Shown in pieces: positions 1 to 64,000 of a DNA stretch of 64,000 nt. How positions within the stretch are numbered: position 1 is the first letter of the stretch; the number at the start of each line of letters is the position of its first letter. Both the position numbers and the translations under genes were made by a program. Source of the stretch: Stagnihabitans lacustris (lineage in GTDB: Bacteria > Pseudomonadota > Alphaproteobacteria > Rhodobacterales > Rhodobacteraceae); contig NZ_JAPDGS010000002.1 in NCBI RefSeq assembly GCF_025950525.1, positions 186,001 to 250,000 on the forward strand, read 5' to 3'. A model generated the notes under the pieces. It worked only from the letters and a program-made list of their open reading frames with translations, ran no database searches and was not told the DNA's origin.

Positions 1-69
1 CTCTTTCTTGCGGCGCTCTGTGCAGCGCCCCATGGTTCCACCGACGACCCGTTGATCCACCTGAACTGA
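1..69 (+). CDS. 3' end of an upstream gene (partial)
   Basis: Frame 1 is open from the window edge to a TGA at 67-69 and encodes LFLAALCAAPHGSTDDPLIHLN. It lies 10 bases before the agmatine deiminase start on the same strand, so it could be the tail of a gene in the same operon. Twenty-two residues are too few to identify a family, and an open frame of this length can arise by chance in GC-rich DNA. Confidence 0.3.
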   Translation, partial: LFLAALCAAPHGSTDDPLIHLN

Positions 70-79
70 GGCCTTGTTC

Positions 80-1177
80 ATGATGACCCGCCGTTCCCTG
101 ATGCGTTCTGCCGCCGCTGCTGGTGGCCTGTCCCTTTTGCCGCGCGGGACCTTTGCGGCGGGTGCCGGGGCGCAGGGCTTTTGGTATCCCGAGGAAACCG
201 ACCCGCATGAACGCACCTTCATGCAATGGCCGGTGAACCCCGCCGTGCATGATGACCCGGATTTTCTGTATGATCTGCAAGGCACCATCGCCGATATCGC
301 CAGCACGATTGCCGAGTTCGAACCCGTCGTGATGCTGGCCGCGGCCAAGTATCACAAGGCGATCAGGAAACTGGTCTCCGGTCAGGTGGAGCTGTGGGAC
401 ATCCCCACCGATGACCTGTGGGCGCGCGACTCTGGGCCTTCGTTTGTTGTCGATGGCAAAGGCGGGCTGGCGGTGACGCAGTTCAACTTCAACGGCTGGG
501 GGGCCAAGCAGGTGCATGGCAACGACGGCCAGATTGCCGCGCGGGTGGCCGAAAAGCTGGGCTTGGCCGTCTTCGATGTGGGTCTTGTCGGCGAGGCGGG
601 CGGGGTGGAAACCGACGGACATGGCACGTTGATCGCGCACGAAAGTTCATGGGTAAACCCCAACCGCAACAAAGGCAGCAAGCCGCAGGTCGAGGCGATG
701 CTTCTGGACACGATGGGGGCGCGGAAAATGATCTGGGCGCCGGGCATCAAGGGCGCTGACATCACCGACTACCACATCGACGCCTTGGCGCGGTTCGTAA
801 AGCCGGGCCAAGTGCTGATCCAGATGGGAGAGGAGGTTGACCCCGACGACCCCTGGTCGGTGTCCGCCTTTGAAACCCGTGACATTCTGTCCAACGCGAC
901 CGACGCCGAGGGGCGCAAGTTGGACCTCGTCACCCTGCCCGAACCCTATGACATCCGGGTGGACAGCCCGGATTTTGTGGCGTCTTACGTCAACTACTAC
1001 GTCTGCAATGGTGCGGTGATCGCGGCAGAGTTTGGGGACGAGGCCGCCGATGCCGAGGCCGCCGCCATCCTGGCCGACCTTTACCCCGGCCGCGAAATCG
1101 TGATGCTGAACATTGACGCGGTGGGCGAAGTGGGGGGCGGCATCCACTGTGCCACCCATGAACAACCCAAGGTGTAA
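80..1177 (+). CDS. aguA: Agmatine deiminase, apparently Tat-exported
   Basis: 365-residue member of the agmatine deiminase / bacterial peptidylarginine deiminase family, which converts agmatine to N-carbamoylputrescine and ammonia. Family catalytic elements are visible: WARDSGP (about 114-120), DYHID (about 230-234), and GGGIHC near the C-terminus with the nucleophilic Cys at about 357. The N-terminus reads MMTRRSLMRSAAAAGG, a twin-arginine-type signal with a short hydrophobic stretch and an Ala-rich cleavage region, so the enzyme is probably periplasmic; most AguA proteins are cytosolic. ATG at 80 is chosen over TTG at 74 because GAGG at 68-71 gives good spacing. AguB, the next enzyme, and a polyamine importer are encoded convergently just downstream. 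Substrate is inferred from family and neighbours. Confidence 0.88.
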   Translation: MMTRRSLMRSAAAAGGLSLLPRGTFAAGAGAQGFWYPEETDPHERTFMQWPVNPAVHDDPDFLYDLQGTIADIASTIAEFEPVVMLAAAKYHKAIRKLVSGQVELWDIPTDDLWARDSGPSFVVDGKGGLAVTQFNFNGWGAKQVHGNDGQIAARVAEKLGLAVFDVGLVGEAGGVETDGHGTLIAHESSWVNPNRNKGSKPQVEAMLLDTMGARKMIWAPGIKGADITDYHIDALARFVKPGQVLIQMGEEVDPDDPWSVSAFETRDILSNATDAEGRKLDLVTLPEPYDIRVDSPDFVASYVNYYVCNGAVIAAEFGDEAADAEAAAILADLYPGREIVMLNIDAVGEVGGGIHCATHEQPKV

Positions 1178-1178
1178 C

Positions 1179-1625
1179 GTGCTGAACTGGCTGACACGAC
1201 ATTCCGAGGCGCTGGAGGGGCTGGGCGGCCTTGCCACCGCCTTTGCCACCGTCACCGCGCTGATCGTGATCCCCTACCAGATCGCCCAGTCCGACCGCAT
1301 CCAGCGTGACCAGACCGCCCGCGAGATTTACCGCGAGTTTCTGAACCTGACCGTGCAGAAACCGGAATTGGCCAATGCCGACTACTGCGCGTTGACAGAC
1401 CCCAAGGAACAGACCGCCTATGCGGCCTATGTCGAATACCTGCTTTATACGTCTGAACAGATGATCGACACCTCGCCCGACTGGCGCGCGCCGATGGCCA
1501 GCTATCTGGAAGATCACATGGCCTATCTGTGCAGCGAAGGGGTCTGGGACGCGCAATCCCCCGATATCAAGGACCTGGTGGCCGAACTGGCGCTGACTTG
1601 TGAGGCGGAACAGGCCTGCAAATAG
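1179..1625 (+). CDS. Small membrane-anchored protein of unknown function
   Basis: 148 residues, no family recognised. One hydrophobic segment (about residues 13-34, rich in Ala, Thr and Val) near the N-terminus is followed by a charged helical stretch (QSDRIQRDQTAREIYREF) and a mostly helical C-terminal domain with four cysteines. The GTG at 1179 is preferred because AAGG at 1169-1172 is spaced six bases from it; an in-frame ATG at 1158 would overlap the aguA end and lacks a clear ribosome binding site. It sits two bases after the aguA stop and is followed directly by a terminator, so it is the last gene of that transcript. A role in the polyamine locus is only suggested by position. Confidence 0.7.
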   Translation: MLNWLTRHSEALEGLGGLATAFATVTALIVIPYQIAQSDRIQRDQTAREIYREFLNLTVQKPELANADYCALTDPKEQTAYAAYVEYLLYTSEQMIDTSPDWRAPMASYLEDHMAYLCSEGVWDAQSPDIKDLVAELALTCEAEQACK

Positions 1626-1653
1626 GGGCGGCCTGCACCGCCCCCTTTGCTTT
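1625..1653 (+). terminator. Rho-independent terminator after the aguA transcript
   Basis: A 7-bp perfect stem (GGGGCGG at 1625-1631 with CCGCCCC at 1638-1644) and a 6-base loop are followed by CTTTGCTTT. It sits at the stop of the upstream gene and abuts the stop of the convergent aguB, so it separates the two converging transcripts. Confidence 0.75.
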
Positions 1654-2518
1654 ATGCCGCGTCGTGGCGGCTGATCAGCCCATAGGTTTCCGGCCGCCGA
1701 TCCCGCCAGGTGCCCCAGCTTTGGCGGTAGGCGCGGGTGGCCTCAAGGTCGATCCGGGCGATCAGATAGGTCTCGTCCACCTTGTTCGCCTCGGCCAACA
1801 TCGCGCCTGTGTGATCGGCGATGAAGGACGATCCGTAGAACGTCATCTCCAGGTTCGGCCCTTTCTCCAGCCCTACCCGGTTTGACGCCACAACCGGCAC
1901 CATATTGGCCGCCGCATGGCCCTGCATGGTGCGCTGCCAGTGGCCCGAGCTGTCAATCTCGGGGTAGCCGGGTTCGGTGCCGATGGCCGTCGGGAACAAC
2001 ATCACCTCGGCCCCCAGGATCGCCAGCGACCGCGCGGTTTCAGGAAACCATTGGTCCCAGCAGATGCCGCAGCCGACCTTGGCAAAGCGGGTGTCAAAGA
2101 CCTTGAAGCCGGTGTTGCCGGGGGTGAAGTAGTATTTCTCCTCATATCCCGTCGCATGGGGGATATGGGTCTTGCGGTAGTTGCCCATCACCGTGCCGTC
2201 GGCGTCGATCATGGCCAGCGAATTGAAGAACGTGTTCCCCGCCGCCTCATAGTAGCTGATCGGCAGCACCACCCCCAACCGCTTGGCCAGGGCCGCGAAA
2301 TGCTGGACCGCGCGGTCAGCCTCCAGCGGTTTGGCATAGCGCTGAAAGCCATAGTCTTTTTCGATGCAGAAATAGGGCGTCTGGAACAGTTCCTGCAACA
2401 GGATGATCTGCGCGCCGTCCTCTGCCGCCGCCGTCACCTGTTCCTCGGCCTTGTGGATGTTGTCGTCCAGATCCCAGGAACAGGCCATCTGCGTGGCGGC
2501 CAATGTCACGATTGCCAT
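1652..2518 (-). CDS. aguB: N-carbamoylputrescine amidase
   Basis: 288-residue nitrilase-superfamily (carbon-nitrogen hydrolase) protein predicted to hydrolyse N-carbamoylputrescine to putrescine, CO2 and ammonia. The Glu-Lys-Cys triad is visible: Glu43 in LLQELFQTPYF, Lys116 in GNYRKTHIP, and Cys153 in CGICWDQWFPE. Length and motifs fit bacterial and plant AguB. There is no signal peptide, so it acts in the cytosol. It is the last gene of the minus-strand operon, 11 bases after the binding-protein gene, and completes the pathway begun by the convergent agmatine deiminase. Confidence 0.93.
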   Translation of the reverse strand: MAIVTLAATQMACSWDLDDNIHKAEEQVTAAAEDGAQIILLQELFQTPYFCIEKDYGFQRYAKPLEADRAVQHFAALAKRLGVVLPISYYEAAGNTFFNSLAMIDADGTVMGNYRKTHIPHATGYEEKYYFTPGNTGFKVFDTRFAKVGCGICWDQWFPETARSLAILGAEVMLFPTAIGTEPGYPEIDSSGHWQRTMQGHAAANMVPVVASNRVGLEKGPNLEMTFYGSSFIADHTGAMLAEANKVDETYLIARIDLEATRAYRQSWGTWRDRRPETYGLISRHDAA

Positions 2519-2529
2519 TTGAACTCTCC

Positions 2530-3540
2530 TCAGTTCATCAGTTTGGTCCAGACCTTGTCGATCAGGGCCGTAGCCTCGGGCGAGCAGGTCGGGATGAATT
2601 CGGGCGCGGGCGCATCCGCCGGCGGGTTGATTTCGGGGGCAGCGGCCAAGGCCGGTTCGATGAACGCCTCGGAGCCCTTGATGCCGTTGGAATAGCGCGC
2701 GTAGTTGGTGATCATCGCGGCGTTTTCCGGAGCCATGACAAAGTTGACCCAGGCTTTTGCGTTGTCGAGGTGCGGCGCGCCCTTGGGCACGGCGACATTG
2801 TCCATCCAGCCGGTGTAACCCTCACGCGGATAAACATAGGCGATGGTGGGCTTTTCATCCCGCGCCCGCATCGCGTAGCCGTTCCAGCTCATCGACACGA
2901 CGGCCTCGCCGGACACCATCAGCTCTTTGGTCTCGCTATCGTAGGATTTCACCCATGCCTTCTGGGTCTCCAGCAACTCCAGCACCCGCTTCATCTCGTC
3001 TGGGTTCTCAGAGCACCGCGGGATGCCCAGATAGCGTTCGGCCATGTTGATCACGTCATTCATGTCGCGCAGCATGTTGATGCGGCCCTTGACGTCATCA
3101 GCGGGGGCGAACAGCACGGACAGCGAGGACGTATCCCCTTTGACCACGGCCGTATCCACGGCAAACGCGGTCGAGCCCCAGGCCCAGGGGGCGGAGTATT
3201 CGCGTTTCGGGTCCCAATAGACCTCGCGCCACTTGTCATCGACATTCACGTAATTCGGCATCGCGAAGACGTCGATCTTTTCAACCATGTCCTCGGCGAT
3301 CAGCACCTGCATCGTGGCATCGCCCGGCACGATGATGTCATAGCCCGCACCGCCAGCGCGCAGCTTGGCGATCATCGTCTCCATGCTGTCATAGCTGTCG
3401 ATATGGACCTTGACGCCGAACTCGGCCTCGAATTTCGCCACCAGATCGGGCGGCGTGTATTCGCCCCAGGTGTAGATGAACAGATCCCCTTCGGCGAAGG
3501 CCGGGGCGGCTGTCAAAAGCAGGATGGCAAGGGCGCGCAT
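2530..3540 (-). CDS. potD: Polyamine-type ABC transporter substrate-binding protein (PotD/PotF family)
   Basis: 336-residue extracytoplasmic solute-binding protein with a signal peptide (MRALAILLLTAAPAFA, cleavage before EGDLF). The mature start, LFIYTWGEYTPPDLVAKFE, is typical of spermidine/putrescine-binding proteins; the WNGYAMRARDE and WMDNVAVPKGA regions also fit. It presumably captures putrescine, spermidine or a related cation in the periplasm for the two permeases encoded just upstream in the operon. The open frame continues to 3909, but the signal peptide and spacing after the permease gene place the start at 3540. The exact ligand cannot be read from sequence; given the flanking aguA and aguB, N-carbamoylputrescine or agmatine are candidates. 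Confidence 0.9.
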   Translation of the reverse strand: MRALAILLLTAAPAFAEGDLFIYTWGEYTPPDLVAKFEAEFGVKVHIDSYDSMETMIAKLRAGGAGYDIIVPGDATMQVLIAEDMVEKIDVFAMPNYVNVDDKWREVYWDPKREYSAPWAWGSTAFAVDTAVVKGDTSSLSVLFAPADDVKGRINMLRDMNDVINMAERYLGIPRCSENPDEMKRVLELLETQKAWVKSYDSETKELMVSGEAVVSMSWNGYAMRARDEKPTIAYVYPREGYTGWMDNVAVPKGAPHLDNAKAWVNFVMAPENAAMITNYARYSNGIKGSEAFIEPALAAAPEINPPADAPAPEFIPTCSPEATALIDKVWTKLMN

Positions 3541-3551
3541 AGGGAGTCCTT

Positions 3552-4352
3552 TCAGGTTTGCTTGCGAGCGATCAGGCCCGAGATGATGACGACAAGGGCA
3601 GAGGCCGCGACCATCAGCGACGACACCGCATTGACCTCGGGCGTGATGCCAAGGCGCAGCATCGAATAGATGTGGACGGGCAAGGTGGTGGAACCGGGGC
3701 CGGACAACATCGACGAGATGATGAAGTCGTCGAGCGAGACGATAAAGGCCAAGAGCCAGCCCGAGATCAGACCGGGGGCCAAAAGCGGCAGGGTGATCAG
3801 GGTGAACCGGCGCCAGGGCCGGGCGTAAAGGTCGGCTGCTGCGGATTCCAGCGCGGGGTCCATCGAGGTCAGCCGCGCGGTGATCGGAAGGTAGGCGAAG
3901 GGGATGCAAAAGGTGGTATGGGCAATGACCAGCGACCCAAAGCCAAGACCCAAGCCCACAGAGGAAAAGAAGATAAGGCTGGCGATGGCGGTCACGATTT
4001 CCGGCACCATCAGCGGAAAGTTCAACACCGCATAGGCGGCGGCGCGGCGGCGCACCTTCATCCGCACCATCGCCAAGGCTGCGGCGGTGGCCATGACTGT
4101 GGCCACACTGGCGGCGATCACGGCCAGAAGGACCGAATTCAGCGCCGCCCCGGCAATCTCCTCATTGGCAAAGACGGCCTGATACCATTGCCACGACAGC
4201 CCATCCAAACGGCTGATCGACCGACCGGAGTTGAAGGAATACAGCACCAGAAACAGGATCGGCGCATAAAGAAACGCCACCGCAAGGGTTGCCGTCAGGC
4301 CAAAGCCCGGCAGGTTGCGGATATCCTTTGACCTTGTGTCAAACAGCGCCAT
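3552..4352 (-). CDS. potC: Polyamine-type ABC transporter permease (PotC/PotI family)
   Basis: 266-residue inner-membrane permease with about six hydrophobic segments. The cytoplasmic EAA loop that contacts the ATPase is seen as the stretch from LESAAADLYARPWRRF to LITLPLLAPGL. It pairs with the preceding permease gene to form the membrane channel of the importer. The ATG at 4352 overlaps the stop of the upstream permease (TGATG), which argues against the in-frame GTG one codon earlier. The binding-protein gene follows 11 bases later, giving the order ATPase, permease, permease, binding protein. Confidence 0.92.
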   Translation of the reverse strand: MALFDTRSKDIRNLPGFGLTATLAVAFLYAPILFLVLYSFNSGRSISRLDGLSWQWYQAVFANEEIAGAALNSVLLAVIAASVATVMATAAALAMVRMKVRRRAAAYAVLNFPLMVPEIVTAIASLIFFSSVGLGLGFGSLVIAHTTFCIPFAYLPITARLTSMDPALESAAADLYARPWRRFTLITLPLLAPGLISGWLLAFIVSLDDFIISSMLSGPGSTTLPVHIYSMLRLGITPEVNAVSSLMVAASALVVIISGLIARKQT

Positions 4353-5218
4353 CACGCGTCCTCCCGTGCGGCACGGCGGGCGATGATGAACAAGGCGATC
4401 AGCGTGACGGCCATCAGGATGGTGGAAAGGGCGGCCCCAAAGGGCCAGTTGCGGCTGCCCTGAAACTGCATCCCGATCAGGTTGCCCAGCATCAGCGTCT
4501 TGCCACCGCCAAGGATGTCGGGTGCAAGGTAGCTGCCGATGCCCGGGATAAAGACCAGAAGCCCGCCCGCAATCAGACCCGGCCGCAAGATCGGCAGGAC
4601 GACCTCAAAGAAGGCCTGACGGCGGTTCGCGTGCAGGTCATAGGCGGCCTCCAGCAGCGAAAAGTCGAACCGCTCGATCGCGGCATACAGCGGCAGGATC
4701 ATGAAGGGCAGGAAGGACGACACCAGCCCCAAGCCGATGGCGAAGTTGTTATAGGCCAAGGGCAACGGCCCGTCAGTCAGGCCGATGGCGTGCAAGGCGC
4801 GGTTGATCGGGCCTTCATCCCGCAGGATCAGCAAAAGCGCGATGGTCCGCACAAGCAGGTTCACCCAATAGGGCACCGTCACCAACATCAGCCACAGCGA
4901 CTTTTGCCCCGCAGGCCTGGTGGCGATGAACCATGCCGTAGGCAGGCCGATGAACAGGCACAGAAGGGTGGCCACCCCTGCTTGCAGCACCGACCGGCCA
5001 AGGATTTGCAGGTAATCGGTGTTGAAGGTCAGCGTGTCATCGAAAATGTCGCGCTCGAACAGCAGCCGGATATAGGCCTCGGATGACGGCTCCCAGATCA
5101 CCCCGCCATATTGTGCCGGGGTCAGCACGGAATACAGCGTGGTGATGGCGATGGGCAGCGCCATGAAGATCAGGATGGTGCCCAGCGACGGGGCCAGCAA
5201 AAGGCGGTGCAGCTTCAT
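4352..5218 (-). CDS. potB: Polyamine-type ABC transporter permease (PotB/PotH family)
   Basis: 288-residue polytopic permease. The first hydrophobic segment follows [15 protein letters not shown], and the EAA loop is visible as [20 protein letters not shown] followed by LPILRPGLI, as expected for contact with the ATPase. Its ATG overlaps the ATPase stop by four bases (ATGA) and its own stop overlaps the next permease start, so the three transporter genes are translationally coupled. PotB/PotH subfamily is assigned by length, order and the long periplasmic loop after the first segment. Confidence 0.92.
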
Positions 5219-6363
5219 GACGCCAGCACCCGGATTGCGCCGGGTTCCGCCCGCAGACAGACGGAATCACCGGGGGCGAAATCCTGCGCCCCGCGCAAAC
5301 CGCCGCGTGGCAGGGTGACGTGCAGGGGCACCGATGCGCCCTCCAGCCGGAACGACAGCTCGTTGCCCATATAGATGCGCTCCGTCACCCGAAGCGGCCC
5401 CAGATCGCCCGGTTGCTGCAGGCCCGCGGGCAGGATCGCCAACCGCTCTGGCCGGATCGCCAATGTCACCTCGGCCCCCAAGTCCCCCTTGGCCGGAACC
5501 ACGCCCAGCCCCTCGGACATCGCGCCCCCTGCGCCAATCCGCGCCGGGATCAGGTTCGCCCCGCCGATGAAATCGGCCACAAAGCGGTTGGCCGGGGCCT
5601 CGTAAATCTCCTCCGGCTTTCCCAACTGCTGCACACGCCCGCCCTGCATCACGGCGATGCGGTCTGACATCGCCAAAGCCTCGTCCTGATCGTGGGTGAC
5701 AAAGACAAAGGTGATGCCGGTTTCGCGCTGCAGCGCCTTCAGTTCGGACCGCATCCGCTGGCGCAACTTGGCATCCAGAGCGGACAAAGGTTCGTCCAGC
5801 AGCAGGATCTTCGGTCCCGGAGCCAAGGCACGCGCCAAGGCCACCCGCTGCTTTTGCCCGCCCGAAAGCTGATCCGGCCGGCGATGCTCCATCCCCTCCA
5901 GCCCCACCAAAGCGACCATACGGGCGACGGTGGCTGCAATCTCGGCCTTGGGTCGCCCCAACATGCGCAGCGCAAATCCCACATTCTGTGCCACCGTCAG
6001 ATGCGGGAACAGGGCATAGGTCTGAAACACCGTATTGACCGGACGATCCTCGGGCGGAAGACCCGCAACGTTGCGCCCGAAAATCGCAATCTCTCCCACG
6101 GTCGGCTGGTCGAACCCGCCAATCAGGCGCAGAAGCGTGGTCTTGCCACAGCCGGACGGCCCCAGCAGGGTGAAGAACTCATTGGACCGGATCGTCAGAT
6201 CAATGCGGTCAAGCGCCCTGTGCGCCGACACCCCTTTGCCATAGGTGCGGCCAAGCCCGGTCAATCGGCATGCGTCTTCCTGATCCTGCAAATCCTGATC
6301 TCCACGAGCTGATGCCTTGGTCTTGGACGATGACCACAAGGCCCGGACCTGTCTTGTCACCAT
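5215..6363 (-). CDS. potA: Polyamine-type ABC transporter ATP-binding protein (PotA/PotG family)
   Basis: 382-residue ABC ATPase that energises the importer. Motifs in order: Walker [10 protein letters not shown] (about 68-76), Q-loop [11 protein letters not shown], signature LSGGQKQR, Walker [12 protein letters not shown], and the switch histidine in [12 protein letters not shown]-terminal TOBE-like regulatory domain follows (about residues 280-382). The first 30 or so residues before [11 protein letters not shown] are unusually long and polar, so the true start could be later, but no better-placed start with a clear ribosome binding site was found. First gene of the five-gene operon. The 449 bases upstream hold its promoter and the edge of the accessory island. 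Confidence 0.9.
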
Positions 6364-6812
6364 GAAGGGGTATGTCCTGCCGCGATGGCGTTGGAATGGG
6401 ATCAGCCTGGCTGCGCACAGATTTCAAACCCAACGCCTGCATTTGAGGCCGGCGCCAAGGATACGTCGCCACGTAGCCCCCGAACCGTCGTAAGTATTCG
6501 CCGAAGCCGTTGTCCGGCTATTCATGAATAACGACAGCGCCGCGGTCGAGACGGTCGAGGTCGAAAAGGAGCGGCTGGACGAGACCGACGCTTAGATCGT
6601 GACCGCGCGCATCGCCAACGATCGGGCCGACATGCTGCGCGCGCTCGTGCGGGCCAATACCGAGGGCGACATCCGCTCGGCGCTTCTGATGCGAGACCAG
6701 ATCAAGCCGAGCCGATATCGGTGAACGCATCCCGTCACGGAAACCCTGAAAGCAGGTGCAACATCCCGACGTATGACCTTGCTCCCGGCCGGGGGTTTTC
6801 TTTGGTGGGGCC
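6364..6812. other. 449-base region at the left edge of the accessory island
   Basis: Lies between the 5' end of the polyamine operon and the 3' end of the nuclease-fusion gene. It contains a broken coding remnant (6524-6724) and, at 6784-6793, the palindrome CCCGGCCGGG followed by GGTTTTCTTT. No intact gene, integrase or insertion-sequence end was recognised. I found no copy of the tRNA-Thr 3' end here that would mark an attachment site. Base composition looks more mixed than in the flanking core genes. Confidence 0.5.
6524..6724 (+). pseudogene. Short broken coding remnant with an internal stop
   Basis: Reading from ATG 6524 gives 23 codons (MNNDSAAVETVEVEKERLDE...), an in-frame TAG at 6593-6595, then 42 more sense codons (IVTARIANDRADMLRALVRA...) to TGA at 6722-6724. 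Both halves look like one charged helical protein, and the frame is also open upstream to 6494. A single base change at the TAG would join them. I do not recognise the family. It may be the tail of a mobile-element gene left at the island boundary, or a chance open frame. Confidence 0.35.
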
Positions 6813-8258
6813 CTACTTTGCCTTGCGATAGTCCCAAGGCATGTCGAAGGAGGTGTTCCACAGCCCCGCATGCGCCAGCTCCGCGGCGGTGCCTTCTGGG
6901 ACATATGCCTTGGAATATTCCTCGAAGGGCACGGCCAGGCCTTGCACCACCATGGCCTTGCCGATGTCGATGCCACTTACCGTGCAGGTCGCCACAGGGC
7001 GGCGGTAGAGGTCAACCGTATCGGCCTTGCACGAGACCTCTTTCCCGCCGATCGCCTGCTCCAACCCCCGACGTGCAACTTCTCCGCAGTCGAAGGACTG
7101 GCCCGTCGCGTTGATGCAGGGTTGGCCTCGTTCGGGGGCGTCTATGCCGGAGATACGATAGCGCGTGCCCTTGATCTCGATGGTATCGCCGTCGATCACG
7201 CGTGCCGGACCCTCGGCCTCCATCACAACTGCAGTTTCGCCGACGTCCTGGCCGATGTCATCAATCAGGCCTTGCTGGTTCACGTTCACGCTGAACATCA
7301 CCCGGCGCGAGGCTTCGTGGTTTTCGGAGCCATCGGGGTTCATGATCAGCCGGGCTGAGGAATAGCCGATGGCCGCGAGCCTTGCGCTGGCCCAGTCGCG
7401 CGCCTGGGGATCGCTGACCCCGCCGAGGCAGGCGTTCAAGGCGCTCTTGGCGCGCCGCTGCGAGAGGTCGAGGTTATAGAGGTAAGCCCCATTCGCATCC
7501 TGCCCTGGGCGTCCCTCGCTGGAGGCATGGCCCTCGATCTTCAGGTCCGAAAGGTCCAGCCCCGAGGCCCGCAGAGCGCCGACCCAAGACCCGCAGAAGT
7601 CGCGCAGGAAGGAGGTGTCGCGGATCCGGTCCTGACCCACGTCGAACAGCACCTGTTGCGGCAGGGTGATTGTCCCCATCCCGTCAATCGAGCCCCCGGC
7701 CGCGCGGATCTGGTCGCCCAGCGCTGCGTTTAGCCTGTCGACCATCTTGTTCTGGGCATCCGCATTGGCCGCAAGACGCCCGGCCACCCGCTCGGCCGTC
7801 GTATCGCCTCCCTTGACGGCAGACAGCGCGGCCCGAAGCGCCACCTCGTCAGTCACCTCAACTGCGTCTGCCAAGCTGAGCCGTGTCTCGGGGTCCAGCT
7901 TGACCGTGGCTTCCACCAATCGCTGGAAGTCCTCTTCCCGCATGAAGCGGGCATAGTCCTTCAGGTCCTGCGCGACCTTGGGGTCACTGGCATCTACGCC
8001 AGCCTTCCGCAATTCCGCCGCCAAGGCGAAGGTCCCATCCGACAGGCCTGCGATGATGGCGGCTTTCTCGTCAGGCGTCATCTCGGCGATGGCATCGGCG
8101 GCAATCAGGCTGCGCTTTTCGGTGTCGATCTGCCACCAGGTGAAGAGGAGGAGCAGGCAGAAGGACAAGAGGATGAAGGCCTCGGCCACCGTGAGCCCCA
8201 TGACCGCGCCACGCTTGTAGCTGCGATCAAAGCCACGTCCGCCGTCGGTCTGTGCCAT
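6813..8258 (-). CDS. MotB/ZorB-like stator protein: TM anchor, OmpA-like domain and C-terminal staphylococcal-nuclease domain
   Basis: About 481 residues (numbers here count from the first of two tandem Met codons; the second, at 8258, fits the AGGAGG site better). One TM segment (about 22-44) follows a basic N-terminus. Its AEAFILLSFCL aligns with the MotB ADFMTAMM segment, placing Glu27 at the proton-binding Asp of MotB. After a helical linker comes an OmpA/MotB peptidoglycan-binding domain (about 196-327: IEGHASSEG, NLDLSQRRA, NHEASRRVMF). Residues about 353-475 are a nuclease domain: DGDT (357-360), Arg369, Asp374, Glu377 and Arg421 match the metal ligands and Arg/Glu/Arg catalytic set of staphylococcal nuclease. 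Four cysteines in the domain (381, 392, 411, 426) suit an oxidising periplasm. Last gene of a four-gene operon. Role in phage defence is inference. Confidence 0.85.
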   Translation of the reverse strand: MAQTDGGRGFDRSYKRGAVMGLTVAEAFILLSFCLLLLFTWWQIDTEKRSLIAADAIAEMTPDEKAAIIAGLSDGTFALAAELRKAGVDASDPKVAQDLKDYARFMREEDFQRLVEATVKLDPETRLSLADAVEVTDEVALRAALSAVKGGDTTAERVAGRLAANADAQNKMVDRLNAALGDQIRAAGGSIDGMGTITLPQQVLFDVGQDRIRDTSFLRDFCGSWVGALRASGLDLSDLKIEGHASSEGRPGQDANGAYLYNLDLSQRRAKSALNACLGGVSDPQARDWASARLAAIGYSSARLIMNPDGSENHEASRRVMFSVNVNQQGLIDDIGQDVGETAVVMEAEGPARVIDGDTIEIKGTRYRISGIDAPERGQPCINATGQSFDCGEVARRGLEQAIGGKEVSCKADTVDLYRRPVATCTVSGIDIGKAMVVQGLAVPFEEYSKAYVPEGTAAELAHAGLWNTSFDMPWDYRKAK

Positions 8259-8268
8259 CATGCCCTCC

Positions 8269-9402
8269 TCAGGCGGGTTTCTCTTCGGTCAGCTTCGCAG
8301 AGGCGGCCTCGACTTGGGCCGTAGCCGAGGCCAGCCGATTGGTCAGAGTGCTCAGCGTCACCTCGGTCTTGATCATCGAAGCACGGTTTGCCTCGTCGAA
8401 GGCCTGCAATCCGGTGTCCAGCCGCCGTGTCGTGTCCGACAGCGACTGATCCAGCCTGACCGCCGCTTGGGTAAACGACCGCGACAGGGCGGCACCCGAG
8501 CTTTCGACCTCCTCCGCCACGCTGCGGATGCGGCGTGAGAGTTGCCCCACGAGGTCGGTCATCTGGTTTGTCTGCTGGTGCAGCGCCGCGTTGGCCTGCT
8601 CGTTCACGCCCCGCGCCGTGGCCTGGGTCGCGGAAAGCCCGCGCATCGTATGCGCCAGCTCTTCAAACGAGGTGCCCATCTGCCGCAGGGCTCCTTCTGA
8701 CGAGCCCTGAACTGACGAGCGGATGGCCTCGACGGCCGCCGTGGTCTGTTCGCGGACGGTCTTCTGCAGCTCTTGATAGAAAAGTCCTGACATGGCGCCC
8801 AACGAGGATTTCACTCCTTCGACAAGCCTGTCTGTCGTATCTGCAAATCGCTGCTCGCGTTCAGCCGCATGCTGCATGCTTTCGACGCCGAAAAGCTTCA
8901 TCTGCTGCAAAGCTTGAATCATCTCGGTGCGCAGGCGTCGGGCAGCCTCGTCGATCTCGACCCGGGTTTCGCGTTCGCGTGAGACGATATCCAGGCGGAA
9001 CTGCATCATCAGAACGCGGATGAAGACGCCCACGATGGTCGAGACCAGCGCCACGCCAAAGCCCGAGATGACCTCGGGGATCAGTTTGGCGCGATCCTCG
9101 GCCCCGGCCTCGATGACGAAGTAAAGCGTCACGGAAAGGCTGGTCAGGGTGAAGAGAAAGCCGAGGTAATAGGCGTTGTCGCCGATCACCTCGGGCTCCA
9201 GCCGCAGGGCGGTGGACGTATAGGCCATGACGGCATAGGCCGTCAGGATCGCGGCCGAATAACCCGCCGTGATGAAGGGATGGACGCCCAGGACCTTGAG
9301 CGCGATGCCGCCGCCGACCCCCGCGACAAAGGCCAGAAGCAGCACGATCTTGTCCCAGCTTTCCCGGGCGCCGACGTCATGGATCTTTTGCGGCCTGCGC
9401 AT
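8269..9402 (-). CDS. MotA/ExbB/ZorA-like proton-channel protein with long helical tail
   Basis: 377 residues. Four hydrophobic segments (about 18-38, 42-63, 77-98, 109-131); the last, GFGVALVSTIVGVFIRV, resembles the pore-lining helix of MotA, TolQ and ExbB. The remaining 245 or so residues are cytoplasmic, almost entirely helical and coiled-coil-like, with alternating Ala, Gln, Glu and Arg and no globular motif. This is the ZorA arrangement: a stator channel with a long intracellular tail. The start at 9402 is one base after the upstream gene stop (9404-9406). The partner stator gene begins eight to eleven bases after its stop. No close named family could be assigned without a profile search. 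Confidence 0.8.
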   Translation of the reverse strand: MRRPQKIHDVGARESWDKIVLLLAFVAGVGGGIALKVLGVHPFITAGYSAAILTAYAVMAYTSTALRLEPEVIGDNAYYLGFLFTLTSLSVTLYFVIEAGAEDRAKLIPEVISGFGVALVSTIVGVFIRVLMMQFRLDIVSRERETRVEIDEAARRLRTEMIQALQQMKLFGVESMQHAAEREQRFADTTDRLVEGVKSSLGAMSGLFYQELQKTVREQTTAAVEAIRSSVQGSSEGALRQMGTSFEELAHTMRGLSATQATARGVNEQANAALHQQTNQMTDLVGQLSRRIRSVAEEVESSGAALSRSFTQAAVRLDQSLSDTTRRLDTGLQAFDEANRASMIKTEVTLSTLTNRLASATAQVEAASAKLTEEKPA

Positions 9403-9403
9403 A

Positions 9404-10222
9404 TCACAGATCCCCGAGAGAGCGGAGCTTGGGCAGGTTGGCGCCCTGCAGCTCGAAATAGCGGATCCAGAAGTCCTCAACCGCCTTGGGGTCCTTCAGC
9501 GTTGCGACCTCGCGGGGGACGGCGAAAATCGTGACATCGACCCGGTCCAGCGTCCGGCCCAGCCGGGCAAAGGCAGGGGAGGCCTGGAAGCTTTGCCAAT
9601 CCTCGCCGCGGTAAAAGCTCATCGCATCGCTGTTCTGCAACAGGTCCGAGACAAGAATCAACTTACGTGGCCCCGCATAGGTCAGGAAGCCCGGCGTGTC
9701 CGCGACCAGTGCTTGCAGGCTCTCCATAATCGGCGAGGTCTTGGCACCCGAGGCCGAGATCATCCGGTCAAGATTAACTTGCAGTGGGTCTTGGAAGCGT
9801 TCCTGGAAGCGTTTCTGCACCAGGGTGACGTTCTGGGTCAGGCTGCTGACATCCTTGACCGAGGCGGGTTTGCAGAGCGGATCGGTCGCGCCCCAAAGCG
9901 CCTGATCCTCGCTGACCACACCCATTGTGAACTGGGTTCCCACGGCCGCCCCGGCGAATTCGCCCTCCAGATATTGCCGCAGCTGTGCAGTTTGCGCCGG
10001 CGCCATCGGGTCGGTCAGGTCGAATAGGATCGCGGTCTCGGCCACCGGTCCTGACAGCGGGCAAAGTGCTGCGTCGACAGCCATAGTCGAGGCGGTGCGG
10101 CTCATCCACCAACCAGCGCCGCCGAGCAGCCCCAGGGCGACCACGGCACCCAAGGCATAGGGCAGGGGGCTGCCGCCCTTGCTGCGGCGGCTGCGGAAAT
10201 TGGATGGACGGCGGCGGGCCAT
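9404..10222 (-). CDS. Membrane-anchored, probably periplasmic vWA-like protein
   Basis: 272 residues with a very basic N-terminus (MARRRPSNFRSRRSKGG), one TM helix (about 21-41) and a large domain that should lie outside the membrane by the positive-inside rule. The fold suggestion is von Willebrand A: a first strand ending in AILFDLTDPM (Asp68, Thr70, Asp71, a weak DxSxS-like metal site), a SPIMESLQAL helix near 163-172, and RKLILVSDLLQNSD (Asp193) as the fourth strand. The metal site is not canonical. Two cysteines (54 and 117) could pair. Its ATG overlaps the upstream stop (TGATG). Probably a structural or sensing part of the stator complex. Confidence 0.65.
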   Translation of the reverse strand: MARRRPSNFRSRRSKGGSPLPYALGAVVALGLLGGAGWWMSRTASTMAVDAALCPLSGPVAETAILFDLTDPMAPAQTAQLRQYLEGEFAGAAVGTQFTMGVVSEDQALWGATDPLCKPASVKDVSSLTQNVTLVQKRFQERFQDPLQVNLDRMISASGAKTSPIMESLQALVADTPGFLTYAGPRKLILVSDLLQNSDAMSFYRGEDWQSFQASPAFARLGRTLDRVDVTIFAVPREVATLKDPKAVEDFWIRYFELQGANLPKLRSLGDL

Positions 10223-11631
10223 CAGGAAGACCTCCCCGTCTCTTCGGCGGCTTGGACGACGCGGGCAACGTCGAAGGCTTTGCGGGCCTCTTCGAACTGC
10301 TGGAAGATGTCGCGCACGGCCCCTTCGACGGTGGCAGTCACCTTGGCAGCCTCAGCCTCGGCGGTGTCGCGGCGCGAAGTCTCGATGGCCTGCAGCTTGA
10401 AGGGTGGGAACTTGAAGGCCTTGTCGAAGGACTTCGGCGCAGGCTCGGTGCGAGCCGAGCGATTGGCGTCGCGATAGGTCGCCAAAAGATGGGCGACCTT
10501 GACGTCGCATTGCTCCATGAAGGTCTGCAGATGCGCGCCGAGCGTGCTTTGACCGAATAGGGTGTCGATGGCCTCGCCGATGCCCTGGCGGACTTGCTCG
10601 TTGGCGTCCTGCAGGTCAGCAATCGCCCCGTCCCGCGTCTTGGCCAGGTCGTCCAGCGCAAGGTCCAACTCTGAGACATAGTGATCGCGGGCAACCTTCA
10701 CCGCGCGCTCGACCCTTCCATAGCCCGGATGCGGGTCATCGGTATGCCAGCCCTTGCGGAAGGCGAGCGTCGAGATGATCACCCCAATCACCGCCAGCAG
10801 CCAGGACTCGATCGAGGCCAATTCCACGGGATGCGCGATCAATGCAGGAACCGCCTGCCCCGCCGCCTGTCGCCACAGCACGCCCGCCTCTAGCCCGTCG
10901 CGGAAATGCGCGACACCGAGGTTCATCGTGACCGCAAAGCCCATCCAGGCGAAGACGAACAACAGCCCGCCGAACTTCAGAAACCAGTTCCGGCGGTTGA
11001 TATAGCGCGCCATGTAACCCAAGAGCGCCGAGCCGCCGACATTCACGACCGAGACGATGGCGGCCGCCAGGAGCCCGCCCAAAAGCCCGAATTCGTTGCC
11101 CTGCGAAAAAAGGTAAGAGTTCATCCCGGCCTCGAGCACGATGAGGATGATGGCGAGAGAAAAGACCTTGACCCAGCCCTCGAACTCCTTTGCGGGGCGC
11201 TCCAGCCGGTTGATCGCCCGGTAGCGGCCGCGCCATTTGAACGTGTCGGTCAGCCGCTCACGTGGGCCTTCAATGGCAGATTGCCAGACCTGCACCTGCC
11301 GCCCGAACTCGCCCTTGGCTGTTCCCGCTGCGACCTCCACCTCCTTTGTGGCCGAGCCCGCCCGAGCGAGACGCTCGTTATAGACCCGGCGATTGGTCTC
11401 GAAATTCTCGATCCCCTTGCGGCGGAGCTCCTCGATACGTTCGATGATCCCGGTCTCGATATGGTCGAAGTCCTTGGCATCGGCGGGCGGCTGGTTCTCA
11501 CGGCCACGGGACGAGCCCTGCTCGGCAAGCTTCAGGTCCTTGGCGATCTTCTCGGAATCGATGCTTGGGAAGATGGCAGAGGTCGGGATGAAATCGTCGG
11601 ACCGGAACACCGACTTCAAACGGTCAAACAT
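10222..11631 (-). CDS. Four-TM protein with flanking coiled coils, first gene of the Zorya-like operon
   Basis: 469 residues, family not recognised. The N-terminal 150 residues are charged and helical (IERIEELRRKGIENFETNRR) with no signal peptide. Four hydrophobic segments follow (about 154-174, 181-205, 218-238, 274-290), then a C-terminal helical region (about 305-469). Both soluble ends are predicted cytoplasmic. It opens the operon, with a 220-base gap back to tRNA-Thr that must hold the promoter; no convincing -35/-10 pair was found there. Its stop overlaps the next start. Candidate roles are sensor or effector of the complex; nothing in the sequence decides between them. Confidence 0.7.
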   Translation of the reverse strand: MFDRLKSVFRSDDFIPTSAIFPSIDSEKIAKDLKLAEQGSSRGRENQPPADAKDFDHIETGIIERIEELRRKGIENFETNRRVYNERLARAGSATKEVEVAAGTAKGEFGRQVQVWQSAIEGPRERLTDTFKWRGRYRAINRLERPAKEFEGWVKVFSLAIILIVLEAGMNSYLFSQGNEFGLLGGLLAAAIVSVVNVGGSALLGYMARYINRRNWFLKFGGLLFVFAWMGFAVTMNLGVAHFRDGLEAGVLWRQAAGQAVPALIAHPVELASIESWLLAVIGVIISTLAFRKGWHTDDPHPGYGRVERAVKVARDHYVSELDLALDDLAKTRDGAIADLQDANEQVRQGIGEAIDTLFGQSTLGAHLQTFMEQCDVKVAHLLATYRDANRSARTEPAPKSFDKAFKFPPFKLQAIETSRRDTAEAEAAKVTATVEGAVRDIFQQFEEARKAFDVARVVQAAEETGRSS

Positions 11632-11805
11632 GCTGCCTCGCGAGAAAGTATTTACAACATGTTAACGGCACTTTGGTGGGATGGCCATTGATAGATGCAT
11701 GTCCAGTGCTGCAAGGCGATCCGTCTTCCCTAAACGCATTTTGGACCGATTGTCCTTCACTGACCAACGCGCCGACAGAAGGGGAAAAATAGGGGGATAG
11801 GATAA

Positions 11806-11840
11806 GAAAAAGCCGCGCAACCTGTTGAGATTGCGCGGCT
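11806..11840 (-). terminator. Terminator of tRNA-Thr
   Basis: Perfect 10-bp inverted repeat (AGCCGCGCAA at 11811-11820, TTGCGCGGCT at 11831-11840) with a 10-base loop. On the minus strand it is followed by TTTTTCTT. It lies 12 bases beyond the tRNA 3' end and should insulate the island operon from tRNA transcription. Confidence 0.85.
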
Positions 11841-11851
11841 ATTGTGGCGAC

Positions 11852-11927
11852 TGGTGCCGGAGAAGGGACTCGAACCCCCGACCCCATCATTACGAATGAC
11901 GTGCTCTACCAGCTGAGCTACACCGGC
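11852..11927 (-). tRNA. tRNA-Thr (anticodon CGT)
   Basis: 76-base cloverleaf read on the minus strand: acceptor GCCGGTG with CTCCGGC (one T-T mismatch), D arm GCTC/GAGC, anticodon stem CGTCA/TGATG with loop TTCGTAA, T loop TTCGAGT, and encoded CCA. Anticodon CGT reads ACG codons. The accessory island begins just past its 3' end, the usual side for integration of mobile DNA at tRNA genes. Confidence 0.95.
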
Positions 11928-11966
11928 CCTGTCGCCCTGCCAGGCCAAGGCCCGCAGGTTGCGATC

Positions 11967-11995
11967 CGATTAGCAGTCCCGCGCCGGGGTTTCAA
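11967..11995 (-). promoter_or_regulatory. Predicted sigma70-type promoter of tRNA-Thr
   Basis: On the minus strand, TTGAAA (11990-11995) and TAATCG (11967-11972) are separated by exactly 17 bases. The -10 box lies 39 bases upstream of the mature tRNA, leaving a short 5' leader. Confidence 0.55.
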
Positions 11996-12082
11996 GGGCA
12001 TAAATCCGACAACCCGCCCGATCTGCGGCGGGGCTTGCCATCACGCCGTCGCAAGGCCACGCTGGGCCAAAGGGAGACCAAG

Positions 12083-12970
12083 ATGGAACGTATCGGATTT
12101 CTGGGCCTCGGCCTCATGGGTCATGGCATGGCGCATAACCTGGTCACAAAGGGCTGGCCGCTGACGGTGGCCGCGCATCGCAGCCGGACCGCGGTCGAGG
12201 ACCTGGTGGGCAAGGGTGCGGTCGAGGGCTCCATCGCGCAGGTCGCGGGCTGTGACATCGTGGTGCTGTGTGTGACGGGCTCGCCGCAGGTGGAAAGCCT
12301 GGTGCGGCAGATGGCGCCGCATCTGCGCGAGGGGGCCGTGGTGGTCGATTGCTCGACCTCGGACCCGGTTTCGACGGCGACCTTGGCGGCAGAGCTGGCG
12401 ACGCGGGGCGTGACTTTGGTCGACGCACCGCTGTCGCGCACGCCGAAGGAGGCCTGGGCCGGGACGCTGGACGTGATGGTCGGCGCCAGTGACGCGGTTT
12501 TTGCCCGGGTTCAACCGGTGCTTTCGGCCTTTGCCGGCAAGATTGTTCATATCGGCGGGCCGGGCGATGGGCACCGGATGAAACTTCTGAACAATTTCCT
12601 GTCCTTGGGCTATGCCGCGCTTTACTCTGAAGCCCTGGTTCTGGCGCAGAAGGTGGGGATTTCTCCGCCGCGCTTTGATCAGGTGATCCGCGGCGGGCGG
12701 ATGGATTGCGGGTTTTACCAGACCTTCATGGGTTACATGATCGAAGGCAACCGCGAGGCGCACAAGTTCACCTTGTCCAATGCTGCCAAGGATTTGCGCT
12801 ATCTGGAGGCGATGGCCGACGCGGCGGGGGTCGCCAATCCGGTCGGCAACGCGGTCAAGAATTCCTTCGTGGCGGCGCTTGCGACCGGGGGCGCGGGCGA
12901 TGCCGATTACGTGCCGCATCTGCCCCTGTTCGTCGGCCGCGCCAATGGGCTGGACATGGAGCCGAAATGA
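12083..12970 (+). CDS. NAD(P)-dependent beta-hydroxyacid dehydrogenase (3-hydroxyisobutyrate dehydrogenase family)
   Basis: 295 residues. The N-terminus carries the family Rossmann motif GFLGLGLMGHGMAHNL, followed by the substrate-binding CSTSDP strand (family DxSTxxP) and the catalytic-lysine helix GDGHRMKLLNNFLSLG. Enzymes of this group oxidise 3-hydroxyisobutyrate, tartronate semialdehyde or related short 2-methyl or 2-hydroxy acids; which one is used here is unknown. ATG at 12083 follows AGGGAGA by about six bases and is preferred to the upstream in-frame start. Its stop overlaps the next gene by four bases, so the two are coupled. Confidence 0.85.
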   Translation: MERIGFLGLGLMGHGMAHNLVTKGWPLTVAAHRSRTAVEDLVGKGAVEGSIAQVAGCDIVVLCVTGSPQVESLVRQMAPHLREGAVVVDCSTSDPVSTATLAAELATRGVTLVDAPLSRTPKEAWAGTLDVMVGASDAVFARVQPVLSAFAGKIVHIGGPGDGHRMKLLNNFLSLGYAALYSEALVLAQKVGISPPRFDQVIRGGRMDCGFYQTFMGYMIEGNREAHKFTLSNAAKDLRYLEAMADAAGVANPVGNAVKNSFVAALATGGAGDADYVPHLPLFVGRANGLDMEPK

Positions 12971-13743
12971 CCGAGGAGATCCGGGCGCTGTCTATCGAGG
13001 CGCTTTCGGACGCCTTGCAGACCGGCGCGCTGACGGTGGCCAAGGTGCTGCAGGCCTGGGACGCCCAGGCCGACGCCCAAGCGGCCCAAAAGCGGCTGAC
13101 GGGCGATGCGCCCTTTCTGTGCGGTATTCCCTTTCAGGGCAGCGGGTTGGTCGCCGAAAACCTGACCCGCGCGGGGGCGATGGCCACGGACGGCCCTGCG
13201 CCCTTCGAGGTGATCGCAGATTGGGACGGGACCGCCCTGCAAGCGCCCCTGACCTTTCGGCCGAGTTTCGGGCTTTTGCCCCGTCACCCGGGGGAGGGGG
13301 CGTTTCGCGCCCTGTCAGAAGTGCCGGCGGTCCGCGCTCCAAAGCCACGCGACCTGCGCCGCATCCTGCAGCCTGCCAGCCTCCGGCGGTGGGAGGACCC
13401 CGATCAGGTGCCCTTGCCCGTGGCCGCGCAACCGGCCGCGCGCGTGATCGGTGCGGCCCTGCCCTTTACGCTCAGGGGCTATGATGTCACGGAATTCGTC
13501 CCGCCTTGGCCCGACTTCGGCCAGGCCTGGGCCGCCGAGGCACCGGAGGCGCTGGCCTTGCGACCAAGGGCGCGGGCCGACTGGGCCGTGGCGCTGCACG
13601 CCTGCCCCCTTGTCGCTCTGCCGCCAGATATGGCGGGGCTGGTGGCCGCGCTTGGCCTGCCCGCCGCACGGGTGGGCGGCGTGATCCTGGCCGCGCGCTG
13701 GTTCGCCGATGACCTGGTGCTTACGGCTGCGGCTCTGGCTTGA
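12967..13743 (+). CDS. Degenerate amidase-like protein of unknown function
   Basis: 258 residues, starting in an ATGA overlap with the dehydrogenase stop. The N-terminal helix (LSIEALSDALQTGALTVAKVLQA) and the stretch FLCGIPFQGSGLVAENLTRAGAMA resemble the start of amidase-signature enzymes, where LxGIPxxxKD and a later GAxxxGKT normally occur. PSFGLLPRHPG resembles their FGLKPTxGxxPR segment. Between these the whole Ser-rich signature loop is missing, as are the catalytic Lys and the Ser-cisSer pair, so the protein cannot be a working amidase. It may be a shortened structural or binding relative. Its last 23 bases overlap the convergent RND gene. Confidence 0.65.
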   Translation: MTEEIRALSIEALSDALQTGALTVAKVLQAWDAQADAQAAQKRLTGDAPFLCGIPFQGSGLVAENLTRAGAMATDGPAPFEVIADWDGTALQAPLTFRPSFGLLPRHPGEGAFRALSEVPAVRAPKPRDLRRILQPASLRRWEDPDQVPLPVAAQPAARVIGAALPFTLRGYDVTEFVPPWPDFGQAWAAEAPEALALRPRARADWAVALHACPLVALPPDMAGLVAALGLPAARVGGVILAARWFADDLVLTAAALA

Positions 13744-16700
13744 CCCGATAGACCGCGCAATACAGCGCCGGGGCGAACAGCAGCGTGATCAGCGTGCCCG
13801 CGATGATCCCCCCCATCATCGCATAGGCCATCGGCCCCCAAAACACCTGGCGCGAGATCGGGATCAGCGCCAATGAGGCCGCCGCCGCCGTCAACAGGAT
13901 CGGCCGCGCCCGGCTGTCCGAGGCGCCAAGCACCGCCTGCCAGCGTGAGGCGCCCTCCTGGATCAGAACCTCGATTTCGTTGACCAGGATGATCGAATTC
14001 CGGATCAGGATGCCGATCAGCGCCAGCACCCCAAGGATCGCCACAAAGCCCAGGGGCGCGCCCGAGGGCAAAAGTGCGGCGACCACCCCGATCAGCCCCA
14101 AAGGCGCCACGGCCAGCACGATGAACATCAGCCGGAAGCTTTGCACCTGTGCCATGACCAGCGACAGCATGACCAACAGCATGACCGGCACGACCGCGAC
14201 GATGGGGGCCTGGCTTTCGCCAGAGCTTTCCACCGCGCCGCCCGTCACCACCGTGTAACCAGCGGGCAGGGTGGCGACGAATTCCTTCACCTTGGGCCCT
14301 AGCGCGGTGACGATGGTCGCAGGCTGGGCCGAGGTCGCAATCGCGGCCTTGACCGTGATCGTGGGCATCCGGTCTCGGGTCTGGATCTGCGGCTGTTCGG
14401 TCGTCCATTCGATCGTGGCAAAGCTTTGCAACGGGATCGCCACGCCCGAGGCATTGCCAAGCTGCAGGCTTTGCAACCCGGTCAGCGACCCGCGGTCATC
14501 CTCGGCCCCGCGTGCCACCACGTCGATCAGGACGCGGCCGTCGCGCAGTTCCGTCACAGTGGCGCCATCGTAAAGCGTATACAGCGCCTGGGCCACATCG
14601 GTCTGGGTCAGGCCCAATTGGCGCAACTTGTCCTGATCCAGCACGACGCGGGCGACGCGGGCAGGCTCGGACCAATCCAGACTGACCGCCTTCAGCCGCG
14701 TGTCCCCGGCCACCACCGCCGCAAGGTCGCGGGCATGGTCGCGCAGGACCTGCGGGTCGGGCCCCTGGATGCGGAACTGCACGGGCTTGCCCACCGGCGG
14801 CCCAAGCTCCAGATATTTCGCGAAGACCTCGACGCCGGTCAGGGTCCGGGCATGGGCCTCGACCTTGGCCTTCAGCGCATCGCGCGCGGCCAGATCGGCG
14901 GTCATCACCACGATTTGCCCCATATGCGGCCCGGGGGCCGGCACGTCCAAGGCCAGCACGAACCGCGGGGCCGACCGGCCGACATAGGTCGTCCAATATT
15001 GCGCCTCGTCCTGACGGGCCAGGAAATCATCCAGCCCCGCCATGACCGCATCCGTCCCGGCAAAGGCCGCGTTCTGGCGCAGGGTCACATCCAGGATCAG
15101 TTCCGGCCGGTCCGAGGTCGGGAAAAACTGCTGCTCCACAAAGCGCATCGCATAGACCGACACGCCGAACAGCAGCACCGTCGCCCCGATGGTCAGCCAT
15201 TTCGCCCGCATCACCGCCGTCAGCACGCGGCGAAAGCCCTGCCGCATCCGGCCGACCTTGGCCTGATGATGCGCCATCCGGGCGGGCAAAAGCGAGGCCC
15301 CCAGCAGGGGCGCAAACAGCACCGCCACGACCCAACTGACCACCAGCGAAATCGCGATGACGTAAAACAACGAGATCGTATACTCCCCCGCCTTCGACGC
15401 ATTGAACCCGATGGGGATAAAGCCCGCGACCGTCACCAAGGTGCCCGACAGCATGGGAAAGGCGATTGAGGTCCAGGCATAGCTGGCAGCCTTTTTGATG
15501 TCGTCCCCCGCCTCCAGCCGCGCGATCATGGTTTCGATGGCGATCATCGCGTCATCGACCAACAGCCCCAGCGCGATGATCAGCGCCCCCAGCGAGATGC
15601 GCTGCAGCGTGATCCCCATCAGCTCCATCACGACAAAGGTGATGGCCAGCACCAAGGGGATGGTCAGCGTGACGACCAACCCCGCCCGCATGCCCAACGA
15701 CACGAAACTGACCGCCAGCACGATCACCACCGCCTCGATCAAGGCGCGCAAAAAGTGGCTGACCGAGTCTTCGACGACCTTGGGCTGATCCGAGACCTTG
15801 TGCATCTCGATCCCGACCGGCAGGCGGGCCGCGACCCCTTCCATCAACGATTCAAGCTGGGCGCCAAAGTCCAGGATATTGCCGCCCGCCCTCATGCCCA
15901 CGATCAGCGCGATGGCCGGGGCGCCGTTGAAACGGATCACCGAAGAGGGCGGGTCGACATAGCCCGACGTGACCTCGGCCACATCGGACAGGGCGAAATA
16001 GGTGTCGCCCACACGCAAATTCGTATCCGCCACCGCGTCAACCGAGGTGAATTGCCCCGTGACCCGGACCAGGATCTGTTCCGCCCCGGTGCGCACCATG
16101 CCCGAGGGCACGATGGCGTTTTGCGCGGCCAAAGAGGTCAGCACCGCCGCCTGATCCAGCCCCAAAGCTGCCAGTTTGCGGCTGGAAAACTCGATATGGA
16201 CGACCTGATCCTGGGTGCCGATCAGATCCACCTTGCCGGCATCCTCCAGCCGCAGGATGTCCGAGCGGATCGCCTCTACCCGGTCCTCGACCTCACGCGG
16301 GGTGAAGCCGTCCGAGGTAAAAGCATAGATATTGCCATACACATCGCCGAAATCGTCGTTAAAGCCAAAGCCAGCGAATTCGGCGGGCATCTCGGGGCGG
16401 ATGTCGCTCATCATCTGGCGGACGCGGGTCCAGGTGGCGGGAACCTGCGCGGCCGGCGTGTCGTCGCGCAGGTCGACATAGACCAGAGTCAGGCCCGGAT
16501 AGGTGACGGACCGCGTGTGCAAGAGGCTGCCCAGCTCTTGCAATTTCTTCTCGATCCGGTCGGTGACTTGGGTCGCGGTTTCCTCGGCCGTGGCGCCGGG
16601 AAGAGAGGCCTGGACGATCATCGTCTTGATCGTGAAGGCCGGGTCTTCCTCGCGCCCCAGCCGTGTATAGGAAATCGCCCCGGCCAGGACCGACACCAGG

Positions 16701-16759
16701 ATCAGATACCAGACAAGGGACCGGTGGCGCAAAGCCCAATCCGACAGGTTGAACTTCAT
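13721..16759 (-). CDS. RND family efflux transporter permease
   Basis: 1012-residue inner-membrane RND pump. The layout is the usual duplicated one: TM1 after MKFNLSDWALRHRSLVWYL, a large periplasmic loop, a TM cluster containing LVDDAMIAIETMIA and a second half with the NSIILVNEIEVLI repeat. The LGREEDPAFTIKTMIV start resembles TriC-type and related HAE-1 pumps. It is the third gene of an operon after two periplasmic adaptors (ATGA overlap) and lacks an outer-membrane channel gene, so it must borrow one. The long open frame upstream of 16759 is adaptor DNA in another frame. Substrates unknown. Confidence 0.93.
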   Translation of the reverse strand: MKFNLSDWALRHRSLVWYLILVSVLAGAISYTRLGREEDPAFTIKTMIVQASLPGATAEETATQVTDRIEKKLQELGSLLHTRSVTYPGLTLVYVDLRDDTPAAQVPATWTRVRQMMSDIRPEMPAEFAGFGFNDDFGDVYGNIYAFTSDGFTPREVEDRVEAIRSDILRLEDAGKVDLIGTQDQVVHIEFSSRKLAALGLDQAAVLTSLAAQNAIVPSGMVRTGAEQILVRVTGQFTSVDAVADTNLRVGDTYFALSDVAEVTSGYVDPPSSVIRFNGAPAIALIVGMRAGGNILDFGAQLESLMEGVAARLPVGIEMHKVSDQPKVVEDSVSHFLRALIEAVVIVLAVSFVSLGMRAGLVVTLTIPLVLAITFVVMELMGITLQRISLGALIIALGLLVDDAMIAIETMIARLEAGDDIKKAASYAWTSIAFPMLSGTLVTVAGFIPIGFNASKAGEYTISLFYVIAISLVVSWVVAVLFAPLLGASLLPARMAHHQAKVGRMRQGFRRVLTAVMRAKWLTIGATVLLFGVSVYAMRFVEQQFFPTSDRPELILDVTLRQNAAFAGTDAVMAGLDDFLARQDEAQYWTTYVGRSAPRFVLALDVPAPGPHMGQIVVMTADLAARDALKAKVEAHARTLTGVEVFAKYLELGPPVGKPVQFRIQGPDPQVLRDHARDLAAVVAGDTRLKAVSLDWSEPARVARVVLDQDKLRQLGLTQTDVAQALYTLYDGATVTELRDGRVLIDVVARGAEDDRGSLTGLQSLQLGNASGVAIPLQSFATIEWTTEQPQIQTRDRMPTITVKAAIATSAQPATIVTALGPKVKEFVATLPAGYTVVTGGAVESSGESQAPIVAVVPVMLLVMLSLVMAQVQSFRLMFIVLAVAPLGLIGVVAALLPSGAPLGFVAILGVLALIGILIRNSIILVNEIEVLIQEGASRWQAVLGASDSRARPILLTAAAASLALIPISRQVFWGPMAYAMMGGIIAGTLITLLFAPALYCAVYRVKPEPQP

Positions 16760-17766
16760 TCCCGTGCTCCCAATTCCTGACCTTGGGTCAAAGAGTTGAC
16801 GCCCCTGACCACGACTTCCTGGCCCGCGGTCAGGCCCTGGGCGATGACCACGCGGTCGCCCAGGGGGGCGCCGACCGTGACCGGTGTTTTCTGCGCGTGG
16901 CGACGGGCATCCACGACCCAGACCGCGCCATCCGCGATGGCCGAGTCGGGAAGCGTGATGACCGGGGCGCCGCCCTCGGCCAGTTCGGCCCGCACCAGGG
17001 CGCCGATGCGCCACAGGTCGGGCGCCTCGGGCAGGGTGACGCGCACCCGACGCGACCGGGTCGCGGTTTCAGCCACGGGTTCGATCAGCCGCAGGTGGCC
17101 GGTCAGGGGCGCGGCATCGGTGACACGCGAAAACAGGGTAAAGGGGCTGCCGGTGTCCACCAGCGACAGATAGTCGGCGGGCAGGTCAAGCACCGCCTCG
17201 CGCCCGGTGCCAAGCGCCAGGGTCACGACCGCGGTTCCCGGCGCCACGACCGTCCCGGGCTTGACCGCGATGGACAGGACGACGCCGTCTTCGGGCGCGG
17301 TCAGGGCGCCGAACCCCAGCGCATCCAGCGCGCGGCGCAGGTTTGCCGCCGCCGCCTCCGCCCCCGCCGCCGAGGTGTCACGCCCCTGCCGCGCCGCATC
17401 CAGCCCCTGAACCGAGGCGACGCCCCGCGCGTTCAGCTCTGTCACCCGGGCGAAGTTGGCGGCCGCAAGCTCTGCCGCCGCCTGGGCCGAGGACAGGGCG
17501 GCCCGGGCCGTCGTCACATCCTCGTCCAGTGTCACCTGATCCAGCGTCGCCAAAAGCTGACCCTTGGTCACGCGGTCGCCCACCGCCAGGCCCAGTTGCG
17601 CCACGCGGCCCGCGGTCTGAAAGGCCAGCGCGCTTTGGTGTTCGGCCTCGATCACGCCGGTAAAGCTGCGGGCGCGCAGGGCGTCGGCCGAAACGATCTC
17701 TGTCACCACGGGGCGCACTTCGGCATGGACGGGCAGGGCAAGCATCAGAAGAACAAGGTATTTCAT
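16756..17766 (-). CDS. RND efflux periplasmic adaptor (second of two)
   Basis: 336 residues with a signal peptide (MKYLVLLMLALPVHA). It has the HlyD/AcrA-type order: a barrel-sandwich first half (HQSALAFQTAGRVAQLGLAVGDRVTKGQLLA), an Ala-rich helical hairpin (about residues 75-145), the returning lipoyl half (APEDGVVLSIAVKPGTVVAPG), then beta-barrel and membrane-proximal domains. It connects the pump to an outer-membrane channel. No lipobox, so soluble or anchored only through the complex. Overlaps both neighbours by four bases. Confidence 0.9.
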   Translation of the reverse strand: MKYLVLLMLALPVHAEVRPVVTEIVSADALRARSFTGVIEAEHQSALAFQTAGRVAQLGLAVGDRVTKGQLLATLDQVTLDEDVTTARAALSSAQAAAELAAANFARVTELNARGVASVQGLDAARQGRDTSAAGAEAAAANLRRALDALGFGALTAPEDGVVLSIAVKPGTVVAPGTAVVTLALGTGREAVLDLPADYLSLVDTGSPFTLFSRVTDAAPLTGHLRLIEPVAETATRSRRVRVTLPEAPDLWRIGALVRAELAEGGAPVITLPDSAIADGAVWVVDARRHAQKTPVTVGAPLGDRVVIAQGLTAGQEVVVRGVNSLTQGQELGARE

Positions 17767-18809
17767 GGCGCAACCTCTATCACGCGACCGGGGTAAAGGC
17801 TTTGCGACCCCGCCCCCACCACCAGATCCCCTGGCGCAAGCCCCGCCGACACCAGGACCTCGTCGGCGCCATAAGAGGCCACGGTGACAGGCGCCAACGC
17901 GACCGCCATCGTCGCCGGATCAACGCGCCAGACCGCAGGCCCCTGGGCCGTCGCGGTCAGCGCCTGCCAGGGCAGATGGATCACCGGCGGCTTGATGATG
18001 CGCACATGACCCAGGACCGGCGTCCCCAACAGCGGCTGATCCTGCGGCGGGTCCTGAACCTCGGCCTTGACGCGGACGGTCCCGGTCGCCGCATCGACCA
18101 CCGGAGACACTTCGGTCAGCCGCGCCTTCAGCGTCAGCGTCCCTTCGATCACCGCAAGGTCGATGGTCTGGCCGACAAAGGTCCCGGCGTCCACGCTGTC
18201 GGGCGCGTGAAACACCGCCACCCGCCGCGCATCGGCGGCAAGCGTCACAACGGTCTGACCGGCGCCGGTCACTTGGCCCTCTTCGGCGGTGCGGCCCGTC
18301 ACGATCACATCGGCCGGCGCACGCAAGACCGTGTCGTCGACCGCCCGCAGCGCCTTGGCAACCTGGGCCGCGGCCTGATCCCGGGCCGCGCGCGCCGCGG
18401 TCAACTGCTGTTCGGCGGCGTCCAGATCGGCGCGCGTCGCCACCCCGCCCGCCAACTGCGCCGCAACCCTTGCTTGCACGCTTTGCGCCTGGGTCAAGGC
18501 CGCCTCGGCACCCAGGGCCTGCGCCGCCGCCGCCTCATGGGCGGCCTCGGCCTGGGTCGGATCGACACGGGCAATCTCGTCGCCCTTGGCCAGGTGGTCG
18601 CCCACCTGCACCGCGACCGACACGATCCGCCCGCCATCGCGAAACCCGGCCGAGATCGTGTCCGGCGCCTCGACCGTGCCGGCCAGGCGGTAATCCAGCA
18701 CCTCGGGCGTCACGGCGACCGTCACGACCTGCACGGGCAAGGGCACATCGGCGCGGGCCGCCGGACCAAGGGCAAGGCTGGCAAGAACCATGGGCAGGAC
18801 AGAGCGCAT
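17763..18809 (-). CDS. RND efflux periplasmic adaptor (first of two)
   Basis: 348 residues, signal peptide MRSVLPMVLASLALGPAARA. The same adaptor architecture as the next gene: AGFRDGGRIVSVAVQVGDHLAKGDEIA as the first lipoyl half, a coiled hairpin of Ala/Gln-rich helices, and APADVIVTGRTAEEGQVTGAGQ as the second. The two adaptors are clearly different sequences rather than a recent duplication, as in the two-adaptor TriABC type of pump. ATG at 18809 is chosen over the GTG three codons earlier because AAGG is correctly placed before it. First gene of the operon. Confidence 0.88.
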   Translation of the reverse strand: MRSVLPMVLASLALGPAARADVPLPVQVVTVAVTPEVLDYRLAGTVEAPDTISAGFRDGGRIVSVAVQVGDHLAKGDEIARVDPTQAEAAHEAAAAQALGAEAALTQAQSVQARVAAQLAGGVATRADLDAAEQQLTAARAARDQAAAQVAKALRAVDDTVLRAPADVIVTGRTAEEGQVTGAGQTVVTLAADARRVAVFHAPDSVDAGTFVGQTIDLAVIEGTLTLKARLTEVSPVVDAATGTVRVKAEVQDPPQDQPLLGTPVLGHVRIIKPPVIHLPWQALTATAQGPAVWRVDPATMAVALAPVTVASYGADEVLVSAGLAPGDLVVGAGSQSLYPGRVIEVAP

Positions 18810-18965
18810 CGCACACACCTTGGGTTGTTTCCCTTCTGGTTAGGAGCCCAAAGCCCCCTTGGCAAGCGCGACGTGACTGCACGGTTTCTGCAATCTTGCA
18901 CATCCGCTTCTGCACGGCAGACCTTGCAGTCTGGGCGCAGTCTCCACCTGAAAAAGGAAGCGCCG
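18810..18965. promoter_or_regulatory. Divergent promoter region between the efflux operon and the DUF4173-like gene
   Basis: 156 bases with no gene. From about 18877 to 18933 the word TGCA occurs five times (in CTGCACGG, TCTGCAAT, TTGCACAT, TCTGCACGG, TTGCAGTC), which could be an operator array for a regulator of either transcript. AAGGAAG at 18954-18960 is the ribosome binding site of the plus-strand gene. No clear -35/-10 pair was assigned. Confidence 0.3.
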
Positions 18966-20183
18966 ATGACCGCCACACCACCCGGGGGCCTTGCCCTCCT
19001 GATCCTTGTCCTCCTCGGAGATTTTCTGCTTTGGGACCTGTCGCCGGGGATCGCTCTGGTGCTTTTCGCCGCTGCCGTGCTGGCCGTGTCGGGGGCGCGG
19101 CATTGGGGCTGGTTCGCGGTGGGCGCCTTGCCCGCGATCGACCTGGTGCAGCCGCTGTCGGTGGGCTTTTTGCTGGCCGGGATGGTGCTGGCCAAGGTCG
19201 GGCCACGGGGCGCGCTGGGGTTTCTGCGCCACCTGCCGCGGGTCAGACCGGGCTGGCGGGTGCAGTTGGGGCCGGGGCTTTGGCGCAACTGGGCCTTTCC
19301 GCTGGGCGGCAGTCTGGTGCTCGTCTCGCTTTTGGGGCAGGCCAATCCGCTGATCGCCCGGGCCCTGACGCCTGACCTGGGTGATCTGCCCTTGCGGCTG
19401 GCCTTCTGGGCGGGGCTCGCCTTGGCGGTCCTGCCCTTCCTGGCCGCCCCGCCGCCCGAGTGGCACCCGAGGGCCCCAAACCTGCCAGGCCTGGGGCTGA
19501 ACGCGGGTTCGGTCCTGCGGGCGCTGGTGCTGTTCAACCTCGCCCTGGGCGCACAGATGGCTTTCGACCTTCAGGTCGTCCTGTCCGGTCCGCCGCCCGG
19601 GATAAGCCTGGCGACCTTTGCCCATCGCGGTGCCTATCCCCTGTTGGCCACCGCGCTTCTGGCCGGAGCCTTCGCCCTGGCCGCCCGGCCCTTCCTGAAC
19701 GAAAACAACCTGATCCGGCCGCTTTTGATCCTTTGGCTGGTGCAGAACATCGCCCTGACCGGCTCGGCGGCGCTGCGGTTGCAGAGCTATGTTCAGGCCT
19801 GGGGGCTCAGCTATCTGCGGGTCCATGCGGCGATCTGGATGGGGTTGGTGGCGCTGGGCCTGGCGCTGTGCTTGTGGCAGGTGCTGCGGGGGCATCCCAA
19901 CGGCTGGATGTTGCGGCGGACGGCGGCGCTGGGGCTGGGGACGCTCTATGTCTGCGGTTTCGTGAATTTCGCGGGGGTGATCGCGGCTGAAAACCTGTCG
20001 CGCCCCGATCCGGATCTCTACTACATCTGCGGCCTTGGCCCGATGGCCGCCGCCGCCTTTGCCGTTCATGGCTGGAGCGACGCTTGCAGCGCCCCGCCGC
20101 GCATCGACCACTGGCAGGAATGGGGCTTCCGCGGCTGGTCGGTCGCCCATAGAGTTGCGGCCCATGAAGATCCTGCTCGTTGA
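18966..20183 (+). CDS. Polytopic membrane protein, DUF4173/DUF4153-like
   Basis: 405 residues, hydrophobic through most of its length with about ten predicted TM segments. The LVLFNLALGAQMAFDL and FAHRGAYPLLATALLAG stretches match what I know of the DUF4173 family, whose function is not established. ATG at 18966 has AAGGAAG six bases upstream. Its 3' end overlaps the response regulator by 20 bases and the sensor kinase follows, so all three are probably one transcript and the membrane protein may be part of, or a target of, that signalling pair. Confidence 0.75.
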   Translation: MTATPPGGLALLILVLLGDFLLWDLSPGIALVLFAAAVLAVSGARHWGWFAVGALPAIDLVQPLSVGFLLAGMVLAKVGPRGALGFLRHLPRVRPGWRVQLGPGLWRNWAFPLGGSLVLVSLLGQANPLIARALTPDLGDLPLRLAFWAGLALAVLPFLAAPPPEWHPRAPNLPGLGLNAGSVLRALVLFNLALGAQMAFDLQVVLSGPPPGISLATFAHRGAYPLLATALLAGAFALAARPFLNENNLIRPLLILWLVQNIALTGSAALRLQSYVQAWGLSYLRVHAAIWMGLVALGLALCLWQVLRGHPNGWMLRRTAALGLGTLYVCGFVNFAGVIAAENLSRPDPDLYYICGLGPMAAAAFAVHGWSDACSAPPRIDHWQEWGFRGWSVAHRVAAHEDPAR

Positions 20184-20835
20184 TGATGACCCCCGTTTGC
20201 GCGACCTCGTCCGCCTGGCGCTGGAACGCGCGGGCCATGCCGTGATCCTGGCCGCCGACGGCCGCACGGCCCTGACCCATGCCACCCGCGAGGCGCCCGA
20301 CCTGGTCATCCTGGACATTGGCCTGCCCGAGATGGACGGGCTGGAGACCTGCCGGCGGCTGCGTGCGGGTTCCGATGTGCCGATCCTGTTCCTGACGGCG
20401 CGGGACGACGAGATCGACCGGGTTCTGGGCTTCGAGATGGGGGCGGATGACTATGTGACCAAACCCTTTTCTCCACGAGAGCTGGTGGCGCGGGTCCGTG
20501 CGATCCTGAAGCGGACGGCTGGGCCGGTGGCGCCCCAGCTGCGACAGGGCGCGTTGGCGCTGGACCTCAAGGCGCGGATCTGCCGGGTCGCGGGGGCGGA
20601 GGTCGCCCTGACCGCCACCGAATTCGCGCTTCTGGCCGCGCTGATGTCCGAGCCCGCGCGGCTGATGTCGCGGGCGGCCCTGGTCGTGGCGCTGTGGGGG
20701 CCGGGGTCGCAGGTCGCCGACCGGACGCTGGACAGCCACCTGCGCAACCTGCGCCGCAAGCTGGCCGAGGCCGGGCTTCCCGCCGCGGTCGAGACGGTCC
20801 ATGCCCAAGGCATGCGGCTGGGGCCTTGCGGATGA
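20164..20835 (+). CDS. OmpR/PhoB-type two-component response regulator
   Basis: 223 residues. Receiver domain: acidic pair in LLVDDDPRLRD, phospho-acceptor Asp in LVILDIGLPEMDG (about residue 51), Thr in FLTARDD, and Lys in YVTKPFSPREL. The C-terminal winged-helix DNA-binding domain spans about 130-220, with VALTATEFALLAALM and LDSHLRNLRRKL. It starts inside the end of the upstream membrane protein gene, and its stop overlaps the kinase start by four bases. Its targets are unknown. Confidence 0.93.
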   Translation: MKILLVDDDPRLRDLVRLALERAGHAVILAADGRTALTHATREAPDLVILDIGLPEMDGLETCRRLRAGSDVPILFLTARDDEIDRVLGFEMGADDYVTKPFSPRELVARVRAILKRTAGPVAPQLRQGALALDLKARICRVAGAEVALTATEFALLAALMSEPARLMSRAALVVALWGPGSQVADRTLDSHLRNLRRKLAEAGLPAAVETVHAQGMRLGPCG

Positions 20836-21959
20836 GGCGCTGGCGCCCCTCTCTTGCGCTGGTGCTTGGCGGGGCTTTGGGCGGGACGCTTGCCCTGTCC
20901 TTTGCCGGTCTGGTGGCGCTGCGGTATCTGGGGCCGGTCACGGGGTTCAAGCTGGCCGCGGCGGGTCTGGGCCTGGGGATTGCGCTGGCAACCCTGGTGT
21001 TGGGCTGGCTTTTGCTGCGGCTTTTGCTGCGTCCGATCAAGGCCTTGGGTCGTTACGCCGAGGATATGGACCAACCCCCCGCCCATTTCGGCACCCGCGA
21101 AATTCACGCCACAGCCCGCCGCGTCATCGCCATGGCCGAACGCCTGCGCGACCGCGAAGCGACGATCCGCAGCTTTACCGACCATGTCACGCATGAGATC
21201 AAGTCGCCGGTCTCCGCGATCCGCGCCGCGGCCGAGATGCTGGCCGAGGACGTCACCGAGGCCGACCGCCCCCTGGTCGCCGCGATCGAGGGCGCGGCCC
21301 GGCAGATCGAAACGCAGCTTGCCGCCCTCGGCGCCGCGGCCCGCGCGCGTGAGGTCTTGTGGCAGGGACAGGCGACGCTTGCCGAGGTTTTGGGGCCCGA
21401 GGTGATGGGGGTTCTGGTGATGGGGGTTCTGGACTTGCCGCCCAAGGGCCCGGAACCCTCTGGCAGTCTTTTGGGCCGACCCGACAGGCCGGTCCTCGGC
21501 GCGGGTTCGCGGCCGGACAAAAAGGCACAGCGGGGCCTTCCGGCCCATCAGGGCACCTCCGTCCCCGCGGCTATACCCTCCATCCTCGACGGCATTGCTC
21601 CCGGCCTGCGCGTCACGCTTTCCGGGGCCGATATCGCCTTGCCTCTGGCTGCCGAGGGGCTGCGGATTGTCCTGACGCAGCTTTTCCGCAACGCCCATGA
21701 GGCCGGGGCGCGGCATGTCCATCTGGCGGCCGGGCCCGGCTGGCTGCAGGTGGCCGATGACGGGCCGGGGATATCTGCGGGCAACGCGGCGCGGGTGTTC
21801 GACCCGTTCTTCACCACAAGACGCGAGGGCGGCGGCACGGGCATGGGCCTTTCCGTGGTGCGCAACCTGCTGGCGGCGCATGGGGCCGCCATCACGCTGG
21901 AGAAGCCCCAGGCGCCACCCGCGCCCGGCGGCGCGGTCTTTTGCATCCGCTTCGGCTAG
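20832..21959 (+). CDS. Two-component sensor histidine kinase with an unusual insert
   Basis: 375 residues. Two TM segments (about 8-30 and 41-66) with almost no periplasmic loop, HAMP-like linker, H-box FTDHVTHEIKSP (His121), N-box QLFRNAHEAGA, G1 VADDGPGIS, F-box VFDPFFTTR and G2 GGGTGMGL. The very short external loop suggests it senses within the membrane or through the neighbouring polytopic protein. Between the dimerisation helices and the ATPase domain (about 185-250) lies a Gly/Pro-rich stretch that begins with the repeat VMGVLVMGVL and reads like non-family sequence; it may be an expansion. Confidence 0.9.
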   Translation: MRRWRPSLALVLGGALGGTLALSFAGLVALRYLGPVTGFKLAAAGLGLGIALATLVLGWLLLRLLLRPIKALGRYAEDMDQPPAHFGTREIHATARRVIAMAERLRDREATIRSFTDHVTHEIKSPVSAIRAAAEMLAEDVTEADRPLVAAIEGAARQIETQLAALGAAARAREVLWQGQATLAEVLGPEVMGVLVMGVLDLPPKGPEPSGSLLGRPDRPVLGAGSRPDKKAQRGLPAHQGTSVPAAIPSILDGIAPGLRVTLSGADIALPLAAEGLRIVLTQLFRNAHEAGARHVHLAAGPGWLQVADDGPGISAGNAARVFDPFFTTRREGGGTGMGLSVVRNLLAAHGAAITLEKPQAPPAPGGAVFCIRFG

Positions 21960-22025
21960 GGGCCGATGACCGGGTCAACGGGGCCCGGGGGCACGTGCCC
22001 TGCTGCCGCAGTGCGGCTCGGGGAG

Positions 22026-24608
22026 TCATGTCCCCGTCATCGCCTCGGGCTCCTCAAGGTGGAAGGGGCGCGCTTCGGGGGGGCAGAATTCGGCCATGAC
22101 CCCCAGAATCGCGGCCCGGCGCAGGGGTTTGGTCATGTAACGGTCAATGCCCGCGGCCAAAATACCCTCTGCGTCGCCATCCATCGCATGGGCGGTCAGG
22201 GCGACGATGGGCAGGTGGCTTTGCCCGGCCTCCAGCGCGCGGATGGCGCGGGCGGCGTCGCGGCCGTCCATCTCGGGCATCGAGATATCCATGAAGATCA
22301 GGTCGGGCCGAAAGCTCTGGAACAGCTCCACCGCCTCGCGGCCATTGTTGGCAAAGACCAGTTCGATGTCGACCTCTTTGACCATCTTTTGAAACACCAG
22401 CTGGTTCGTCCGGTTGTCCTCTGCCGTCAGAATCCGCATCGACCGCGAGGGCACGACCGGCGGCGCCACGGGCACGCGCAGGGGCATCACCCCGCCCAGT
22501 TCCTGCAGCTGACGGTAAAGTTCCGACCGCAGGATCGGCTTTTGCAGGATGGCGGCAAAGGTATCCGCCCCATCGCGGGCCAGCGTAGGGTTCGAGGACA
22601 ACAGCACGATGGGCATGGTCAGGCCCATGGCGCGGATGCGGGCGGCCAGGGTCAGGCCGTCCATCTCTGGCATGGTGTGGTCGGTCAGGATCGCGTCGAA
22701 ATCGCTGTCGCGCGACAGAAGGTCCAGCGCATCCGCCCCCGACCGACACAGCGAGACCTGAACCCCGCAAGGTGCCAATTGCCGCTCGATGATGGTGCGG
22801 TTGATAAAGACGTCATCGACCGCCAGCACCCGGCGCAGCGCAATCGGCAGATGCGGGATCACCGCGTCCTCGGCCATGGGCAGGGTGACGCGGAAGCCGA
22901 AACAGCTGCCCTTGCCGGGGTCTGAATCGACCCAGACCGCGCCGTCCATCCGTTCAATCAGCCGCCTGGTGATCGCCAGACCCAGCCCCGTGCCCTCGAA
23001 CTTGCGGTTGGCCTCGGATTCGACCTGATTGAACTCGCCAAAGATGTGATCCAGATGCTCGGGCGCGATGCCGATGCCGGTATCCTCGACCGTGACATGC
23101 AGTTGCTGACGGCCGGGTTCGCTTTCAATTCCCACCACGCGGATCAGCACATGGCCCTTTTCGGTGAACTTCACCGCATTGCCGACCAGGTTGGTCAGAA
23201 CCTGACGCAGCCGCCCCGGATCGCCGATGAACCTGGTGGGCAAGAACATGTCGAAGTCGATCATCAGGTCGATGCCCTTGGCCCGCGCCTTGGGCTGCAA
23301 CAGCATTGCAACCTCGTGGATTGTGCGTTCCAGATCAAAGGGTTCCGGATACAGCGTCAGCCGTTCGGCCTCGATCTTGGAATAATCCAGGATGTCGTTG
23401 ATGATGACCAAAAGCGCCTCGCCCGAGGACCTTATCGTCTCGGCAAACAACCTTTGTTCGGGGTTCAGCGTCGTGTCACACAAGAGTTCCGCCATGCCCA
23501 CGACACCGTTCATCGGCGTGCGAATCTCGTGGGACATGTTGGCCAGGAAGGACGACTTCGCCCGATTGGCCGATTCCGCGGCCTCACGCGCGGCGTGCAA
23601 GGCCTCTTCGGCCTCTTTTTGCGGGGTGATGTCCATGCGCAGACCCACGCGGCCGCCATCCGGCGTCGGATGGTCCTGGCCCCTGATCCAGCGGCCATCG
23701 CCCAGGCGGTGTTCATGCGGGCCATCGGGCGCGCGGTGCTGGGCCATGCGTTCGGACAGCCATTCGGCCTCGCGGCCCTCTTCGACGTCGAACTGGCCCT
23801 TTGACAGGCCGTATTGCAGGATCTCTTCAAAGGTGACGCCCGGTTTGATCACGGGCGAGGCCAAGGAAAAGATGTCGCGGAACCGCTGGTTGCAGGTCAA
23901 GAGCCGATCCTCCCGGTCGAAAAGCACAAAGCCATCGGGGATCGCTTCGATCGCGGCCCAGATGCGCATTTGTTCGGTGATGTTGATGCCCAGGGAGACA
24001 AGATCGCCATCCCGGGCGCGACGGTTGACGAAGCGGAACCAGGTTCCGTTCGAAAATTGCAAGGTGACGGGCTCGATCGGGTTGGAGTCCAGCGCGGCCA
24101 TCATGGCCTCGGTGAAGTCATCGACCGACCGTCCCGCAAGCTCGATCCGACCATGTTCGGCCAAAAGCCGCATCTGCTGGCCATATGTGATGCCGGGCGC
24201 CACGGGCAGACCGTCATAGGGGCGCAGCGCCGCGCCATTGGCCGCCACCAGCCGCAGGTCCGAATCATAGACGGCGAACCCGTCCTGGATCGTGTTGATC
24301 GAATCCCACAGCCGCCGTTCTGCCATGACCGCATGGGAATGGGCGCGGTCAAGATCCTGGATATAGCGGCTTTGCTGCTGTTTCAGATGCTCTGCCTCGG
24401 ACACGGCGGATTGCGCGATATCCCTTTGCTGGACGATCTGATCGGACAGGGAGCGGGCATGCAGCCCCAATTTCTCATTGGCGGCAAACAGCTCGCGTGA
24501 GCGTTGCTCCAGCAGTCGTTCTGCCGCAAGGCGGGCCCGCCTCTCCTGCGCCAGTTTTTCGACCAGTTCCATCCCGTGCCCGTTCTGCGCCAACCCCGAA
24601 CCACCCAT
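22026..24608 (-). CDS. Hybrid sensor histidine kinase with PAS domains and two receiver domains
   Basis: 860 residues, no TM segment, so cytosolic. A coiled coil (about 15-100) precedes two PAS-like domains (about 100-210 and 215-330). The kinase core has H-box [12 protein letters not shown] (His360), N-box [14 protein letters not shown]1 [11 protein letters not shown]-box IFGEFNQVE and G2 GTGLGLAI. Two receivers follow: the first with Asp643 ([12 protein letters not shown]) and Lys690, the second with Asp774 ([12 protein letters not shown]). No Hpt domain is present, so a separate phosphotransfer protein is needed. ATG 24608 lacks a good ribosome binding site; ATG 24572 is an alternative. 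Monocistronic, divergent from the macroglobulin gene. Confidence 0.92.
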
Positions 24609-24730
24609 TTCGGGCAGCTGTTCAGGGACAAAATGAACGGTTTCGGTGAATCCTATCTTAACGCGAAATCATTTGCCGCAAGGGGGCAGGCCATGCCATG
24701 AAGGGCCAACATTTGCGGAGGTGTTTTTCC

Positions 24731-27700
24731 ATGCGTGGCCTGATCTTGCGGGCGCTTGCCCTGGCTGTCACCCTCTTTGCGGCCCCGGTCGCCGCCGAGG
24801 ACCTGATCCCGGCCCGCCGCCTTACCTTGTTGGAAAACTTCGATCTTCCGGGCGGTGATCTGTCCTCGATCTTTGACACCGACCTTGCAACCTGTGAGCG
24901 CGCCTGTCTGGCCAACACCTCGTGTCAGGCCCTGGTGTTCAACGGCACCAATGCCTCGTGCTTCCTGAAGTCGACGGGCAACGAGCCAGAGGCGTTTCAG
25001 GGCGCTTATGCCGGATATGTGATCGAGGCCGACAAAGGCGCCGAGGCCCTGGCCCGCGCCCGCCAGCCCGAGCTGAAATTCGTGCCCGAATGGGATTGGC
25101 CGCAGGCGACCTATCTGGCCGCGGGCATGGCCGACCGCCATGTGACCGGGCCCTTCACCGCCGAAGACCACCTGAACAGCGCCTCTGCCTCCGAGGGTGA
25201 GGGGGATTTCAACGCGGCCTGGCGCTTTACCGGCGCGGCGCTGAACCTGGACGATTCGGCGGCTGTCTGGTCGGAATATGCCCGCCGCTTGCTGCTGGCG
25301 GCCCAGAATGACACGAACAACGCCTATGTTCTGAACGCCGACGCCTATGCGGCCAGCCTGAACGCCTGGCTGCGGTCGGACAACAAGGCGCTGCAACACA
25401 CGATCCTGGTGCAGATGGGTCAGGCGCTGGAGGCCAATGGCCGCGGCTCCGACATGGTCAAGGCGCTGCGGATGGCGCAAAGCCTGCAGTCCCGCGACGA
25501 TACGGCGGCGATGCTGGAAGATGCCATCGGCAAATACGGCTTCCGCATCACGGAAAACCAGACCCAGACCCGCACCGACCGGCCCCGCCTCTGCGCGGTG
25601 TTTTCCGAACAGCTGGCGGTGTCGGGCGTCGATTACGCGCCCTTTGTTCAGCTGCCGGATGCGGGCATGTCGGTGGCCGTCGACGGCACCAACCAGCTGT
25701 GCGTCGAGGGGATTGCTTACGGCGAACGCTATACGCTGACCTTCCGCAAGGGCCTGCCCTCGGCGGGCGGAGAGGTCCTGGCGCAAGACACCGAAATCAC
25801 CGCCTATGTCCGCGACCGCGATGCCGGGGTGCGCTTTTCGGGGCGCGGCTATGTGCTGCCGCGGACCGGGGTGGCCTCGATCCCGGTGGTGACGGTGAAC
25901 CTGAAGGAAGTCGACCTGCAGGTCTGGAAAGTCACCGACCGCAACCTTCTGCGTGCCATGCAGAACGGCTATTTCGATCAGCCGATCTATGACTATCAGG
26001 AATATGACTTCCAGGAACAGCTGGCATCGAAGGTCTGGGAGGGCGTGGGTCTGGTGGCCCAGGACGTGAACAAGGACGTGACGACCCGCCTTCCGCTGGA
26101 CGAGGCGATCAAGGGTCAGCCTGCCGGTATCTATGCCCTGCGCGCCTCGGTTCCGGGGAAAGAGGCCTGGCAAGTGCCCGCCGCCTGGCAATGGTTCGTG
26201 ATTTCCGACCTTGGGATCTCCAGCTATTCCGGCGTTGATGGGATGTCGGTGTTCGTGCATGGCCTGGGCGATGCGCAGCCGCGCGCGGGCGTGTCGGTGC
26301 AATTGCTGTCGGTGGCCAATGAGGTGCTGGCGACGGTTGCGACGGATGACACGGGCCGCGCGGTCTTTGAACCGGGCCTGACGCGGGGCACGGGTTCGGC
26401 GGCGCCCGCGCTGGTCGTGGCCAGCGCCGAGGGCGACGAGGCCTTTTTGTCGCTGACCGATCCGGAGTTCGACCTTTCGGACCGTGGCGTCGAGGGCAAT
26501 CCGGCGGCGCCTCCGGTTGATGTCTTTGTCTATACCGACCGCGGCGCCTATCGTGCGGGGGAAACGGTTCATGCCGTGGCCCTGTCGCGCGATGCCAAGC
26601 AGGCCGCGATCGAGGGCCTGCCCCTGACCGCGATCCTGATCCGTCCCGATGGCGTGGAATATGTCCGCGCCGTGGCCGAAGATGCCGGTGCGGGCGGCCA
26701 TGTGTTCGACTTCCCCGTCGCGGGTGCTGCGCCGCGCGGCCAGTGGCGGATGGATGTCTACAGCGACCTGGACGCGCCGGCTTTGGCGTCGAAGACTTTC
26801 CTGGTCGAGGATTTCCTGCCCGAACGCATCGACTTTACCCTGACTGCCGGGGAAGAGGCCCTGCGGATCGGTGACACCGCGCAAGTGGGCGTCGAGGCGC
26901 GGTATCTGTTCGGCGCCGTCGGTGCCGACCTTGCCATCGAGGGCGAGCTTTTGTTGCAGCGCGCCGAGGGGCTTGCGGGCTGGGACGGTTATCGCTTTGG
27001 CCGTTGGGACAGCGACTTTTCCACCCAAGTGACGTCGTTCGCCGATGAGCGGACGGATGAGGCGGGCAAGGCCATGGTCTCGGTCGCCCTGCCCTCGGTC
27101 GAGGACCCGGGCATCCCCCTGCAAGCCCTGGTAGCGGTGCGGGTGGCGGAAGGCTCTGGCCGTCCGGTGGAACGTCGGTTGACCCAGCCGCTGATGCCCT
27201 CTGCCGCGATGATCGGCGTCAAGCCGCTGTTCGATCAGGTTGTGGCCGAGAATTCCGAGGCCCGGTTTTCGTTGGTGGGCGTGGGGACGGATGGCAAGGC
27301 GGCGGCCCTGAAGGCATCGTGGAGCCTGACCCGGATCGAGACCGACTATCAGTGGTATCAAACCGAGGGCTCCTGGTATTGGGAGCCGGTGACACGGCGC
27401 GAAAAAGTCGGCGGCGGCGAGGTGGACCTTTCGGCGGCCACCGATATCGCGGCCCCCGTGACCTGGGGCGAATATGAGCTGGCGGTGTCGCGCACCGATG
27501 GCGAAAAGGCCCTGACCACGGTGAGCTTCTATGCCGGTTGGTATGGGTCGGGCGCAGGGACGGATACGCCCGATGCACTGACCCTGTCGCTGGACAAGCC
27601 CGCCTATGCGGTGGGCGAAACCGCCAACCTGCGGATCGAGCCCAAGGCGGCGGGGCGTGCCCTGGTGACGGTGCTGTCGAATGGGGTGATTTCGACCCTG

Positions 27701-30145
27701 GAACAGGATGTTGTGGCCGGGGAAAACGTGATCCCGGTGCCGGTGACGGATGACTGGGGAACCGGGGCCTATGTGACGGCGACCGTGCTGCGTCCGATGG
27801 ATGTGGCGGCGGGGCGCAACCCGGCGCGTGCGCTGGGCCTGGCCTATGCCAAGATCGACCCGGGCACACGTGCCTTGGAGGCGACCATCGAGGTCGCCAC
27901 CAAGGCCGCTCCGCGTGCGCCCCTTGATATCGCTGTCAAGGTGGAGGGCGTCGAGGCGGGCGAAACGGCCTATGTCACGCTGGCGGCGGTGGATCAGGGC
28001 ATCCTGAACCTGACCGGCTATCAGGCGCCCGATCCGCAGGCGCATTACTTCGGTCAGCGCAAGCTGGGCGTGGGGCTGCGCGACCTCTATGGCCGGTTGA
28101 TCGACGGGATGAACGGGGCCGAAGGCTCGGTTCGGTCGGGCGGGGATGCCGGGGCCAATGCGCGGCTGAAAGCCCCGCCGCCGACGGAGGAACTGGTGGC
28201 CTTCTTCTCTGGGCCTTTGGTGGTTGGCGAGGATGGCCGCGCCCATGCGAGTTTCGACATTCCGGCCTTTAACGGCACGGTCAAGGTCATGGCTGTGACC
28301 TGGTCCAAGCGCGGGATCGGTCAGGCCCAGGCCGATGTGGTGATCCGCGATCCGGTCGTGGTGACGGCCTCGCTGCCGCGCTTCCTGACGCCGGGGGATC
28401 AAAGCCGGCTGCTGCTGGAGCTGGTCCATGCCGAGGGGCCCGCGGGCAAGATGGCGCTGTCGGTGACATCTTCGGGTGTGACGCTGGGGGCTGTGCCTGC
28501 CGAGGTCGACCTGGCCCAAGGCGCCAAGGCAAGCCTTGAGATTCCGGTGACGGCGGGCCCCACCGGGACCCAGGTCATCGAGGTCGCCCTGACGACGCCC
28601 GATGGCCGCGTGTTGACCAAGACCCTGCGTCTGCCGGTGCAGATCAACGACCCGGAGGTCCCGACGGTGACGCGGCTGGACCTTGCCAAGGGCCAGAGCT
28701 TTACCTTTGACGACAATGTCTTTGCCGGGCTGATGCCGGGCTCTGGCCGGGCGGTGATGTCGGTGGGTCCCTTGGCGCGGCTGAATGCGCCCGGGGTTCT
28801 GGCGGCTTTGGACGCCTATCCCTATGGCTGCACCGAGCAGATCACCTCCAAGGCCTTGCCGCTGTTGTATTTCGACCAGGTGGCGCAGGCGATGAACTTG
28901 GCCCAAGGGTCGGATATCCGCGGCCGCGTGCAACAGGCCGTGACCGAGGTTCTGACCAATCAGGACGCCAACGGGGCCTTCGGGCTTTGGGGGCCGTCTT
29001 CGGGGGATATGTGGCTGGACGCCTATGTCACCGACTTCCTGTCCCGGGCACGCGTCCAGGGGCTGCAGGTGCCGGACCAGGCCTTCCGCATGGCCTTGGA
29101 TAACCTGAGGAACCAGGTCAACTACTTCGCCGACTTTGACCTGGGCGGCGAGCCTTTGGCCTATGCGCTGATGGTTCTGGCCCGCGAAGGGGCGGCGGCG
29201 GTGGGCGATCTGCGTTATTATGCCGACCAGAAGGGCGATGCCTTTGCCACGCCGACGGCGATGGCGCAGTTGGGCGCGGCCTTGGCGATGTATGGCGACC
29301 AACCGCGGGCGGATGCGATGTTTGCCCGCGCGGTCTCGGCCTTGGGGCAGGACACCGGAACCGAGCAGCTTTGGCGCGCCGATTATGGCACCGCGCACCG
29401 GGATGCGGCGGCGGTGCTGACGCTGGCGGTCGAGGCGGGGTCAAAGGCCGTGGATGTCGAGGCGCTGACCTCGCGCATCGCCACCCAAGGCACGCTTTCG
29501 ACGCAAGAGGCGACCTGGACGCTGCTGGCCGCCAATGCGCTGATCACCGCGCCTGACACGGGCATCACCCTGAACGGTGCGGCGGCGGATGGCCCGTTGG
29601 TCAAGGTGCTGGATCAGGGTCTGGGCGATCCGGTGGTTGTTCAAACCGCCAAGGATACGACGGTGACGGTCACGACCTTTGGCGTGCCCTCGGACCCCGT
29701 CAAGGCTGGCGGCAATGGCTATGCGATCACGCGCAGCTATTACACGATGAAGGGGGAACCCGCGGCTTTGGATGGGTCCAAGATCGGTGACCGCGTCGTC
29801 GTGGTGCTGGAGGTGACGCCCTTTGGTCGCGGCGAGGCGCGGTTGATGGTCAACGACCCGCTTCCCGCAGGGTTCGAGATCGACAACCCCAACCTGATCT
29901 CGGGTGGGGCGGTTTCGGACCTGTCCTTCCTGGATCTGGCGGGTGAGGTCGCCCATTCCGAGTTCCGCCAGGACCGCTTCCTGACCGCGATCGACCGGAT
30001 GGACAACTCCAGCTTCCGCCTGGCCTATGTGGTGCGCGCGGTGTCTCCGGGCACCTTCCACCAGCCTGCCGCAAGCGTCGAGGACATGTATCGCCCCGAC
30101 CTGAACGCCCATAGCGATCAGGCCCGGGTGACGGTCCAACCGTGA
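24731..30145 (+). CDS. yfhM: Bacterial alpha-2-macroglobulin with N-terminal PAN/apple-like domain
   Basis: 1804 residues with a signal peptide (MRGLILRALALAVTLFAAPVAA). Residues about 33-80 have the spaced cysteines of a PAN/apple module (CERACLANTSCQALVFN). The long body is macroglobulin-like: DVFVYTDRGAYRAGETVH, a probable bait region near PPPTEEL, and the thioester motif CTEQ at Cys1367 in YPYGCTEQITSK followed by the alpha-toroid domain. Such proteins trap proteases in the periplasm and are paired with PBP1C, which repairs peptidoglycan; pbpC follows here in a GTGA overlap. The start is set by GGAGG at 24717-24721. There is no lipobox, unlike enterobacterial YfhM. Confidence 0.93.
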   Translation: MRGLILRALALAVTLFAAPVAAEDLIPARRLTLLENFDLPGGDLSSIFDTDLATCERACLANTSCQALVFNGTNASCFLKSTGNEPEAFQGAYAGYVIEADKGAEALARARQPELKFVPEWDWPQATYLAAGMADRHVTGPFTAEDHLNSASASEGEGDFNAAWRFTGAALNLDDSAAVWSEYARRLLLAAQNDTNNAYVLNADAYAASLNAWLRSDNKALQHTILVQMGQALEANGRGSDMVKALRMAQSLQSRDDTAAMLEDAIGKYGFRITENQTQTRTDRPRLCAVFSEQLAVSGVDYAPFVQLPDAGMSVAVDGTNQLCVEGIAYGERYTLTFRKGLPSAGGEVLAQDTEITAYVRDRDAGVRFSGRGYVLPRTGVASIPVVTVNLKEVDLQVWKVTDRNLLRAMQNGYFDQPIYDYQEYDFQEQLASKVWEGVGLVAQDVNKDVTTRLPLDEAIKGQPAGIYALRASVPGKEAWQVPAAWQWFVISDLGISSYSGVDGMSVFVHGLGDAQPRAGVSVQLLSVANEVLATVATDDTGRAVFEPGLTRGTGSAAPALVVASAEGDEAFLSLTDPEFDLSDRGVEGNPAAPPVDVFVYTDRGAYRAGETVHAVALSRDAKQAAIEGLPLTAILIRPDGVEYVRAVAEDAGAGGHVFDFPVAGAAPRGQWRMDVYSDLDAPALASKTFLVEDFLPERIDFTLTAGEEALRIGDTAQVGVEARYLFGAVGADLAIEGELLLQRAEGLAGWDGYRFGRWDSDFSTQVTSFADERTDEAGKAMVSVALPSVEDPGIPLQALVAVRVAEGSGRPVERRLTQPLMPSAAMIGVKPLFDQVVAENSEARFSLVGVGTDGKAAALKASWSLTRIETDYQWYQTEGSWYWEPVTRREKVGGGEVDLSAATDIAAPVTWGEYELAVSRTDGEKALTTVSFYAGWYGSGAGTDTPDALTLSLDKPAYAVGETANLRIEPKAAGRALVTVLSNGVISTLEQDVVAGENVIPVPVTDDWGTGAYVTATVLRPMDVAAGRNPARALGLAYAKIDPGTRALEATIEVATKAAPRAPLDIAVKVEGVEAGETAYVTLAAVDQGILNLTGYQAPDPQAHYFGQRKLGVGLRDLYGRLIDGMNGAEGSVRSGGDAGANARLKAPPPTEELVAFFSGPLVVGEDGRAHASFDIPAFNGTVKVMAVTWSKRGIGQAQADVVIRDPVVVTASLPRFLTPGDQSRLLLELVHAEGPAGKMALSVTSSGVTLGAVPAEVDLAQGAKASLEIPVTAGPTGTQVIEVALTTPDGRVLTKTLRLPVQINDPEVPTVTRLDLAKGQSFTFDDNVFAGLMPGSGRAVMSVGPLARLNAPGVLAALDAYPYGCTEQITSKALPLLYFDQVAQAMNLAQGSDIRGRVQQAVTEVLTNQDANGAFGLWGPSSGDMWLDAYVTDFLSRARVQGLQVPDQAFRMALDNLRNQVNYFADFDLGGEPLAYALMVLAREGAAAVGDLRYYADQKGDAFATPTAMAQLGAALAMYGDQPRADAMFARAVSALGQDTGTEQLWRADYGTAHRDAAAVLTLAVEAGSKAVDVEALTSRIATQGTLSTQEATWTLLAANALITAPDTGITLNGAAADGPLVKVLDQGLGDPVVVQTAKDTTVTVTTFGVPSDPVKAGGNGYAITRSYYTMKGEPAALDGSKIGDRVVVVLEVTPFGRGEARLMVNDPLPAGFEIDNPNLISGGAVSDLSFLDLAGEVAHSEFRQDRFLTAIDRMDNSSFRLAYVVRAVSPGTFHQPAASVEDMYRPDLNAHSDQARVTVQP

Positions 30146-32142
30146 GGTGGCTCGCGGCCCTGGTCGCTTGCCTTTGGCTTGCGGCTTTGGGCCGGGACTG
30201 GGTCGATGATTGGGTGGCGGCCACCGTGCTGCCACCCCTTTCCATTGCCACAGGGGCCGAGGTTCTGGCCCGGGATGGCACGCTTCTGCGCGCCTATCAG
30301 GTGGGCGACGGGCTGTGGCGGCTGTCGCCGGGCGCGGTCGATCCCTTCTTTACCGACCTGCTTTTGACCTATGAGGACAAGGGGTTCTACGATCATCACG
30401 GCGTGGATTACGCGGCGCTGACCCGGGCCTTGGGCCAGGCCCTGTGGAATGGCCGCGTCGTCTCGGGCGGGTCGACCCTGACGATGCAGGTGGCGCGGTT
30501 ACTGGAGGGGTCAGGCACCGGGCAATGGGCCGGAAAACTGCGCCAGGTGCGGCTGGCCTGGGCTTTGGAAGCCCGGCTGAGCAAGGGTGAAATCCTTCAG
30601 CTTTATCTGACACTTGCCCCCTATGGCGGCAATGTCGAGGGCATCCGCGCGGCCTCTATCCTGTATTTCGGCAAAGAGCCGCGCCGCCTGACCCCGGCCG
30701 AAGCGGCGCTTCTGGTGGCCATCCCGCAAAGCCCCGAGGCGCGGCGTCCCGACCGTCACCCCAAGGCGGCGGAACAGGCCCGCGCCCGCGTGCTGGACCG
30801 CGCCCTGGGCGATGGGCTGATTGACGCGGATCAGGCGCAGGCCGCGCGGACCGAACAGGTCCCCGCCGCGCGCCGTCCCTTTCCCATGCTGGCCCCGCAT
30901 CTGGCCGACCGCGTCATCGCCGAGGGGGGCCGTCAGACCACGATTGACGCCACGCTTCAGGCCGCGTTGGAGCGGTTGGCCGCGGCCTCGGTGCCCAAGG
31001 GCGAGCGGATGCAGGTGGCGATCCTGGTGGCGGATCATGCGACCGGAGAGATCCTCGCTTCGGTCGGGTCCGCCGGTTACGGCAACGAATCCCTGGGCTT
31101 CATCGACATGACCCAGGCGCTGCGCAGCCCGGGATCGACGCTGAAACCGCTGGTCTATGGCCTGGCCTTCGACGAGGGCCTTGGCCATCCCGAAACCCTG
31201 ATCGAGGACAAGCCCACCGATTTCGCGGGCTATCGGCCGCAGAACTTCGACCGGATGTTCCGCGGCTGGGTGCGGCTGCGCGATGCGCTTCAACTGTCGC
31301 TGAACATCCCGGTGGTGATGATCACCGAGGCGCTGGGGCCCGCGAAACTGCTGCAGGCCATGGACCGCGCGGGGATGGTCAGCCGCCTGCCCTCTGGTCA
31401 GCCGGGGCTGGCGGTGGCCCTGGGCGGGGTTGGCGTGTCCTTGCAAGATATGGTGCAGCTTTATGCCGCCATCGCAAGAGGAGGTGTCGCCCGCCCCCTG
31501 ACCCATGGAGCCCCGACCCAGGACGCCGCCCGCGTCCTGACCGCGGTTTCGGCCTGGCAGGTGGGGGATATCCTTGCAGGCCTTGCCCCTCCGCCCGGCG
31601 CGCCCTCGAACCGGCTGGCCTACAAGACCGGCACGTCCTATGGCCACCGCGACACCTGGGCGATTGGCTTTGACGGCGCGCATGTCGTGGGCGTTTGGAT
31701 GGGCCGGGCGGATGGCACGCCGATGCCCGGCGCCTTTGGGGCGGACCTGGCGGCGCCGGTCCTGTTCCAGGCCTTTGCCCGGCTGAAACCCGAGTTGGCC
31801 CCGCAGCCCCCCGCCCCGCCCGAAACGCTGATGCTGGCCACCAGCCAACTGCCGCAGCCCTTGCAGAAGTTCCGCTCCCGTCAGGCGGCCTTCACCGACA
31901 CGCTTAGCCCCAAGGTCACGTTTCCCCCCGATGGCGCCGAGGTCGAACTTCTGCCCGAAGGCCTGATGGTGCGGGTCGAGGGCGGAACCGCGCCCTATAC
32001 TTGGCTGCGCGATGGCGCCCCCGCCGGTCGGTCAGAGGAGCCAGGGCCGATGATTCTGCCCGATCTGGGGCGCGGCTTCGTCACGCTGACGGTGATCGAC
32101 GCCGAAGGCCGGTCGGCCCGAACGCGGGTCAGGTTGCGTTGA
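30142..32142 (+). CDS. pbpC: Penicillin-binding protein 1C (bifunctional glycosyltransferase/transpeptidase)
   Basis: 666 residues with one N-terminal membrane anchor. GT51 glycosyltransferase motifs: EDKGFYDHHGVD, GGSTLTMQVARLL, and the substrate-site stretch around LAPYGGNVEGIRAA. Transpeptidase motifs: STLK with Ser332, SLN in QLSLNIPVV, and KTG at Lys495. The C-terminal 80 residues (from KVTFPPDGAEVELL) are the beta-rich PBP1C-specific domain. It starts at GTG overlapping the macroglobulin stop, so the two are translated together, as in the widespread yfhM-pbpC pair. Confidence 0.95.
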   Translation: MRWLAALVACLWLAALGRDWVDDWVAATVLPPLSIATGAEVLARDGTLLRAYQVGDGLWRLSPGAVDPFFTDLLLTYEDKGFYDHHGVDYAALTRALGQALWNGRVVSGGSTLTMQVARLLEGSGTGQWAGKLRQVRLAWALEARLSKGEILQLYLTLAPYGGNVEGIRAASILYFGKEPRRLTPAEAALLVAIPQSPEARRPDRHPKAAEQARARVLDRALGDGLIDADQAQAARTEQVPAARRPFPMLAPHLADRVIAEGGRQTTIDATLQAALERLAAASVPKGERMQVAILVADHATGEILASVGSAGYGNESLGFIDMTQALRSPGSTLKPLVYGLAFDEGLGHPETLIEDKPTDFAGYRPQNFDRMFRGWVRLRDALQLSLNIPVVMITEALGPAKLLQAMDRAGMVSRLPSGQPGLAVALGGVGVSLQDMVQLYAAIARGGVARPLTHGAPTQDAARVLTAVSAWQVGDILAGLAPPPGAPSNRLAYKTGTSYGHRDTWAIGFDGAHVVGVWMGRADGTPMPGAFGADLAAPVLFQAFARLKPELAPQPPAPPETLMLATSQLPQPLQKFRSRQAAFTDTLSPKVTFPPDGAEVELLPEGLMVRVEGGTAPYTWLRDGAPAGRSEEPGPMILPDLGRGFVTLTVIDAEGRSARTRVRLR

Positions 32143-32170
32143 TTGACCTCGGCGCCCTCCGGGGTTAGCC

Positions 32171-33289
32171 ATGGCGCGCAACTTCTGGAAACCGCGCATG
32201 AACTCCCCCCGTTTCGCCCTGCTTCTGTCGGGCCTCGTGTCTTTCGTGGCCCTTGGCGCCGCCATGGCGATCACCGGCGCCGCCGTCCCGGTTTATGAGC
32301 GGATGTTTGGCATCCCCACGGCGACGGCGGGGCTTTTGGTGTCGGCCCTGTGGCTGGCCTGCCTTGCGGGCGTGGTCACGATGTATTTCGTGTCCGAACA
32401 TGTCACGCCGCGGATGGCGCTGTCGGGGATGGTTGTCGGCTCGGCCCTGCTGGCTGTGGCGCCGAACTGGTCGCTGACCCTGGTGGGGGCCGCGGTCTTT
32501 GGCTTTGGCTATGGGCTGTCGGCGGCGGTTTTCAACGCGCGGCTTCTGGTGTCCTGGGGGCAAACGGGGCCGTCCAAAGTGTCGATGCTGAATGCGGTCT
32601 TTTCCGCCGGAGCCATCGCGGCACCCGGGCTGTTTGGCCTGATCGGCGGCGATTTGCGCCCGGTTTACTGGGGGATGGCGGGGCTTTCCGCGCTGGGATG
32701 GGTCTTGTCGGGGCCTGCGGGTCAGGTCGGTCTGGTCAGCCGCGCCGAGGCCGGTGGGCTGCGGCTGAACCTGCCGGTGCTGGCCTTTGCCGCCCTGGGC
32801 GTGGCCTGCGAGGCCAGCCTTGCGGGGCTGGGGCCAAGCGCGCTGATCCGGGCGGGCCTGTCCGAGGGCAAGGCCGCGACGCTGTTGTCGCTGTTCTTTA
32901 TCGCGGCGCTGGTGGCGCGGCTGGGGCTGGTGCTGTTCGCGCATCGACTGGCGGATTTCGCGGTCTATGTCATCGCGGTGGCTTGGGCTGCGGTCTGCGG
33001 CCTGGGGGCTGCGACGCTGTCGGCGGCGTTTTTCTTTCCGCTGCTGGGCGTTTCGGCGGGCCTGTTCTTTCAGGGCGCCTTTGTGCCCGCGACGCGCAAG
33101 ATGGGGGCGGACCCCAGGGTGTCGCCGATCATCCTGGGCGTCGGGCTGGTCGGCGCGACGCTGGGGCCGCAGGTCTTTGCCCGCACGATGGATGGGCTTG
33201 GCAGCCACGGATTCTTTTGGTTGGTCGCCGGGCTGATGGGGGCCACGACCCTTGCGGCCCTGGCCTCTTGGCGCGGGATGGCGCGCTAA
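32171..33289 (+). CDS. Major facilitator superfamily transporter
   Basis: 372 residues with about twelve hydrophobic segments. FGFGYGLSAAVFNARLLVSW is the TM4-TM5 region, and GLFFQGAFVPATRKM lies in the second half. No drug- or sugar-specific signature was recognised. The start could be ATG 32171 or ATG 32198 (MNSPRFALLLSG); neither has a strong ribosome binding site, and the second would put the first TM segment at the usual distance. The gene stands alone, and its stop overlaps the convergent phosphatase stop by four bases. Confidence 0.82.
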   Translation: MARNFWKPRMNSPRFALLLSGLVSFVALGAAMAITGAAVPVYERMFGIPTATAGLLVSALWLACLAGVVTMYFVSEHVTPRMALSGMVVGSALLAVAPNWSLTLVGAAVFGFGYGLSAAVFNARLLVSWGQTGPSKVSMLNAVFSAGAIAAPGLFGLIGGDLRPVYWGMAGLSALGWVLSGPAGQVGLVSRAEAGGLRLNLPVLAFAALGVACEASLAGLGPSALIRAGLSEGKAATLLSLFFIAALVARLGLVLFAHRLADFAVYVIAVAWAAVCGLGAATLSAAFFFPLLGVSAGLFFQGAFVPATRKMGADPRVSPIILGVGLVGATLGPQVFARTMDGLGSHGFFWLVAGLMGATTLAALASWRGMAR

Positions 33290-34005
33290 AGCTTGACGCG
33301 GCCCTGGTCGGTCAGGACCCAGGCACGGCGCCCCTCGATCACCGCGGCGGTCAGCGGGCCGCCATAGGCCGCCGAGGAATCCAGGTTCAGCCGGTTGCCG
33401 TAGTGGGTGGCGCGGTCGATGGCGGTGTGGCCATGGACAACCAAGGCGCCATGGTCGCCCTTGTCGGACAAAAAGGGCTCACGAATCCAGACGAGGTCCT
33501 GTTGGTCTTGCTGGGCCAGGGCCACTCCGGGGCGGATGCCGGCATGGACGAACCACGCGTCTTCATGGCTGAACCGGTCCGGACGCGCGGTCAGGAAGTC
33601 CAGGTGAGCTGCGGGAACGGCTTGGCGCGCATCGGCAAGGACATGGGCGGTGGGGCGGTCTTGCGGGGCATGGACGCCATAGGATTCAAGCGTTTGCGCG
33701 CCGCCAAGCCGGGGATGCAGCCAGGAATGTTCCGGCCGAAGCCCCGGGTCGCGCCAATCCGGGTCCAGCAGGGATTGCGCGAAAAGCCGGTCGTGGTTGC
33801 CCTTCAGCACGATCCAGTTTTCGCCGTCTTCGATGCCCTGGCGGAGGTATTCGATGACACCCTTCGAATCCGGCCCCCGGTCGCAAAGGTCGCCCAGATG
33901 CAGGATCGGGGCTTTGCCGTTTTGCCCCATGTCGCGCGCGATGCGGTCATGGGCGGCTTTCAGGAGGCCGAGATGGCCGTGGATGTCGCCGATGGCGTAG
34001 ATCAT
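33286..34005 (-). CDS. Metallophosphoesterase, serine/threonine protein phosphatase-like
   Basis: 239 residues with the three PPP-family metal motifs: GDIHGH at the N-terminus, GDLCDRGPDS, and GNHDR, plus the later His in VVHGHTAIDR. Length and motifs fit the bacterial PrpA-like / diadenosine tetraphosphatase-like group, so the substrate may be a phosphoprotein or a dinucleotide. Nothing in the neighbourhood narrows it. A tandem repeat starts three bases before its ATG, so its leader carries the repeat. Confidence 0.88.
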   Translation of the reverse strand: MIYAIGDIHGHLGLLKAAHDRIARDMGQNGKAPILHLGDLCDRGPDSKGVIEYLRQGIEDGENWIVLKGNHDRLFAQSLLDPDWRDPGLRPEHSWLHPRLGGAQTLESYGVHAPQDRPTAHVLADARQAVPAAHLDFLTARPDRFSHEDAWFVHAGIRPGVALAQQDQQDLVWIREPFLSDKGDHGALVVHGHTAIDRATHYGNRLNLDSSAAYGGPLTAAVIEGRRAWVLTDQGRVKL

Positions 34006-34007
34006 GC

Positions 34008-34060
34008 GCGGGTCTTTCAGAAAGGCGGGTCTTTCGGAAAGAGCGGGTCTTTCGGAAAGA
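34008..34060. repeat. Three-copy tandem repeat of about 18 bp
   Basis: Units GCGGGTCTTTCAGAAAG (34008-34024), then GCGGGTCTTTCGGAAAGA twice (34025-34042, 34043-34060), followed by a partial GCGGGG. They lie immediately upstream of the phosphatase ATG on the minus strand and run into the 3'-end-type repeat element. Confidence 0.85.
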
Positions 34061-34112
34061 GCGGGGGGCCAGCCCCCCGCACCCCCCGGAGATATTTGTG
34101 TCAGTATGAAAG
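34061..34112 (+). repeat. Intergenic hairpin plus ATATTT-type repeat element, copy 1
   Basis: A 9-bp stem (GCGGGGGGC/GCCCCCCGC, 34061-34080) is followed by ACCCCCCGGAGATATTTG and TGTCAGTATGAAAGC. The same order of hairpin, ACCCCC run and AT-rich module is found near 51550, 55850, 58960 and 59110. Unlike the others, this copy does not follow the stop of a gene on its own strand; it points at the serA 3' end. Confidence 0.7.
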
Positions 34113-34129
34113 CGCAAGGGCGCGGGGGC

Positions 34130-35725
34130 TTAGGCGCCCGCGAACTGCAGGGCCTTCACCTGGGAGAACATGCCAGTCGATTCCAGCGTGTCGATGACCT
34201 TGGGGTCGATGGCCTGGTCCAGATACAGGATCGCGATGGCGTCTTGGCCCACGCCAGAGCGGCCAAGGGTAAAGTTCGCGATGTTGACGTTGTTCTTGCC
34301 CATGGTCATGCCCAAAAGGCCGATGATGCCGGGGACGTCCTCGTTCGTGGTGTAAAGCATGTGTTCGCCGATTTCGGCGTCGATGTTGATGCCCTTGATC
34401 TGGATGAAGCGCGGTTTGCCATCGCTGAAGCAGGTGCCCGCGACCGAGCGTTCACGCTTGTCCGTGACCATCGTGACCTTGATATAGGCGTCGAAGGTGC
34501 CGGTCTGATCCTGCCGCGTGGTCGAGATCTGGATGCCCTTGTCCTTGGCCACGGCGGGCGCGGAAACCAGGTTCACATCCGGATTCTGCGTTTTCAACAC
34601 GCCCGCGATGACCGATTGGTTCAGCGCGGCCAGGTTCATCGAGGACACGCGGCCATCATAGAGGATGTTGATGGCGCGGATCGGCTCATCCGTCATCTGG
34701 CCGATGAAGGCGCCCAGATGGCCTGCAAGTTTGATCCAGGGACCCATGGTCTGAGCCTCTTCGGCGGAGACGTTGGGCATGTTCAGCGCGTTTTGCACGG
34801 CGCCGGACAGCAGGTAGTCGGACATCTGTTCCGCGACCTGCAGGGCGACATTTTCCTGCGCCTCGGTCGTGGCGGCGCCCAGGTGGGGGGTGCAGACGAC
34901 GTTGGGCAGGTTGAAAAGCGGGTTTTCCTTGGCCGGCTCGACTTCGAACACATCCAAAGCGGCACCGGCGACATGGCCGGATTTCAGCGCCTCGGCCAGG
35001 GCTGCTTCGTCGATCAGGCCACCCCGGGCGCAGTTGATGATGCGGACGCCGGGCTTGGTTTTCGCCAGCGCCTCGGCCGAAAGGATGTTGCGGGTCTTGT
35101 CGGTCAGGGGGACATGCAGGGTGATGAAATCGGCGCGGGCCAGCAGGTCATCCAGTTCGACCTTGGTGACGCCGAGCGCCTTGGCGCGCTCTTCGGACAG
35201 GAAGGGGTCATAGGCCACGACCTTCATTTTCAGCCCGACCGCGCGATCGCAGACGATGCCGCCGATGTTGCCCGCGCCGATCACGCCGAGCGTCTTGTTG
35301 AACAGCTCCACGCCCATGAACTTCGACTTCTCCCATTTGCCGGCATGGGTCGAGGCATTGGCTTCGGGGATCTGGCGGGCGGTGGCGAACATCATCGCAA
35401 TCGCATGTTCGGCCGTGGTGATCGAGTTGCCGAAGGGGGTGTTCATGACGATGACCCCCTTTTTCGAGGCTGCGGGGATATCGACATTGTCGACACCGAT
35501 CCCGGCGCGGCCCACGACCTTCAGGTTGGTGGCAAGGGCCAGCAGCTTGTCGGTGACCTTGGTGGCCGAGCGGATCGCAAGGCCGTCATATTGACCGATG
35601 ATCTCGGCCAGCTTGTCCTTGTCCTTGCCGAGTTGCGGCATGTAGTCGACCTGAACGCCACGGTCGCGGAAGATCTGGACGGCGGTTTCGGAAAGTTCGT
35701 CGGAAACGAGAACGCGGGGGGCCAT
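34130..35725 (-). CDS. serA: D-3-phosphoglycerate dehydrogenase
   Basis: 531 residues, the long form with an extra middle domain and a C-terminal ACT domain. First step of serine synthesis: oxidation of 3-phosphoglycerate to 3-phosphohydroxypyruvate with NAD. Visible: GRAGIGVDNVDIP, the nucleotide-binding GVIGAGNIGGIV, INCARGGLIDE with the catalytic Arg, and the His-containing TPHLGAATTEAQENVA. The ACT domain (about 455-531) normally gives feedback control by serine. It follows serC in an operon after an 81-base gap that holds a palindromic repeat. Confidence 0.96.
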   Translation of the reverse strand: MAPRVLVSDELSETAVQIFRDRGVQVDYMPQLGKDKDKLAEIIGQYDGLAIRSATKVTDKLLALATNLKVVGRAGIGVDNVDIPAASKKGVIVMNTPFGNSITTAEHAIAMMFATARQIPEANASTHAGKWEKSKFMGVELFNKTLGVIGAGNIGGIVCDRAVGLKMKVVAYDPFLSEERAKALGVTKVELDDLLARADFITLHVPLTDKTRNILSAEALAKTKPGVRIINCARGGLIDEAALAEALKSGHVAGAALDVFEVEPAKENPLFNLPNVVCTPHLGAATTEAQENVALQVAEQMSDYLLSGAVQNALNMPNVSAEEAQTMGPWIKLAGHLGAFIGQMTDEPIRAINILYDGRVSSMNLAALNQSVIAGVLKTQNPDVNLVSAPAVAKDKGIQISTTRQDQTGTFDAYIKVTMVTDKRERSVAGTCFSDGKPRFIQIKGINIDAEIGEHMLYTTNEDVPGIIGLLGMTMGKNNVNIANFTLGRSGVGQDAIAILYLDQAIDPKVIDTLESTGMFSQVKALQFAGA

Positions 35726-35743
35726 TGGGGTATCCTTTCAAAC

Positions 35744-35799
35744 GGTGCGTGAAATCACGCACCCTACAGGGTTGGGTAGGGTGCGTGCTTGCACGCACC
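35744..35799. repeat. Palindromic element between serC and serA
   Basis: Two 8-bp hairpins with the same stem, GGTGCGTG/CACGCACC, loops AAAT and CTTG, flank CTACAGGGTTGGGTAG. The inner arms also pair with each other (CACGCACCCTAC with GTAGGGTGCGTG), so the transcript can fold either as two small hairpins or one long one. It lies in the serA leader within the serC-serA transcript. Such REP-like elements can modulate mRNA decay; here that is inference. Confidence 0.8.
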
Positions 35800-35806
35800 G
35801 ATGGGA

Positions 35807-36952
35807 TTATTGCGCGGCGATTTCCGCGTGGAAGGCATGGGCGATCCAGGGCATCAGGGCCTGGACGTCCGAAGTCTCGACCGTCGAGCCACACCAGATG
35901 CGCAGACCCGCCGGCGCGTCACGATAAGCGCCAAGGTCGAAGCCAACTCCCGCCTTTTCCAGCCGCTTGGCCACGTTTTTCGCGAAAGTCGCCGGGTCCT
36001 TGATGCGGGGATCGTCGAACTTCAGACAGACCGAGGTCGTGGAGGCGATCTCGGGCGTCTCGGCCAGGTTCTTGAGCCAGGGGTTCTGCGCGCAGAAGTC
36101 CCAGACCGCTTGGGCATTGGCCGAAGCCCGCGCCACCAGGCCCTTGAGCCCCCCGATGGTTTGCGCCCATTTCAGCGCGACGAGGTAATCCTCATTGGCC
36201 AGCATCGAGGGCGTGTTGATCGTCTCACCCACGAAAATCCCTTCGATCAGTTTGCCCTTCGAGGTCAGGCGGAAGATCTTCGGCAGGGGCCAGGACGGCG
36301 TATAGCTTTCCAACCGCTCTACCGCGCGGGGGGAGAGGATCAGCATCCCATGCGCGCCCTCACCACCCAGCACCTTTTGCCAGGAGAAGGTGGTGACGTC
36401 GAGCTTCTCCCAGGGCAGCTCCATGGCAAATGCCGCGCTGGTCGCGTCGCAGATCGTCAGGCCGGCGCGATCCGCCGGGATCGCATCGCCACCCGGCAAC
36501 CGGCAGCCCGAGGTCGTGCCGTTCCAGGTGAAGACCACGTCGGCGTCGAAATCGACGGTGGCGAAGTCGACGATCTGGCCATAGGGGGCGATCTTGACCT
36601 TGGCGTCCAGCTTCAGCTGTTTGACGACATCCGTCACCCAGCCCTCGCCAAAGCTTTCCCAGGCCAGCATTTCCACGGGCCGGGCGCCCAGAAGCGACCA
36701 CATGGCCATTTCCACGGCGCCGGTGTCCGAGGCGGGGACGATGCCGATGCGGTAATCCGCCGGAACGCCCAGGATCTCACGGGTCAGTTGGATCGCCTCG
36801 GCGAGTTTCGCCTTGCCGACGGCGGCACGGTGGCTGCGGCCAAGGGGCGCGTCTGCCAGCATGTCCAACGAATAATGGGGGATTTTCGCGCAGGGGCCCG
36901 AGGAGAAACGCGGGTTGGCCGGGCGCGTTGCCGGCAAAGTCAGATCGTTCAT
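35807..36952 (-). CDS. serC: Phosphoserine aminotransferase
   Basis: 381-residue pyridoxal-phosphate aminotransferase that makes phosphoserine from 3-phosphohydroxypyruvate. The start [18 protein letters not shown], the [16 protein letters not shown] stretch and the PLP lysine in [16 protein letters not shown] fit the alphaproteobacterial SerC family. The ATG at 36952 has GGAAGG seven bases upstream; the open frame running further is leader DNA. First gene of the serC-serA operon, preceded by a structured leader and divergent from serB, so all three phosphorylated-pathway genes sit together. Confidence 0.95.
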
Positions 36953-37050
36953 GGTAGCCTTCCAGCTAAAAGCCCCCCGGTGGGGAGGGGTGTCCCACCG
37001 CCTTGGGTAAAGACCCGCACGCTCTGGCGCAAGACGGAAAATCGCGCTAT
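36953..37050 (-). ncRNA. Candidate serC RNA motif (structured 5' leader)
   Basis: The minus-strand leader ends with a small hairpin GGGT-CTTT-ACCC and then a 7-bp stem CGGTGGG/CCCACCG just upstream of the serC ribosome binding site. The preceding GCGTGCGGGTCTTTACCC and following GCGGTGGGACACCCC resemble, from memory, the alphaproteobacterial serC RNA motif known to lie directly before serC. The second stem could limit ribosome access. Family assignment needs a covariance-model match. Confidence 0.55.
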
Positions 37051-37118
37051 TGCGGCGCATCATCTGCGAAAAGCGACGCGCTTTTCCACTATCGGAAACC
37101 TGTAAGGCCCATTTGCCC

Positions 37119-37994
37119 ATGTTCACCGTCTCGCTTCTAACCCATCCCGACCGCCCGATCCTGGACCGAGTCGCGGTCGAATCCCTGCGCAATGCCTGGG
37201 GCGGGGGGCAGGCGTTGTGGCTTGATCCCGGGGTGGCGGCGGAATTCACGGTGGATATTCCGCCTGCGAACTTGTGGGAGGTTTGGGCCTCGTTCCAGTC
37301 GATGGGGATCGACCTGGCGGTGCAAAAGACCCTGGGGCGGAAAAAGCGGCTGCTGATCGCGGATATGGATTCGACGATGATCCAGCAAGAGTGCATCGAC
37401 GAATTGGCAGATGAGGCGGGGGTGGGGGCGCATGTGGCCGGCATCACGGCGCGGGCGATGAACGGAGAGCTGGATTTCGAGGCCGCCTTGCGGGAACGCG
37501 TGGGGCTTTTGCGCGGTCTGCCGGTTGCGGTGATCGACAGCGTCTTGCGCGACCGGATCACGCTGATGCCCGGGGGGCCGGTTTTGCTGGCGACGATGAA
37601 GGCGAACGGGGCCTATGCCGCGCTGGTGTCGGGCGGGTTCACGGCCTTTACCGCGCGGATTGCGGCGGTGCTGGGCTTTGACGAAAACCGCGCGAATACG
37701 CTGCTGACGGAGGGGGACACTCTGTCCGGCCAGGTGGCCGACCCGATCCTGGGCAAACAGGCCAAGCTGGACGCGCTGAACGAAATCACCGCGCGGCTGG
37801 GCGTCACGCCGGAACAGGCCCTCGCGGTGGGCGACGGCGCCAATGACCTGGCCATGCTGAACCGCGCGGGCATGGGGGTGGCGTTGCATGCCAAACCCTC
37901 GGTGGCGGCGCAATGCGAGGTGCGGGTGAACCACGGCGATCTGACGGCGCTTTTGTATCTGCAGGGCTACAGCCGGGAAGACTTCGTCGCGTGA
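37119..37994 (+). CDS. serB: Phosphoserine phosphatase
   Basis: 291-residue HAD-superfamily enzyme releasing serine from phosphoserine, the last step of the pathway. Motif I is [11 protein letters not shown] (nucleophile and acid/base Asp), motif [10 protein letters not shown], the conserved Lys lies in [11 protein letters not shown], and motif III is [11 protein letters not shown]. The N-terminal 80 residues form the ACT-like extension seen in many SerB proteins. ATG 37119 gives the expected N-terminus ([13 protein letters not shown]). Divergent from serC across 166 bases. Confidence 0.95.
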
Positions 37995-38111
37995 CCCAGT
38001 CCCGGGGTATACCGCGGGCTACGCAGCGGCACCAAAGCGCGCGATGGGCAGCGCCGTCAACCGCGACACCGCCCCCTCGACATTCCGCGCTGCTCTTGGG
38101 ATGAAGGGGCC

Positions 38112-38579
38112 ATGTTGATCCGCGACACCAGACCCGCCGACGCTGCCGAGATGGCTGACCTTCTTAACGCCATCATCGCGATTGGCGGCACCACGGCCCA
38201 TCAAGAGCCCAAGAGCCCCGACCAGGTCCGGAAGGGCTATATCGACGGGCCGGAGGTGCGGACCTCGGTTCTGGCGCAAGACGGGCAGGTGATCGGCTGG
38301 CAAAGCATCGACGTCTGGCAGGGCGGGTTTCACATCGGGTCCTTCGTGCGGCCGGGCATCCAGGCCCGGGGCGTCGGCGCGCAGATGTTCGCCCTGACCC
38401 TGCAGCGCGCCCGGGCGGCAGGTATCCCCGAGATCATCGCCTCGATCCGGGCTGACAATGTCCCGGGCCTGGCCTTTTACGCCAAGATGGGCTTCGTCGA
38501 TTTCGCCCATGACCCCGATTTCGCGCTGAAGGACGGGACCGTCGTCGGCCGCATCCACCGAAAGCTGTCCCTTGTTTGA
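38112..38579 (+). CDS. GNAT family N-acetyltransferase
   Basis: 155 residues covering a complete GNAT fold. The acetyl-CoA loop is IGSFVRPGIQARGVGAQMF (the family Q/RxxGxG/A pattern), and the C-terminal motif DNVPGLAFYAKMGFVDF is typical. The substrate is not evident; small-molecule amines or antibiotics are typical of this subgroup. Its stop overlaps the TTG start of the next gene, so the pair is coupled. Confidence 0.85.
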   Translation: MLIRDTRPADAAEMADLLNAIIAIGGTTAHQEPKSPDQVRKGYIDGPEVRTSVLAQDGQVIGWQSIDVWQGGFHIGSFVRPGIQARGVGAQMFALTLQRARAAGIPEIIASIRADNVPGLAFYAKMGFVDFAHDPDFALKDGTVVGRIHRKLSLV

Positions 38580-39333
38580 AATCGCCACCCATCTTGCGCT
38601 GATCCTGATCGCGGTCGCCTTCCTTGCGGGCTTTATCGACTCCATCGCGGGCGGGGGTGGGCTGCTCTCGGTCCCCGCGCTTTTGTTGGCGGGCCTGCCG
38701 CCGGTCAATGCGCTGGCCACCAACAAGCTGCAGGGCATGGCGGGCGCGGGCACGGCCTTTGCCAACTATGTCCATGCAGGCCAGGTCAGCCCGCGGGCGC
38801 AACTGCCGATGGCGGCGGTCAGTCTGGTGGCGGGGGCTCTGGGCTCGCTCATGGCCTCGCATCTGCCGGCCGAGGTCCTGCGGCTGATCATGCCGCCCAT
38901 CCTGATCGCCATCGCGCTGTTCTTTGCGCTGAAGCCGGGATTGACCGACCAACCCCGCGCCCGGCGCCTGAGCGCGCCACTGTTCACCGCCACGGTTGTT
39001 CCGGTCATCGCCGGCTATGACGGGTTTTTCGGCCCCGGCACCGGGTCTTTCTTCATGATGGCCTTTGTCCTTCTGGCGGGCTCGGGCGTTTTGAAGGCCA
39101 CGGCGGAAACCAAGATGCTGAACTTCGCCTCCAACATCGGGTCCTTTGCGGTTTTTGCGGTGCAGGGCCACATGTTCTGGGCGGTGGGGCTGGGGATGGC
39201 TGCGGCACAAATCGGCGGGGCCACGCTGGGCAGTCGGCTGGCGCTGCGGATCGGCGCGCGGCTGATCAAGCCGCTGTTGGTCGCAACCTCGATCGGGATG
39301 GCGCTGCGGCTCTTGTGGCAGGCCTGGGGTTAG
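38572..39333 (+). CDS. TSUP (TauE/SafE) family sulfite/organosulfonate exporter-like protein
   Basis: 253 residues, about eight hydrophobic segments. The two family repeats are visible: AGFIDSIAGGGGLLSVPALLLAGLPP and DGFFGPGTGSFF. Members move sulfite, sulfoacetate or taurine-derived anions; the substrate is not known here. The start is TTG at 38572, eight bases before the upstream stop, because no ATG precedes the first TM segment. A second TAGGCGGCACAGGGG-like copy after its stop forms a short direct repeat with the sequence before the convergent gene. Confidence 0.85.
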   Translation: MFEIATHLALILIAVAFLAGFIDSIAGGGGLLSVPALLLAGLPPVNALATNKLQGMAGAGTAFANYVHAGQVSPRAQLPMAAVSLVAGALGSLMASHLPAEVLRLIMPPILIAIALFFALKPGLTDQPRARRLSAPLFTATVVPVIAGYDGFFGPGTGSFFMMAFVLLAGSGVLKATAETKMLNFASNIGSFAVFAVQGHMFWAVGLGMAAAQIGGATLGSRLALRIGARLIKPLLVATSIGMALRLLWQAWG

Positions 39334-39361
39334 GCGGCACAGGGGTGAGGCGGCACAGGGG

Positions 39362-39775
39362 TCAGGCGGCAAAGACCTCGTCAAAGCGCTGGCCGGACTG
39401 CCCGGCCAGGGCCAGAGCCTCGGCCTCGGTCCAGACCGGGCGCATCTTGATGACCGTCGTCATGTCCAAGATCTGTTCCAGCATCCGCACATAGCCAAAG
39501 ACCGTGTCGCTGTTCACCAGCACCGCCGACACCACGGGTTCGCGAAAGGCCGCAAGCTGCGGGGCCAGCCGCGCCACCCGGGTGAAGATCGACAGGAAAG
39601 AGGCCTCGATCTGCGTCACCCCCCGCGCGTCACAGATCATCGCATGAAGGGGATCGAAGCCCGGCTCGCGCACATAGGCCAGAAACAGGTCGGCGCCCTC
39701 GCTCACCGTCAGCTTTCCGTGGAAATGGAAGGTGGCAAGCCTGCGATCGGGCTGGATGCGGAAATGATGGTCCAT
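39362..39775 (-). CDS. Small STAS-like protein of unknown function
   Basis: 137 residues, cytosolic. The beta-alpha pattern (RRLATFHFHGKLTVSEGADLF, HAMICDARGVTQIEASFLSIF, SAVLVNSDTVFGYVRMLEQI) resembles the SpoIIAA/STAS-like small domain proteins common in alphaproteobacteria. There is no phosphorylatable Ser in the usual place that I could identify. ATG 39775 is preferred over the TTG two codons earlier. Monocistronic; no functional clue from neighbours. Confidence 0.65.
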   Translation of the reverse strand: MDHHFRIQPDRRLATFHFHGKLTVSEGADLFLAYVREPGFDPLHAMICDARGVTQIEASFLSIFTRVARLAPQLAAFREPVVSAVLVNSDTVFGYVRMLEQILDMTTVIKMRPVWTEAEALALAGQSGQRFDEVFAA

Positions 39776-39933
39776 GGTCAAAGCGTGGCACGCATCGCAA
39801 GGTTTCTCCTTGATCTAGGGCAACCTTGTTGCTTGCCCATGTTCCGCAAGCCCCCGTCCGGGTCCAGCGTTCCGCCGTATGGTTTCGAACGCAACAGGAC
39901 AGGTTTGGCGCTTTGCCCTACCCGAAAGGACAG

Positions 39934-40830
39934 TCATTCCGCCGCAAGGCTCAGTTTTGCGCGACCCAGACCGGCCAGCTTTTCGGTCACGCGGGCCATG
40001 CGCAGGCAAAAGGCGGAAAACACCGGCAGCGGCTCGACCCGGCGTTCGTCCAGGTAAAGCGAGCGGTCGATTTCGATTTGCACGACATGTTTGCGGCTGA
40101 CCGGATGGCCATAGGTTTGGGCGATATAGGCCCCGGCAAAGGGCGAGTTGCGGGCGGTGCGAAAGCCCTCGGCCTGAAAGATCGCCTCGATCCGGTCGAC
40201 CAGCTCGCGGTCCGCCGCCGCGCCGAACCGGTCGCCCAGCACGACTTCGGGCAGGTTCTGACCCGGGCGCGCATGTGATTCGATGGCCTCATGCGGCATC
40301 GAGTGGCAATCCAGCAGAATCGCCTCGCCAAAGTTGCGCTGGGTCTCGGCCAAAAGCGCGCGCAGGCCCTCATGCCAGGGGTGCCAGTGCTGCAAAAGCC
40401 GCTCACGCGCCTGGGGCAGGGGCATCTTGCCGGAATAGATCGCACGGCCCCCGGCGACGACTCGGGGAATCACCCCCAGGCCAGAAGAGATTCGCGGATT
40501 ATGCGCCGGACGTGCCACGCCCTCGATCACGGCGGGGTCCAGCTCATCCGCCCCGCGGTTCAGGTCGATAAAAGCGCGCGGCGCCCGGGCCAGGAACAAA
40601 GGCGCCCCCATCAAGGGCGCACGGGCGAAAAGCCGGTCGACATAGGCATCTTCGGAAGACCGCAACTGCAGGGGCGAAAGCACGCTGGCGGCCAAGAATT
40701 CCTGAGGGTAATCGCGGCCCGAATGGGGCGAGGAAAAGACCACGCTGGTCGTGACCTCGGCCGGCCTGATCAGCCGGAAGGCGGGGGTTTCGATAACCTG
40801 TTCGCGCGGAGATTCCATGGGTTTCAGCAT
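39934..40830 (-). CDS. N-formylglutamate amidohydrolase family protein
   Basis: 298 residues. Family features: SSPHSGRDYP near the N-terminus (metal-binding His), RAFIDLNRGADELDP, and LLDCHSMPHEA with the second metal ligand. HutG-type enzymes release glutamate from N-formylglutamate in histidine degradation, but no hut genes lie nearby, so a general formyl-amino-acid or small amide substrate is possible. Start ATG 40830; ATG 40818 is an alternative. Confidence 0.88.
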   Translation of the reverse strand: MLKPMESPREQVIETPAFRLIRPAEVTTSVVFSSPHSGRDYPQEFLAASVLSPLQLRSSEDAYVDRLFARAPLMGAPLFLARAPRAFIDLNRGADELDPAVIEGVARPAHNPRISSGLGVIPRVVAGGRAIYSGKMPLPQARERLLQHWHPWHEGLRALLAETQRNFGEAILLDCHSMPHEAIESHARPGQNLPEVVLGDRFGAAADRELVDRIEAIFQAEGFRTARNSPFAGAYIAQTYGHPVSRKHVVQIEIDRSLYLDERRVEPLPVFSAFCLRMARVTEKLAGLGRAKLSLAAE

Positions 40831-40859
40831 AAACGGTAAATCTGGTGCTTCGAAAGCCC

Positions 40860-40888
40860 TTGAACACCCCCGCGACTCTCTTTATAGG
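40860..40888 (+). promoter_or_regulatory. Predicted sigma70-type promoter of tRNA-Val
   Basis: TTGAAC (40860-40865) and TATAGG (40883-40888) are separated by 17 bases and end 63 bases before the tRNA. The same spacing and type of boxes are seen before tRNA-Thr. Confidence 0.6.
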
Positions 40889-40951
40889 CACCCCACATTC
40901 GCAGTTCAGCGGTTGGATCGGAAACGAAACGGCGCTGAACAGTGGAAGAGT

Positions 40952-41026
40952 GGGCGGTTAGCTCAGCGGTAGAGCACTACGTTGACATCGTAGTGGCCAC
41001 TGGTTCGATCCCAGTACCGCCCACCA
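40952..41026 (+). tRNA. tRNA-Val (anticodon GAC)
   Basis: 75-base cloverleaf: acceptor GGGCGGT/ACCGCCC, D arm GCTC/GAGC, anticodon stem CTACG/CGTAG with loop TTGACAT, T arm CTGG/CCAG with loop TTCGATC, encoded CCA. Anticodon GAC reads GUC and GUU valine codons. The rpmJ gene follows 73 bases later. Confidence 0.96.
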
Positions 41027-41099
41027 TTTTCACCGTCATCATCTGATGGCAAGGTTTCAACTGGCGCGACGACGCGCCGCGACAAAAGGGGAGTCGACC

Positions 41100-41225
41100 A
41101 TGAAGGTTGCAAACTCGCTGCGTTCGCTGAAGACGCGTCACCGCGATTGCCAGATCGTGCGCCGCAAAGGCCGCGTCTATGTGATCAACAAGACGCAGAA
41201 GCGCTACAAGGCCCGTCAGGGCTAA
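41100..41225 (+). CDS. rpmJ: 50S ribosomal protein L36
   Basis: 41-residue protein: [20 protein letters not shown], then [21 protein letters not shown]. This is the zinc-free form of L36: it keeps the family pattern V-x-x-S-L-R-S-L-K and the basic C-terminus but lacks the four zinc ligands. AAAAGGGGAG at 41085-41094 is a strong ribosome binding site. It is a normal alphaproteobacterial stand-alone gene and may share the tRNA-Val transcript. Confidence 0.95.
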
Positions 41226-41397
41226 GTGCTTCGGGGCAAAGGTCCCTAGGGGCCTGCGTTCAGCAGCAGATTTCAAAGGCCGCCCGGGAAACCGTGGCGG
41301 TCTTTTGATTTGGCGCTTTCGTAAGCCCGCGGGATGTTTGGGCGCGACAAGCGGCGGGCCACTGGCTAGGGTCAGGACACCCTGATCCGGAGGCGCC

Positions 41398-42003
41398 ATG
41401 TCGGCCGACTATATCCTGACCGCTTTCATCGTCTGCCTCGCACCGGGCATTGGTGTGGTCTATACGCTGTCGGCCACTTTGGGCGGCGGGATGCGGGCGG
41501 GGTTCTGGGCCTCGGTCGGCTGCACGATTGCCACGATGCTGCATATGGGGGTGGCCATGGCCGGGCTGGCCGCCGTGCTTCATGCCAGCGCGGTCGCCTT
41601 TCAGGTGGTGAAGTTTGCCGGGGTGATCTACCTTGGCTGGATGGCCTGGGCGGTGCTGCGGGACCGGGGCGGGCTTTCGGTGCGCCCGGCGCAACCGGAA
41701 AGCGCGGCGCGGCTGGTCTGGCGCGGCATCTTGCTGAACATCCTGAACCCCAAGCTGCCGCTGTTCTTTGTGGCCTTCCTGCCGCAATTCCTGCCCCCGG
41801 GTTCGGGTCTGGCCGATCTGGCGGGTCTGGGCGCCGGTTTCTCTGCGATCACCTTTGTGACCTTCCTGTTTTACGCCGCGCTGGCCTCGGCCGGGCGTCA
41901 GCGCCTGCTGGAAAGCGCCCGTGCGATGGACTGGCTGCGCCGCGCCTTTGCGGCGGCCTTTGCCGGGCTGGGGCTGAAACTGGCCACGGCCTCTGCGACG
42001 TAA
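41398..42003 (+). CDS. LysE/RhtB family exporter
   Basis: 201 residues, about six TM segments. The family start (FIVCLAPGIGVVYTLSATLGGGMRAG) and the middle LLNILNPKLPLFFVAFLPQF stretch, with its conserved Asn-Pro-Lys, are plain. Members export amino acids such as homoserine, threonine or lysine; specificity is unknown. GGAGG at 41389-41393 supports the start. The glutathione S-transferase gene begins four bases after its stop, so the two are co-transcribed. Confidence 0.9.
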   Translation: MSADYILTAFIVCLAPGIGVVYTLSATLGGGMRAGFWASVGCTIATMLHMGVAMAGLAAVLHASAVAFQVVKFAGVIYLGWMAWAVLRDRGGLSVRPAQPESAARLVWRGILLNILNPKLPLFFVAFLPQFLPPGSGLADLAGLGAGFSAITFVTFLFYAALASAGRQRLLESARAMDWLRRAFAAAFAGLGLKLATASAT

Positions 42004-42007
42004 GGCG

Positions 42008-42595
42008 ATGATGATGCAGCTGTATTACTCGCCCACCTCGCCCTTTGTGCGCAAGGTCTCGGTCCTGATCCTTGAGACGGGGTTGACGGTTGACCGCATC
42101 CCCGCCGCCGGGACGCCGCTGGATCATGGGTCGATGCCCGTCGCACTGAACCCCTTGGGCAAGGTGCCGGCGCTGGTCGATGGCGACGAGGTCTTTTTCG
42201 ACAGCCGCGTCATCTGCCGCTATCTGGACCACAAGGCGGGGGCCGGGCTTTATGCGCCGGACACCTGGGGCATCCTGCGGCAAGAGGCCCTGGCCGATGG
42301 CATCCTGGAGGCCGCTTTGCTGATGGTCTATGAAGGCCGTCTGCGCCCCGAAAGCCTGCGTTTCGCCCCCTGGGTCGAGGGGCAATGGGCCAAGATCGCC
42401 CGGGCCCTGGATGCGCTGGAGGCCGCGCCGCCGCAAGGTCCGCTGACCATGGGACAGATCGCGATCGGCTGCGCGCTGGGGTATCTGGACTTCCGCCACG
42501 ACGCCCGCGCCTGGCGCGCAACACGTCCGCAGCTGGCCGCCTGGGCCGAAGGATTCGCCGCCCGGCCCGCAATGAGGGCGACGGTTCCGACCTGA
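42008..42595 (+). CDS. Glutathione S-transferase family protein
   Basis: 195 residues with an N-terminal thioredoxin-like domain (LYYSPTSPFVRKVSVLILETGL, then NPLGKVPALVDGDEVFFDSRVICRYLD with the cis-Pro and the glutathione-binding DS pair) and an all-helical C-terminal half. Three tandem ATG codons (42008, 42011, 42014) make the exact start uncertain. Coupled to the upstream exporter gene; together they might detoxify or export an adduct, which is inference. Confidence 0.87.
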   Translation: MMMQLYYSPTSPFVRKVSVLILETGLTVDRIPAAGTPLDHGSMPVALNPLGKVPALVDGDEVFFDSRVICRYLDHKAGAGLYAPDTWGILRQEALADGILEAALLMVYEGRLRPESLRFAPWVEGQWAKIARALDALEAAPPQGPLTMGQIAIGCALGYLDFRHDARAWRATRPQLAAWAEGFAARPAMRATVPT

Positions 42596-42784
42596 CCCCC
42601 AAAGATGGGGACGCGGCTGGACATCGCAAGGCCACACCCTAGCTAAATCTTCATGATTGCCGGGGTATGACCCTTTGTCCGCTGGACCTTGGATCAATCC
42701 TTGTCTAAAACCCGGCGCGCAAGGCTGCGTTTGACGCGGCCTCTCTTGGCATAAGGCCGTCAGGCCACGGAAGGGAGAACATCG

Positions 42785-43348
42785 GTGTCGCAGACAGACG
42801 ATCACGCAGGGAGCCGCAGGGACTTCCTGTATTACGCCACCGCCGGGGCTGGTGCTGTGGCCGCTGGTGCCGCGGTTTGGCCGCTGGTGAACCAGATGAA
42901 CCCCACGGCCGATGTCCAGGCCCTGGCCTCGGTCGAGGTCGATGTTTCGGCCGTCACCGAAGGGTCGCAATTGACGGTCCTGTGGCGCGGCAAGCCGGTC
43001 TTCATCCGCTATCGCAATGCCGCCGAGATCGAGGGCGCCCGTGCCGTGGCGCTGACCGATCTGGTGGACACCAAGGCCGAGAATGACAACCTGACCGCCG
43101 AGGCCCAGGCCACCGACGAGAACCGGACGCTGGACCCCGAGGGCAAGTGGCTGGTGATGATGGGCGTTTGCACTCATCTGGGCTGCGTGCCGCTGGGCGA
43201 TGGTGCGGGCGATTTCGGCGGGTGGTTCTGCCCCTGCCACGGGTCGCACTACGACCAGGCCGGCCGCATCCGCAAAGGACCGGCGCCGCGCAACCTTGCG
43301 GTTCCGGTGGCGTCCTTTGTGAACGAAACCACGATCAAGCTGGGCTGA
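42785..43348 (+). CDS. petA: Ubiquinol-cytochrome c reductase iron-sulfur (Rieske) subunit
   Basis: 187 residues, the electron-transfer subunit that takes the first electron from ubiquinol in the bc1 complex. A Tat-type start ([23 protein letters not shown]) serves as uncleaved membrane anchor. The 2Fe-2S ligands are in CTHLGC and CPCHGSHYD. The start is GTG at 42785 after GAAGGGAG at 42771-42778. First gene of petABC; the 189 bases upstream have no gene and must hold the promoter, though no clear one was assigned. Confidence 0.97.
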
Positions 43349-43358
43349 GGGGGGAACA

Positions 43359-44684
43359 ATGGCTGGTATTCCGCACGACCACTACGAACCGAAGTCCGGT
43401 TTCGAAAAGTGGCTTTACGCTCGTCTGCCGATCGTTGGCCTGTTGCACAGCACGCTGACCATCCCGACGCCCAAGAACCTGAACTGGATGTGGATCTGGG
43501 GCATCGTCCTGACCTTCTGTCTGGGCCTGCAAATCGTGACCGGCATCGTGCTGGCCATGCATTACACGCCCCATGTCGACCTGGCGTTCGCCTCGGTCGA
43601 ACATATCATGCGCGACGTGAATGGCGGCGTGATGCTGCGCTATCTGCATGCCAATGGCGCCTCGCTGTTCTTCTTTGCCGTCTATATGCACATCTTCCGC
43701 GGCCTGTATTACGGCAGCTACAAATCCCCGCGTGAGGTGACTTGGGTCATCGGCATGGTGATCTATTTCCTGATGGTTGCGACCGCCTTCATGGGCTACG
43801 TCCTGCCCTGGGGTCAGATGTCCTTCTGGGGCGCGACCGTGATCACCGGCCTGTTCTCGGCCATCCCGGGTGTGGGTGGCGCGCTGCAAGAATGGCTTTT
43901 GGGCGGGTTCGCGGTCGGCAATGCGACGCTGAACCGGTTCTTCTCGCTGCATTATCTGCTGCCCTTCGTGATCGCGGGCCTGGTCGGCCTGCACATCTGG
44001 GCCTTCCACACCACCGGCAACAACAACCCCACCGGGGTCGAAGTGCGCCGCGGGTCCAAAGAAGAGGCCGAGAAAGACACGCTGCCCTTCTGGCCCTATT
44101 TCGTGATCAAGGACCTGTTCGCGCTGGCCGTGATCCTGACTGTGTTCTTCGCCATCGTGGGCTTCATGCCCAACTTCCTTGGAGAGCCGGACAACTACAT
44201 TCAGGCCGACGCGATGAAGACTCCGTCGCATATCGTGCCGGAATGGTATCTGCTGCCGTTCTACGCGATCCTGCGCAGCTTTGATAACACGGTCTGGGCC
44301 GTGCAATTGGTGCAGTTCCTGACCTTCGGCATCGTCGATGCGCGTCTGTTTGGCGTTCTCGCCATGGGCGCCGCCATCCTGGTCATGGGCCTTGCGCCCT
44401 GGCTGGACACGTCCTCGGTGCGGTCGGGCCGCTATCGCCCGATGTTCAAGGCCTGGTTCGCGGTGCTGTGCCTGGACTTCGTCGTCCTGGCCTGGGTCGG
44501 CAGCCAGCTGCCCACGCCCTTCACCTCTTGGGTCGGTCTGATCGCCTCGACCTATTGGTTCGCCTATTTCCTCGTGATCCTGCCGCTGTTGGGCGTGCTG
44601 GAAAAGCCGACGCTGGCGCCGGCCACGATCGAGGAAGACTTCAAGTCCCACTACGCAGATCCGATCTCTGGTCCTGCCGAGTGA
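43359..44684 (+). CDS. petB: Cytochrome b subunit of the bc1 complex
   Basis: 441-residue, eight-TM subunit carrying both b hemes and the Qo and Qi quinone sites. Heme histidines are in [20 protein letters not shown] and [18 protein letters not shown] (family positions), [20 protein letters not shown] is the helix D ligand pair, and [14 protein letters not shown] is the Qo-site PEW region. Ten bases after petA and coupled to petC through the TGATG at its stop. Confidence 0.97.
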
Positions 44685-44698
44685 TGAAAGGGAAGATG

Positions 44699-45487
44699 AT
44701 GTTCCGCAAAATCGCCATCGGCACCCTTTCCGCCCTGGTCCTGGGCCTTGGCCCGGTCCAGGCCAATGAAGCCGGCCATATCGAAGACATCGCGTTTTCG
44801 TTCGAAGGCCCCTTCGGCAAGTTCGACGAACACCAGCTGCAGCGCGGCCTTCAGGTCTATACCGAGGTCTGCTCTGCCTGCCACGGGATGAAGTTCCTGC
44901 GCTTTGGCTCTTTGTCAGAGCCGGGCGGCGTCAACCTGACCGAAGATGCGGTCAAGGCCTATGCCAAGGGCTTTACCGTCGTCGACGCAATCACAGGCGA
45001 GGACCGCGAAGCCACCCCGGCCGACCGTTTCCCCGCCAATACCGGTGCGGGCGCGCCCGACCTGTCGGTCATGGCCAAGGCCCGCAAGGGCTTTTCCGGG
45101 CCGCATGGCCTTGTGGTCAACCAACTGGTGAACGGGATCGGCGGGCCGGAGTATATCTATTCCATGCTGACCGGTTTCACCGGTGAGACCAAGGAACAGG
45201 CCGGCACGGTGCTTTACGAAAACAAGGCCTTCCCGGGCGGCTGGATGTCCATGCCGAACGAGGCTTTGGCGGCTGATGCCGTGACCTATGCCGACGGCAC
45301 CGAAGCCAGCCTGCACCAGATGTCCGAAGACGTGGCGGCCTTCCTGATGTGGGCCTCCGAGCCGCGGATGATGGTGCGCAAGGAATCGGGCATGAAGGCC
45401 GTTCTGATCCTGGGCCTGTTGTCGGTTCTGCTTTACCTGACGAACAAGCGGCTCTGGTCGCGCGTCAAGGGCAAGAAGCTGGCCTGA
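44699..45487 (+). CDS. petC: Cytochrome c1 subunit of the bc1 complex
   Basis: 262 residues. Signal peptide [22 protein letters not shown], heme c site CSACH at 58-62, and a C-terminal TM anchor ([19 protein letters not shown]) that holds the heme domain in the periplasm. The axial Met is probably in WMSMPNEAL. Three starts are possible (44684, 44696, 44699); GGGA at 44690-44693 fits the last best. Last gene of the operon, followed by a strong terminator. Confidence 0.96.
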
Positions 45488-45509
45488 ACGCCGCGCCTTA
45501 CGTAAAACA

Positions 45510-45546
45510 AGAGGCCCCGGGTCACGCCCGGGGCCTCTTTGCTTTT
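45510..45546 (+). terminator. Rho-independent terminator of petABC
   Basis: 12-bp stem AGAGGCCCCGGG/CCCGGGGCCTCT with a 5-base loop TCACG, followed by TTGCTTTT. It lies 23 bases after the cytochrome c1 stop. Confidence 0.92.
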
Positions 45547-45601
45547 GCGGACCCGTTCCGTCCGCGCGAAGCCGCTCCGGGCTTGACCCGCAGCTTCTGC
45601 C

Positions 45602-46303
45602 CTAACCCAGATAGGCCCGCAGCGCCGGGGGCGGATCGGCAAAGATCGCCTCGGTCGGAACCGGCGCATCGACCAGCCCGTCATGAACCAGCACGACATG
45701 GCTGGCAAAACGGCGCGCGTCCTCGGGGTCATGCGTGACCATCAGGACCGTCGTCCCCGCCTCGGCGGCAAGGTCGCGCACCAGCTCCAGCAGGTCGGCT
45801 TTCAGCGCGGGGCCCAAAGCGGCAAAGGGTTCATCCAGCGCCAGAACAGGCCGGCCCTGCAACAAGACCCGCCCCAAAGCCGCCCGCCCCTGTTGACCGC
45901 CCGACAGTTCAGCGGGCCGCCGCCCCTGCAGCCCCGCAAGGCCCAGGCGGTCCAGCACGTCGCGGACCCGCGCCCTTTGGTCCTCGGTCAGCCGCAGCTT
46001 GGGCGACAGCGCGAGGCCAAGGTTCTGCATCAGCGTCAGGTGGGGAAACAGGTTCTGATCCTGAAACAGCATCGCCACGGGGCGGGCTCCGGGCTCCAGC
46101 GCGTCAATCGGGGTGCCCTGCCACAGGATGCGCCCCGTGATCGGCAAGAACCCCGCCAGGGCCAGCAAAAGCGAAGATTTCCCCTCACCCGACCCGCCCA
46201 GAACCGCGACCAAAGCGCCGCGCGGGATGGTCAGATCGGCGCGCAGGTGAAAGGCGCCCTGGGTCAGCGTCAGGTCCAGTCTTAGCCCGTCATTTGCCGG
46301 CAT
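45602..46303 (-). CDS. thiQ: Thiamine ABC transporter ATP-binding protein
   Basis: 233 residues, a short ABC ATPase. Walker A GGSGEGKSS, Q-loop FQDQNLFPHL, signature LSGGQQGRAALGR, Walker B VLALDEPFAALG, switch His in MVTHDPEDARR. The GEGKS variant with Glu in place of the usual Cys/Ala is typical of ThiQ. It energises thiamine or thiamine-phosphate uptake. Start ATG 46303 lies inside the end of thiP. Last gene of the thiBPQ operon. Confidence 0.93.
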   Translation of the reverse strand: MPANDGLRLDLTLTQGAFHLRADLTIPRGALVAVLGGSGEGKSSLLLALAGFLPITGRILWQGTPIDALEPGARPVAMLFQDQNLFPHLTLMQNLGLALSPKLRLTEDQRARVRDVLDRLGLAGLQGRRPAELSGGQQGRAALGRVLLQGRPVLALDEPFAALGPALKADLLELVRDLAAEAGTTVLMVTHDPEDARRFASHVVLVHDGLVDAPVPTEAIFADPPPALRAYLG

Positions 46304-47783
46304 GGCGTCCCCCAAGGTCGAAGGCTGCAAAAAGCGTGAACGACAGCGCGACCAGCAGCAGCGCCGCGCCCGAGGCCGCCTCCATCCGGTAAGCGCCCGC
46401 AAGGCGTTGCACGACCAGCGGCAAGGTCGCCTGATCCTGATCGGCAAACAGCGCGATGGTGCCAAGGTCGCCCATCGACAAAGCGGCGGCAATCCCGGCG
46501 CCAAGGCCAAGGGGGCGCGCCAACCGCGGCAGGGTCAAATAGCGCAGCCGGGTCAGGCCCGTCAGCCCCGTGGCCTGGGCCAGCCGGTCATAGTCTTGGT
46601 GCAGCCGCCGGGCCTGGGGCAACAAAAGGCGCAGCAGAAAAGGCAGCGCCATCAGGGCATTGGTCAGCACGGTGGCGGGCAGGGCCAGGCTTTCAGGCCG
46701 CACAAAGGGCCGCAACAGCAGGAACCAACCGGTGCCCAGCACCAGACCCGAAGCGACCATGGGCAGGGTGGCGACCAACTCGGCCAGCCGAGACCCCCGC
46801 GCGGCGGCCAGCGCCAGGACCAACGCCGCAGCCACAGCCAGAGCCGCGGCGGCCAGCGCCGTGACGACCGACCGCAGCGCCGCCGGCCAGACCTGCGCAG
46901 GCAGGGCGGACAGGGCGGGCAGGCCCTCGGCCAATACGGCGAGCAGCGGCAGGGTCAGATAAAGCGTGGCCGCAAGGATCACCGCAGCATCCAGCAGACG
47001 CCCGCGGCTTTGCGGCACGGGGGGGCGGTCCAGACCCGCGCCAAGGTCGGGCAGGGCGATGCGGGCGGCCAGCGTCACAGCCAGCGCGGCCAGCCCCGCC
47101 TGGACCGCAGCCAAAGCCGCCGCATGGCCCGGGTCAAAGTCGAAACGCAACGCCTGATAGATCGCAAGCTCGACCGTTGTCGCCCGCGGCCCGCCCCCAA
47201 GGGTCAGGGCCACGACGAAAGAGGTCAGGCAAACCAGGAAGATCGCCACGAAAGCGCCCGGCAGATGGGCGCGCAGCATCGGCGCCTCGACATGGGCGAA
47301 CCGCGCCATAGGGGGCAGGTTCAGGGTCGCGGCCAGACGCTGACGCTCTGCCGGGATCGACTGCCAGCCTTGCAGCAGGAACCGCGTCGCCAAGGGCAGG
47401 TTGAAAAACACATGGGCCATCAGGACGCCGGTCAGACCATACAGCGGAAAGGGCGCGCCCGTCACTTGCGACACCCAGCCCGACCGGCCAAAGACCGACA
47501 CGATACCCAGCACCGCCACGATGCTCGGCAAAAGGAACGGCGCGCCCAGAAGCGTCAAGAGCGCCCCCCGCCCCGGAAACTGCCGCCGCGCCAAGGCCCG
47601 GGCCAAAGGCACCGCCAAGACGCAAGAGATCGCCGCCGACAGCAGGGCTTGGAACACGGTGAACCTCAGGGCGGCAAGGTCTGCCGCCCTGAGCGCAAGC
47701 CCCGATTGCAGCGCCAGCACGGCCAGAGGGGCCGCCACCAGCACGGCAACCGCGGCGGTTACTGCGCGAGCGCCGCTTGCCAT
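46290..47783 (-). CDS. thiP: Thiamine ABC transporter permease
   Basis: 497 residues, a double-length permease with about twelve TM segments, the fused two-domain form usual for ThiP. Two EAA-like loops are visible: LAATLNLPPMARFAHVEAPM in the first half and LAQATGLTGLTRLRYLTLP in the second. It overlaps the thiB stop by 25 bases and the thiQ start by 14. Confidence 0.93.
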   Translation of the reverse strand: MASGARAVTAAVAVLVAAPLAVLALQSGLALRAADLAALRFTVFQALLSAAISCVLAVPLARALARRQFPGRGALLTLLGAPFLLPSIVAVLGIVSVFGRSGWVSQVTGAPFPLYGLTGVLMAHVFFNLPLATRFLLQGWQSIPAERQRLAATLNLPPMARFAHVEAPMLRAHLPGAFVAIFLVCLTSFVVALTLGGGPRATTVELAIYQALRFDFDPGHAAALAAVQAGLAALAVTLAARIALPDLGAGLDRPPVPQSRGRLLDAAVILAATLYLTLPLLAVLAEGLPALSALPAQVWPAALRSVVTALAAAALAVAAALVLALAAARGSRLAELVATLPMVASGLVLGTGWFLLLRPFVRPESLALPATVLTNALMALPFLLRLLLPQARRLHQDYDRLAQATGLTGLTRLRYLTLPRLARPLGLGAGIAAALSMGDLGTIALFADQDQATLPLVVQRLAGAYRMEAASGAALLLVALSFTLFAAFDLGGRHAGK

Positions 47784-48724
47784 TCTTCGATCGCCGCTTG
47801 CCGCAAAGCTTCGGCTTCGGTGGAGGACAAAAGCAGCGACTTGGCGGGCTTGATCAGCGTCTCATAACCCTTGGGCAAGGCGGCCTCTTGGGCCGGATAC
47901 ATCCAGTTTGTCGTGGGAATGACGCCCTGCGCCTCGGGTCCGGCCAGATAGGCCAGGAAAGCATCGGCCAGCGCCGGTTGCTTGGCCGCCTTCAGCTTGC
48001 CCGCCACCTCGACCTGCATGTAATGCCCCTCGTCAAAGGCCGCCGCGGTCTTGGTGTCGTCGCTTTCGGCAATCAGGTGATAGGCCGGAGAGGTCGTGTA
48101 AGACAGCACCATATCCGCCTCGCCCTTCAGGAACAGGCCATAAGCCTCGTCCCAACCCGGGGTGACGGTGACGATATTGTCAGCCAGATCCGCCCAGACC
48201 TGCCCCGCCTGATCGCCATAGGCCGCCTTGACCCACATGACCAAGCCGAGGCCCGGGGTGGAGGAGCGCGGGTCCTGAATGACGATCTTTAGGTCACTCG
48301 CCGCCAGCGCCTTGAAGTTCGCAGGCGGATTTTCCAGCGATTTCAGATGGACAAAGGCGAACCAGCCCCAGTCAAAGGGCTGAAATTCGGCGTCCGCGAA
48401 GGGCACTGGCAGGGTGTTGGGCTGGGCCGCCACCGGCGCGAAAAGCCCGGTCGCACGGGCGGCCTCCATCAGAGAGGTGTCCAGACCCAGGGCCACATCG
48501 GCCTCGGAGCCCGCGCCCTCCATCTTCAGTCGCGACAGGATCGCCCCTCCGTCGCCCGCCGCGATGTAGTTGACCTTGCACGCACAAGTGGCCTCGAACC
48601 CCTTGGCGATGGCCGGGCCGGGGCCCCATTCGGCGGTAAAGCTGTCATAGGTCAGGACGTTCAGCGTCGGCATGTCAGCCATTGCAGGGGTGGCAAGCAA
48701 CGCCAGTGCAGGAAGGAACTTCAT
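47759..48724 (-). CDS. thiB: Thiamine ABC transporter substrate-binding protein
   Basis: 321 residues with a signal peptide (MKFLPALALLATPAMA). The mature start TLNVLTYDSFTAEWGPGPAI and the tail of the thiamine-binding family (VIPTTNWMYPAQ) match TbpA. It captures thiamine, TMP or TPP in the periplasm. The TPP riboswitch lies about 50 bases upstream in the same transcript, confirming the thiamine link. The frame is open further upstream, but that is riboswitch DNA. Confidence 0.94.
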   Translation of the reverse strand: MKFLPALALLATPAMADMPTLNVLTYDSFTAEWGPGPAIAKGFEATCACKVNYIAAGDGGAILSRLKMEGAGSEADVALGLDTSLMEAARATGLFAPVAAQPNTLPVPFADAEFQPFDWGWFAFVHLKSLENPPANFKALAASDLKIVIQDPRSSTPGLGLVMWVKAAYGDQAGQVWADLADNIVTVTPGWDEAYGLFLKGEADMVLSYTTSPAYHLIAESDDTKTAAAFDEGHYMQVEVAGKLKAAKQPALADAFLAYLAGPEAQGVIPTTNWMYPAQEAALPKGYETLIKPAKSLLLSSTEAEALRQAAIEEWQAALAQ

Positions 48725-48776
48725 CTTTTCTCCATTCGTGCAGCGGGCGGGAATGGAGGGGCACCATAGCGCCCTT

Positions 48777-48858
48777 ACCTTCCCTCCGCCGGTATGATCC
48801 GGTTCAGGTTCAACGGGTCCGCATCGCTGCATCTCAGGCCAAAGGCCACCCCGAGGTG
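48777..48858 (-). promoter_or_regulatory. TPP riboswitch (THI element)
   Basis: On the minus strand the core is clear: GGGGTGGCC, then GGCCTGAGATGC (the CUGAGA loop), CCGTTGAACCTGAACCGGAT, CATACCGGC and GGAGGGAAGG. It lies between the promoter region and thiB. In proteobacteria this class usually works by hiding the ribosome binding site; no terminator hairpin with a T-run was seen before thiB, which agrees. Confidence 0.93.
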
Positions 48859-48947
48859 AGGCTGAACATAGGCGAAAGGCGGACGCGCGCAAGGGGTCCC
48901 TTCACCCCTGCCCGATAATCGGCTAAGGCGGGCACAGGAGGCCCGAT

Positions 48948-50048
48948 ATGTCGCTGAATACCTTTGGTCATGTCTTCAAGTTCACCACCTGGGGCGAAAG
49001 CCATGGGCCGGCGATTGGCGCGGTGGTCGATGGCGTCCCGCCCGGGATCGCGCTGTCCGAGGCCGATTTGCAGCCCTGGTTGGACAAAAGGAAACCGGGG
49101 ACGTCCAAATTCACGACCCAGCGGCAAGAGGATGACGCGGTGCGCATCCTGTCGGGCGTGTTTGATGGCGTGACGACGGGGACGTCGATTTCGCTGATGA
49201 TCGAGAATACGGATCAGCGGTCCAAGGATTACTCGGCCATCGCCCAGGCCTTTCGGCCGGGTCATGCCGATATCACCTATCACCAGAAATACGGGGTGCG
49301 GGATTATCGCGGCGGCGGGCGGAGTTCCGCGCGTGAGACGGCCTCGCGGGTGGCGGCAGGCGGCGTGGCGCGGGCGGTGCTGGCAGCCCTGGTGCCGGGG
49401 CTGAAGATCACCGGTTACATGGTGCAGATGGGCACGAAGGGCATCGACCGGACGCGGGTCGACCTTGCGACCGTGGGCGACAACCCCTTCTGGTGCCCCG
49501 ATCCCGTGGCCGCCTTGGAATGGGCCGAGTATCTGGACGGGCTGCGCCTGTCGCATAACTCGGTCGGCGCGGTGATCGAGGTCGTGGCCGAGGGCGTGCC
49601 TGCGGGCCTTGGCGCGCCCCTGTATGGCAAGCTGGACAGCGACCTTGCCAGCGCGATGATGTCGATCAACGCGGTGAAGGCGGTCGAGATCGGGGATGGC
49701 ATGGCCGCGGCTGGGCTGACCGGAGTGGACAACGCCGACGAGATCCGGATGGGGCCGAATGGGCCAGAGTTCCTGTCCAACCACGCGGGCGGCATCCTGG
49801 GCGGGATATCTTCGGGCCAGCCGGTGGTGTGTCGCTTTGCGGTGAAACCGACCTCCTCTATCCTGACGCCCCGGCGCACGATCGACCAGACGGGGGCCGA
49901 GATCGACCTTGTGACCAAGGGTCGCCATGACCCCTGTGTGGGCATCCGCGCCGTCCCGGTGGGCGAGGCGATGATGGCGCTGGTTCTGGCCGATCACCTG
50001 CTGTTGGACCGCGCCCAGACCGGCGGCTTGCGCGGGCGGATCGGTTGA
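48948..50048 (+). CDS. aroC: Chorismate synthase
   Basis: 366 residues, full length. It makes chorismate from EPSP with reduced flavin, the last step of the shikimate pathway. Signatures: [19 protein letters not shown] at the N-terminus, [36 protein letters not shown] in the middle (flavin and substrate site), and [15 protein letters not shown] 48948 follows a GGAGG. Monocistronic, divergent from thiB across the riboswitch. Confidence 0.97.
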
Positions 50049-50115
50049 ACCCCAGGCCACGCCAAAGCACTTTTTCCGGCAACCGGGCTTCTGTTTCCAC
50101 AGCGTCGCCGGGACA

Positions 50116-50802
50116 TTAGCGCCCGGCCTTCAACTGCGCCACGAAATCGCGCAACAGCGCCACGCGGCGCGGGCGAAAGCTGTCGCGGGTCAGGGTGACG
50201 CCCGCCAGCGCCTCTAGTCGAAAGCGGCGGAAGTCCTGACGCAGGGTGCAAAAGGCCAAAAGCATCAGCGTCCGGTCCATGAAAACCACCGACAGCGGCC
50301 AAAGCACGCGCTGGCTGGCTTGGCCCCCACGGTCGGTATAGGCGACGGCAACGGCGCGCTCTTCCCAGATCGCCTCACGCAAAAGCGGCAGGCAATCGGG
50401 CACCGCGGGGCGGCGTTCAAAGCGGTAAATCTGGCTGGCGACATGCAGGGCCTGACGCTGCACACGCTCGGGCAGGGTGGCGATGATCTTGGCCTGCGCG
50501 GCCTGGGCGGCCAGCACCAAGGCCGGATCACCGGCCAATTGCACCTCTGCCAGGCCCAGGACCAGAGCCTCGATCTCCAGCCGCGTGAACATCTGCGGCG
50601 GCAGGGCGGGGTCTTCGGTCAGGGTATAGCCCAGCCCCGGGGCCCCGTCGATCAGGGCGCCCCCGGCCCGCAAGGCCCCGATATCGCGATACAATGTCCG
50701 CTCCGACACTTCGGTCTCGGCAGCCAGACGCTCCGCCGTCACCGGTTGCGGCAGGCGGCGTATGGTGGACAAAAGACGCAAAAGGCGATCAGCGCGAGCC
50801 AT
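50116..50802 (-). CDS. YafY-type transcriptional regulator (HTH plus WYL domain)
   Basis: 228 residues. N-terminal winged helix-turn-helix of the HTH_11 type (RADRLLRLLSTIRRLPQPVTAERLAAETEVSERTLYRDI), then a WYL-like ligand-binding domain (about 130-225: AVAVAYTDRGGQASQRVLWPL, RRFRLEAL). Such regulators often control an adjacent divergent gene; here that is the glutathione S-transferase 60 bases away. The inducer is unknown. Confidence 0.87.
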   Translation of the reverse strand: MARADRLLRLLSTIRRLPQPVTAERLAAETEVSERTLYRDIGALRAGGALIDGAPGLGYTLTEDPALPPQMFTRLEIEALVLGLAEVQLAGDPALVLAAQAAQAKIIATLPERVQRQALHVASQIYRFERRPAVPDCLPLLREAIWEERAVAVAYTDRGGQASQRVLWPLSVVFMDRTLMLLAFCTLRQDFRRFRLEALAGVTLTRDSFRPRRVALLRDFVAQLKAGR

Positions 50803-50862
50803 CCTGACAGGATATGACAGGAGCGCCCTGCGATAAAGCCTCATCGTCACAAGGAGACCGAA

Positions 50863-51474
50863 ATGCTGACCCTGATCCATGCCCCGAACTCGCGCTCGAC
50901 CCGTGTGCTGCACCTGATCCACGAAATGGGGATCGCGGACCGCATCCGGCTGCAACCGGTGGGCATCATCTACCGCGACGGCTCGGGTGCCCCGGACCCG
51001 GCCAATCCCCATCCGGAGGGCAAGGTGCCGGCCCTGATCCATGATGGCACCGTGATCACCGAAAGCGGGGCGATCATGCTGTATCTGACCGCGCTTTTCC
51101 CTGACAGCGGCCTGGCCCCCGCCCCCGGCACGCCCGCGCGCGGCGCCTTTCTGACCTGGCTCTTCTGGTATCAGGGCGTGATGGAGCCGGTGATGATGGC
51201 CGCCGCCATGGGCATCCACCACCCCGGCCTGGACCGCAATTTCCGCGGCATCGACGCGGCCAATGACCGCATCCGCCAGGCCCTGACCCGCGGCGCCTGG
51301 CTGTGTGGGGACACCTACACGGCCGCCGACCTGATCTGCAGCTCGGCCTATACGTTCTTCCCGCAGTTCGTCCCGGACGAGCCCGCTTTCCGCGATTGGG
51401 TCGCCCGCTGTGCAAGCCGCCCCGCCCTGGCCCAAGCCAAGGCGCAGGATGCCGAAATGTCGGTCCTGGCCTGA
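50863..51474 (+). CDS. Glutathione S-transferase family protein
   Basis: 203 residues, thioredoxin-like N-domain (LIHAPNSRSTRVLHLIHEMG; HPEGKVPALIHDGTVITESGAIMLYL with cis-Pro and the ES glutathione-binding pair) and a helical C-domain. The Ser in NSRSTR is at the family catalytic position. Only distantly similar to the other GST of this window at 42008. Divergent from, and probably regulated by, the WYL protein. A repeat element begins immediately after its stop. Confidence 0.88.
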   Translation: MLTLIHAPNSRSTRVLHLIHEMGIADRIRLQPVGIIYRDGSGAPDPANPHPEGKVPALIHDGTVITESGAIMLYLTALFPDSGLAPAPGTPARGAFLTWLFWYQGVMEPVMMAAAMGIHHPGLDRNFRGIDAANDRIRQALTRGAWLCGDTYTAADLICSSAYTFFPQFVPDEPAFRDWVARCASRPALAQAKAQDAEMSVLA

Positions 51475-51723
51475 CCCCCGGGGAGGCCAGGACACGTGTT
51501 TCGTGAACCCGTGGCGAAACAAGTGTCAAACCTCCCCTAACCCCTCCGGGATATTTGGGTCAGTGTGAAAGCGGGCGGCGGGCTTGGCGCGCGAAAAAGG
51601 AGTATTTGGGTCAGTATGAAAGCACCCCGGTCTTTCATACTGACCCAAATACTCTCTTGCGGCCCCTCGCGCTCTGGCTTTCATACTGGCCCAAATACTC
51701 CCGCCGGAGGCATTCACCCGCAA
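51475..51723. repeat. Cluster of four ATATTT/GTATTT repeat modules between gst and hupB
   Basis: No gene lies here. Modules reading (A/G)TATTTGGGTCAGTATGAAAG or nearly so occur at about 51551-51570 and 51601-51622 on the plus strand and at 51631-51653 and 51679-51701 on the minus strand. The second and third form a perfect 23-bp inverted repeat (about 51600-51622 and 51632-51654) with a 9-base loop. The first follows GGGGAGG...CCTCCCC after the gst stop; the last points away from hupB. Confidence 0.85.
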
Positions 51724-51756
51724 AGCAAAAGGGCCGCCCCTTTCGGAGCGGCCCCT
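51724..51756 (-). terminator. Terminator of hupB
   Basis: On the minus strand, GGGCCGC and GCGGCCC (51748-51754 and 51731-51737) form a stem that is followed by CTTTTGCTTTG. It lies just after the hupB stop. Confidence 0.78.
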
Positions 51757-51776
51757 TGCTGCGATCAAGCCCGAGA

Positions 51777-52064
51777 TCAGGCGTTGACCGAATCCTTCAG
51801 AGCCTTGGCGATGGTGAACTTCACCTGCTTGTCGGCGTCCTTCTTGACCATCTCGCCGGTGGCGGGGTTGCGGACTTCGCGGGCGGGACGCTCGCGGCAG
51901 ACGACCTTGCCCAGGCCCGGCAGCGTCACGGCGCCGCCGGCGGCGACTTCGCGCGCCACGACTTCGGAAATGGCGTCCAGCGCCGCGGTGGCGGTCTTCT
52001 TGTCAGCGCCCATGGCATCGGCCAGAGCGGCCACGAGTTGGGTCTTGGTCATCGGTTTGGTCAT
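51777..52064 (-). CDS. hupB: HU family DNA-binding protein
   Basis: 95 residues of the HU/IHF fold. The conserved arm GKVVCRERPAREVRNPATGE, where GRNPxTGE is usual, and the helical start MTKTQLVAALADAMGADKKTATAALDAI are present. Nucleoid-compacting dimer. Two adjacent ATG codons (52067, 52064) follow GAGGGAC; the second is chosen. Monocistronic, with its own terminator. Confidence 0.93.
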   Translation of the reverse strand: MTKPMTKTQLVAALADAMGADKKTATAALDAISEVVAREVAAGGAVTLPGLGKVVCRERPAREVRNPATGEMVKKDADKQVKFTIAKALKDSVNA

Positions 52065-52181
52065 CATGTCCCTCAGAGGATCTTTATCGGATTGGGATGC
52101 CTGAAACGGCCTGCCGCTCCGTGAACAGGTTTTTGCGCCCCATGGCAAGAGGGTTTGACCCGGCCAAGCCAAAAACGGCCA

Positions 52182-53642
52182 TCAGAGAAAGGCGGTTTCC
52201 TCGAAACTGCGCAGTTTGCGGCTGTGAATCTCGCCCAGAGGCCGTTTGCGCAGGCTTTCCATGGCGCGGATGCCGATTTGCAGATGGCGGCTGACCTGGG
52301 TTTTATAGAAGTCACTGGCCATGCCGGGAAGCTTTAGCTCGCCATGAAGCGGTTTGTCACTGACGCAAAGCAGCGTCCCATAGGGCACCCGAAAGCGAAA
52401 GCCATTGGCGGCAATCGTGGCCGATTCCATGTCCAGCGCGATGGCCCGCGACTGCGACAGGCGCCGCACCGGGCCGGATTGGTCGCGCAGCTCCCAGTTG
52501 CGGTTGTCGATCGTGGCCACGGTGCCGGTCCGCATGATGCGCTTCAGCTCATAGCCCTCCAGCTGGGTGACTTCGGCCACGGCGTCCTGCAGCGCGATCT
52601 GGATTTCCGCCAGGGCGGGGATCGGCACCCAGATCGGCAGGTCGTCGTCCAGCACGTGATCTTCGCGCAGATAGGCATGGGCCAGGCAGAAATCCCCAAG
52701 GTTCTGGCTGTTGCGCAGGCCCGCGCAATGGCCGACCATCAGCCAGGCATGGGGCCGCAGCACCGCGATATGGTCGGTCGCGGTCTTGGCATTGGACGGG
52801 CCCACGCCGATGTTGACCAGGGTGATCCCGTTCCCATCGGCCCGTTTCAGGTGATAGGTCGGCATCTGCGGCGTCTTGGTGCTTGGCGCCAGCACGCCAT
52901 CCGCAGTGGTGATCTCAGAGTTTCCACCCGCCACAAAGCCGGTATAGCCCAAGGCCGGATCGGCCAGGCAGGCGCGGGCAAAGGCCTCGAATTCCTCGAC
53001 ATAGAACTGATAGTTGGTGAACAGCACATAGTTCTGGAAATGGCTGGCATCGGTCGCGGTGTAATGCGACAGCCGCGCCAACGAGTAATCCACGCGCTGC
53101 GCGGAAAAGGGCGCCAGCGGCAGCGACCCATCCGGGTTATGCGTCCGCGTCCCGTTGACGATGTCGTCGTTCGTGGTTGACAGGTCCGGCACGTCAAAGA
53201 CATCGCGCAGCGAGAAATCCAGCACACCCTGATGCGGCACCGTCTGGCCCGCCATGGCGAAATGCAGCGGCATCGGCGTGTCCGACACACCGATTTCGAC
53301 CGATACGCCGTGGTTCTTGATCAACAGCTCCAGCTGCTGCGTCAAGTAATTGCGGAACAGGTCCGGCTTTGTCACCGTCGTGGAATAGATGCCGGGATGG
53401 CTGACATGACCAAAGGACAGGCGGCTGTCGATCTTGTCATGGCTGATCACCGTCAGCCGGATTTCCGGGTAATAGGCGCGGATGCGGTGGGCGGGCTTGC
53501 CCTCGGTCAGGGCTGCGGCAAAGGCATCCGACAGAAAGCCGGTGGCCTGGGCGTAAAGCGCCTCCAGCCGGGCGACGGCCAGGCCTGCATCGGTGAAGGA
53601 ATGGCGGGGAAGGGCGTCGGGGGAATGGATATCGTCTTGCAT
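52182..53642 (-). CDS. amn: AMP nucleosidase
   Basis: 486 residues, close to the usual length. It cleaves AMP to adenine and ribose 5-phosphate. The N-terminal regulatory domain (AYYPEIRLTVISHDKIDSRLSFGHVSHPG) is followed by the phosphorylase-like catalytic domain with VNIGVGPSNAKTATDHIAVLRPHAWLMVGHCAGLR and the late DMESATIAANGFRFRVPYGTLLCVSDKP. ATG 53642 matches the expected N-terminus. Divergent from the epimerase gene. Confidence 0.95.
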   Translation of the reverse strand: MQDDIHSPDALPRHSFTDAGLAVARLEALYAQATGFLSDAFAAALTEGKPAHRIRAYYPEIRLTVISHDKIDSRLSFGHVSHPGIYSTTVTKPDLFRNYLTQQLELLIKNHGVSVEIGVSDTPMPLHFAMAGQTVPHQGVLDFSLRDVFDVPDLSTTNDDIVNGTRTHNPDGSLPLAPFSAQRVDYSLARLSHYTATDASHFQNYVLFTNYQFYVEEFEAFARACLADPALGYTGFVAGGNSEITTADGVLAPSTKTPQMPTYHLKRADGNGITLVNIGVGPSNAKTATDHIAVLRPHAWLMVGHCAGLRNSQNLGDFCLAHAYLREDHVLDDDLPIWVPIPALAEIQIALQDAVAEVTQLEGYELKRIMRTGTVATIDNRNWELRDQSGPVRRLSQSRAIALDMESATIAANGFRFRVPYGTLLCVSDKPLHGELKLPGMASDFYKTQVSRHLQIGIRAMESLRKRPLGEIHSRKLRSFEETAFL

Positions 53643-53735
53643 GATCCATTTAATCCGCGACGTCCGATCAAGGCAAGTGAAAGGATGATGACAGGCGCCC
53701 CTTGCAGGACGGAACGGGGCGGGCGAAAAGGGCCT

Positions 53736-54560
53736 ATGAAAACGCTTCTCTCCATCGGGCATGGCTATTCGGCACAGGCCCTGGCGCGCCGGCTGGACGG
53801 CTGGCGCATCATCGGCACCACCCGCACGCCCGAGGGCGTGTCCGAGCTGAAGGCCAAGGGCGTCGAGGCCCGGCTGTGGCCCGGCGAGCCCTTGCCGCTG
53901 GATCAGGCGACGCATCTGCTGACCTCGGTCGCGCCCGGGGCGGCCGATCCGGTGCTGGCGGCGCATGGCGATCAGATTGCGGCGGCGGGGCTGGACTGGG
54001 TGGGGTATCTGTCGACCACCGCGGTCTATGGCCATCACGACGGCGCCTGGGTCGATGAGACGACCCCGCCCGACCCTTCGACGCCGCGCGGTGCGGCCCG
54101 GCTGAAGGCGGAACAGGCCTGGGCGGCATTGGGCATCCCTCTGCATATCTTCCGCCTGGCGGGCATCTATGGCCCCGGTCGTGGCCCGTTTGAAAAAGTC
54201 CGCGACGGCACGGCCCGGCGGATCATCAAGCCCGGCCAGGTCTTTTCCCGCATCCATGTCGATGACATCGCCAATGTCCTGCAGGCCGCGATGACGCGCC
54301 CCCGCCCCGGCATCTACAATGTCTGCGACGACGATCCCGCCAGCCCCGAGACGATCCTCGGTGCCGCAGCCGAGATGCTGGGCCTGCCCCCGCCGCCCAT
54401 GGTCCCCTATGACCAGGCCGAGATGACGGATATGGCCCGCAGCTTTTACGCCGAAAACAAGCGGGTGCGGAACGACAAGATCAAGAGTGACCTGGGCGTC
54501 CGGCTCTTGTATCCCAGCTACCGCGAGGGGCTGGCCGCCATCCTGCGGGCCGAGGGCTGA
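53736..54560 (+). CDS. NAD-dependent epimerase/dehydratase-like (YeeZ-type SDR) protein
   Basis: 274 residues with a short extended-SDR fold. The nucleotide motif is LLSIGHGYSAQALARRL, a GxGxxG variant with a His. STTAVYGHHDGAWVDETTPPDP carries the active-site Ser/Thr-Tyr region, and IFRLAGIYGPGRGPF follows. The YxxxK Tyr/Lys pair is not in the usual form, as in YeeZ/YbjS-like proteins of unknown substrate. Monocistronic. Confidence 0.8.
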   Translation: MKTLLSIGHGYSAQALARRLDGWRIIGTTRTPEGVSELKAKGVEARLWPGEPLPLDQATHLLTSVAPGAADPVLAAHGDQIAAAGLDWVGYLSTTAVYGHHDGAWVDETTPPDPSTPRGAARLKAEQAWAALGIPLHIFRLAGIYGPGRGPFEKVRDGTARRIIKPGQVFSRIHVDDIANVLQAAMTRPRPGIYNVCDDDPASPETILGAAAEMLGLPPPPMVPYDQAEMTDMARSFYAENKRVRNDKIKSDLGVRLLYPSYREGLAAILRAEG

Positions 54561-54679
54561 ACCCCGGGCTACGCGGCGGAAACAATGCGCCTGTCTTGCG
54601 GCGGCGGCCCGGCGACAAGATCGCACTGCGGCCCCCGCAATGGAAAATCCATCACAATTTTCGATCACAAGGGGTTGAA

Positions 54680-54800
54680 CGCCCGCCGTCCATGACTATT
54701 TGCCAGATGCGGACCGGGCCCCTCTGACGTGCAAACGTGATGTCGGACCGCATCGAGCAAAGCTCGATCGGGCCCCGCCCGTTCGAGCCCAACAGAGAGG
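54680..54800 (+). promoter_or_regulatory. Possible structured leader of the TerC gene
   Basis: The 246 bases between the epimerase and TerC genes hold no gene. Around 54759-54775, ATCGAGC-AAA-GCTCGAT is a perfect 7-bp hairpin, preceded by related words (GCGGACCGGGC, GTCGGACCGCAT) and followed by CGGGCCCCGCCCG. Manganese riboswitches precede many TerC-family genes, but I did not find the conserved core of that class here. Confidence 0.3.
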
Positions 54801-54806
54801 TTCGAC

Positions 54807-55766
54807 TTGGACTATTTGCTTTCAGACTTCATGGGCACGCCCACCTGGATGTGGCTGACCTTCATCAGCGTGGTCTTGGCCCTTTTGGCGGCCGACCTTG
54901 GCCTGTTCCACAAAAGCGCCAAAGAGATCGAAGTGGCCGAGAGCCTGCGCATCTCGGCTGTCTATATCGCCCTGGGTGTCAGCTTTTCGGCCTTCGTGGG
55001 CTATCAGATGGGGGCGCCCGCCGCGACGGCCTATCTGACGGCCTTTGTGGTGGAAAAGTCGCTGTCACTGGACAACGTTTTCGTCATTGCGCTGATCTTC
55101 TCGTCGCTGGCCATCCCCCGCGCCCTGCAGCACCGCGTGCTGTTTTGGGGCATCCTGGGCGTGATCGTGCTGCGCGGCATCATGATCGGCCTTGGCGCGG
55201 CGCTGGTCGCCCAATACCACTGGGTCCTCTATGTCTTCGCGGCCTTCCTGATCATCACCGGCATCAAGATGCTGTTCGCCAAGGACAGCCATGACCCGGC
55301 CGACAATGCCGTGGTGCGCTTCCTGAAGGCCCGGATGCGCCTGACCGAGACCCTGGACGGCGAGAAGTTCTTCACCAAGAAGAACGGCGTGACCTTTGCG
55401 ACGCCGCTGTTCCTGGCGCTGATCATGGTGGAAACCGCCGACCTGATCTTTGCCGTCGACTCGGTGCCGGCCGTCTTTGCCATCACCGCCGACCCCTTCC
55501 TGGTCTATACGTCGAACATCTTCGCCATCCTTGGCCTGCGCGCGCTTTACTTCGCGCTGTCCGCGATCCTGCACCGCTTTGCCTATCTGAAATATGCGCT
55601 GGCCATTCTCTTGGTCTTCATCGGGTCCAAGCTGTTCATCGCCGACCTGATGGGTTGGGACAAATTCCCCGCCTCGCTCTCGCTGGGTGTGACTTTCGTG
55701 ATCCTGGCCACCGGTGTCGCCGTCTCGCTGTGGAAAACCCGCGGCGCCCCGCCCGCCCATCCCTAA
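54807..55766 (+). CDS. TerC/Alx family integral membrane protein
   Basis: 319 residues with about nine TM segments. Family stretches: ADLGLFHKSAKEIEV, VVEKSLSLDNVFVIALIF with the conserved acidic residues inside the membrane, and the repeat LIMVETADLIFAVDSVPAVFAI. These proteins are linked to manganese efflux, tellurite resistance and metalation of exported proteins. The start is TTG at 54807, six bases after AGAGAGG; no ATG lies before the first TM segment. Confidence 0.9.
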   Translation: MDYLLSDFMGTPTWMWLTFISVVLALLAADLGLFHKSAKEIEVAESLRISAVYIALGVSFSAFVGYQMGAPAATAYLTAFVVEKSLSLDNVFVIALIFSSLAIPRALQHRVLFWGILGVIVLRGIMIGLGAALVAQYHWVLYVFAAFLIITGIKMLFAKDSHDPADNAVVRFLKARMRLTETLDGEKFFTKKNGVTFATPLFLALIMVETADLIFAVDSVPAVFAITADPFLVYTSNIFAILGLRALYFALSAILHRFAYLKYALAILLVFIGSKLFIADLMGWDKFPASLSLGVTFVILATGVAVSLWKTRGAPPAHP

Positions 55767-55817
55767 GCCACAGGCCCCAAATCAAGAGCGGCGCGACCAT
55801 CACGGCCGCTCCCCTTT

Positions 55818-55893
55818 GGCTTTCACATTGATACAAATATTCCACGGGAGGGTCCGGGAGGGTGTGAAACCCTCCCGGGCTTTCCGCTTTCAC
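55818..55893 (-). repeat. Intergenic hairpin plus ATATTT-type repeat element, copy downstream of the HIT gene
   Basis: On the minus strand: CCCGGGAGGG-TTTCACA-CCCTCCCGG (stem with loop), then ACCCTCCCGTGGAATATTTG and TATCAATGTGAAAGCC. It has the same parts and order as the element after the sulfotransferase gene, including the TTTCACA loop. It follows the HIT gene on that gene's strand and also lies at the 3' end of TerC. Confidence 0.8.
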
Positions 55894-55928
55894 GCCGCCC
55901 AGTCATTAGGGGCCCCTATCACTGGGGT

Positions 55929-56010
55929 CCCAGTCACTCGGCCCCAGTCACTCGGCCCCAGTCACTCGGCCCCAGTCACTCGGCCCCAGTCACTCGGCCC
56001 CAGTCACTCC
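55929..56010. repeat. Six-copy 14-bp tandem repeat at the HIT stop codon
   Basis: Unit CCCAGTCACTCGGC repeated five times without a mismatch (55929-55998), with a sixth partial copy (55999-56010) that contains the last codons and TGA of the HIT gene (TGA at 56006-56004 on the minus strand). In the minus direction every unit carries a TGA, so the repeat can gain or lose units without changing the protein. Confidence 0.93.
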
Positions 56011-56378
56011 GGCTGGATCATCCGCCCCATATGCCGCCCGCCCAGGATATGCAGGTGGTAATGCGGCACTTCCTGCCCCCCCGCCTCCCGCGTGTTTGAA
56101 ATCGCCCGGAACCCCGGGCCAAGGTCCAGCATCGCCACAACCTGCGCCACACACCGGTGGAAATCCACCAGCTCTTCGGCCGGGGCCTCGGCCGAGAAAT
56201 GGTCCAGCGACACATAGGCCCCCTTGGGGATCACCAGCACATGCACCGGCGCCAGGGGGCGGATGTCATGGAAGGCCAGGCTATGCGCCGTCTCCAGAAC
56301 GGTCTTGTTCGGGATCTCGCCCCGCAGGATGCGGGCAAAGATATTGGTCGGGTCATAGCTGAAGTCAGTCTGGGTCAT
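56004..56378 (-). CDS. HIT family hydrolase (Hint-like)
   Basis: 124 residues. The histidine triad is in the C-terminal VPHYHLHILGGRHMGRM, and the N-terminal FARILRGEIPNKTVLET is typical of the Hint branch, purine nucleoside phosphoramidases. Cytosolic. The ATG is seven bases after the glycosyltransferase stop on the same strand, so the two may be co-transcribed. The 3' end runs into a tandem repeat. Confidence 0.92.
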   Translation of the reverse strand: MTQTDFSYDPTNIFARILRGEIPNKTVLETAHSLAFHDIRPLAPVHVLVIPKGAYVSLDHFSAEAPAEELVDFHRCVAQVVAMLDLGPGFRAISNTREAGGQEVPHYHLHILGGRHMGRMIQPE

Positions 56379-56385
56379 GGGCGTC

Positions 56386-57963
56386 TCAATCCACGAAAAG
56401 GTAAGAGGTCGCAGCGATCTCGCGCGCCTTGGCCGCAGGTATATCGAGGAATTCCGCCAGCGGCACCGTGTTTTCATCGACGCTGACCGACTGCTTGATC
56501 TGGTAGAACCCGGCAAAGCCCGCGTCCCGGATGCGGTCGCTTTCAAAGCGCACGTCATAGCGGATCGTCGGCAACAGCCGCTCGATCACCTCACGCGGGG
56601 TCGAATCCGCCGCCAGACCCACGCGTTTCGCATGGCCGATCAGGTAGTCATCGGTGAAGTCGCAGTTGATCTCCAACAGCCGCACCTTGGCCTTGTCGTT
56701 GTAGAAATCCTGCATCAGATCGACATTGGCCGGGTCGATGCAGACCACCAGCACATCTGATTGCCAATAGTCGAACAGCATCCGCACCAGCGCGCGCCGG
56801 TGGCGGGTGCGCTTTTCCAGCGTCGACTGGATGCCGCCCAGGTCGGGCAGAGCGGTCGAAGCCTCGTTGAACAGATACTCCACCGCCGGGAAATTCGTCA
56901 CCTGCCGCACCCGGTCGACCAGGCGCTTGGCCACATGCCATTTCTTGCATGTCACCATCAACAGCGTCCGGTTGCGGCCCAAGGAAGCCTCGGTCTCCCA
57001 GAACCGGGGCGCGAACCGCCGCCCCACCCGCCCGCGCCCCGTCAGAAAGTGAAACAGGCTCCGCCCCTCGTTCGAGACGGCGAACCGGTGGCCCTCCTTG
57101 ATGTAAAGCCGGCCCAGGCGGTCCTTCAGCTCCAGCGCGTCGGGGCTGATCTTGCGGGCGAACAGATAATCCTGAGCCAGCAGCAGGTCGTAATGGTCGT
57201 TGTAAAAGCTGACGGGCATCCCGTAATCGGTGAACATCAGGAAGGTCAGGGTGCGGGCCCTGATCTCGACCTCGGGGACCAGATGGCGGACCAGGGTCTG
57301 AAAAAACGTCTCGTCCGGAATCCAGGTGGTCGAGAAAAAGCGCATCACATCCGGGCGCGCCTTGCAAAAGGCCAGGACCAGTTCGATCGTGCGGCGGCGC
57401 AGGCACCACCACTGGCTGCCGATCATCATCTGCAGGTCATGGGGCACCGACCGGCGCAGGCCCAGCCGCTCTTGCCACTCCATCGAGCGGTAAAACCAGC
57501 CCTTCTGCGTGCGTTCGTTGAAATAGTGGCGATAGACCAGCCGTTCTTCCTTGATCCCGGTCTTGATCCAGTCCGAGGCAAAGAAGTCAAAGCTTTCGAT
57601 ATAGTCACATTCCGTCGCATCCAGAAAGCTATGGGCATATTCCGCCGTCTTGACCGGCATGCAATCGCCCGACAGCATGTAGAAATGCGTGGCGCGGGGA
57701 AAGGCCTCGACCGCGGCTTCGACGGCCTGCAGCGTGGCATCGACCAGGGACCATTCCCCCCAGCCGCATTTGACGCGGCGGGCGGCGAAGGTCACGGCCG
57801 GGTTCGTCGCCAGGGCCTCGCGGATGCGGTCGTAATCCTCGCGCCGGGCGCGGGCGTCGAAGTGGATGGCGATGAAATCCCCCGCAGCCGTCAGCCGCTC
57901 GGCCTGGGCGATGATCCCGGCCGGGTCCTTGTGGCACAGGAGAATATAGGCAATTTTCGCCAT
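56386..57963 (-). CDS. GT14-like (core-2/I-branching type) glycosyltransferase with C-terminal extension
   Basis: 525 residues, no signal peptide or TM segment. The N-terminal half resembles beta-1,6-N-acetylglucosaminyltransferases: IAYILLCHKDP, IAIHFDARA, HFYMLSGDCMPVKTAEY, the acceptor region GSQWWCLRRRTIELV, and WIPDETFFQTLV with the family catalytic Glu. From about residue 320 a second domain (TLLMVTCKKWHVAKRLVDRV) follows whose function I do not know. Divergent from a sulfotransferase gene 150 bases away, which suggests joint modification of a surface polysaccharide. Confidence 0.82.
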   Translation of the reverse strand: MAKIAYILLCHKDPAGIIAQAERLTAAGDFIAIHFDARARREDYDRIREALATNPAVTFAARRVKCGWGEWSLVDATLQAVEAAVEAFPRATHFYMLSGDCMPVKTAEYAHSFLDATECDYIESFDFFASDWIKTGIKEERLVYRHYFNERTQKGWFYRSMEWQERLGLRRSVPHDLQMMIGSQWWCLRRRTIELVLAFCKARPDVMRFFSTTWIPDETFFQTLVRHLVPEVEIRARTLTFLMFTDYGMPVSFYNDHYDLLLAQDYLFARKISPDALELKDRLGRLYIKEGHRFAVSNEGRSLFHFLTGRGRVGRRFAPRFWETEASLGRNRTLLMVTCKKWHVAKRLVDRVRQVTNFPAVEYLFNEASTALPDLGGIQSTLEKRTRHRRALVRMLFDYWQSDVLVVCIDPANVDLMQDFYNDKAKVRLLEINCDFTDDYLIGHAKRVGLAADSTPREVIERLLPTIRYDVRFESDRIRDAGFAGFYQIKQSVSVDENTVPLAEFLDIPAAKAREIAATSYLFVD

Positions 57964-58113
57964 CAGTGAAACGATCCGTCGGGTCTTTGCTTCTTTGTTG
58001 CCCTAGATAGCTTTATCGGACATTGAAAAGACAGACATTCTTTGCTTTTTTCGCCCTAGAATTTCCGTGGTCTGGGGCCACAAAGGCACGACGACCGCGA
58101 AGGAGGCGAGGAT

Positions 58114-58932
58114 ATGGGTTTTCCAGGCACCTGGATGACGGAAAGTGGCAGCGTGGTCTACCGCGTGGTGCCCAAATGCGCCTGTTCGACCATCGGGCAG
58201 ATCATGTTCTATGCCGATCATGGAACGTTTTTCGACGGCGACATCCATGATGCGACCGGCGGGATGCACAAATGGGCGATGGAGACCTCTCAGCCCCTGA
58301 TCGAAAAGGTCGTCAAGGCGCGCAAGACCTATACATTCACCTGCGTGCGCAACCCCTACACCCGCATCCTGTCCTCGTTTTTCGACAAGATCTGCGGCAT
58401 CCAGCGGAACGGCCGGCGCTATCGCGGCAATCTGGTGCCGACCCTGGTGCAGAAATACGGGATCGAGGTCGGCGGCCCGGATGGCAAGGAGGACTTCGAC
58501 CAGATCGCCTCGTTCCGCCGGTTTCTGCTGTTCGCCCGCGACACCATCCGGTTCAAGAAGCCGATGGAACCCGATATCCACTGGAGCGCGATGAGCGGCC
58601 ATATCTCGACCTTCATCGTGAATGGCGGGCGCTATGACCAGATCTTCTTTACCGAGAAGTTCAACGAGGGGATGCAAAAGGTCATCGACAAGATGGCGCC
58701 CAAGCACGCCATCGACCTGAAGACCATCCCGCGCTTTAACGAAAGCGAAGGCCATGGGCCCGCCCGCGCCCATCCGGTCGAGGATTATTTCGACGACCTC
58801 AGCCGTCATCTGGTCTGGGAGATCTACAAGAAGGACTTCCAGCTGTTCAAATACGACTTCGACAATCCGGGCAACAAGATGCCCACGGCAGAGGTCGACT
58901 TGGCCGAGGTTCACGCCAAGCTGGGCGAGTGA
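58114..58932 (+). CDS. Sulfotransferase family protein
   Basis: 272 residues, cytosolic. The 5'-phosphosulfate loop appears as VVPKCACSTIGQIMF and the 3'-phosphate site as FTCVRNPYTRILSSFF (Arg and Ser of the PAPS-binding motif), typical of the carbohydrate sulfotransferase branch. Probably transfers sulfate from PAPS to a polysaccharide or cell-surface glycan. Divergent from the GT14-like gene. A strong hairpin and a repeat element follow its stop. Confidence 0.82.
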   Translation: MGFPGTWMTESGSVVYRVVPKCACSTIGQIMFYADHGTFFDGDIHDATGGMHKWAMETSQPLIEKVVKARKTYTFTCVRNPYTRILSSFFDKICGIQRNGRRYRGNLVPTLVQKYGIEVGGPDGKEDFDQIASFRRFLLFARDTIRFKKPMEPDIHWSAMSGHISTFIVNGGRYDQIFFTEKFNEGMQKVIDKMAPKHAIDLKTIPRFNESEGHGPARAHPVEDYFDDLSRHLVWEIYKKDFQLFKYDFDNPGNKMPTAEVDLAEVHAKLGE

Positions 58933-58945
58933 TCGGTTTTGCAAC

Positions 58946-59140
58946 GGGTCCGGGGGTTTCACACCCCCGGACCCCCGTGGGATATTTATGAAAAGATGAA
59001 TGGAAAGAGGAGTGCAGGGCCAAAGTCGCGCGCCCCGGCCGCTTTTCGGCACGTCCCGCCGCGCCTTTTCCATTCATCTTTTCATAAATATCCCGGGGGG
59101 TGAGGCCGCAGGCCGAGGGGGGCAGCGCCCCCCTGCGACA
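58946..59140. repeat. Two repeat elements in inverted orientation between the sulfotransferase and PfkB genes
   Basis: Plus-strand element: 12-bp stem GGGTCCGGGGGT/ACCCCCGGACCC (58946-58974, loop TTCAC), then CCCCGTGGGATATTTATG. Minus-strand element, reading from the PfkB stop: hairpin GGGGGGCGCTGCCCCCC, then ACCCCCCGGGATATTTATG. The AT-rich modules form a perfect 28-bp inverted repeat (58979-59006 with 59067-59094) around a 60-base spacer. Each element follows the stop of a gene on its own strand. Confidence 0.92.
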
Positions 59141-59144
59141 TGTG

Positions 59145-60128
59145 TCAGATCAGCCCATGTTGCCGGAACAGCGCCTTCAGGTCAGTTTCGGGGCGTGCGC
59201 CGTAGTGGCTGATGACCTCGGCCGCGGCGACGCAGCCCATGCGGCCGCAGGTGGCAAGGCTTTGCCCCGTGGCGATCCCGTAAAGGAAGCCTGCCGCGAA
59301 TTGGTCGCCCGCGCCGGTGGCATCGACCGGCACGATGCGGTTCACTGGCACCACGACCTGTTCGTCACCGCGCACCACAATCACCTCATGGCCCGACCTT
59401 GTGCAGGCCACCATTCCGGCATCGCGTGAGGCCTGTTCCAGCGCCGCCGACAGGTCGGTCTGATACAAAGACGACCATTCGTGTTCGTTGCCGATCACGA
59501 AATCGAGGTCCTTGACCAGGCGGCGGAAGTCGTCGCGGTGGCGGTCGACACAAAAGGGGTCGGACAGCGCAATCCCCGCCTTGCCGCCGGCCTTTTGACA
59601 CAGCTTGGCCGCGCGTTCAAAGGCCTGTTTCCCCTTGGGCTTGTCGTAGAGGTATCCCTCCAGGAACAGGAGGCTCGTGGCCCCTGCCACATCGTCCGAC
59701 ACATCCTCGGGCCCCAAGTCCGAGGAAATCCCCAGATAGGTGTTCATGCTGCGCTCACCGTCCGGCGAGACAAAGATCATCGACCGCGAGGTGGGCAGGT
59801 CGCCCCCCGCCACCGGAGCATTGACGAAATCCGTGCCGCCCTCGGCCAGGGTCTGGGCATAGAACCGCCCCAGCGCATCGTCATGCACCCGCCCGATGAA
59901 GGCGGTCCGCAGCCCGAGGTTCCCGAGGCCCGCCAGGGAATTCGCAACCGACCCGCCCGGGATCTGGCGGCGTTCCGACATGGCGCCATAAAGGATCTCG
60001 CCGCGTTCGCGCTCGACCAGCTGCATGATGCTTTTCTGAATGCCCATCAGCTCCAGAAAGCTGTCATCGGCCGGAGAGATCACATCGACGATGGCATTGC
60101 CGATGCCGACGACGTCATAGGTTTTCAT
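59145..60128 (-). CDS. PfkB family sugar/nucleoside kinase (adenosine kinase-like)
   Basis: 327 residues. N-terminal GIGNAIVDVISPADD and GGSVANSLAGLGNLG bind substrate, and the C-terminal PVDATGAGDQFAAGFLYG is the PfkB signature with the catalytic Asp. This form, with ADDSFLE and GGSVANS, is the adenosine kinase-like group of alphaproteobacteria; ribokinase-type activity is possible. ATG 60128 after GAGGAC is preferred over TTG 60140. Overlaps the end of nth by 14 bases. Confidence 0.88.
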   Translation of the reverse strand: MKTYDVVGIGNAIVDVISPADDSFLELMGIQKSIMQLVERERGEILYGAMSERRQIPGGSVANSLAGLGNLGLRTAFIGRVHDDALGRFYAQTLAEGGTDFVNAPVAGGDLPTSRSMIFVSPDGERSMNTYLGISSDLGPEDVSDDVAGATSLLFLEGYLYDKPKGKQAFERAAKLCQKAGGKAGIALSDPFCVDRHRDDFRRLVKDLDFVIGNEHEWSSLYQTDLSAALEQASRDAGMVACTRSGHEVIVVRGDEQVVVPVNRIVPVDATGAGDQFAAGFLYGIATGQSLATCGRMGCVAAAEVISHYGARPETDLKALFRQHGLI

Positions 60129-60762
60129 GTTTGTCCTCAAAAAGGCAGAACTCCCGGATCGGGCAGATTCCGCAGCGGGGTTTTCGGGCGGTGCAGATAT
60201 AGCGGCCGTGCAGGATCAGCCAGTGGTGGGCGTGATGCTGATATTCGGCCGGGATATGGTCTTCGATGGCGCGTTCGATGGCCAATTCGTCCTTGCCCGG
60301 GCAAATCCCGGTGCGGTTGGCCAGCCGCAGGATATGGGTGTCCACAGCCTGGGTCGGCTGGCCGAACCACATGTTCAAGACCACGTTCGCCGTCTTGCGG
60401 CCCACGCCGGGCAGGCTGGTCAGGGCCGCGCGCGACGAGGGCACCTCGCCGCCGAAATCGTCGATCAGGCGCTGCGACAGCTTGATCACATTACGCGCCT
60501 TGTTGCGGAAAAGGCCGATGGTCTTGATATGCTCGGTCAGGGCCGCCTCGCCCAAGGCCAGCATACGCGCGGGCGTATCGGCCACCGGGAACAGGTTCGC
60601 CGTCGCCTTGTTCACCCCCACATCGGTCGATTGCGCCGAAAGCGCCACGGCGACCAACAGGGTGAAGGCGTTGGTGTGATGCAACTCTCCTTTCGGTTCG
60701 GGGTTCAACTCCGCAAACCGGGCGAAGATCGCCTTCAGGGTCAGGTAATCCAGCTGTTTCAT
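60115..60762 (-). CDS. nth: Endonuclease III
   Basis: 215 residues, bifunctional DNA glycosylase/AP lyase acting on oxidised pyrimidines. HhH motif LPGVGRKTANVVLNMWFG with the catalytic Lys, GQPTQAVDTHILRLANRTG with the catalytic Asp, and the 4Fe-4S cluster cysteines in CTARKPRCGICPIREFC. Start ATG 60762. Divergent from the Ada-like repair gene. Its last codons overlap the kinase start, so the two are coupled. Confidence 0.96.
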   Translation of the reverse strand: MKQLDYLTLKAIFARFAELNPEPKGELHHTNAFTLLVAVALSAQSTDVGVNKATANLFPVADTPARMLALGEAALTEHIKTIGLFRNKARNVIKLSQRLIDDFGGEVPSSRAALTSLPGVGRKTANVVLNMWFGQPTQAVDTHILRLANRTGICPGKDELAIERAIEDHIPAEYQHHAHHWLILHGRYICTARKPRCGICPIREFCLFEDKHENL

Positions 60763-60840
60763 GCCTCTCCTATGCCTGTCCCCGGGGCTTTGCGCAAGAA
60801 TCGGGTGTCGTGCCGCCCAAGGCCCGCTTACCTTCGGCTT

Positions 60841-61653
60841 ATGGAACACAGCTATCACTATCAGGTTATCGCCCGCGCCCTGCGCGAGATCGACGCCGCG
60901 CCGGGCCTTGGGCTGGAGGCGCTGGCCGCGCGGATGGAGATGAGCCCGGCGCATTTCCAGCGCATCTTCTCGGCCTGGGTTGGGGTCAGTCCGAAGAAGT
61001 ATCAGCAATACCTGGCGCTGGATCAGGCGAAGCGGATGCTGGCCACGCGCCATACCGTGCTGGAAACCGCGATGGCCACGGGGCTTTCCGGGCCGGGGCG
61101 GCTGCATGACCTGTTCCTGACCTGGGAGGCGATGACGCCCGGCGACTATGCCAAGGGCGGCCCGGGTCTGATCCACTGGGGGTGGTTTGACAGCCCCTTT
61201 GGTCGGATCGTGGCGGCGGGGACCGACAAGGGCCTGTGCGGCATGGGTTTCGCCGCCGAGATGGGCGAGGCCGCTTTGCCCGACCTTCTGACCCGCTGGC
61301 CGGGCGCTGAAACCCGCGAGGACCCCGCCCGGCTGCGCGATTGGGTCAGCCAAGCCTTCGGCGGGCAGGGCGCGCATCTGCATCTGATCGGGGCGCCCTT
61401 TCAGATCAAGGTCTGGGAGGCGCTGTTGCGTGTCCCCTCGGGCCATGTCACGACCTATGGCGACATTGCCACGGCCATCGGCGCGCCAAAGGCGGTGCGG
61501 GCGGTGGGGACGGCGGTGGGGCGCAACCCGATCTCGTATCTGATCCCCTGTCACCGGGCCTTGCGCCGCGATGGCGCCCTTGGCGGCTATCACTGGGGCT
61601 TGCCCGTCAAACGCGCGATTCTGGCCTATGAGGCCGCCCGGCTGGAGGCCTGA
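60841..61653 (+). CDS. Ada-like protein: AraC-type HTH plus O6-methylguanine-DNA methyltransferase
   Basis: 270 residues. An AraC-type DNA-binding domain (about 1-105: LEALAARMEMSPAHFQRIFSAWVGVSPKKYQQY) is joined to an alkyltransferase domain with the acceptor Cys in SYLIPCHRALRRDGALGGYHWG and the HTH arginine finger region VPSGHVTTYGDIATAIG. The N-terminal zinc domain of E. coli Ada, which repairs phosphotriesters and switches on transcription, is absent, so any gene control must work differently. Divergent from nth. Confidence 0.92.
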   Translation: MEHSYHYQVIARALREIDAAPGLGLEALAARMEMSPAHFQRIFSAWVGVSPKKYQQYLALDQAKRMLATRHTVLETAMATGLSGPGRLHDLFLTWEAMTPGDYAKGGPGLIHWGWFDSPFGRIVAAGTDKGLCGMGFAAEMGEAALPDLLTRWPGAETREDPARLRDWVSQAFGGQGAHLHLIGAPFQIKVWEALLRVPSGHVTTYGDIATAIGAPKAVRAVGTAVGRNPISYLIPCHRALRRDGALGGYHWGLPVKRAILAYEAARLEA

Positions 61654-61754
61654 CGGCAAGAACCTGCCGAGCCCGCCCATCCCCTTCGCCCTGCCATGCG
61701 CGCGTGGTATAAGGCGCCGCGGCCCCCCGGGGCCTTTGTGAAAGAGGCAGCAGA

Positions 61755-62408
61755 ATGTTTGCAAAGAAGACCCTTGGCCTGTCGATGGCCGCGCTGACGG
61801 CGCTTACCGCCTGCGGTGCGCCCACGGACCGTATTCAAGACCCGAATTACCGCGCCCAGAACGGCGCCATCGCCGGTGTCGTCGGCGGAGCGCTGTTGGG
61901 CGCCGCCTTTTCCGATGACCGGGGCGAGGGCGCGTTGCGCGGCGCGCTGATTGGCGGGGCCATTGGCACCGGCATCGGCGCGACGCTGGACAAACAAGCC
62001 GCCGACATGCGCGCCAACTTGGGCAATCCGAACATCACCGTGACCAATATGGGGGATTACCTGCTGGTGAACCTGCCGCAGGATGTGACCTTTGCCACCG
62101 GTTCGGCCAATGTCCGCCCCGACCTTGGCCGCGACATCCAGTCGATTGCCGCCAACCTTGTCACCTATCCGAATTCGAACATCGAAGTCGTGGGCCATAC
62201 CGACAACGTGGGCACCGCCGCGCTGAACCAGGACCTGTCGGAACGCCGCGCCTATGCGGTCTCCTCGCTGCTGTTGTCGGCGGGCGTGCCTGCGGCGCGG
62301 GTCGTGACCTATGGCAAGGGCTTCAATCAGCCGGTTGCCAGCAACGAAACCGAGGCCGGGCGGGCCAAGAACCGCCGGGTGGAAATCCTGGTGCGGCCCA
62401 AGTCCTGA
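61755..62408 (+). CDS. OmpA family lipoprotein
   Basis: 217 residues. Lipoprotein signal ending in LTAC (Cys20), then a Gly-rich glycine-zipper-like stretch (AIAGVVGGALLGAAF, ALIGGAIGTGIGATL) and a C-terminal OmpA domain (about 105-215: VTFATGSANVRPDLGRDI, EVVGHTDNVG, NQDLSERRAYAV, NRRVEILVRP). It anchors the outer membrane to peptidoglycan. YiaD-like. Monocistronic, with a bidirectional terminator shared with the ATP synthase operon. Confidence 0.92.
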   Translation: MFAKKTLGLSMAALTALTACGAPTDRIQDPNYRAQNGAIAGVVGGALLGAAFSDDRGEGALRGALIGGAIGTGIGATLDKQAADMRANLGNPNITVTNMGDYLLVNLPQDVTFATGSANVRPDLGRDIQSIAANLVTYPNSNIEVVGHTDNVGTAALNQDLSERRAYAVSSLLLSAGVPAARVVTYGKGFNQPVASNETEAGRAKNRRVEILVRPKS

Positions 62409-62428
62409 TAGGACCAAGTCGCAAAAGC

Positions 62429-62458
62429 AAAAGGCCCGGGAGCGACCCCGGGCCTTTT
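62429..62458. terminator. Bidirectional terminator between the OmpA lipoprotein and ATP synthase genes
   Basis: 12-bp perfect stem AAAAGGCCCGGG/CCCGGGCCTTTT with loop AGCGA and a poly-T or poly-A flank on both sides. It serves the plus-strand lipoprotein gene and the end of the minus-strand atp operon. Confidence 0.92.
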
Positions 62459-62475
62459 CCAATCTGTTGGGTCGC

Positions 62476-63033
62476 TTAGTGCAGACGCGCGGCCACTTGG
62501 CCGATGGAGGCGTCGATCGAAGCCGCCGCCTGCTCTGCCGTCATCTGGGCCTTCAGCACTTCGGCCGCGACCGAAATCGAAACCGAGATCGCCCGATCCC
62601 GCACCGCGGATTCAGCCGATTTCACGGTGCTTTCGATCTGCTCTTCGGCGGCGACCAGCTTGCGGGCGATGGCCTTGGCCAGATCGGCCTTGGCCTGATC
62701 GGCGGCCGCCTGGGCCTCGGCCTTGGCCGAGTCGACGATGCGGGCCGACTGGGCGGCCACTTCCCGCGACTTGGCCTCATACGAGGCCAACAGCGCCTGG
62801 GCCTCTTCGCGCAGCACGCGCGCCTCGTCCAGGCTGTTCTTGATCGTGTTGGCGCGGTCATCCAGCATGCGGCCGATCATCCCGGGCACGCCGAAATAAA
62901 TCAGCGCGCCGGCGAACAGCAGAAAGGCGCACAGCACGACGAAGTCAGTGTTGCGCAGGCTGAAGAAGGGGCCCGATGACGCAAGGGCAGGAGAGGCCGC
63001 CAGCATCAATCCAAGGGTCAGAAGCTTTTTCAT
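62476..63033 (-). CDS. atpF: ATP synthase F0 subunit b
   Basis: 185 residues. One N-terminal membrane segment after a signal-like start (MKKLLTLGLMLAASPALA), then a long charged helix (ARVLREEAQALLASYEAKSR, Ala/Glu/Lys-rich) that forms the peripheral stalk with subunit b'. It is the last gene of the operon in the window; the F1 genes lie elsewhere, as is usual for Rhodobacterales. Confidence 0.94.
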   Translation of the reverse strand: MKKLLTLGLMLAASPALASSGPFFSLRNTDFVVLCAFLLFAGALIYFGVPGMIGRMLDDRANTIKNSLDEARVLREEAQALLASYEAKSREVAAQSARIVDSAKAEAQAAADQAKADLAKAIARKLVAAEEQIESTVKSAESAVRDRAISVSISVAAEVLKAQMTAEQAAASIDASIGQVAARLH

Positions 63034-63037
63034 ATCC

Positions 63038-63574
63038 TTACCCTTTCACGCGGGCGGAAACTGCCGAAGCAATCGCCGCCTCGTCCGCCGAACCACCCAG
63101 GGCCGAAACCAGGGCGCCTGCGGTGTCTTTGGCCACTTCGGCCACGGCAGCTTCGGCCCCGGCGCGGATCTCTGCGATCCGGCTTTCGCCTTCTGCAGCC
63201 TTGGCCGAAATCTTGGCATCCGCCTCGGCAGTGGCCGCGTCGAGTTCCTTTTGGATCTCGGCCTTGGTCGCTGCGATGATCTTGGCCGCCTCGGCCCGCG
63301 CCTGGTCCAGCGCGGCGGTATAGGCGCCCTCGGCTGCCTTGGCCTTGGACTTCAGCTCTTCGGCTGCGGCCAGGTCCTTGGCGATGGCGCCCTTGCGTTC
63401 GGCCAGAACGCCCCCGATCCGCGGCAGGGCGATTTTCGCCAGCACGAACCAGATGACGACCATGGCCACGACGAGCCAGAAAATCTGGTTCGGCCAGGTC
63501 GCGAAATTCAGTTGCGGCATGCCCGCTTGGTGGGCTGCCTCAGCCGCAGCATGTGCGGTCTCTTCCGTCGCCAT
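63038..63574 (-). CDS. atpX: ATP synthase F0 subunit b'
   Basis: 178 residues. A short N-terminus, one TM segment ([20 protein letters not shown]) and a long helical stalk domain rich in Ala, Glu and Lys. Photosynthetic and related bacteria carry two different b-type subunits, b and b', that pair as a heterodimer; this gene, next to atpF, is the b' copy. GGAGGACCCC before ATG 63574 sets the start. Confidence 0.93.
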
Positions 63575-63597
63575 GGGGTCCTCCAGCGATGAAAACC

Positions 63598-63624
63598 GGC
63601 CGGACGGGATCACCCCGCCCGGCC
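63598..63624 (-). promoter_or_regulatory. Intercistronic hairpin between atpE and atpX
   Basis: 11-bp stem (63598-63608 with 63614-63624, one G-U pair in the RNA) just after the atpE stop, followed by GGTTTTC. It could stabilise the atpE message or partly terminate transcription, raising subunit c output over b' and b, as c is needed in many copies. Confidence 0.6.
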
Positions 63625-63645
63625 GCTGGATTCAGTTCCGAAAGA

Positions 63646-63888
63646 TCAAGCTGCGAACAGCAGGAGCAGAGCGATCAGGAACGAGAAGATCCCCAGGGCT
63701 TCGGCGAAGGCCACGCCCACGAAGAAGTTGGCGGTCTGGGCCGGAGCGGCCGAGGGGTTGCGCAGGGCGCCGGCCAGGAAGTTGGCGGCAATGTTGCCCA
63801 CGCCGATGCCAGCACCGCCGAGACCGATGGTTGCCAGACCGGCACCGATGTATTTGCCCATCAGGGCGAATTGAGCGACGTCTTCCAT
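63646..63888 (-). CDS. atpE: ATP synthase F0 subunit c
   Basis: 80-residue, two-helix ring subunit. The first helix has the Gly-rich [17 protein letters not shown] motif; the polar loop ALRNPSA follows. The proton-carrying carboxylate is Glu63 in [10 protein letters not shown]. Nothing suggests sodium specificity. Flanked by atpB upstream and the atpX hairpin downstream. Confidence 0.97.
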
Positions 63889-63920
63889 GGGAAGCTCCTT
63901 CGTTGCGTTAGAGGTTGGTT

Positions 63921-64000
63921 TCAGTGATGCGCTTCGCCGACGGCGTCACGCAGATAGACACAGGTCAGGATCGTGAAGACATAGGCCTGCACGACAGCGA
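63921..64000 (-). CDS. atpB: ATP synthase F0 subunit a, C-terminal end (partial)
   Basis: The minus-strand frame from the window end encodes [20 protein letters not shown] followed by GEAHH and a stop at 63921. Q-A-Y-V-F-T-x-L is the conserved last helix of subunit a, near the proton half-channel. The rest of the gene lies outside the window. Confidence 0.93.

What the first reader, a model, noticed from the sequence alone, without database searches (positions are those of the whole stretch)
6813..11631. Zorya-like four-gene membrane system with a nuclease built into its stator
Four minus-strand genes with stop/start overlaps or gaps under 12 bases encode only membrane proteins: a four-TM coiled-coil protein, a TM-vWA-like protein, a MotA/ExbB-like channel with a long cytoplasmic helical tail (the ZorA layout), and a MotB-like TM-OmpA protein. 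The last carries a complete staphylococcal-nuclease domain. Known Zorya types combine ZorA and ZorB with ZorC/ZorD, ZorE or ZorF/ZorG as separate cytosolic effectors; none of those is here. The stator itself seems to carry the nuclease, and two further membrane proteins replace the cytosolic effectors. The set sits next to a tRNA gene in otherwise core genome. An undescribed defence system is a reasonable reading.
Basis: partly seen in the sequence, partly recalled or inferred. Interest (0 to 1): 0.93.

Follow-up and report, generated by a model that had tools for sequence, protein, structure and literature searches.

The report
Membrane motor carrying a periplasmic nuclease
A four-gene bacterial membrane system, found in the same gene order in distantly related bacteria, pairs relatives of a known phage-defence motor with a nuclease domain that is predicted to sit just outside the inner membrane, where it would likely cut invading DNA before it gets in.

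Summary
Genes A (4 TM, long helices), B (TM + vWA fold), C (ZorA-like) and D (ZorB-like + SNase) lie in the order A-B-C-D on one strand in all 59 loci where I found all four (57 distinct records), from Rhodobacteraceae to Halomonas, rhizobial plasmids and a Latescibacterota bin. The nuclease is exchangeable: of 47 genome-scan loci with C and D, 16 have SNase fused to D, 1 an HNH-type domain, 10 an SNase gene within 1.8 kb, 20 none seen. Two D proteins 90% identical go with SNases 42% identical. D's SNase follows a TM and a peptidoglycan-binding domain, and 13 of 18 separate SNase ORFs have a hydrophobic signal-like stretch, so the nuclease is predicted to be periplasmic, opposite to Zorya's cytosolic effectors. 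The stator acid is Glu (164 of 167 rows, 3 gaps), not Zorya's Asp. The system is rare (1 of 16 genus, 3 of 295 family genomes), occurs on plasmids, and several flanks hold defence genes that a rough control lacks; the window's own flanks hold none. I judge it a Zorya-related but distinct defence system that attacks incoming DNA in the periplasm. Defence is inferred, not shown.

The parts
10222..11631 (-). Gene A: 469-aa protein with four TM segments (residues 152-289) between two long helices (57-141, 304-393); AHFRD invariant and YRDAN nearly invariant in 32 aligned rows; no Pfam, PADLOC or NCBIfam match at E up to 1
9404..10222 (-). Gene B: 272-aa membrane-anchored vWA-fold protein, arginine-rich N-terminus, TM about 20-38, then a predicted periplasmic vWA domain with Cys54 and Cys117 invariant in 28 aligned rows
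9407..10054 (-). vWA fold of B (residues 57-272)
8269..9402 (-). Gene C: 377-aa ZorA-like channel subunit with long helical, predicted cytoplasmic tail
9004..9168 (-). Last two TM helices of C (residues 79-133), with Thr85 and Thr122 present in 49 of 49 rows: the predicted polar ring
6813..8261 (-). Gene D: 482-aa ZorB-like stator subunit, TM + OmpA-like domain + SNase domain
8142..8198 (-). TM helix of D (residues 22-40) with Glu27, present in 164 of 167 family rows (3 gaps); Zorya ZorB has Asp in this helix
7251..7763 (-). ZorB-like region of D (residues 167-337), including the OmpA-like domain (224-315)
6837..7214 (-). SNase domain of D (about residues 350-475) with conserved Asp357, Asp359, Arg369, Asp374, Glu377, Arg421 and four conserved Cys
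11852..11927 (-). tRNA-Thr (CGT) next to the operon; collinearity with the best-matching relative ends 44 bp beyond its 3' end

Best explanation
This is a conserved four-gene inner-membrane system (A-B-C-D) whose C and D proteins are relatives of the phage-defence proteins ZorA and ZorB and are predicted to form an ion-driven 5:2 motor, and whose staphylococcal-type nuclease is predicted to lie in the periplasm, where it would likely cut phage or other invading DNA before it reaches the cytoplasm. Shown by sequence: the operon and its order; homology of C and D to ZorA and ZorB; conserved SNase catalytic residues; the exchange of the nuclease between fused SNase, separate SNase and HNH-type domain. 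Predicted by model: the vWA fold of B. Inferred: five C and two D subunits form a channel gated by Glu27 of D against the threonine ring of C; the OmpA-like domain of D engages peptidoglycan when the envelope is disturbed during injection, as proposed for Zorya; ion flow then moves the C tail and the cytoplasmic helices of A; the periplasmic vWA protein B positions or licenses the nuclease; the nuclease, fused to D or exported separately, cuts DNA at the entry site. Because the chromosome is not in the periplasm, a non-specific nuclease could be used there without self-recognition.
For: Order A-B-C-D on one strand in 59 of 59 loci with all four. A was found beside B in 64 of 67 loci of the genome-collection scan. 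C matches ZorA and D matches ZorB. D's Glu27 is present in 164 of 167 rows and C's Thr85 and Thr122 in 49 of 49. Nuclease exchange: of 47 scan loci with C and D, 16 have SNase fused, 1 an HNH-type domain fused, 10 an SNase ORF within 1.8 kb of the operon (one truncated and weak), 20 none seen. SNase background: 33 hits in 21 genomes of about 74 Mb together, the window's own included; 0 in 20 control stretches of 20 kb. The arrangement changes at least 20 times on the D tree. D proteins 89.6% and 77.4% identical go with SNases 41.7% and 43.4% identical, one fused and one separate in each pair. Periplasmic site: D runs TM, OmpA, SNase; 13 of 18 separate SNase ORFs have a hydrophobic stretch (peak 1.5 or more) before the domain, and four Cys are shared by 32-35 of 36 SNase domains; B has two invariant Cys. 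Defence: 1 of 16 genus genomes, 3 of 295 family genomes, B in 15 of 385 class genomes, the window's genome counted each time; A on 24 of 72,556 plasmid records, 11 of them conjugative; flanks with a type II RM pair and a CBASS cyclase and AbiEii, against 3 models that I judge generic in a control of similar size.
Against: No experiment exists. 20 of 47 loci show no nuclease fused or nearby (4 of them end within about 400 bases of D or inside it), including four Jannaschia copies, Halomonas, Vreelandella and Paracoccus yeei, so the nuclease may not be essential or a distant one may be used. The ten ORFs scanned around the window's operon hold no defence gene. The flank control was placed by hand, not matched genome by genome, the test set includes plasmid loci, and only 25 of its 94 matched models were shown; several of those hit one and the same protein. 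Phage DNA may cross the periplasm inside a tube and be out of reach. NCBIfam's ZorA and ZorB cut-offs are far from met. Two viral-contig scans found no copy. A's function is unknown.
Confidence: 0.6

Rival explanations
1. A barrier against DNA in general (conjugating plasmids, transforming DNA) rather than against phages: the periplasmic nuclease cuts any DNA crossing the envelope.
For: Same anatomy as the best explanation. Three distant A-B pairs without C-D sit near conjugation-type ATPase genes. The system is carried by plasmids, 11 of 24 conjugative, so it could serve in plasmid-plasmid exclusion.
Against: C and D are relatives of an anti-phage motor, in which peptidoglycan binding is proposed to sense injection. 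Traced flank genes include an RM pair and a CBASS cyclase.
Confidence: 0.15
2. A divergent Zorya type: the motor signals inward through the C tail and the helices of A, and the cell stops growing or dies; the periplasmic nuclease is an accessory.
For: C keeps a long ZorA-type tail and A adds two long helices. 20 of 47 loci show no nuclease nearby.
Against: No ZorC/D/E/F/G model hit in ten flanking ORFs. The D family splits from ZorB2 relatives with SH-aLRT 100 in a quick tree and has Glu for Asp in the TM. The recurrence and replacement of the nuclease points to a main role.
Confidence: 0.13
3. A housekeeping envelope or DNA-scavenging machine: a Tol- or Mot-like motor that works on peptidoglycan, with a periplasmic nuclease to digest environmental DNA.
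For: OmpA-like and vWA domains occur in envelope machines; uncharacterised TolQ-vWA systems are proposed as force transducers (PMC12204202, passages). Four Jannaschia copies group together on the D tree. In this window the neighbours look like polyamine and efflux genes (by eye).
Against: Rare and patchy, on plasmids, nuclease exchanged between close relatives, defence genes in several flanks.
Confidence: 0.12

Closest known systems
Zorya type II (ZorA, ZorB, ZorE; PMC11890865)
   Same: MotA-like channel with long cytoplasmic tail; MotB-like subunit with OmpA/peptidoglycan-binding domain; D's only PDB sequence match is ZorB II of S. kujiense (8vvi); a nuclease is the effector.
   Different: TM acid Glu instead of Asp; no ZorE model hit, instead a predicted periplasmic SNase or HNH-type domain on or beside the stator; two extra conserved membrane proteins A and B upstream.
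Zorya types I and III (ZorCD; ZorFG; PMC11890865, PMC8565338)
   Same: ZorA and ZorB core.
   Different: No ZorC, ZorD, ZorF or ZorG model hit in the ten flanking ORFs scanned.
SNIPE (DUF4041 + GIY-YIG membrane nuclease; PMC13190303, passages read)
   Same: A membrane-held nuclease that attacks DNA during injection is the closest mechanistic idea.
   Different: SNIPE's nuclease is cytoplasmic and no motor is described in the passages read. Here the nuclease is SNase or HNH-type and predicted to be periplasmic. A DUF4041 protein is annotated next to the system in S. fredii; whether it is a SNIPE was not tested.
TolQ-vWA force transducers (PMC12204202, passages read)
   Same: vWA protein with one TM next to a MotA/TolQ-type subunit.
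   Different: In the family without TolR the vWA protein itself carries the TM aspartate; here B's TM has no acidic residue and a separate MotB-like D is present.
SNase / thermonuclease family (PF00565)
   Same: Catalytic residues conserved in D and in the separate SNases.
   Different: Joined to, or encoded beside, a ZorB-like stator.

Membership tests
Zorya | ZorA: MotA/ExbB-type channel subunit with long cytoplasmic tail | tested here: met
   PADLOC ZorA2 1.9e-8; hhalign probability 97.2, E 4.5e-11, against 8 ZorA relatives; but NCBIfam ZorA_3 20.5 bits against a cut-off of 250
Zorya | ZorB: one TM plus OmpA-type peptidoglycan-binding domain | tested here: met
   PADLOC ZorB2 8.8e-25; 8vvi 6.3e-7; but NCBIfam ZorB2 58.2 bits against a cut-off of 400. 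Peptidoglycan binding itself not tested
Zorya | Conserved aspartate in the ZorB TM helix | tested here: not met
   Glu27 in 164 of 167 rows, 3 gaps; 8 of 10 ZorB2-like proteins from other loci show Asp in an SDLM or ADLM motif, one ORF starts behind it and one lacks the motif; these comparison proteins are themselves below NCBIfam's ZorB2 cut-off (best 238 of 400 bits)
Zorya | Cytosolic effectors ZorC/ZorD, ZorE or ZorF/ZorG in the locus | tested here: not met
   No such PADLOC model at E up to 0.001 in ten flanking ORFs, nor at E up to 1 in A and B; other loci not tested one by one
Zorya | Anti-phage activity | not testable with these tools
   needs phage challenge
SNase (PF00565) | SNase domain with catalytic Asp, Arg, Asp, Glu, Arg | tested here: met
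   Pfam 33.9 bits over cut-off 21; in 36 SNase rows D359 36, R369 35, D374 34, E377 36, R421 35 (duplicate loci were not removed); residue roles recalled from S. aureus nuclease
[quoted passage not shown]
   No such Pfam match at E up to 1 in A, B, C or D
TolQ-vWA transducers without TolR (PMC12204202) | vWA protein with acidic residue in its TM helix and no MotB/TolR partner | tested here: not met
   No Asp or Glu in B's TM 20-38, and D is present
Flagellar MotAB | MotA and MotB family models | tested here: not met
   MotA_ExbB 15.1 bits against cut-off 22.9; MotD, MotS and MotB-type models 14-17 bits against cut-offs of 259 and more
vWA domain | vWA fold | tested here: met

The most novel reading that the evidence does not exclude
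An inside-out Zorya: the first motor-driven immune system that destroys invading DNA in the periplasm, with an ion-driven ZorAB-type stator using a glutamate gate, a vWA protein and a 4-TM long-helix protein as sensor and coupler, and an exchangeable nuclease cartridge (SNase or HNH-type, fused or separate) that needs no self/non-self recognition because the host chromosome is not there.
Probability: 0.4. Interest if true: 0.9.

Novelty: new variant of a known kind. Interest (0 to 1): 0.82.

Why it matters
Zorya showed that a flagellar-type motor can serve immunity, with nucleases recruited in the cytoplasm. This system would show that the same kind of motor also works outward, with the nuclease placed where DNA enters and before it meets the chromosome. 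That would offer another answer to how a non-specific nuclease avoids self-damage. Two motor-associated families without a known function (A and B) are defined, and the natural exchange of nucleases gives a ready test of which parts matter.

Tried and rejected
Viral origin: scans of viral contigs with A and with B gave no relative.

Integrative element at the tRNA: no second copy of the 25-base tRNA 3' end in the window with up to 3 mismatches, so the tRNA neighbourhood is a break of collinearity, not a proven insertion.

PDB sequence search with A and B profiles: only rows at E 0.2-1.

Another fused domain in D proteins without SNase: L025, L030, L031, L036 and L038 gave only OmpA, L041 and L043 nothing, L067 two weak coiled-coil-type families. 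Of genes convergent behind D, L035 and L039 had no Pfam match, L031 DUF2478, L136 and L137 AbiEii.

dGTPase and mad3 PADLOC hits are not counted as evidence: dGTPase is probably housekeeping (inferred from HD and argS matches in the same set); mad3 also hits the control and the window's own ABC ATPase. The HamB, HEC-05, TerY and PsyrT hits were not traced to loci; of ten proteins that I tried to trace, three of L009 and one of L052 gave strong hits, those of L010, L019 and L133 weaker or generic ones, and those of L018, L043 and L076 none.
Full report
WHAT IS THERE. Four minus-strand genes at 6813-11631 are real, closely packed and complete. From 5' to 3': A, a four-TM protein with two long helices; B, a TM-anchored vWA-fold protein; C, a ZorA-like channel subunit; D, a ZorB-like subunit that ends in an SNase domain. 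Pfam has nothing for A and B; C's MotA_ExbB and D's OmpA matches lie below the curated cut-offs; D's SNase is above it. PADLOC gives ZorA2 1.9e-8 for C and ZorB2 8.8e-25 for D. NCBIfam's Zorya models match D and C far below their cut-offs. D's only PDB sequence match at E up to 0.01 is ZorB of the Zorya II structure 8vvi.

RELATIONSHIP TO ZORYA. A profile of 11 C proteins matches a profile of 8 ZorA relatives, taken beside ZorB2-like genes, with probability 97.2 over two TM helices and much of the tail. The ZorB2-like genes come, where 43 of 385 genomes of the class had a match and none reached NCBIfam's cut-off (best 238 of 400 bits), so they are relatives, not certified ZorB2. In C, Thr85 and Thr122 are present in 49 of 49 rows; in D, Glu27 in the TM is present in 164 of 167 rows, the other 3 being gaps. 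In Zorya this position is Asp (D24 and D21; [quoted passage not shown] Of the 10 ZorB2-like proteins outside this system, 8 show the Asp, one ORF starts behind it and one lacks the motif. In a quick tree of D without the nuclease part, the family separates from 8 ZorB2 relatives with SH-aLRT 100; the program flags long branches. So C and D are relatives of ZorA and ZorB but form their own branch.

A CONSERVED FOUR-GENE SYSTEM. A scan of 84,980 species genomes with B's alignment gave 67 loci. A was found beside B in 64 of 67, C in 49, C and D in 47. Over the 114 loci longer than 4.5 kb that I then had (67 scan loci, 8 plasmid loci, 16 stretches around genome-search hits, 23 control or empty-site stretches), 59 held all four genes at E < 1e-5, and all 59 have the order A-B-C-D on one strand. 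In a whole-genome sample of the class, B occurs in 15 of 385 genomes, the window's included; in the loci returned with it, A is present in 13 of the 15 and C in 10. Carriers include Rhodobacteraceae, rhizobial plasmids, Halomonas and Vreelandella, Thalassospira, a Methylocystaceae bin and a Latescibacterota bin.

THE NUCLEASE IS A CARTRIDGE. In the 120 listed homologues of D, the precomputed domains show SNase, PF07510 (GmrSD C-terminal; its HNH character is recalled) or neither. Of the 47 scan loci with C and D: 16 SNase fused, 1 PF07510 fused, 10 a separate SNase ORF within 1.8 kb of the operon (L022's is truncated and weak), 20 none seen, 4 of these with the contig ending within about 400 bases of D or inside it. 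Of 8 plasmid loci opened (of 24 records with A), 5 have a separate SNase gene: before A, after D, or convergent with D. Chance would give far fewer: 33 SNase hits in 21 genomes of about 74 Mb, under 0.5 per Mb, and 0 in 20 control stretches of 20 kb. On the D tree (62 system rows: 19 fused SNase counting the window, 8 PF07510 of which 6 are database proteins, 15 separate, 20 none) the arrangement changes at least 20 times (21 with the ZorB2 label); starred branches alone force 8 changes for fused, 8 for none, 7 for separate and 2 for PF07510. Left out of the tree: L022, L023, L051, L053, L073, L079, L131, L137, L139, and ZorB2-like rows L151, L155, L156, L157. L142 was labelled none although the truncated SNase piece lies next door, and L017 although its contig ends there. 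Of seven pairs that I picked, two join a fused and a separate SNase: D 89.6% against SNase 41.7% identical (P. aerius and P. rhizosphaerae), and 77.4% against 43.4%; in the five pairs that are both fused the two parts differ by 2-16 points. The cartridge is therefore replaced, not only split off.

WHERE THE NUCLEASE SITS. In D the order is N-terminus, TM, OmpA-like domain, SNase, so the SNase should be periplasmic, as in MotB-type proteins. Of the 18 separate SNase rows printed (L022 and L142 are the same piece, L139 is a fragment of 78 residues), 13 have a hydrophobic stretch with a peak of 1.5 or more before the domain; many look like Sec signal peptides by eye. SignalP was not run. Of 36 aligned SNase domains, 32-35 share four cysteines and 34-36 the catalytic positions Asp359, Arg369, Asp374, Glu377, Arg421. 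Roles by analogy with S. aureus nuclease and its need for Ca2+, plentiful outside the cytoplasm, are recalled, not tested. B's two invariant cysteines fit a periplasmic vWA domain.

IS IT DEFENCE? For: it is rare and patchy (1 of 16 genomes of the genus; 3 of 295 of the family; the window's genome counted in both); A is found on 24 of 72,556 plasmid records, 11 conjugative; some flanks carry defence genes. I drew 143 of 288 eligible flanking proteins from 49 loci (46 are represented) and scanned them against PADLOC at E <= 1e-15: 94 models matched, the 25 shown including type II methyltransferase and restriction enzyme, CBASS cyclase, HamB, HEC-05, TerY and PsyrT, with several models often hitting one protein. 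In a control of 144 of 175 proteins from 20 stretches that I placed by hand in related genomes, 3 models matched (mad3 in 3 proteins, mad2 and C3a156 in 1 each), which I judge generic. Traced: the RM pair about 0.4 kb behind D on the other strand and a GajB-like helicase about 5 kb behind D in L009 (Pseudogemmobacter), and the CBASS cyclase about 7 kb before A in L052 (Phenylobacterium); AbiEii convergent with D in L136 and L137. In S. fredii a DUF4041 protein lies beside the SNase; DUF4041 is the domain of SNIPE (PMC13190303, passages read). Against: the ten ORFs scanned around the window's operon show no defence gene, the control is not matched, 20 of 47 loci have no nuclease nearby, and nothing has been tested on phages.

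HOW IT MOST LIKELY WORKS. By analogy with Zorya, where peptidoglycan binding by ZorB, ion flow and the ZorA tail are needed for protection (PMC11890865; abstract, introduction and discussion read), I propose that envelope disturbance at injection lets D grip the peptidoglycan and opens the C5D2 channel. Movement is passed to A's helices and to B, and the nuclease, on D or exported separately, cuts the entering DNA in the periplasm. Each step of this paragraph about the present system is inferred. The main weakness is whether phage DNA is exposed in the periplasm; the periplasmic endonuclease I of E. coli acting on superinfecting T4 DNA is a recalled precedent.

THE PLACE IN THIS GENOME. In the relative with the best match to the tRNA side, of 41 genomes searched, collinearity with the window covers 11808-15547 at 80% and stops 44 bp past the tRNA-Thr 3' end. 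The query ran only to 16000 and the fetched stretch of the relative ends at 15547, so only the left-hand break means anything. The tRNA end is not repeated in the window.

KNOWN OR NEW. Searches of the open-licence library listed no paper that I could see to describe ZorAB with SNase or with A and B; the Nature 2025 Zorya paper is not held and was not read. PMC8565338 (passages) adds Zorya III; PMC12204202 (passages) describes TolQ-vWA pairs that differ. I call it a new variant of a known kind: a Zorya-related motor system, probably for defence, that fails two defining Zorya features (TM Asp and cytosolic effectors).

Noticed in passing
L056 6027-8354, L058 4998-7334, L061 10868-12622: A-B pairs without C and D lie near genes for conjugation-type (TrwB/TraG, HerA) ATPases, so A-B looks like a portable pair with several partners.
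   Followed up: partly
L042, L044, L045, L046, L048, L059: A-B without C-D in Latescibacterota bins and one Gemmatimonadetes bin; in L042, the one scanned, a DUF3179 gene and an enolase-like gene lie upstream.
   Followed up: partly
L076 14941-16416: Sinorhizobium fredii plasmid: a DUF4041 protein (the SNIPE domain) is annotated beside the system's SNase, with a CHAT-domain gene and a hypothetical gene upstream of A.
   Followed up: partly
L009 14174-17048: Type II restriction enzyme and methyltransferase genes about 0.4 kb behind D in Pseudogemmobacter bohemicus.
   Followed up: yes
L136 6668-7465 and L137 6767-7564: AbiEii-type nucleotidyltransferase gene convergent with D.
   Followed up: partly
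L010 5130-6254: D in Pseudooceanicola marinus reads as two separate ORFs (5130-5858 and 5919-6254), perhaps a decaying copy.
   Followed up: no
L071 6465-10375: Mixta theicola: a B-like gene follows a protein of 528 aa with six hydrophobic segments and an OmpA-family protein, a different arrangement.
   Followed up: no
window 74-6363: Genes that look like an agmatine/polyamine set: agmatine deiminase-like, amidase-like and a polyamine-type ABC transporter (named by eye).
   Followed up: no
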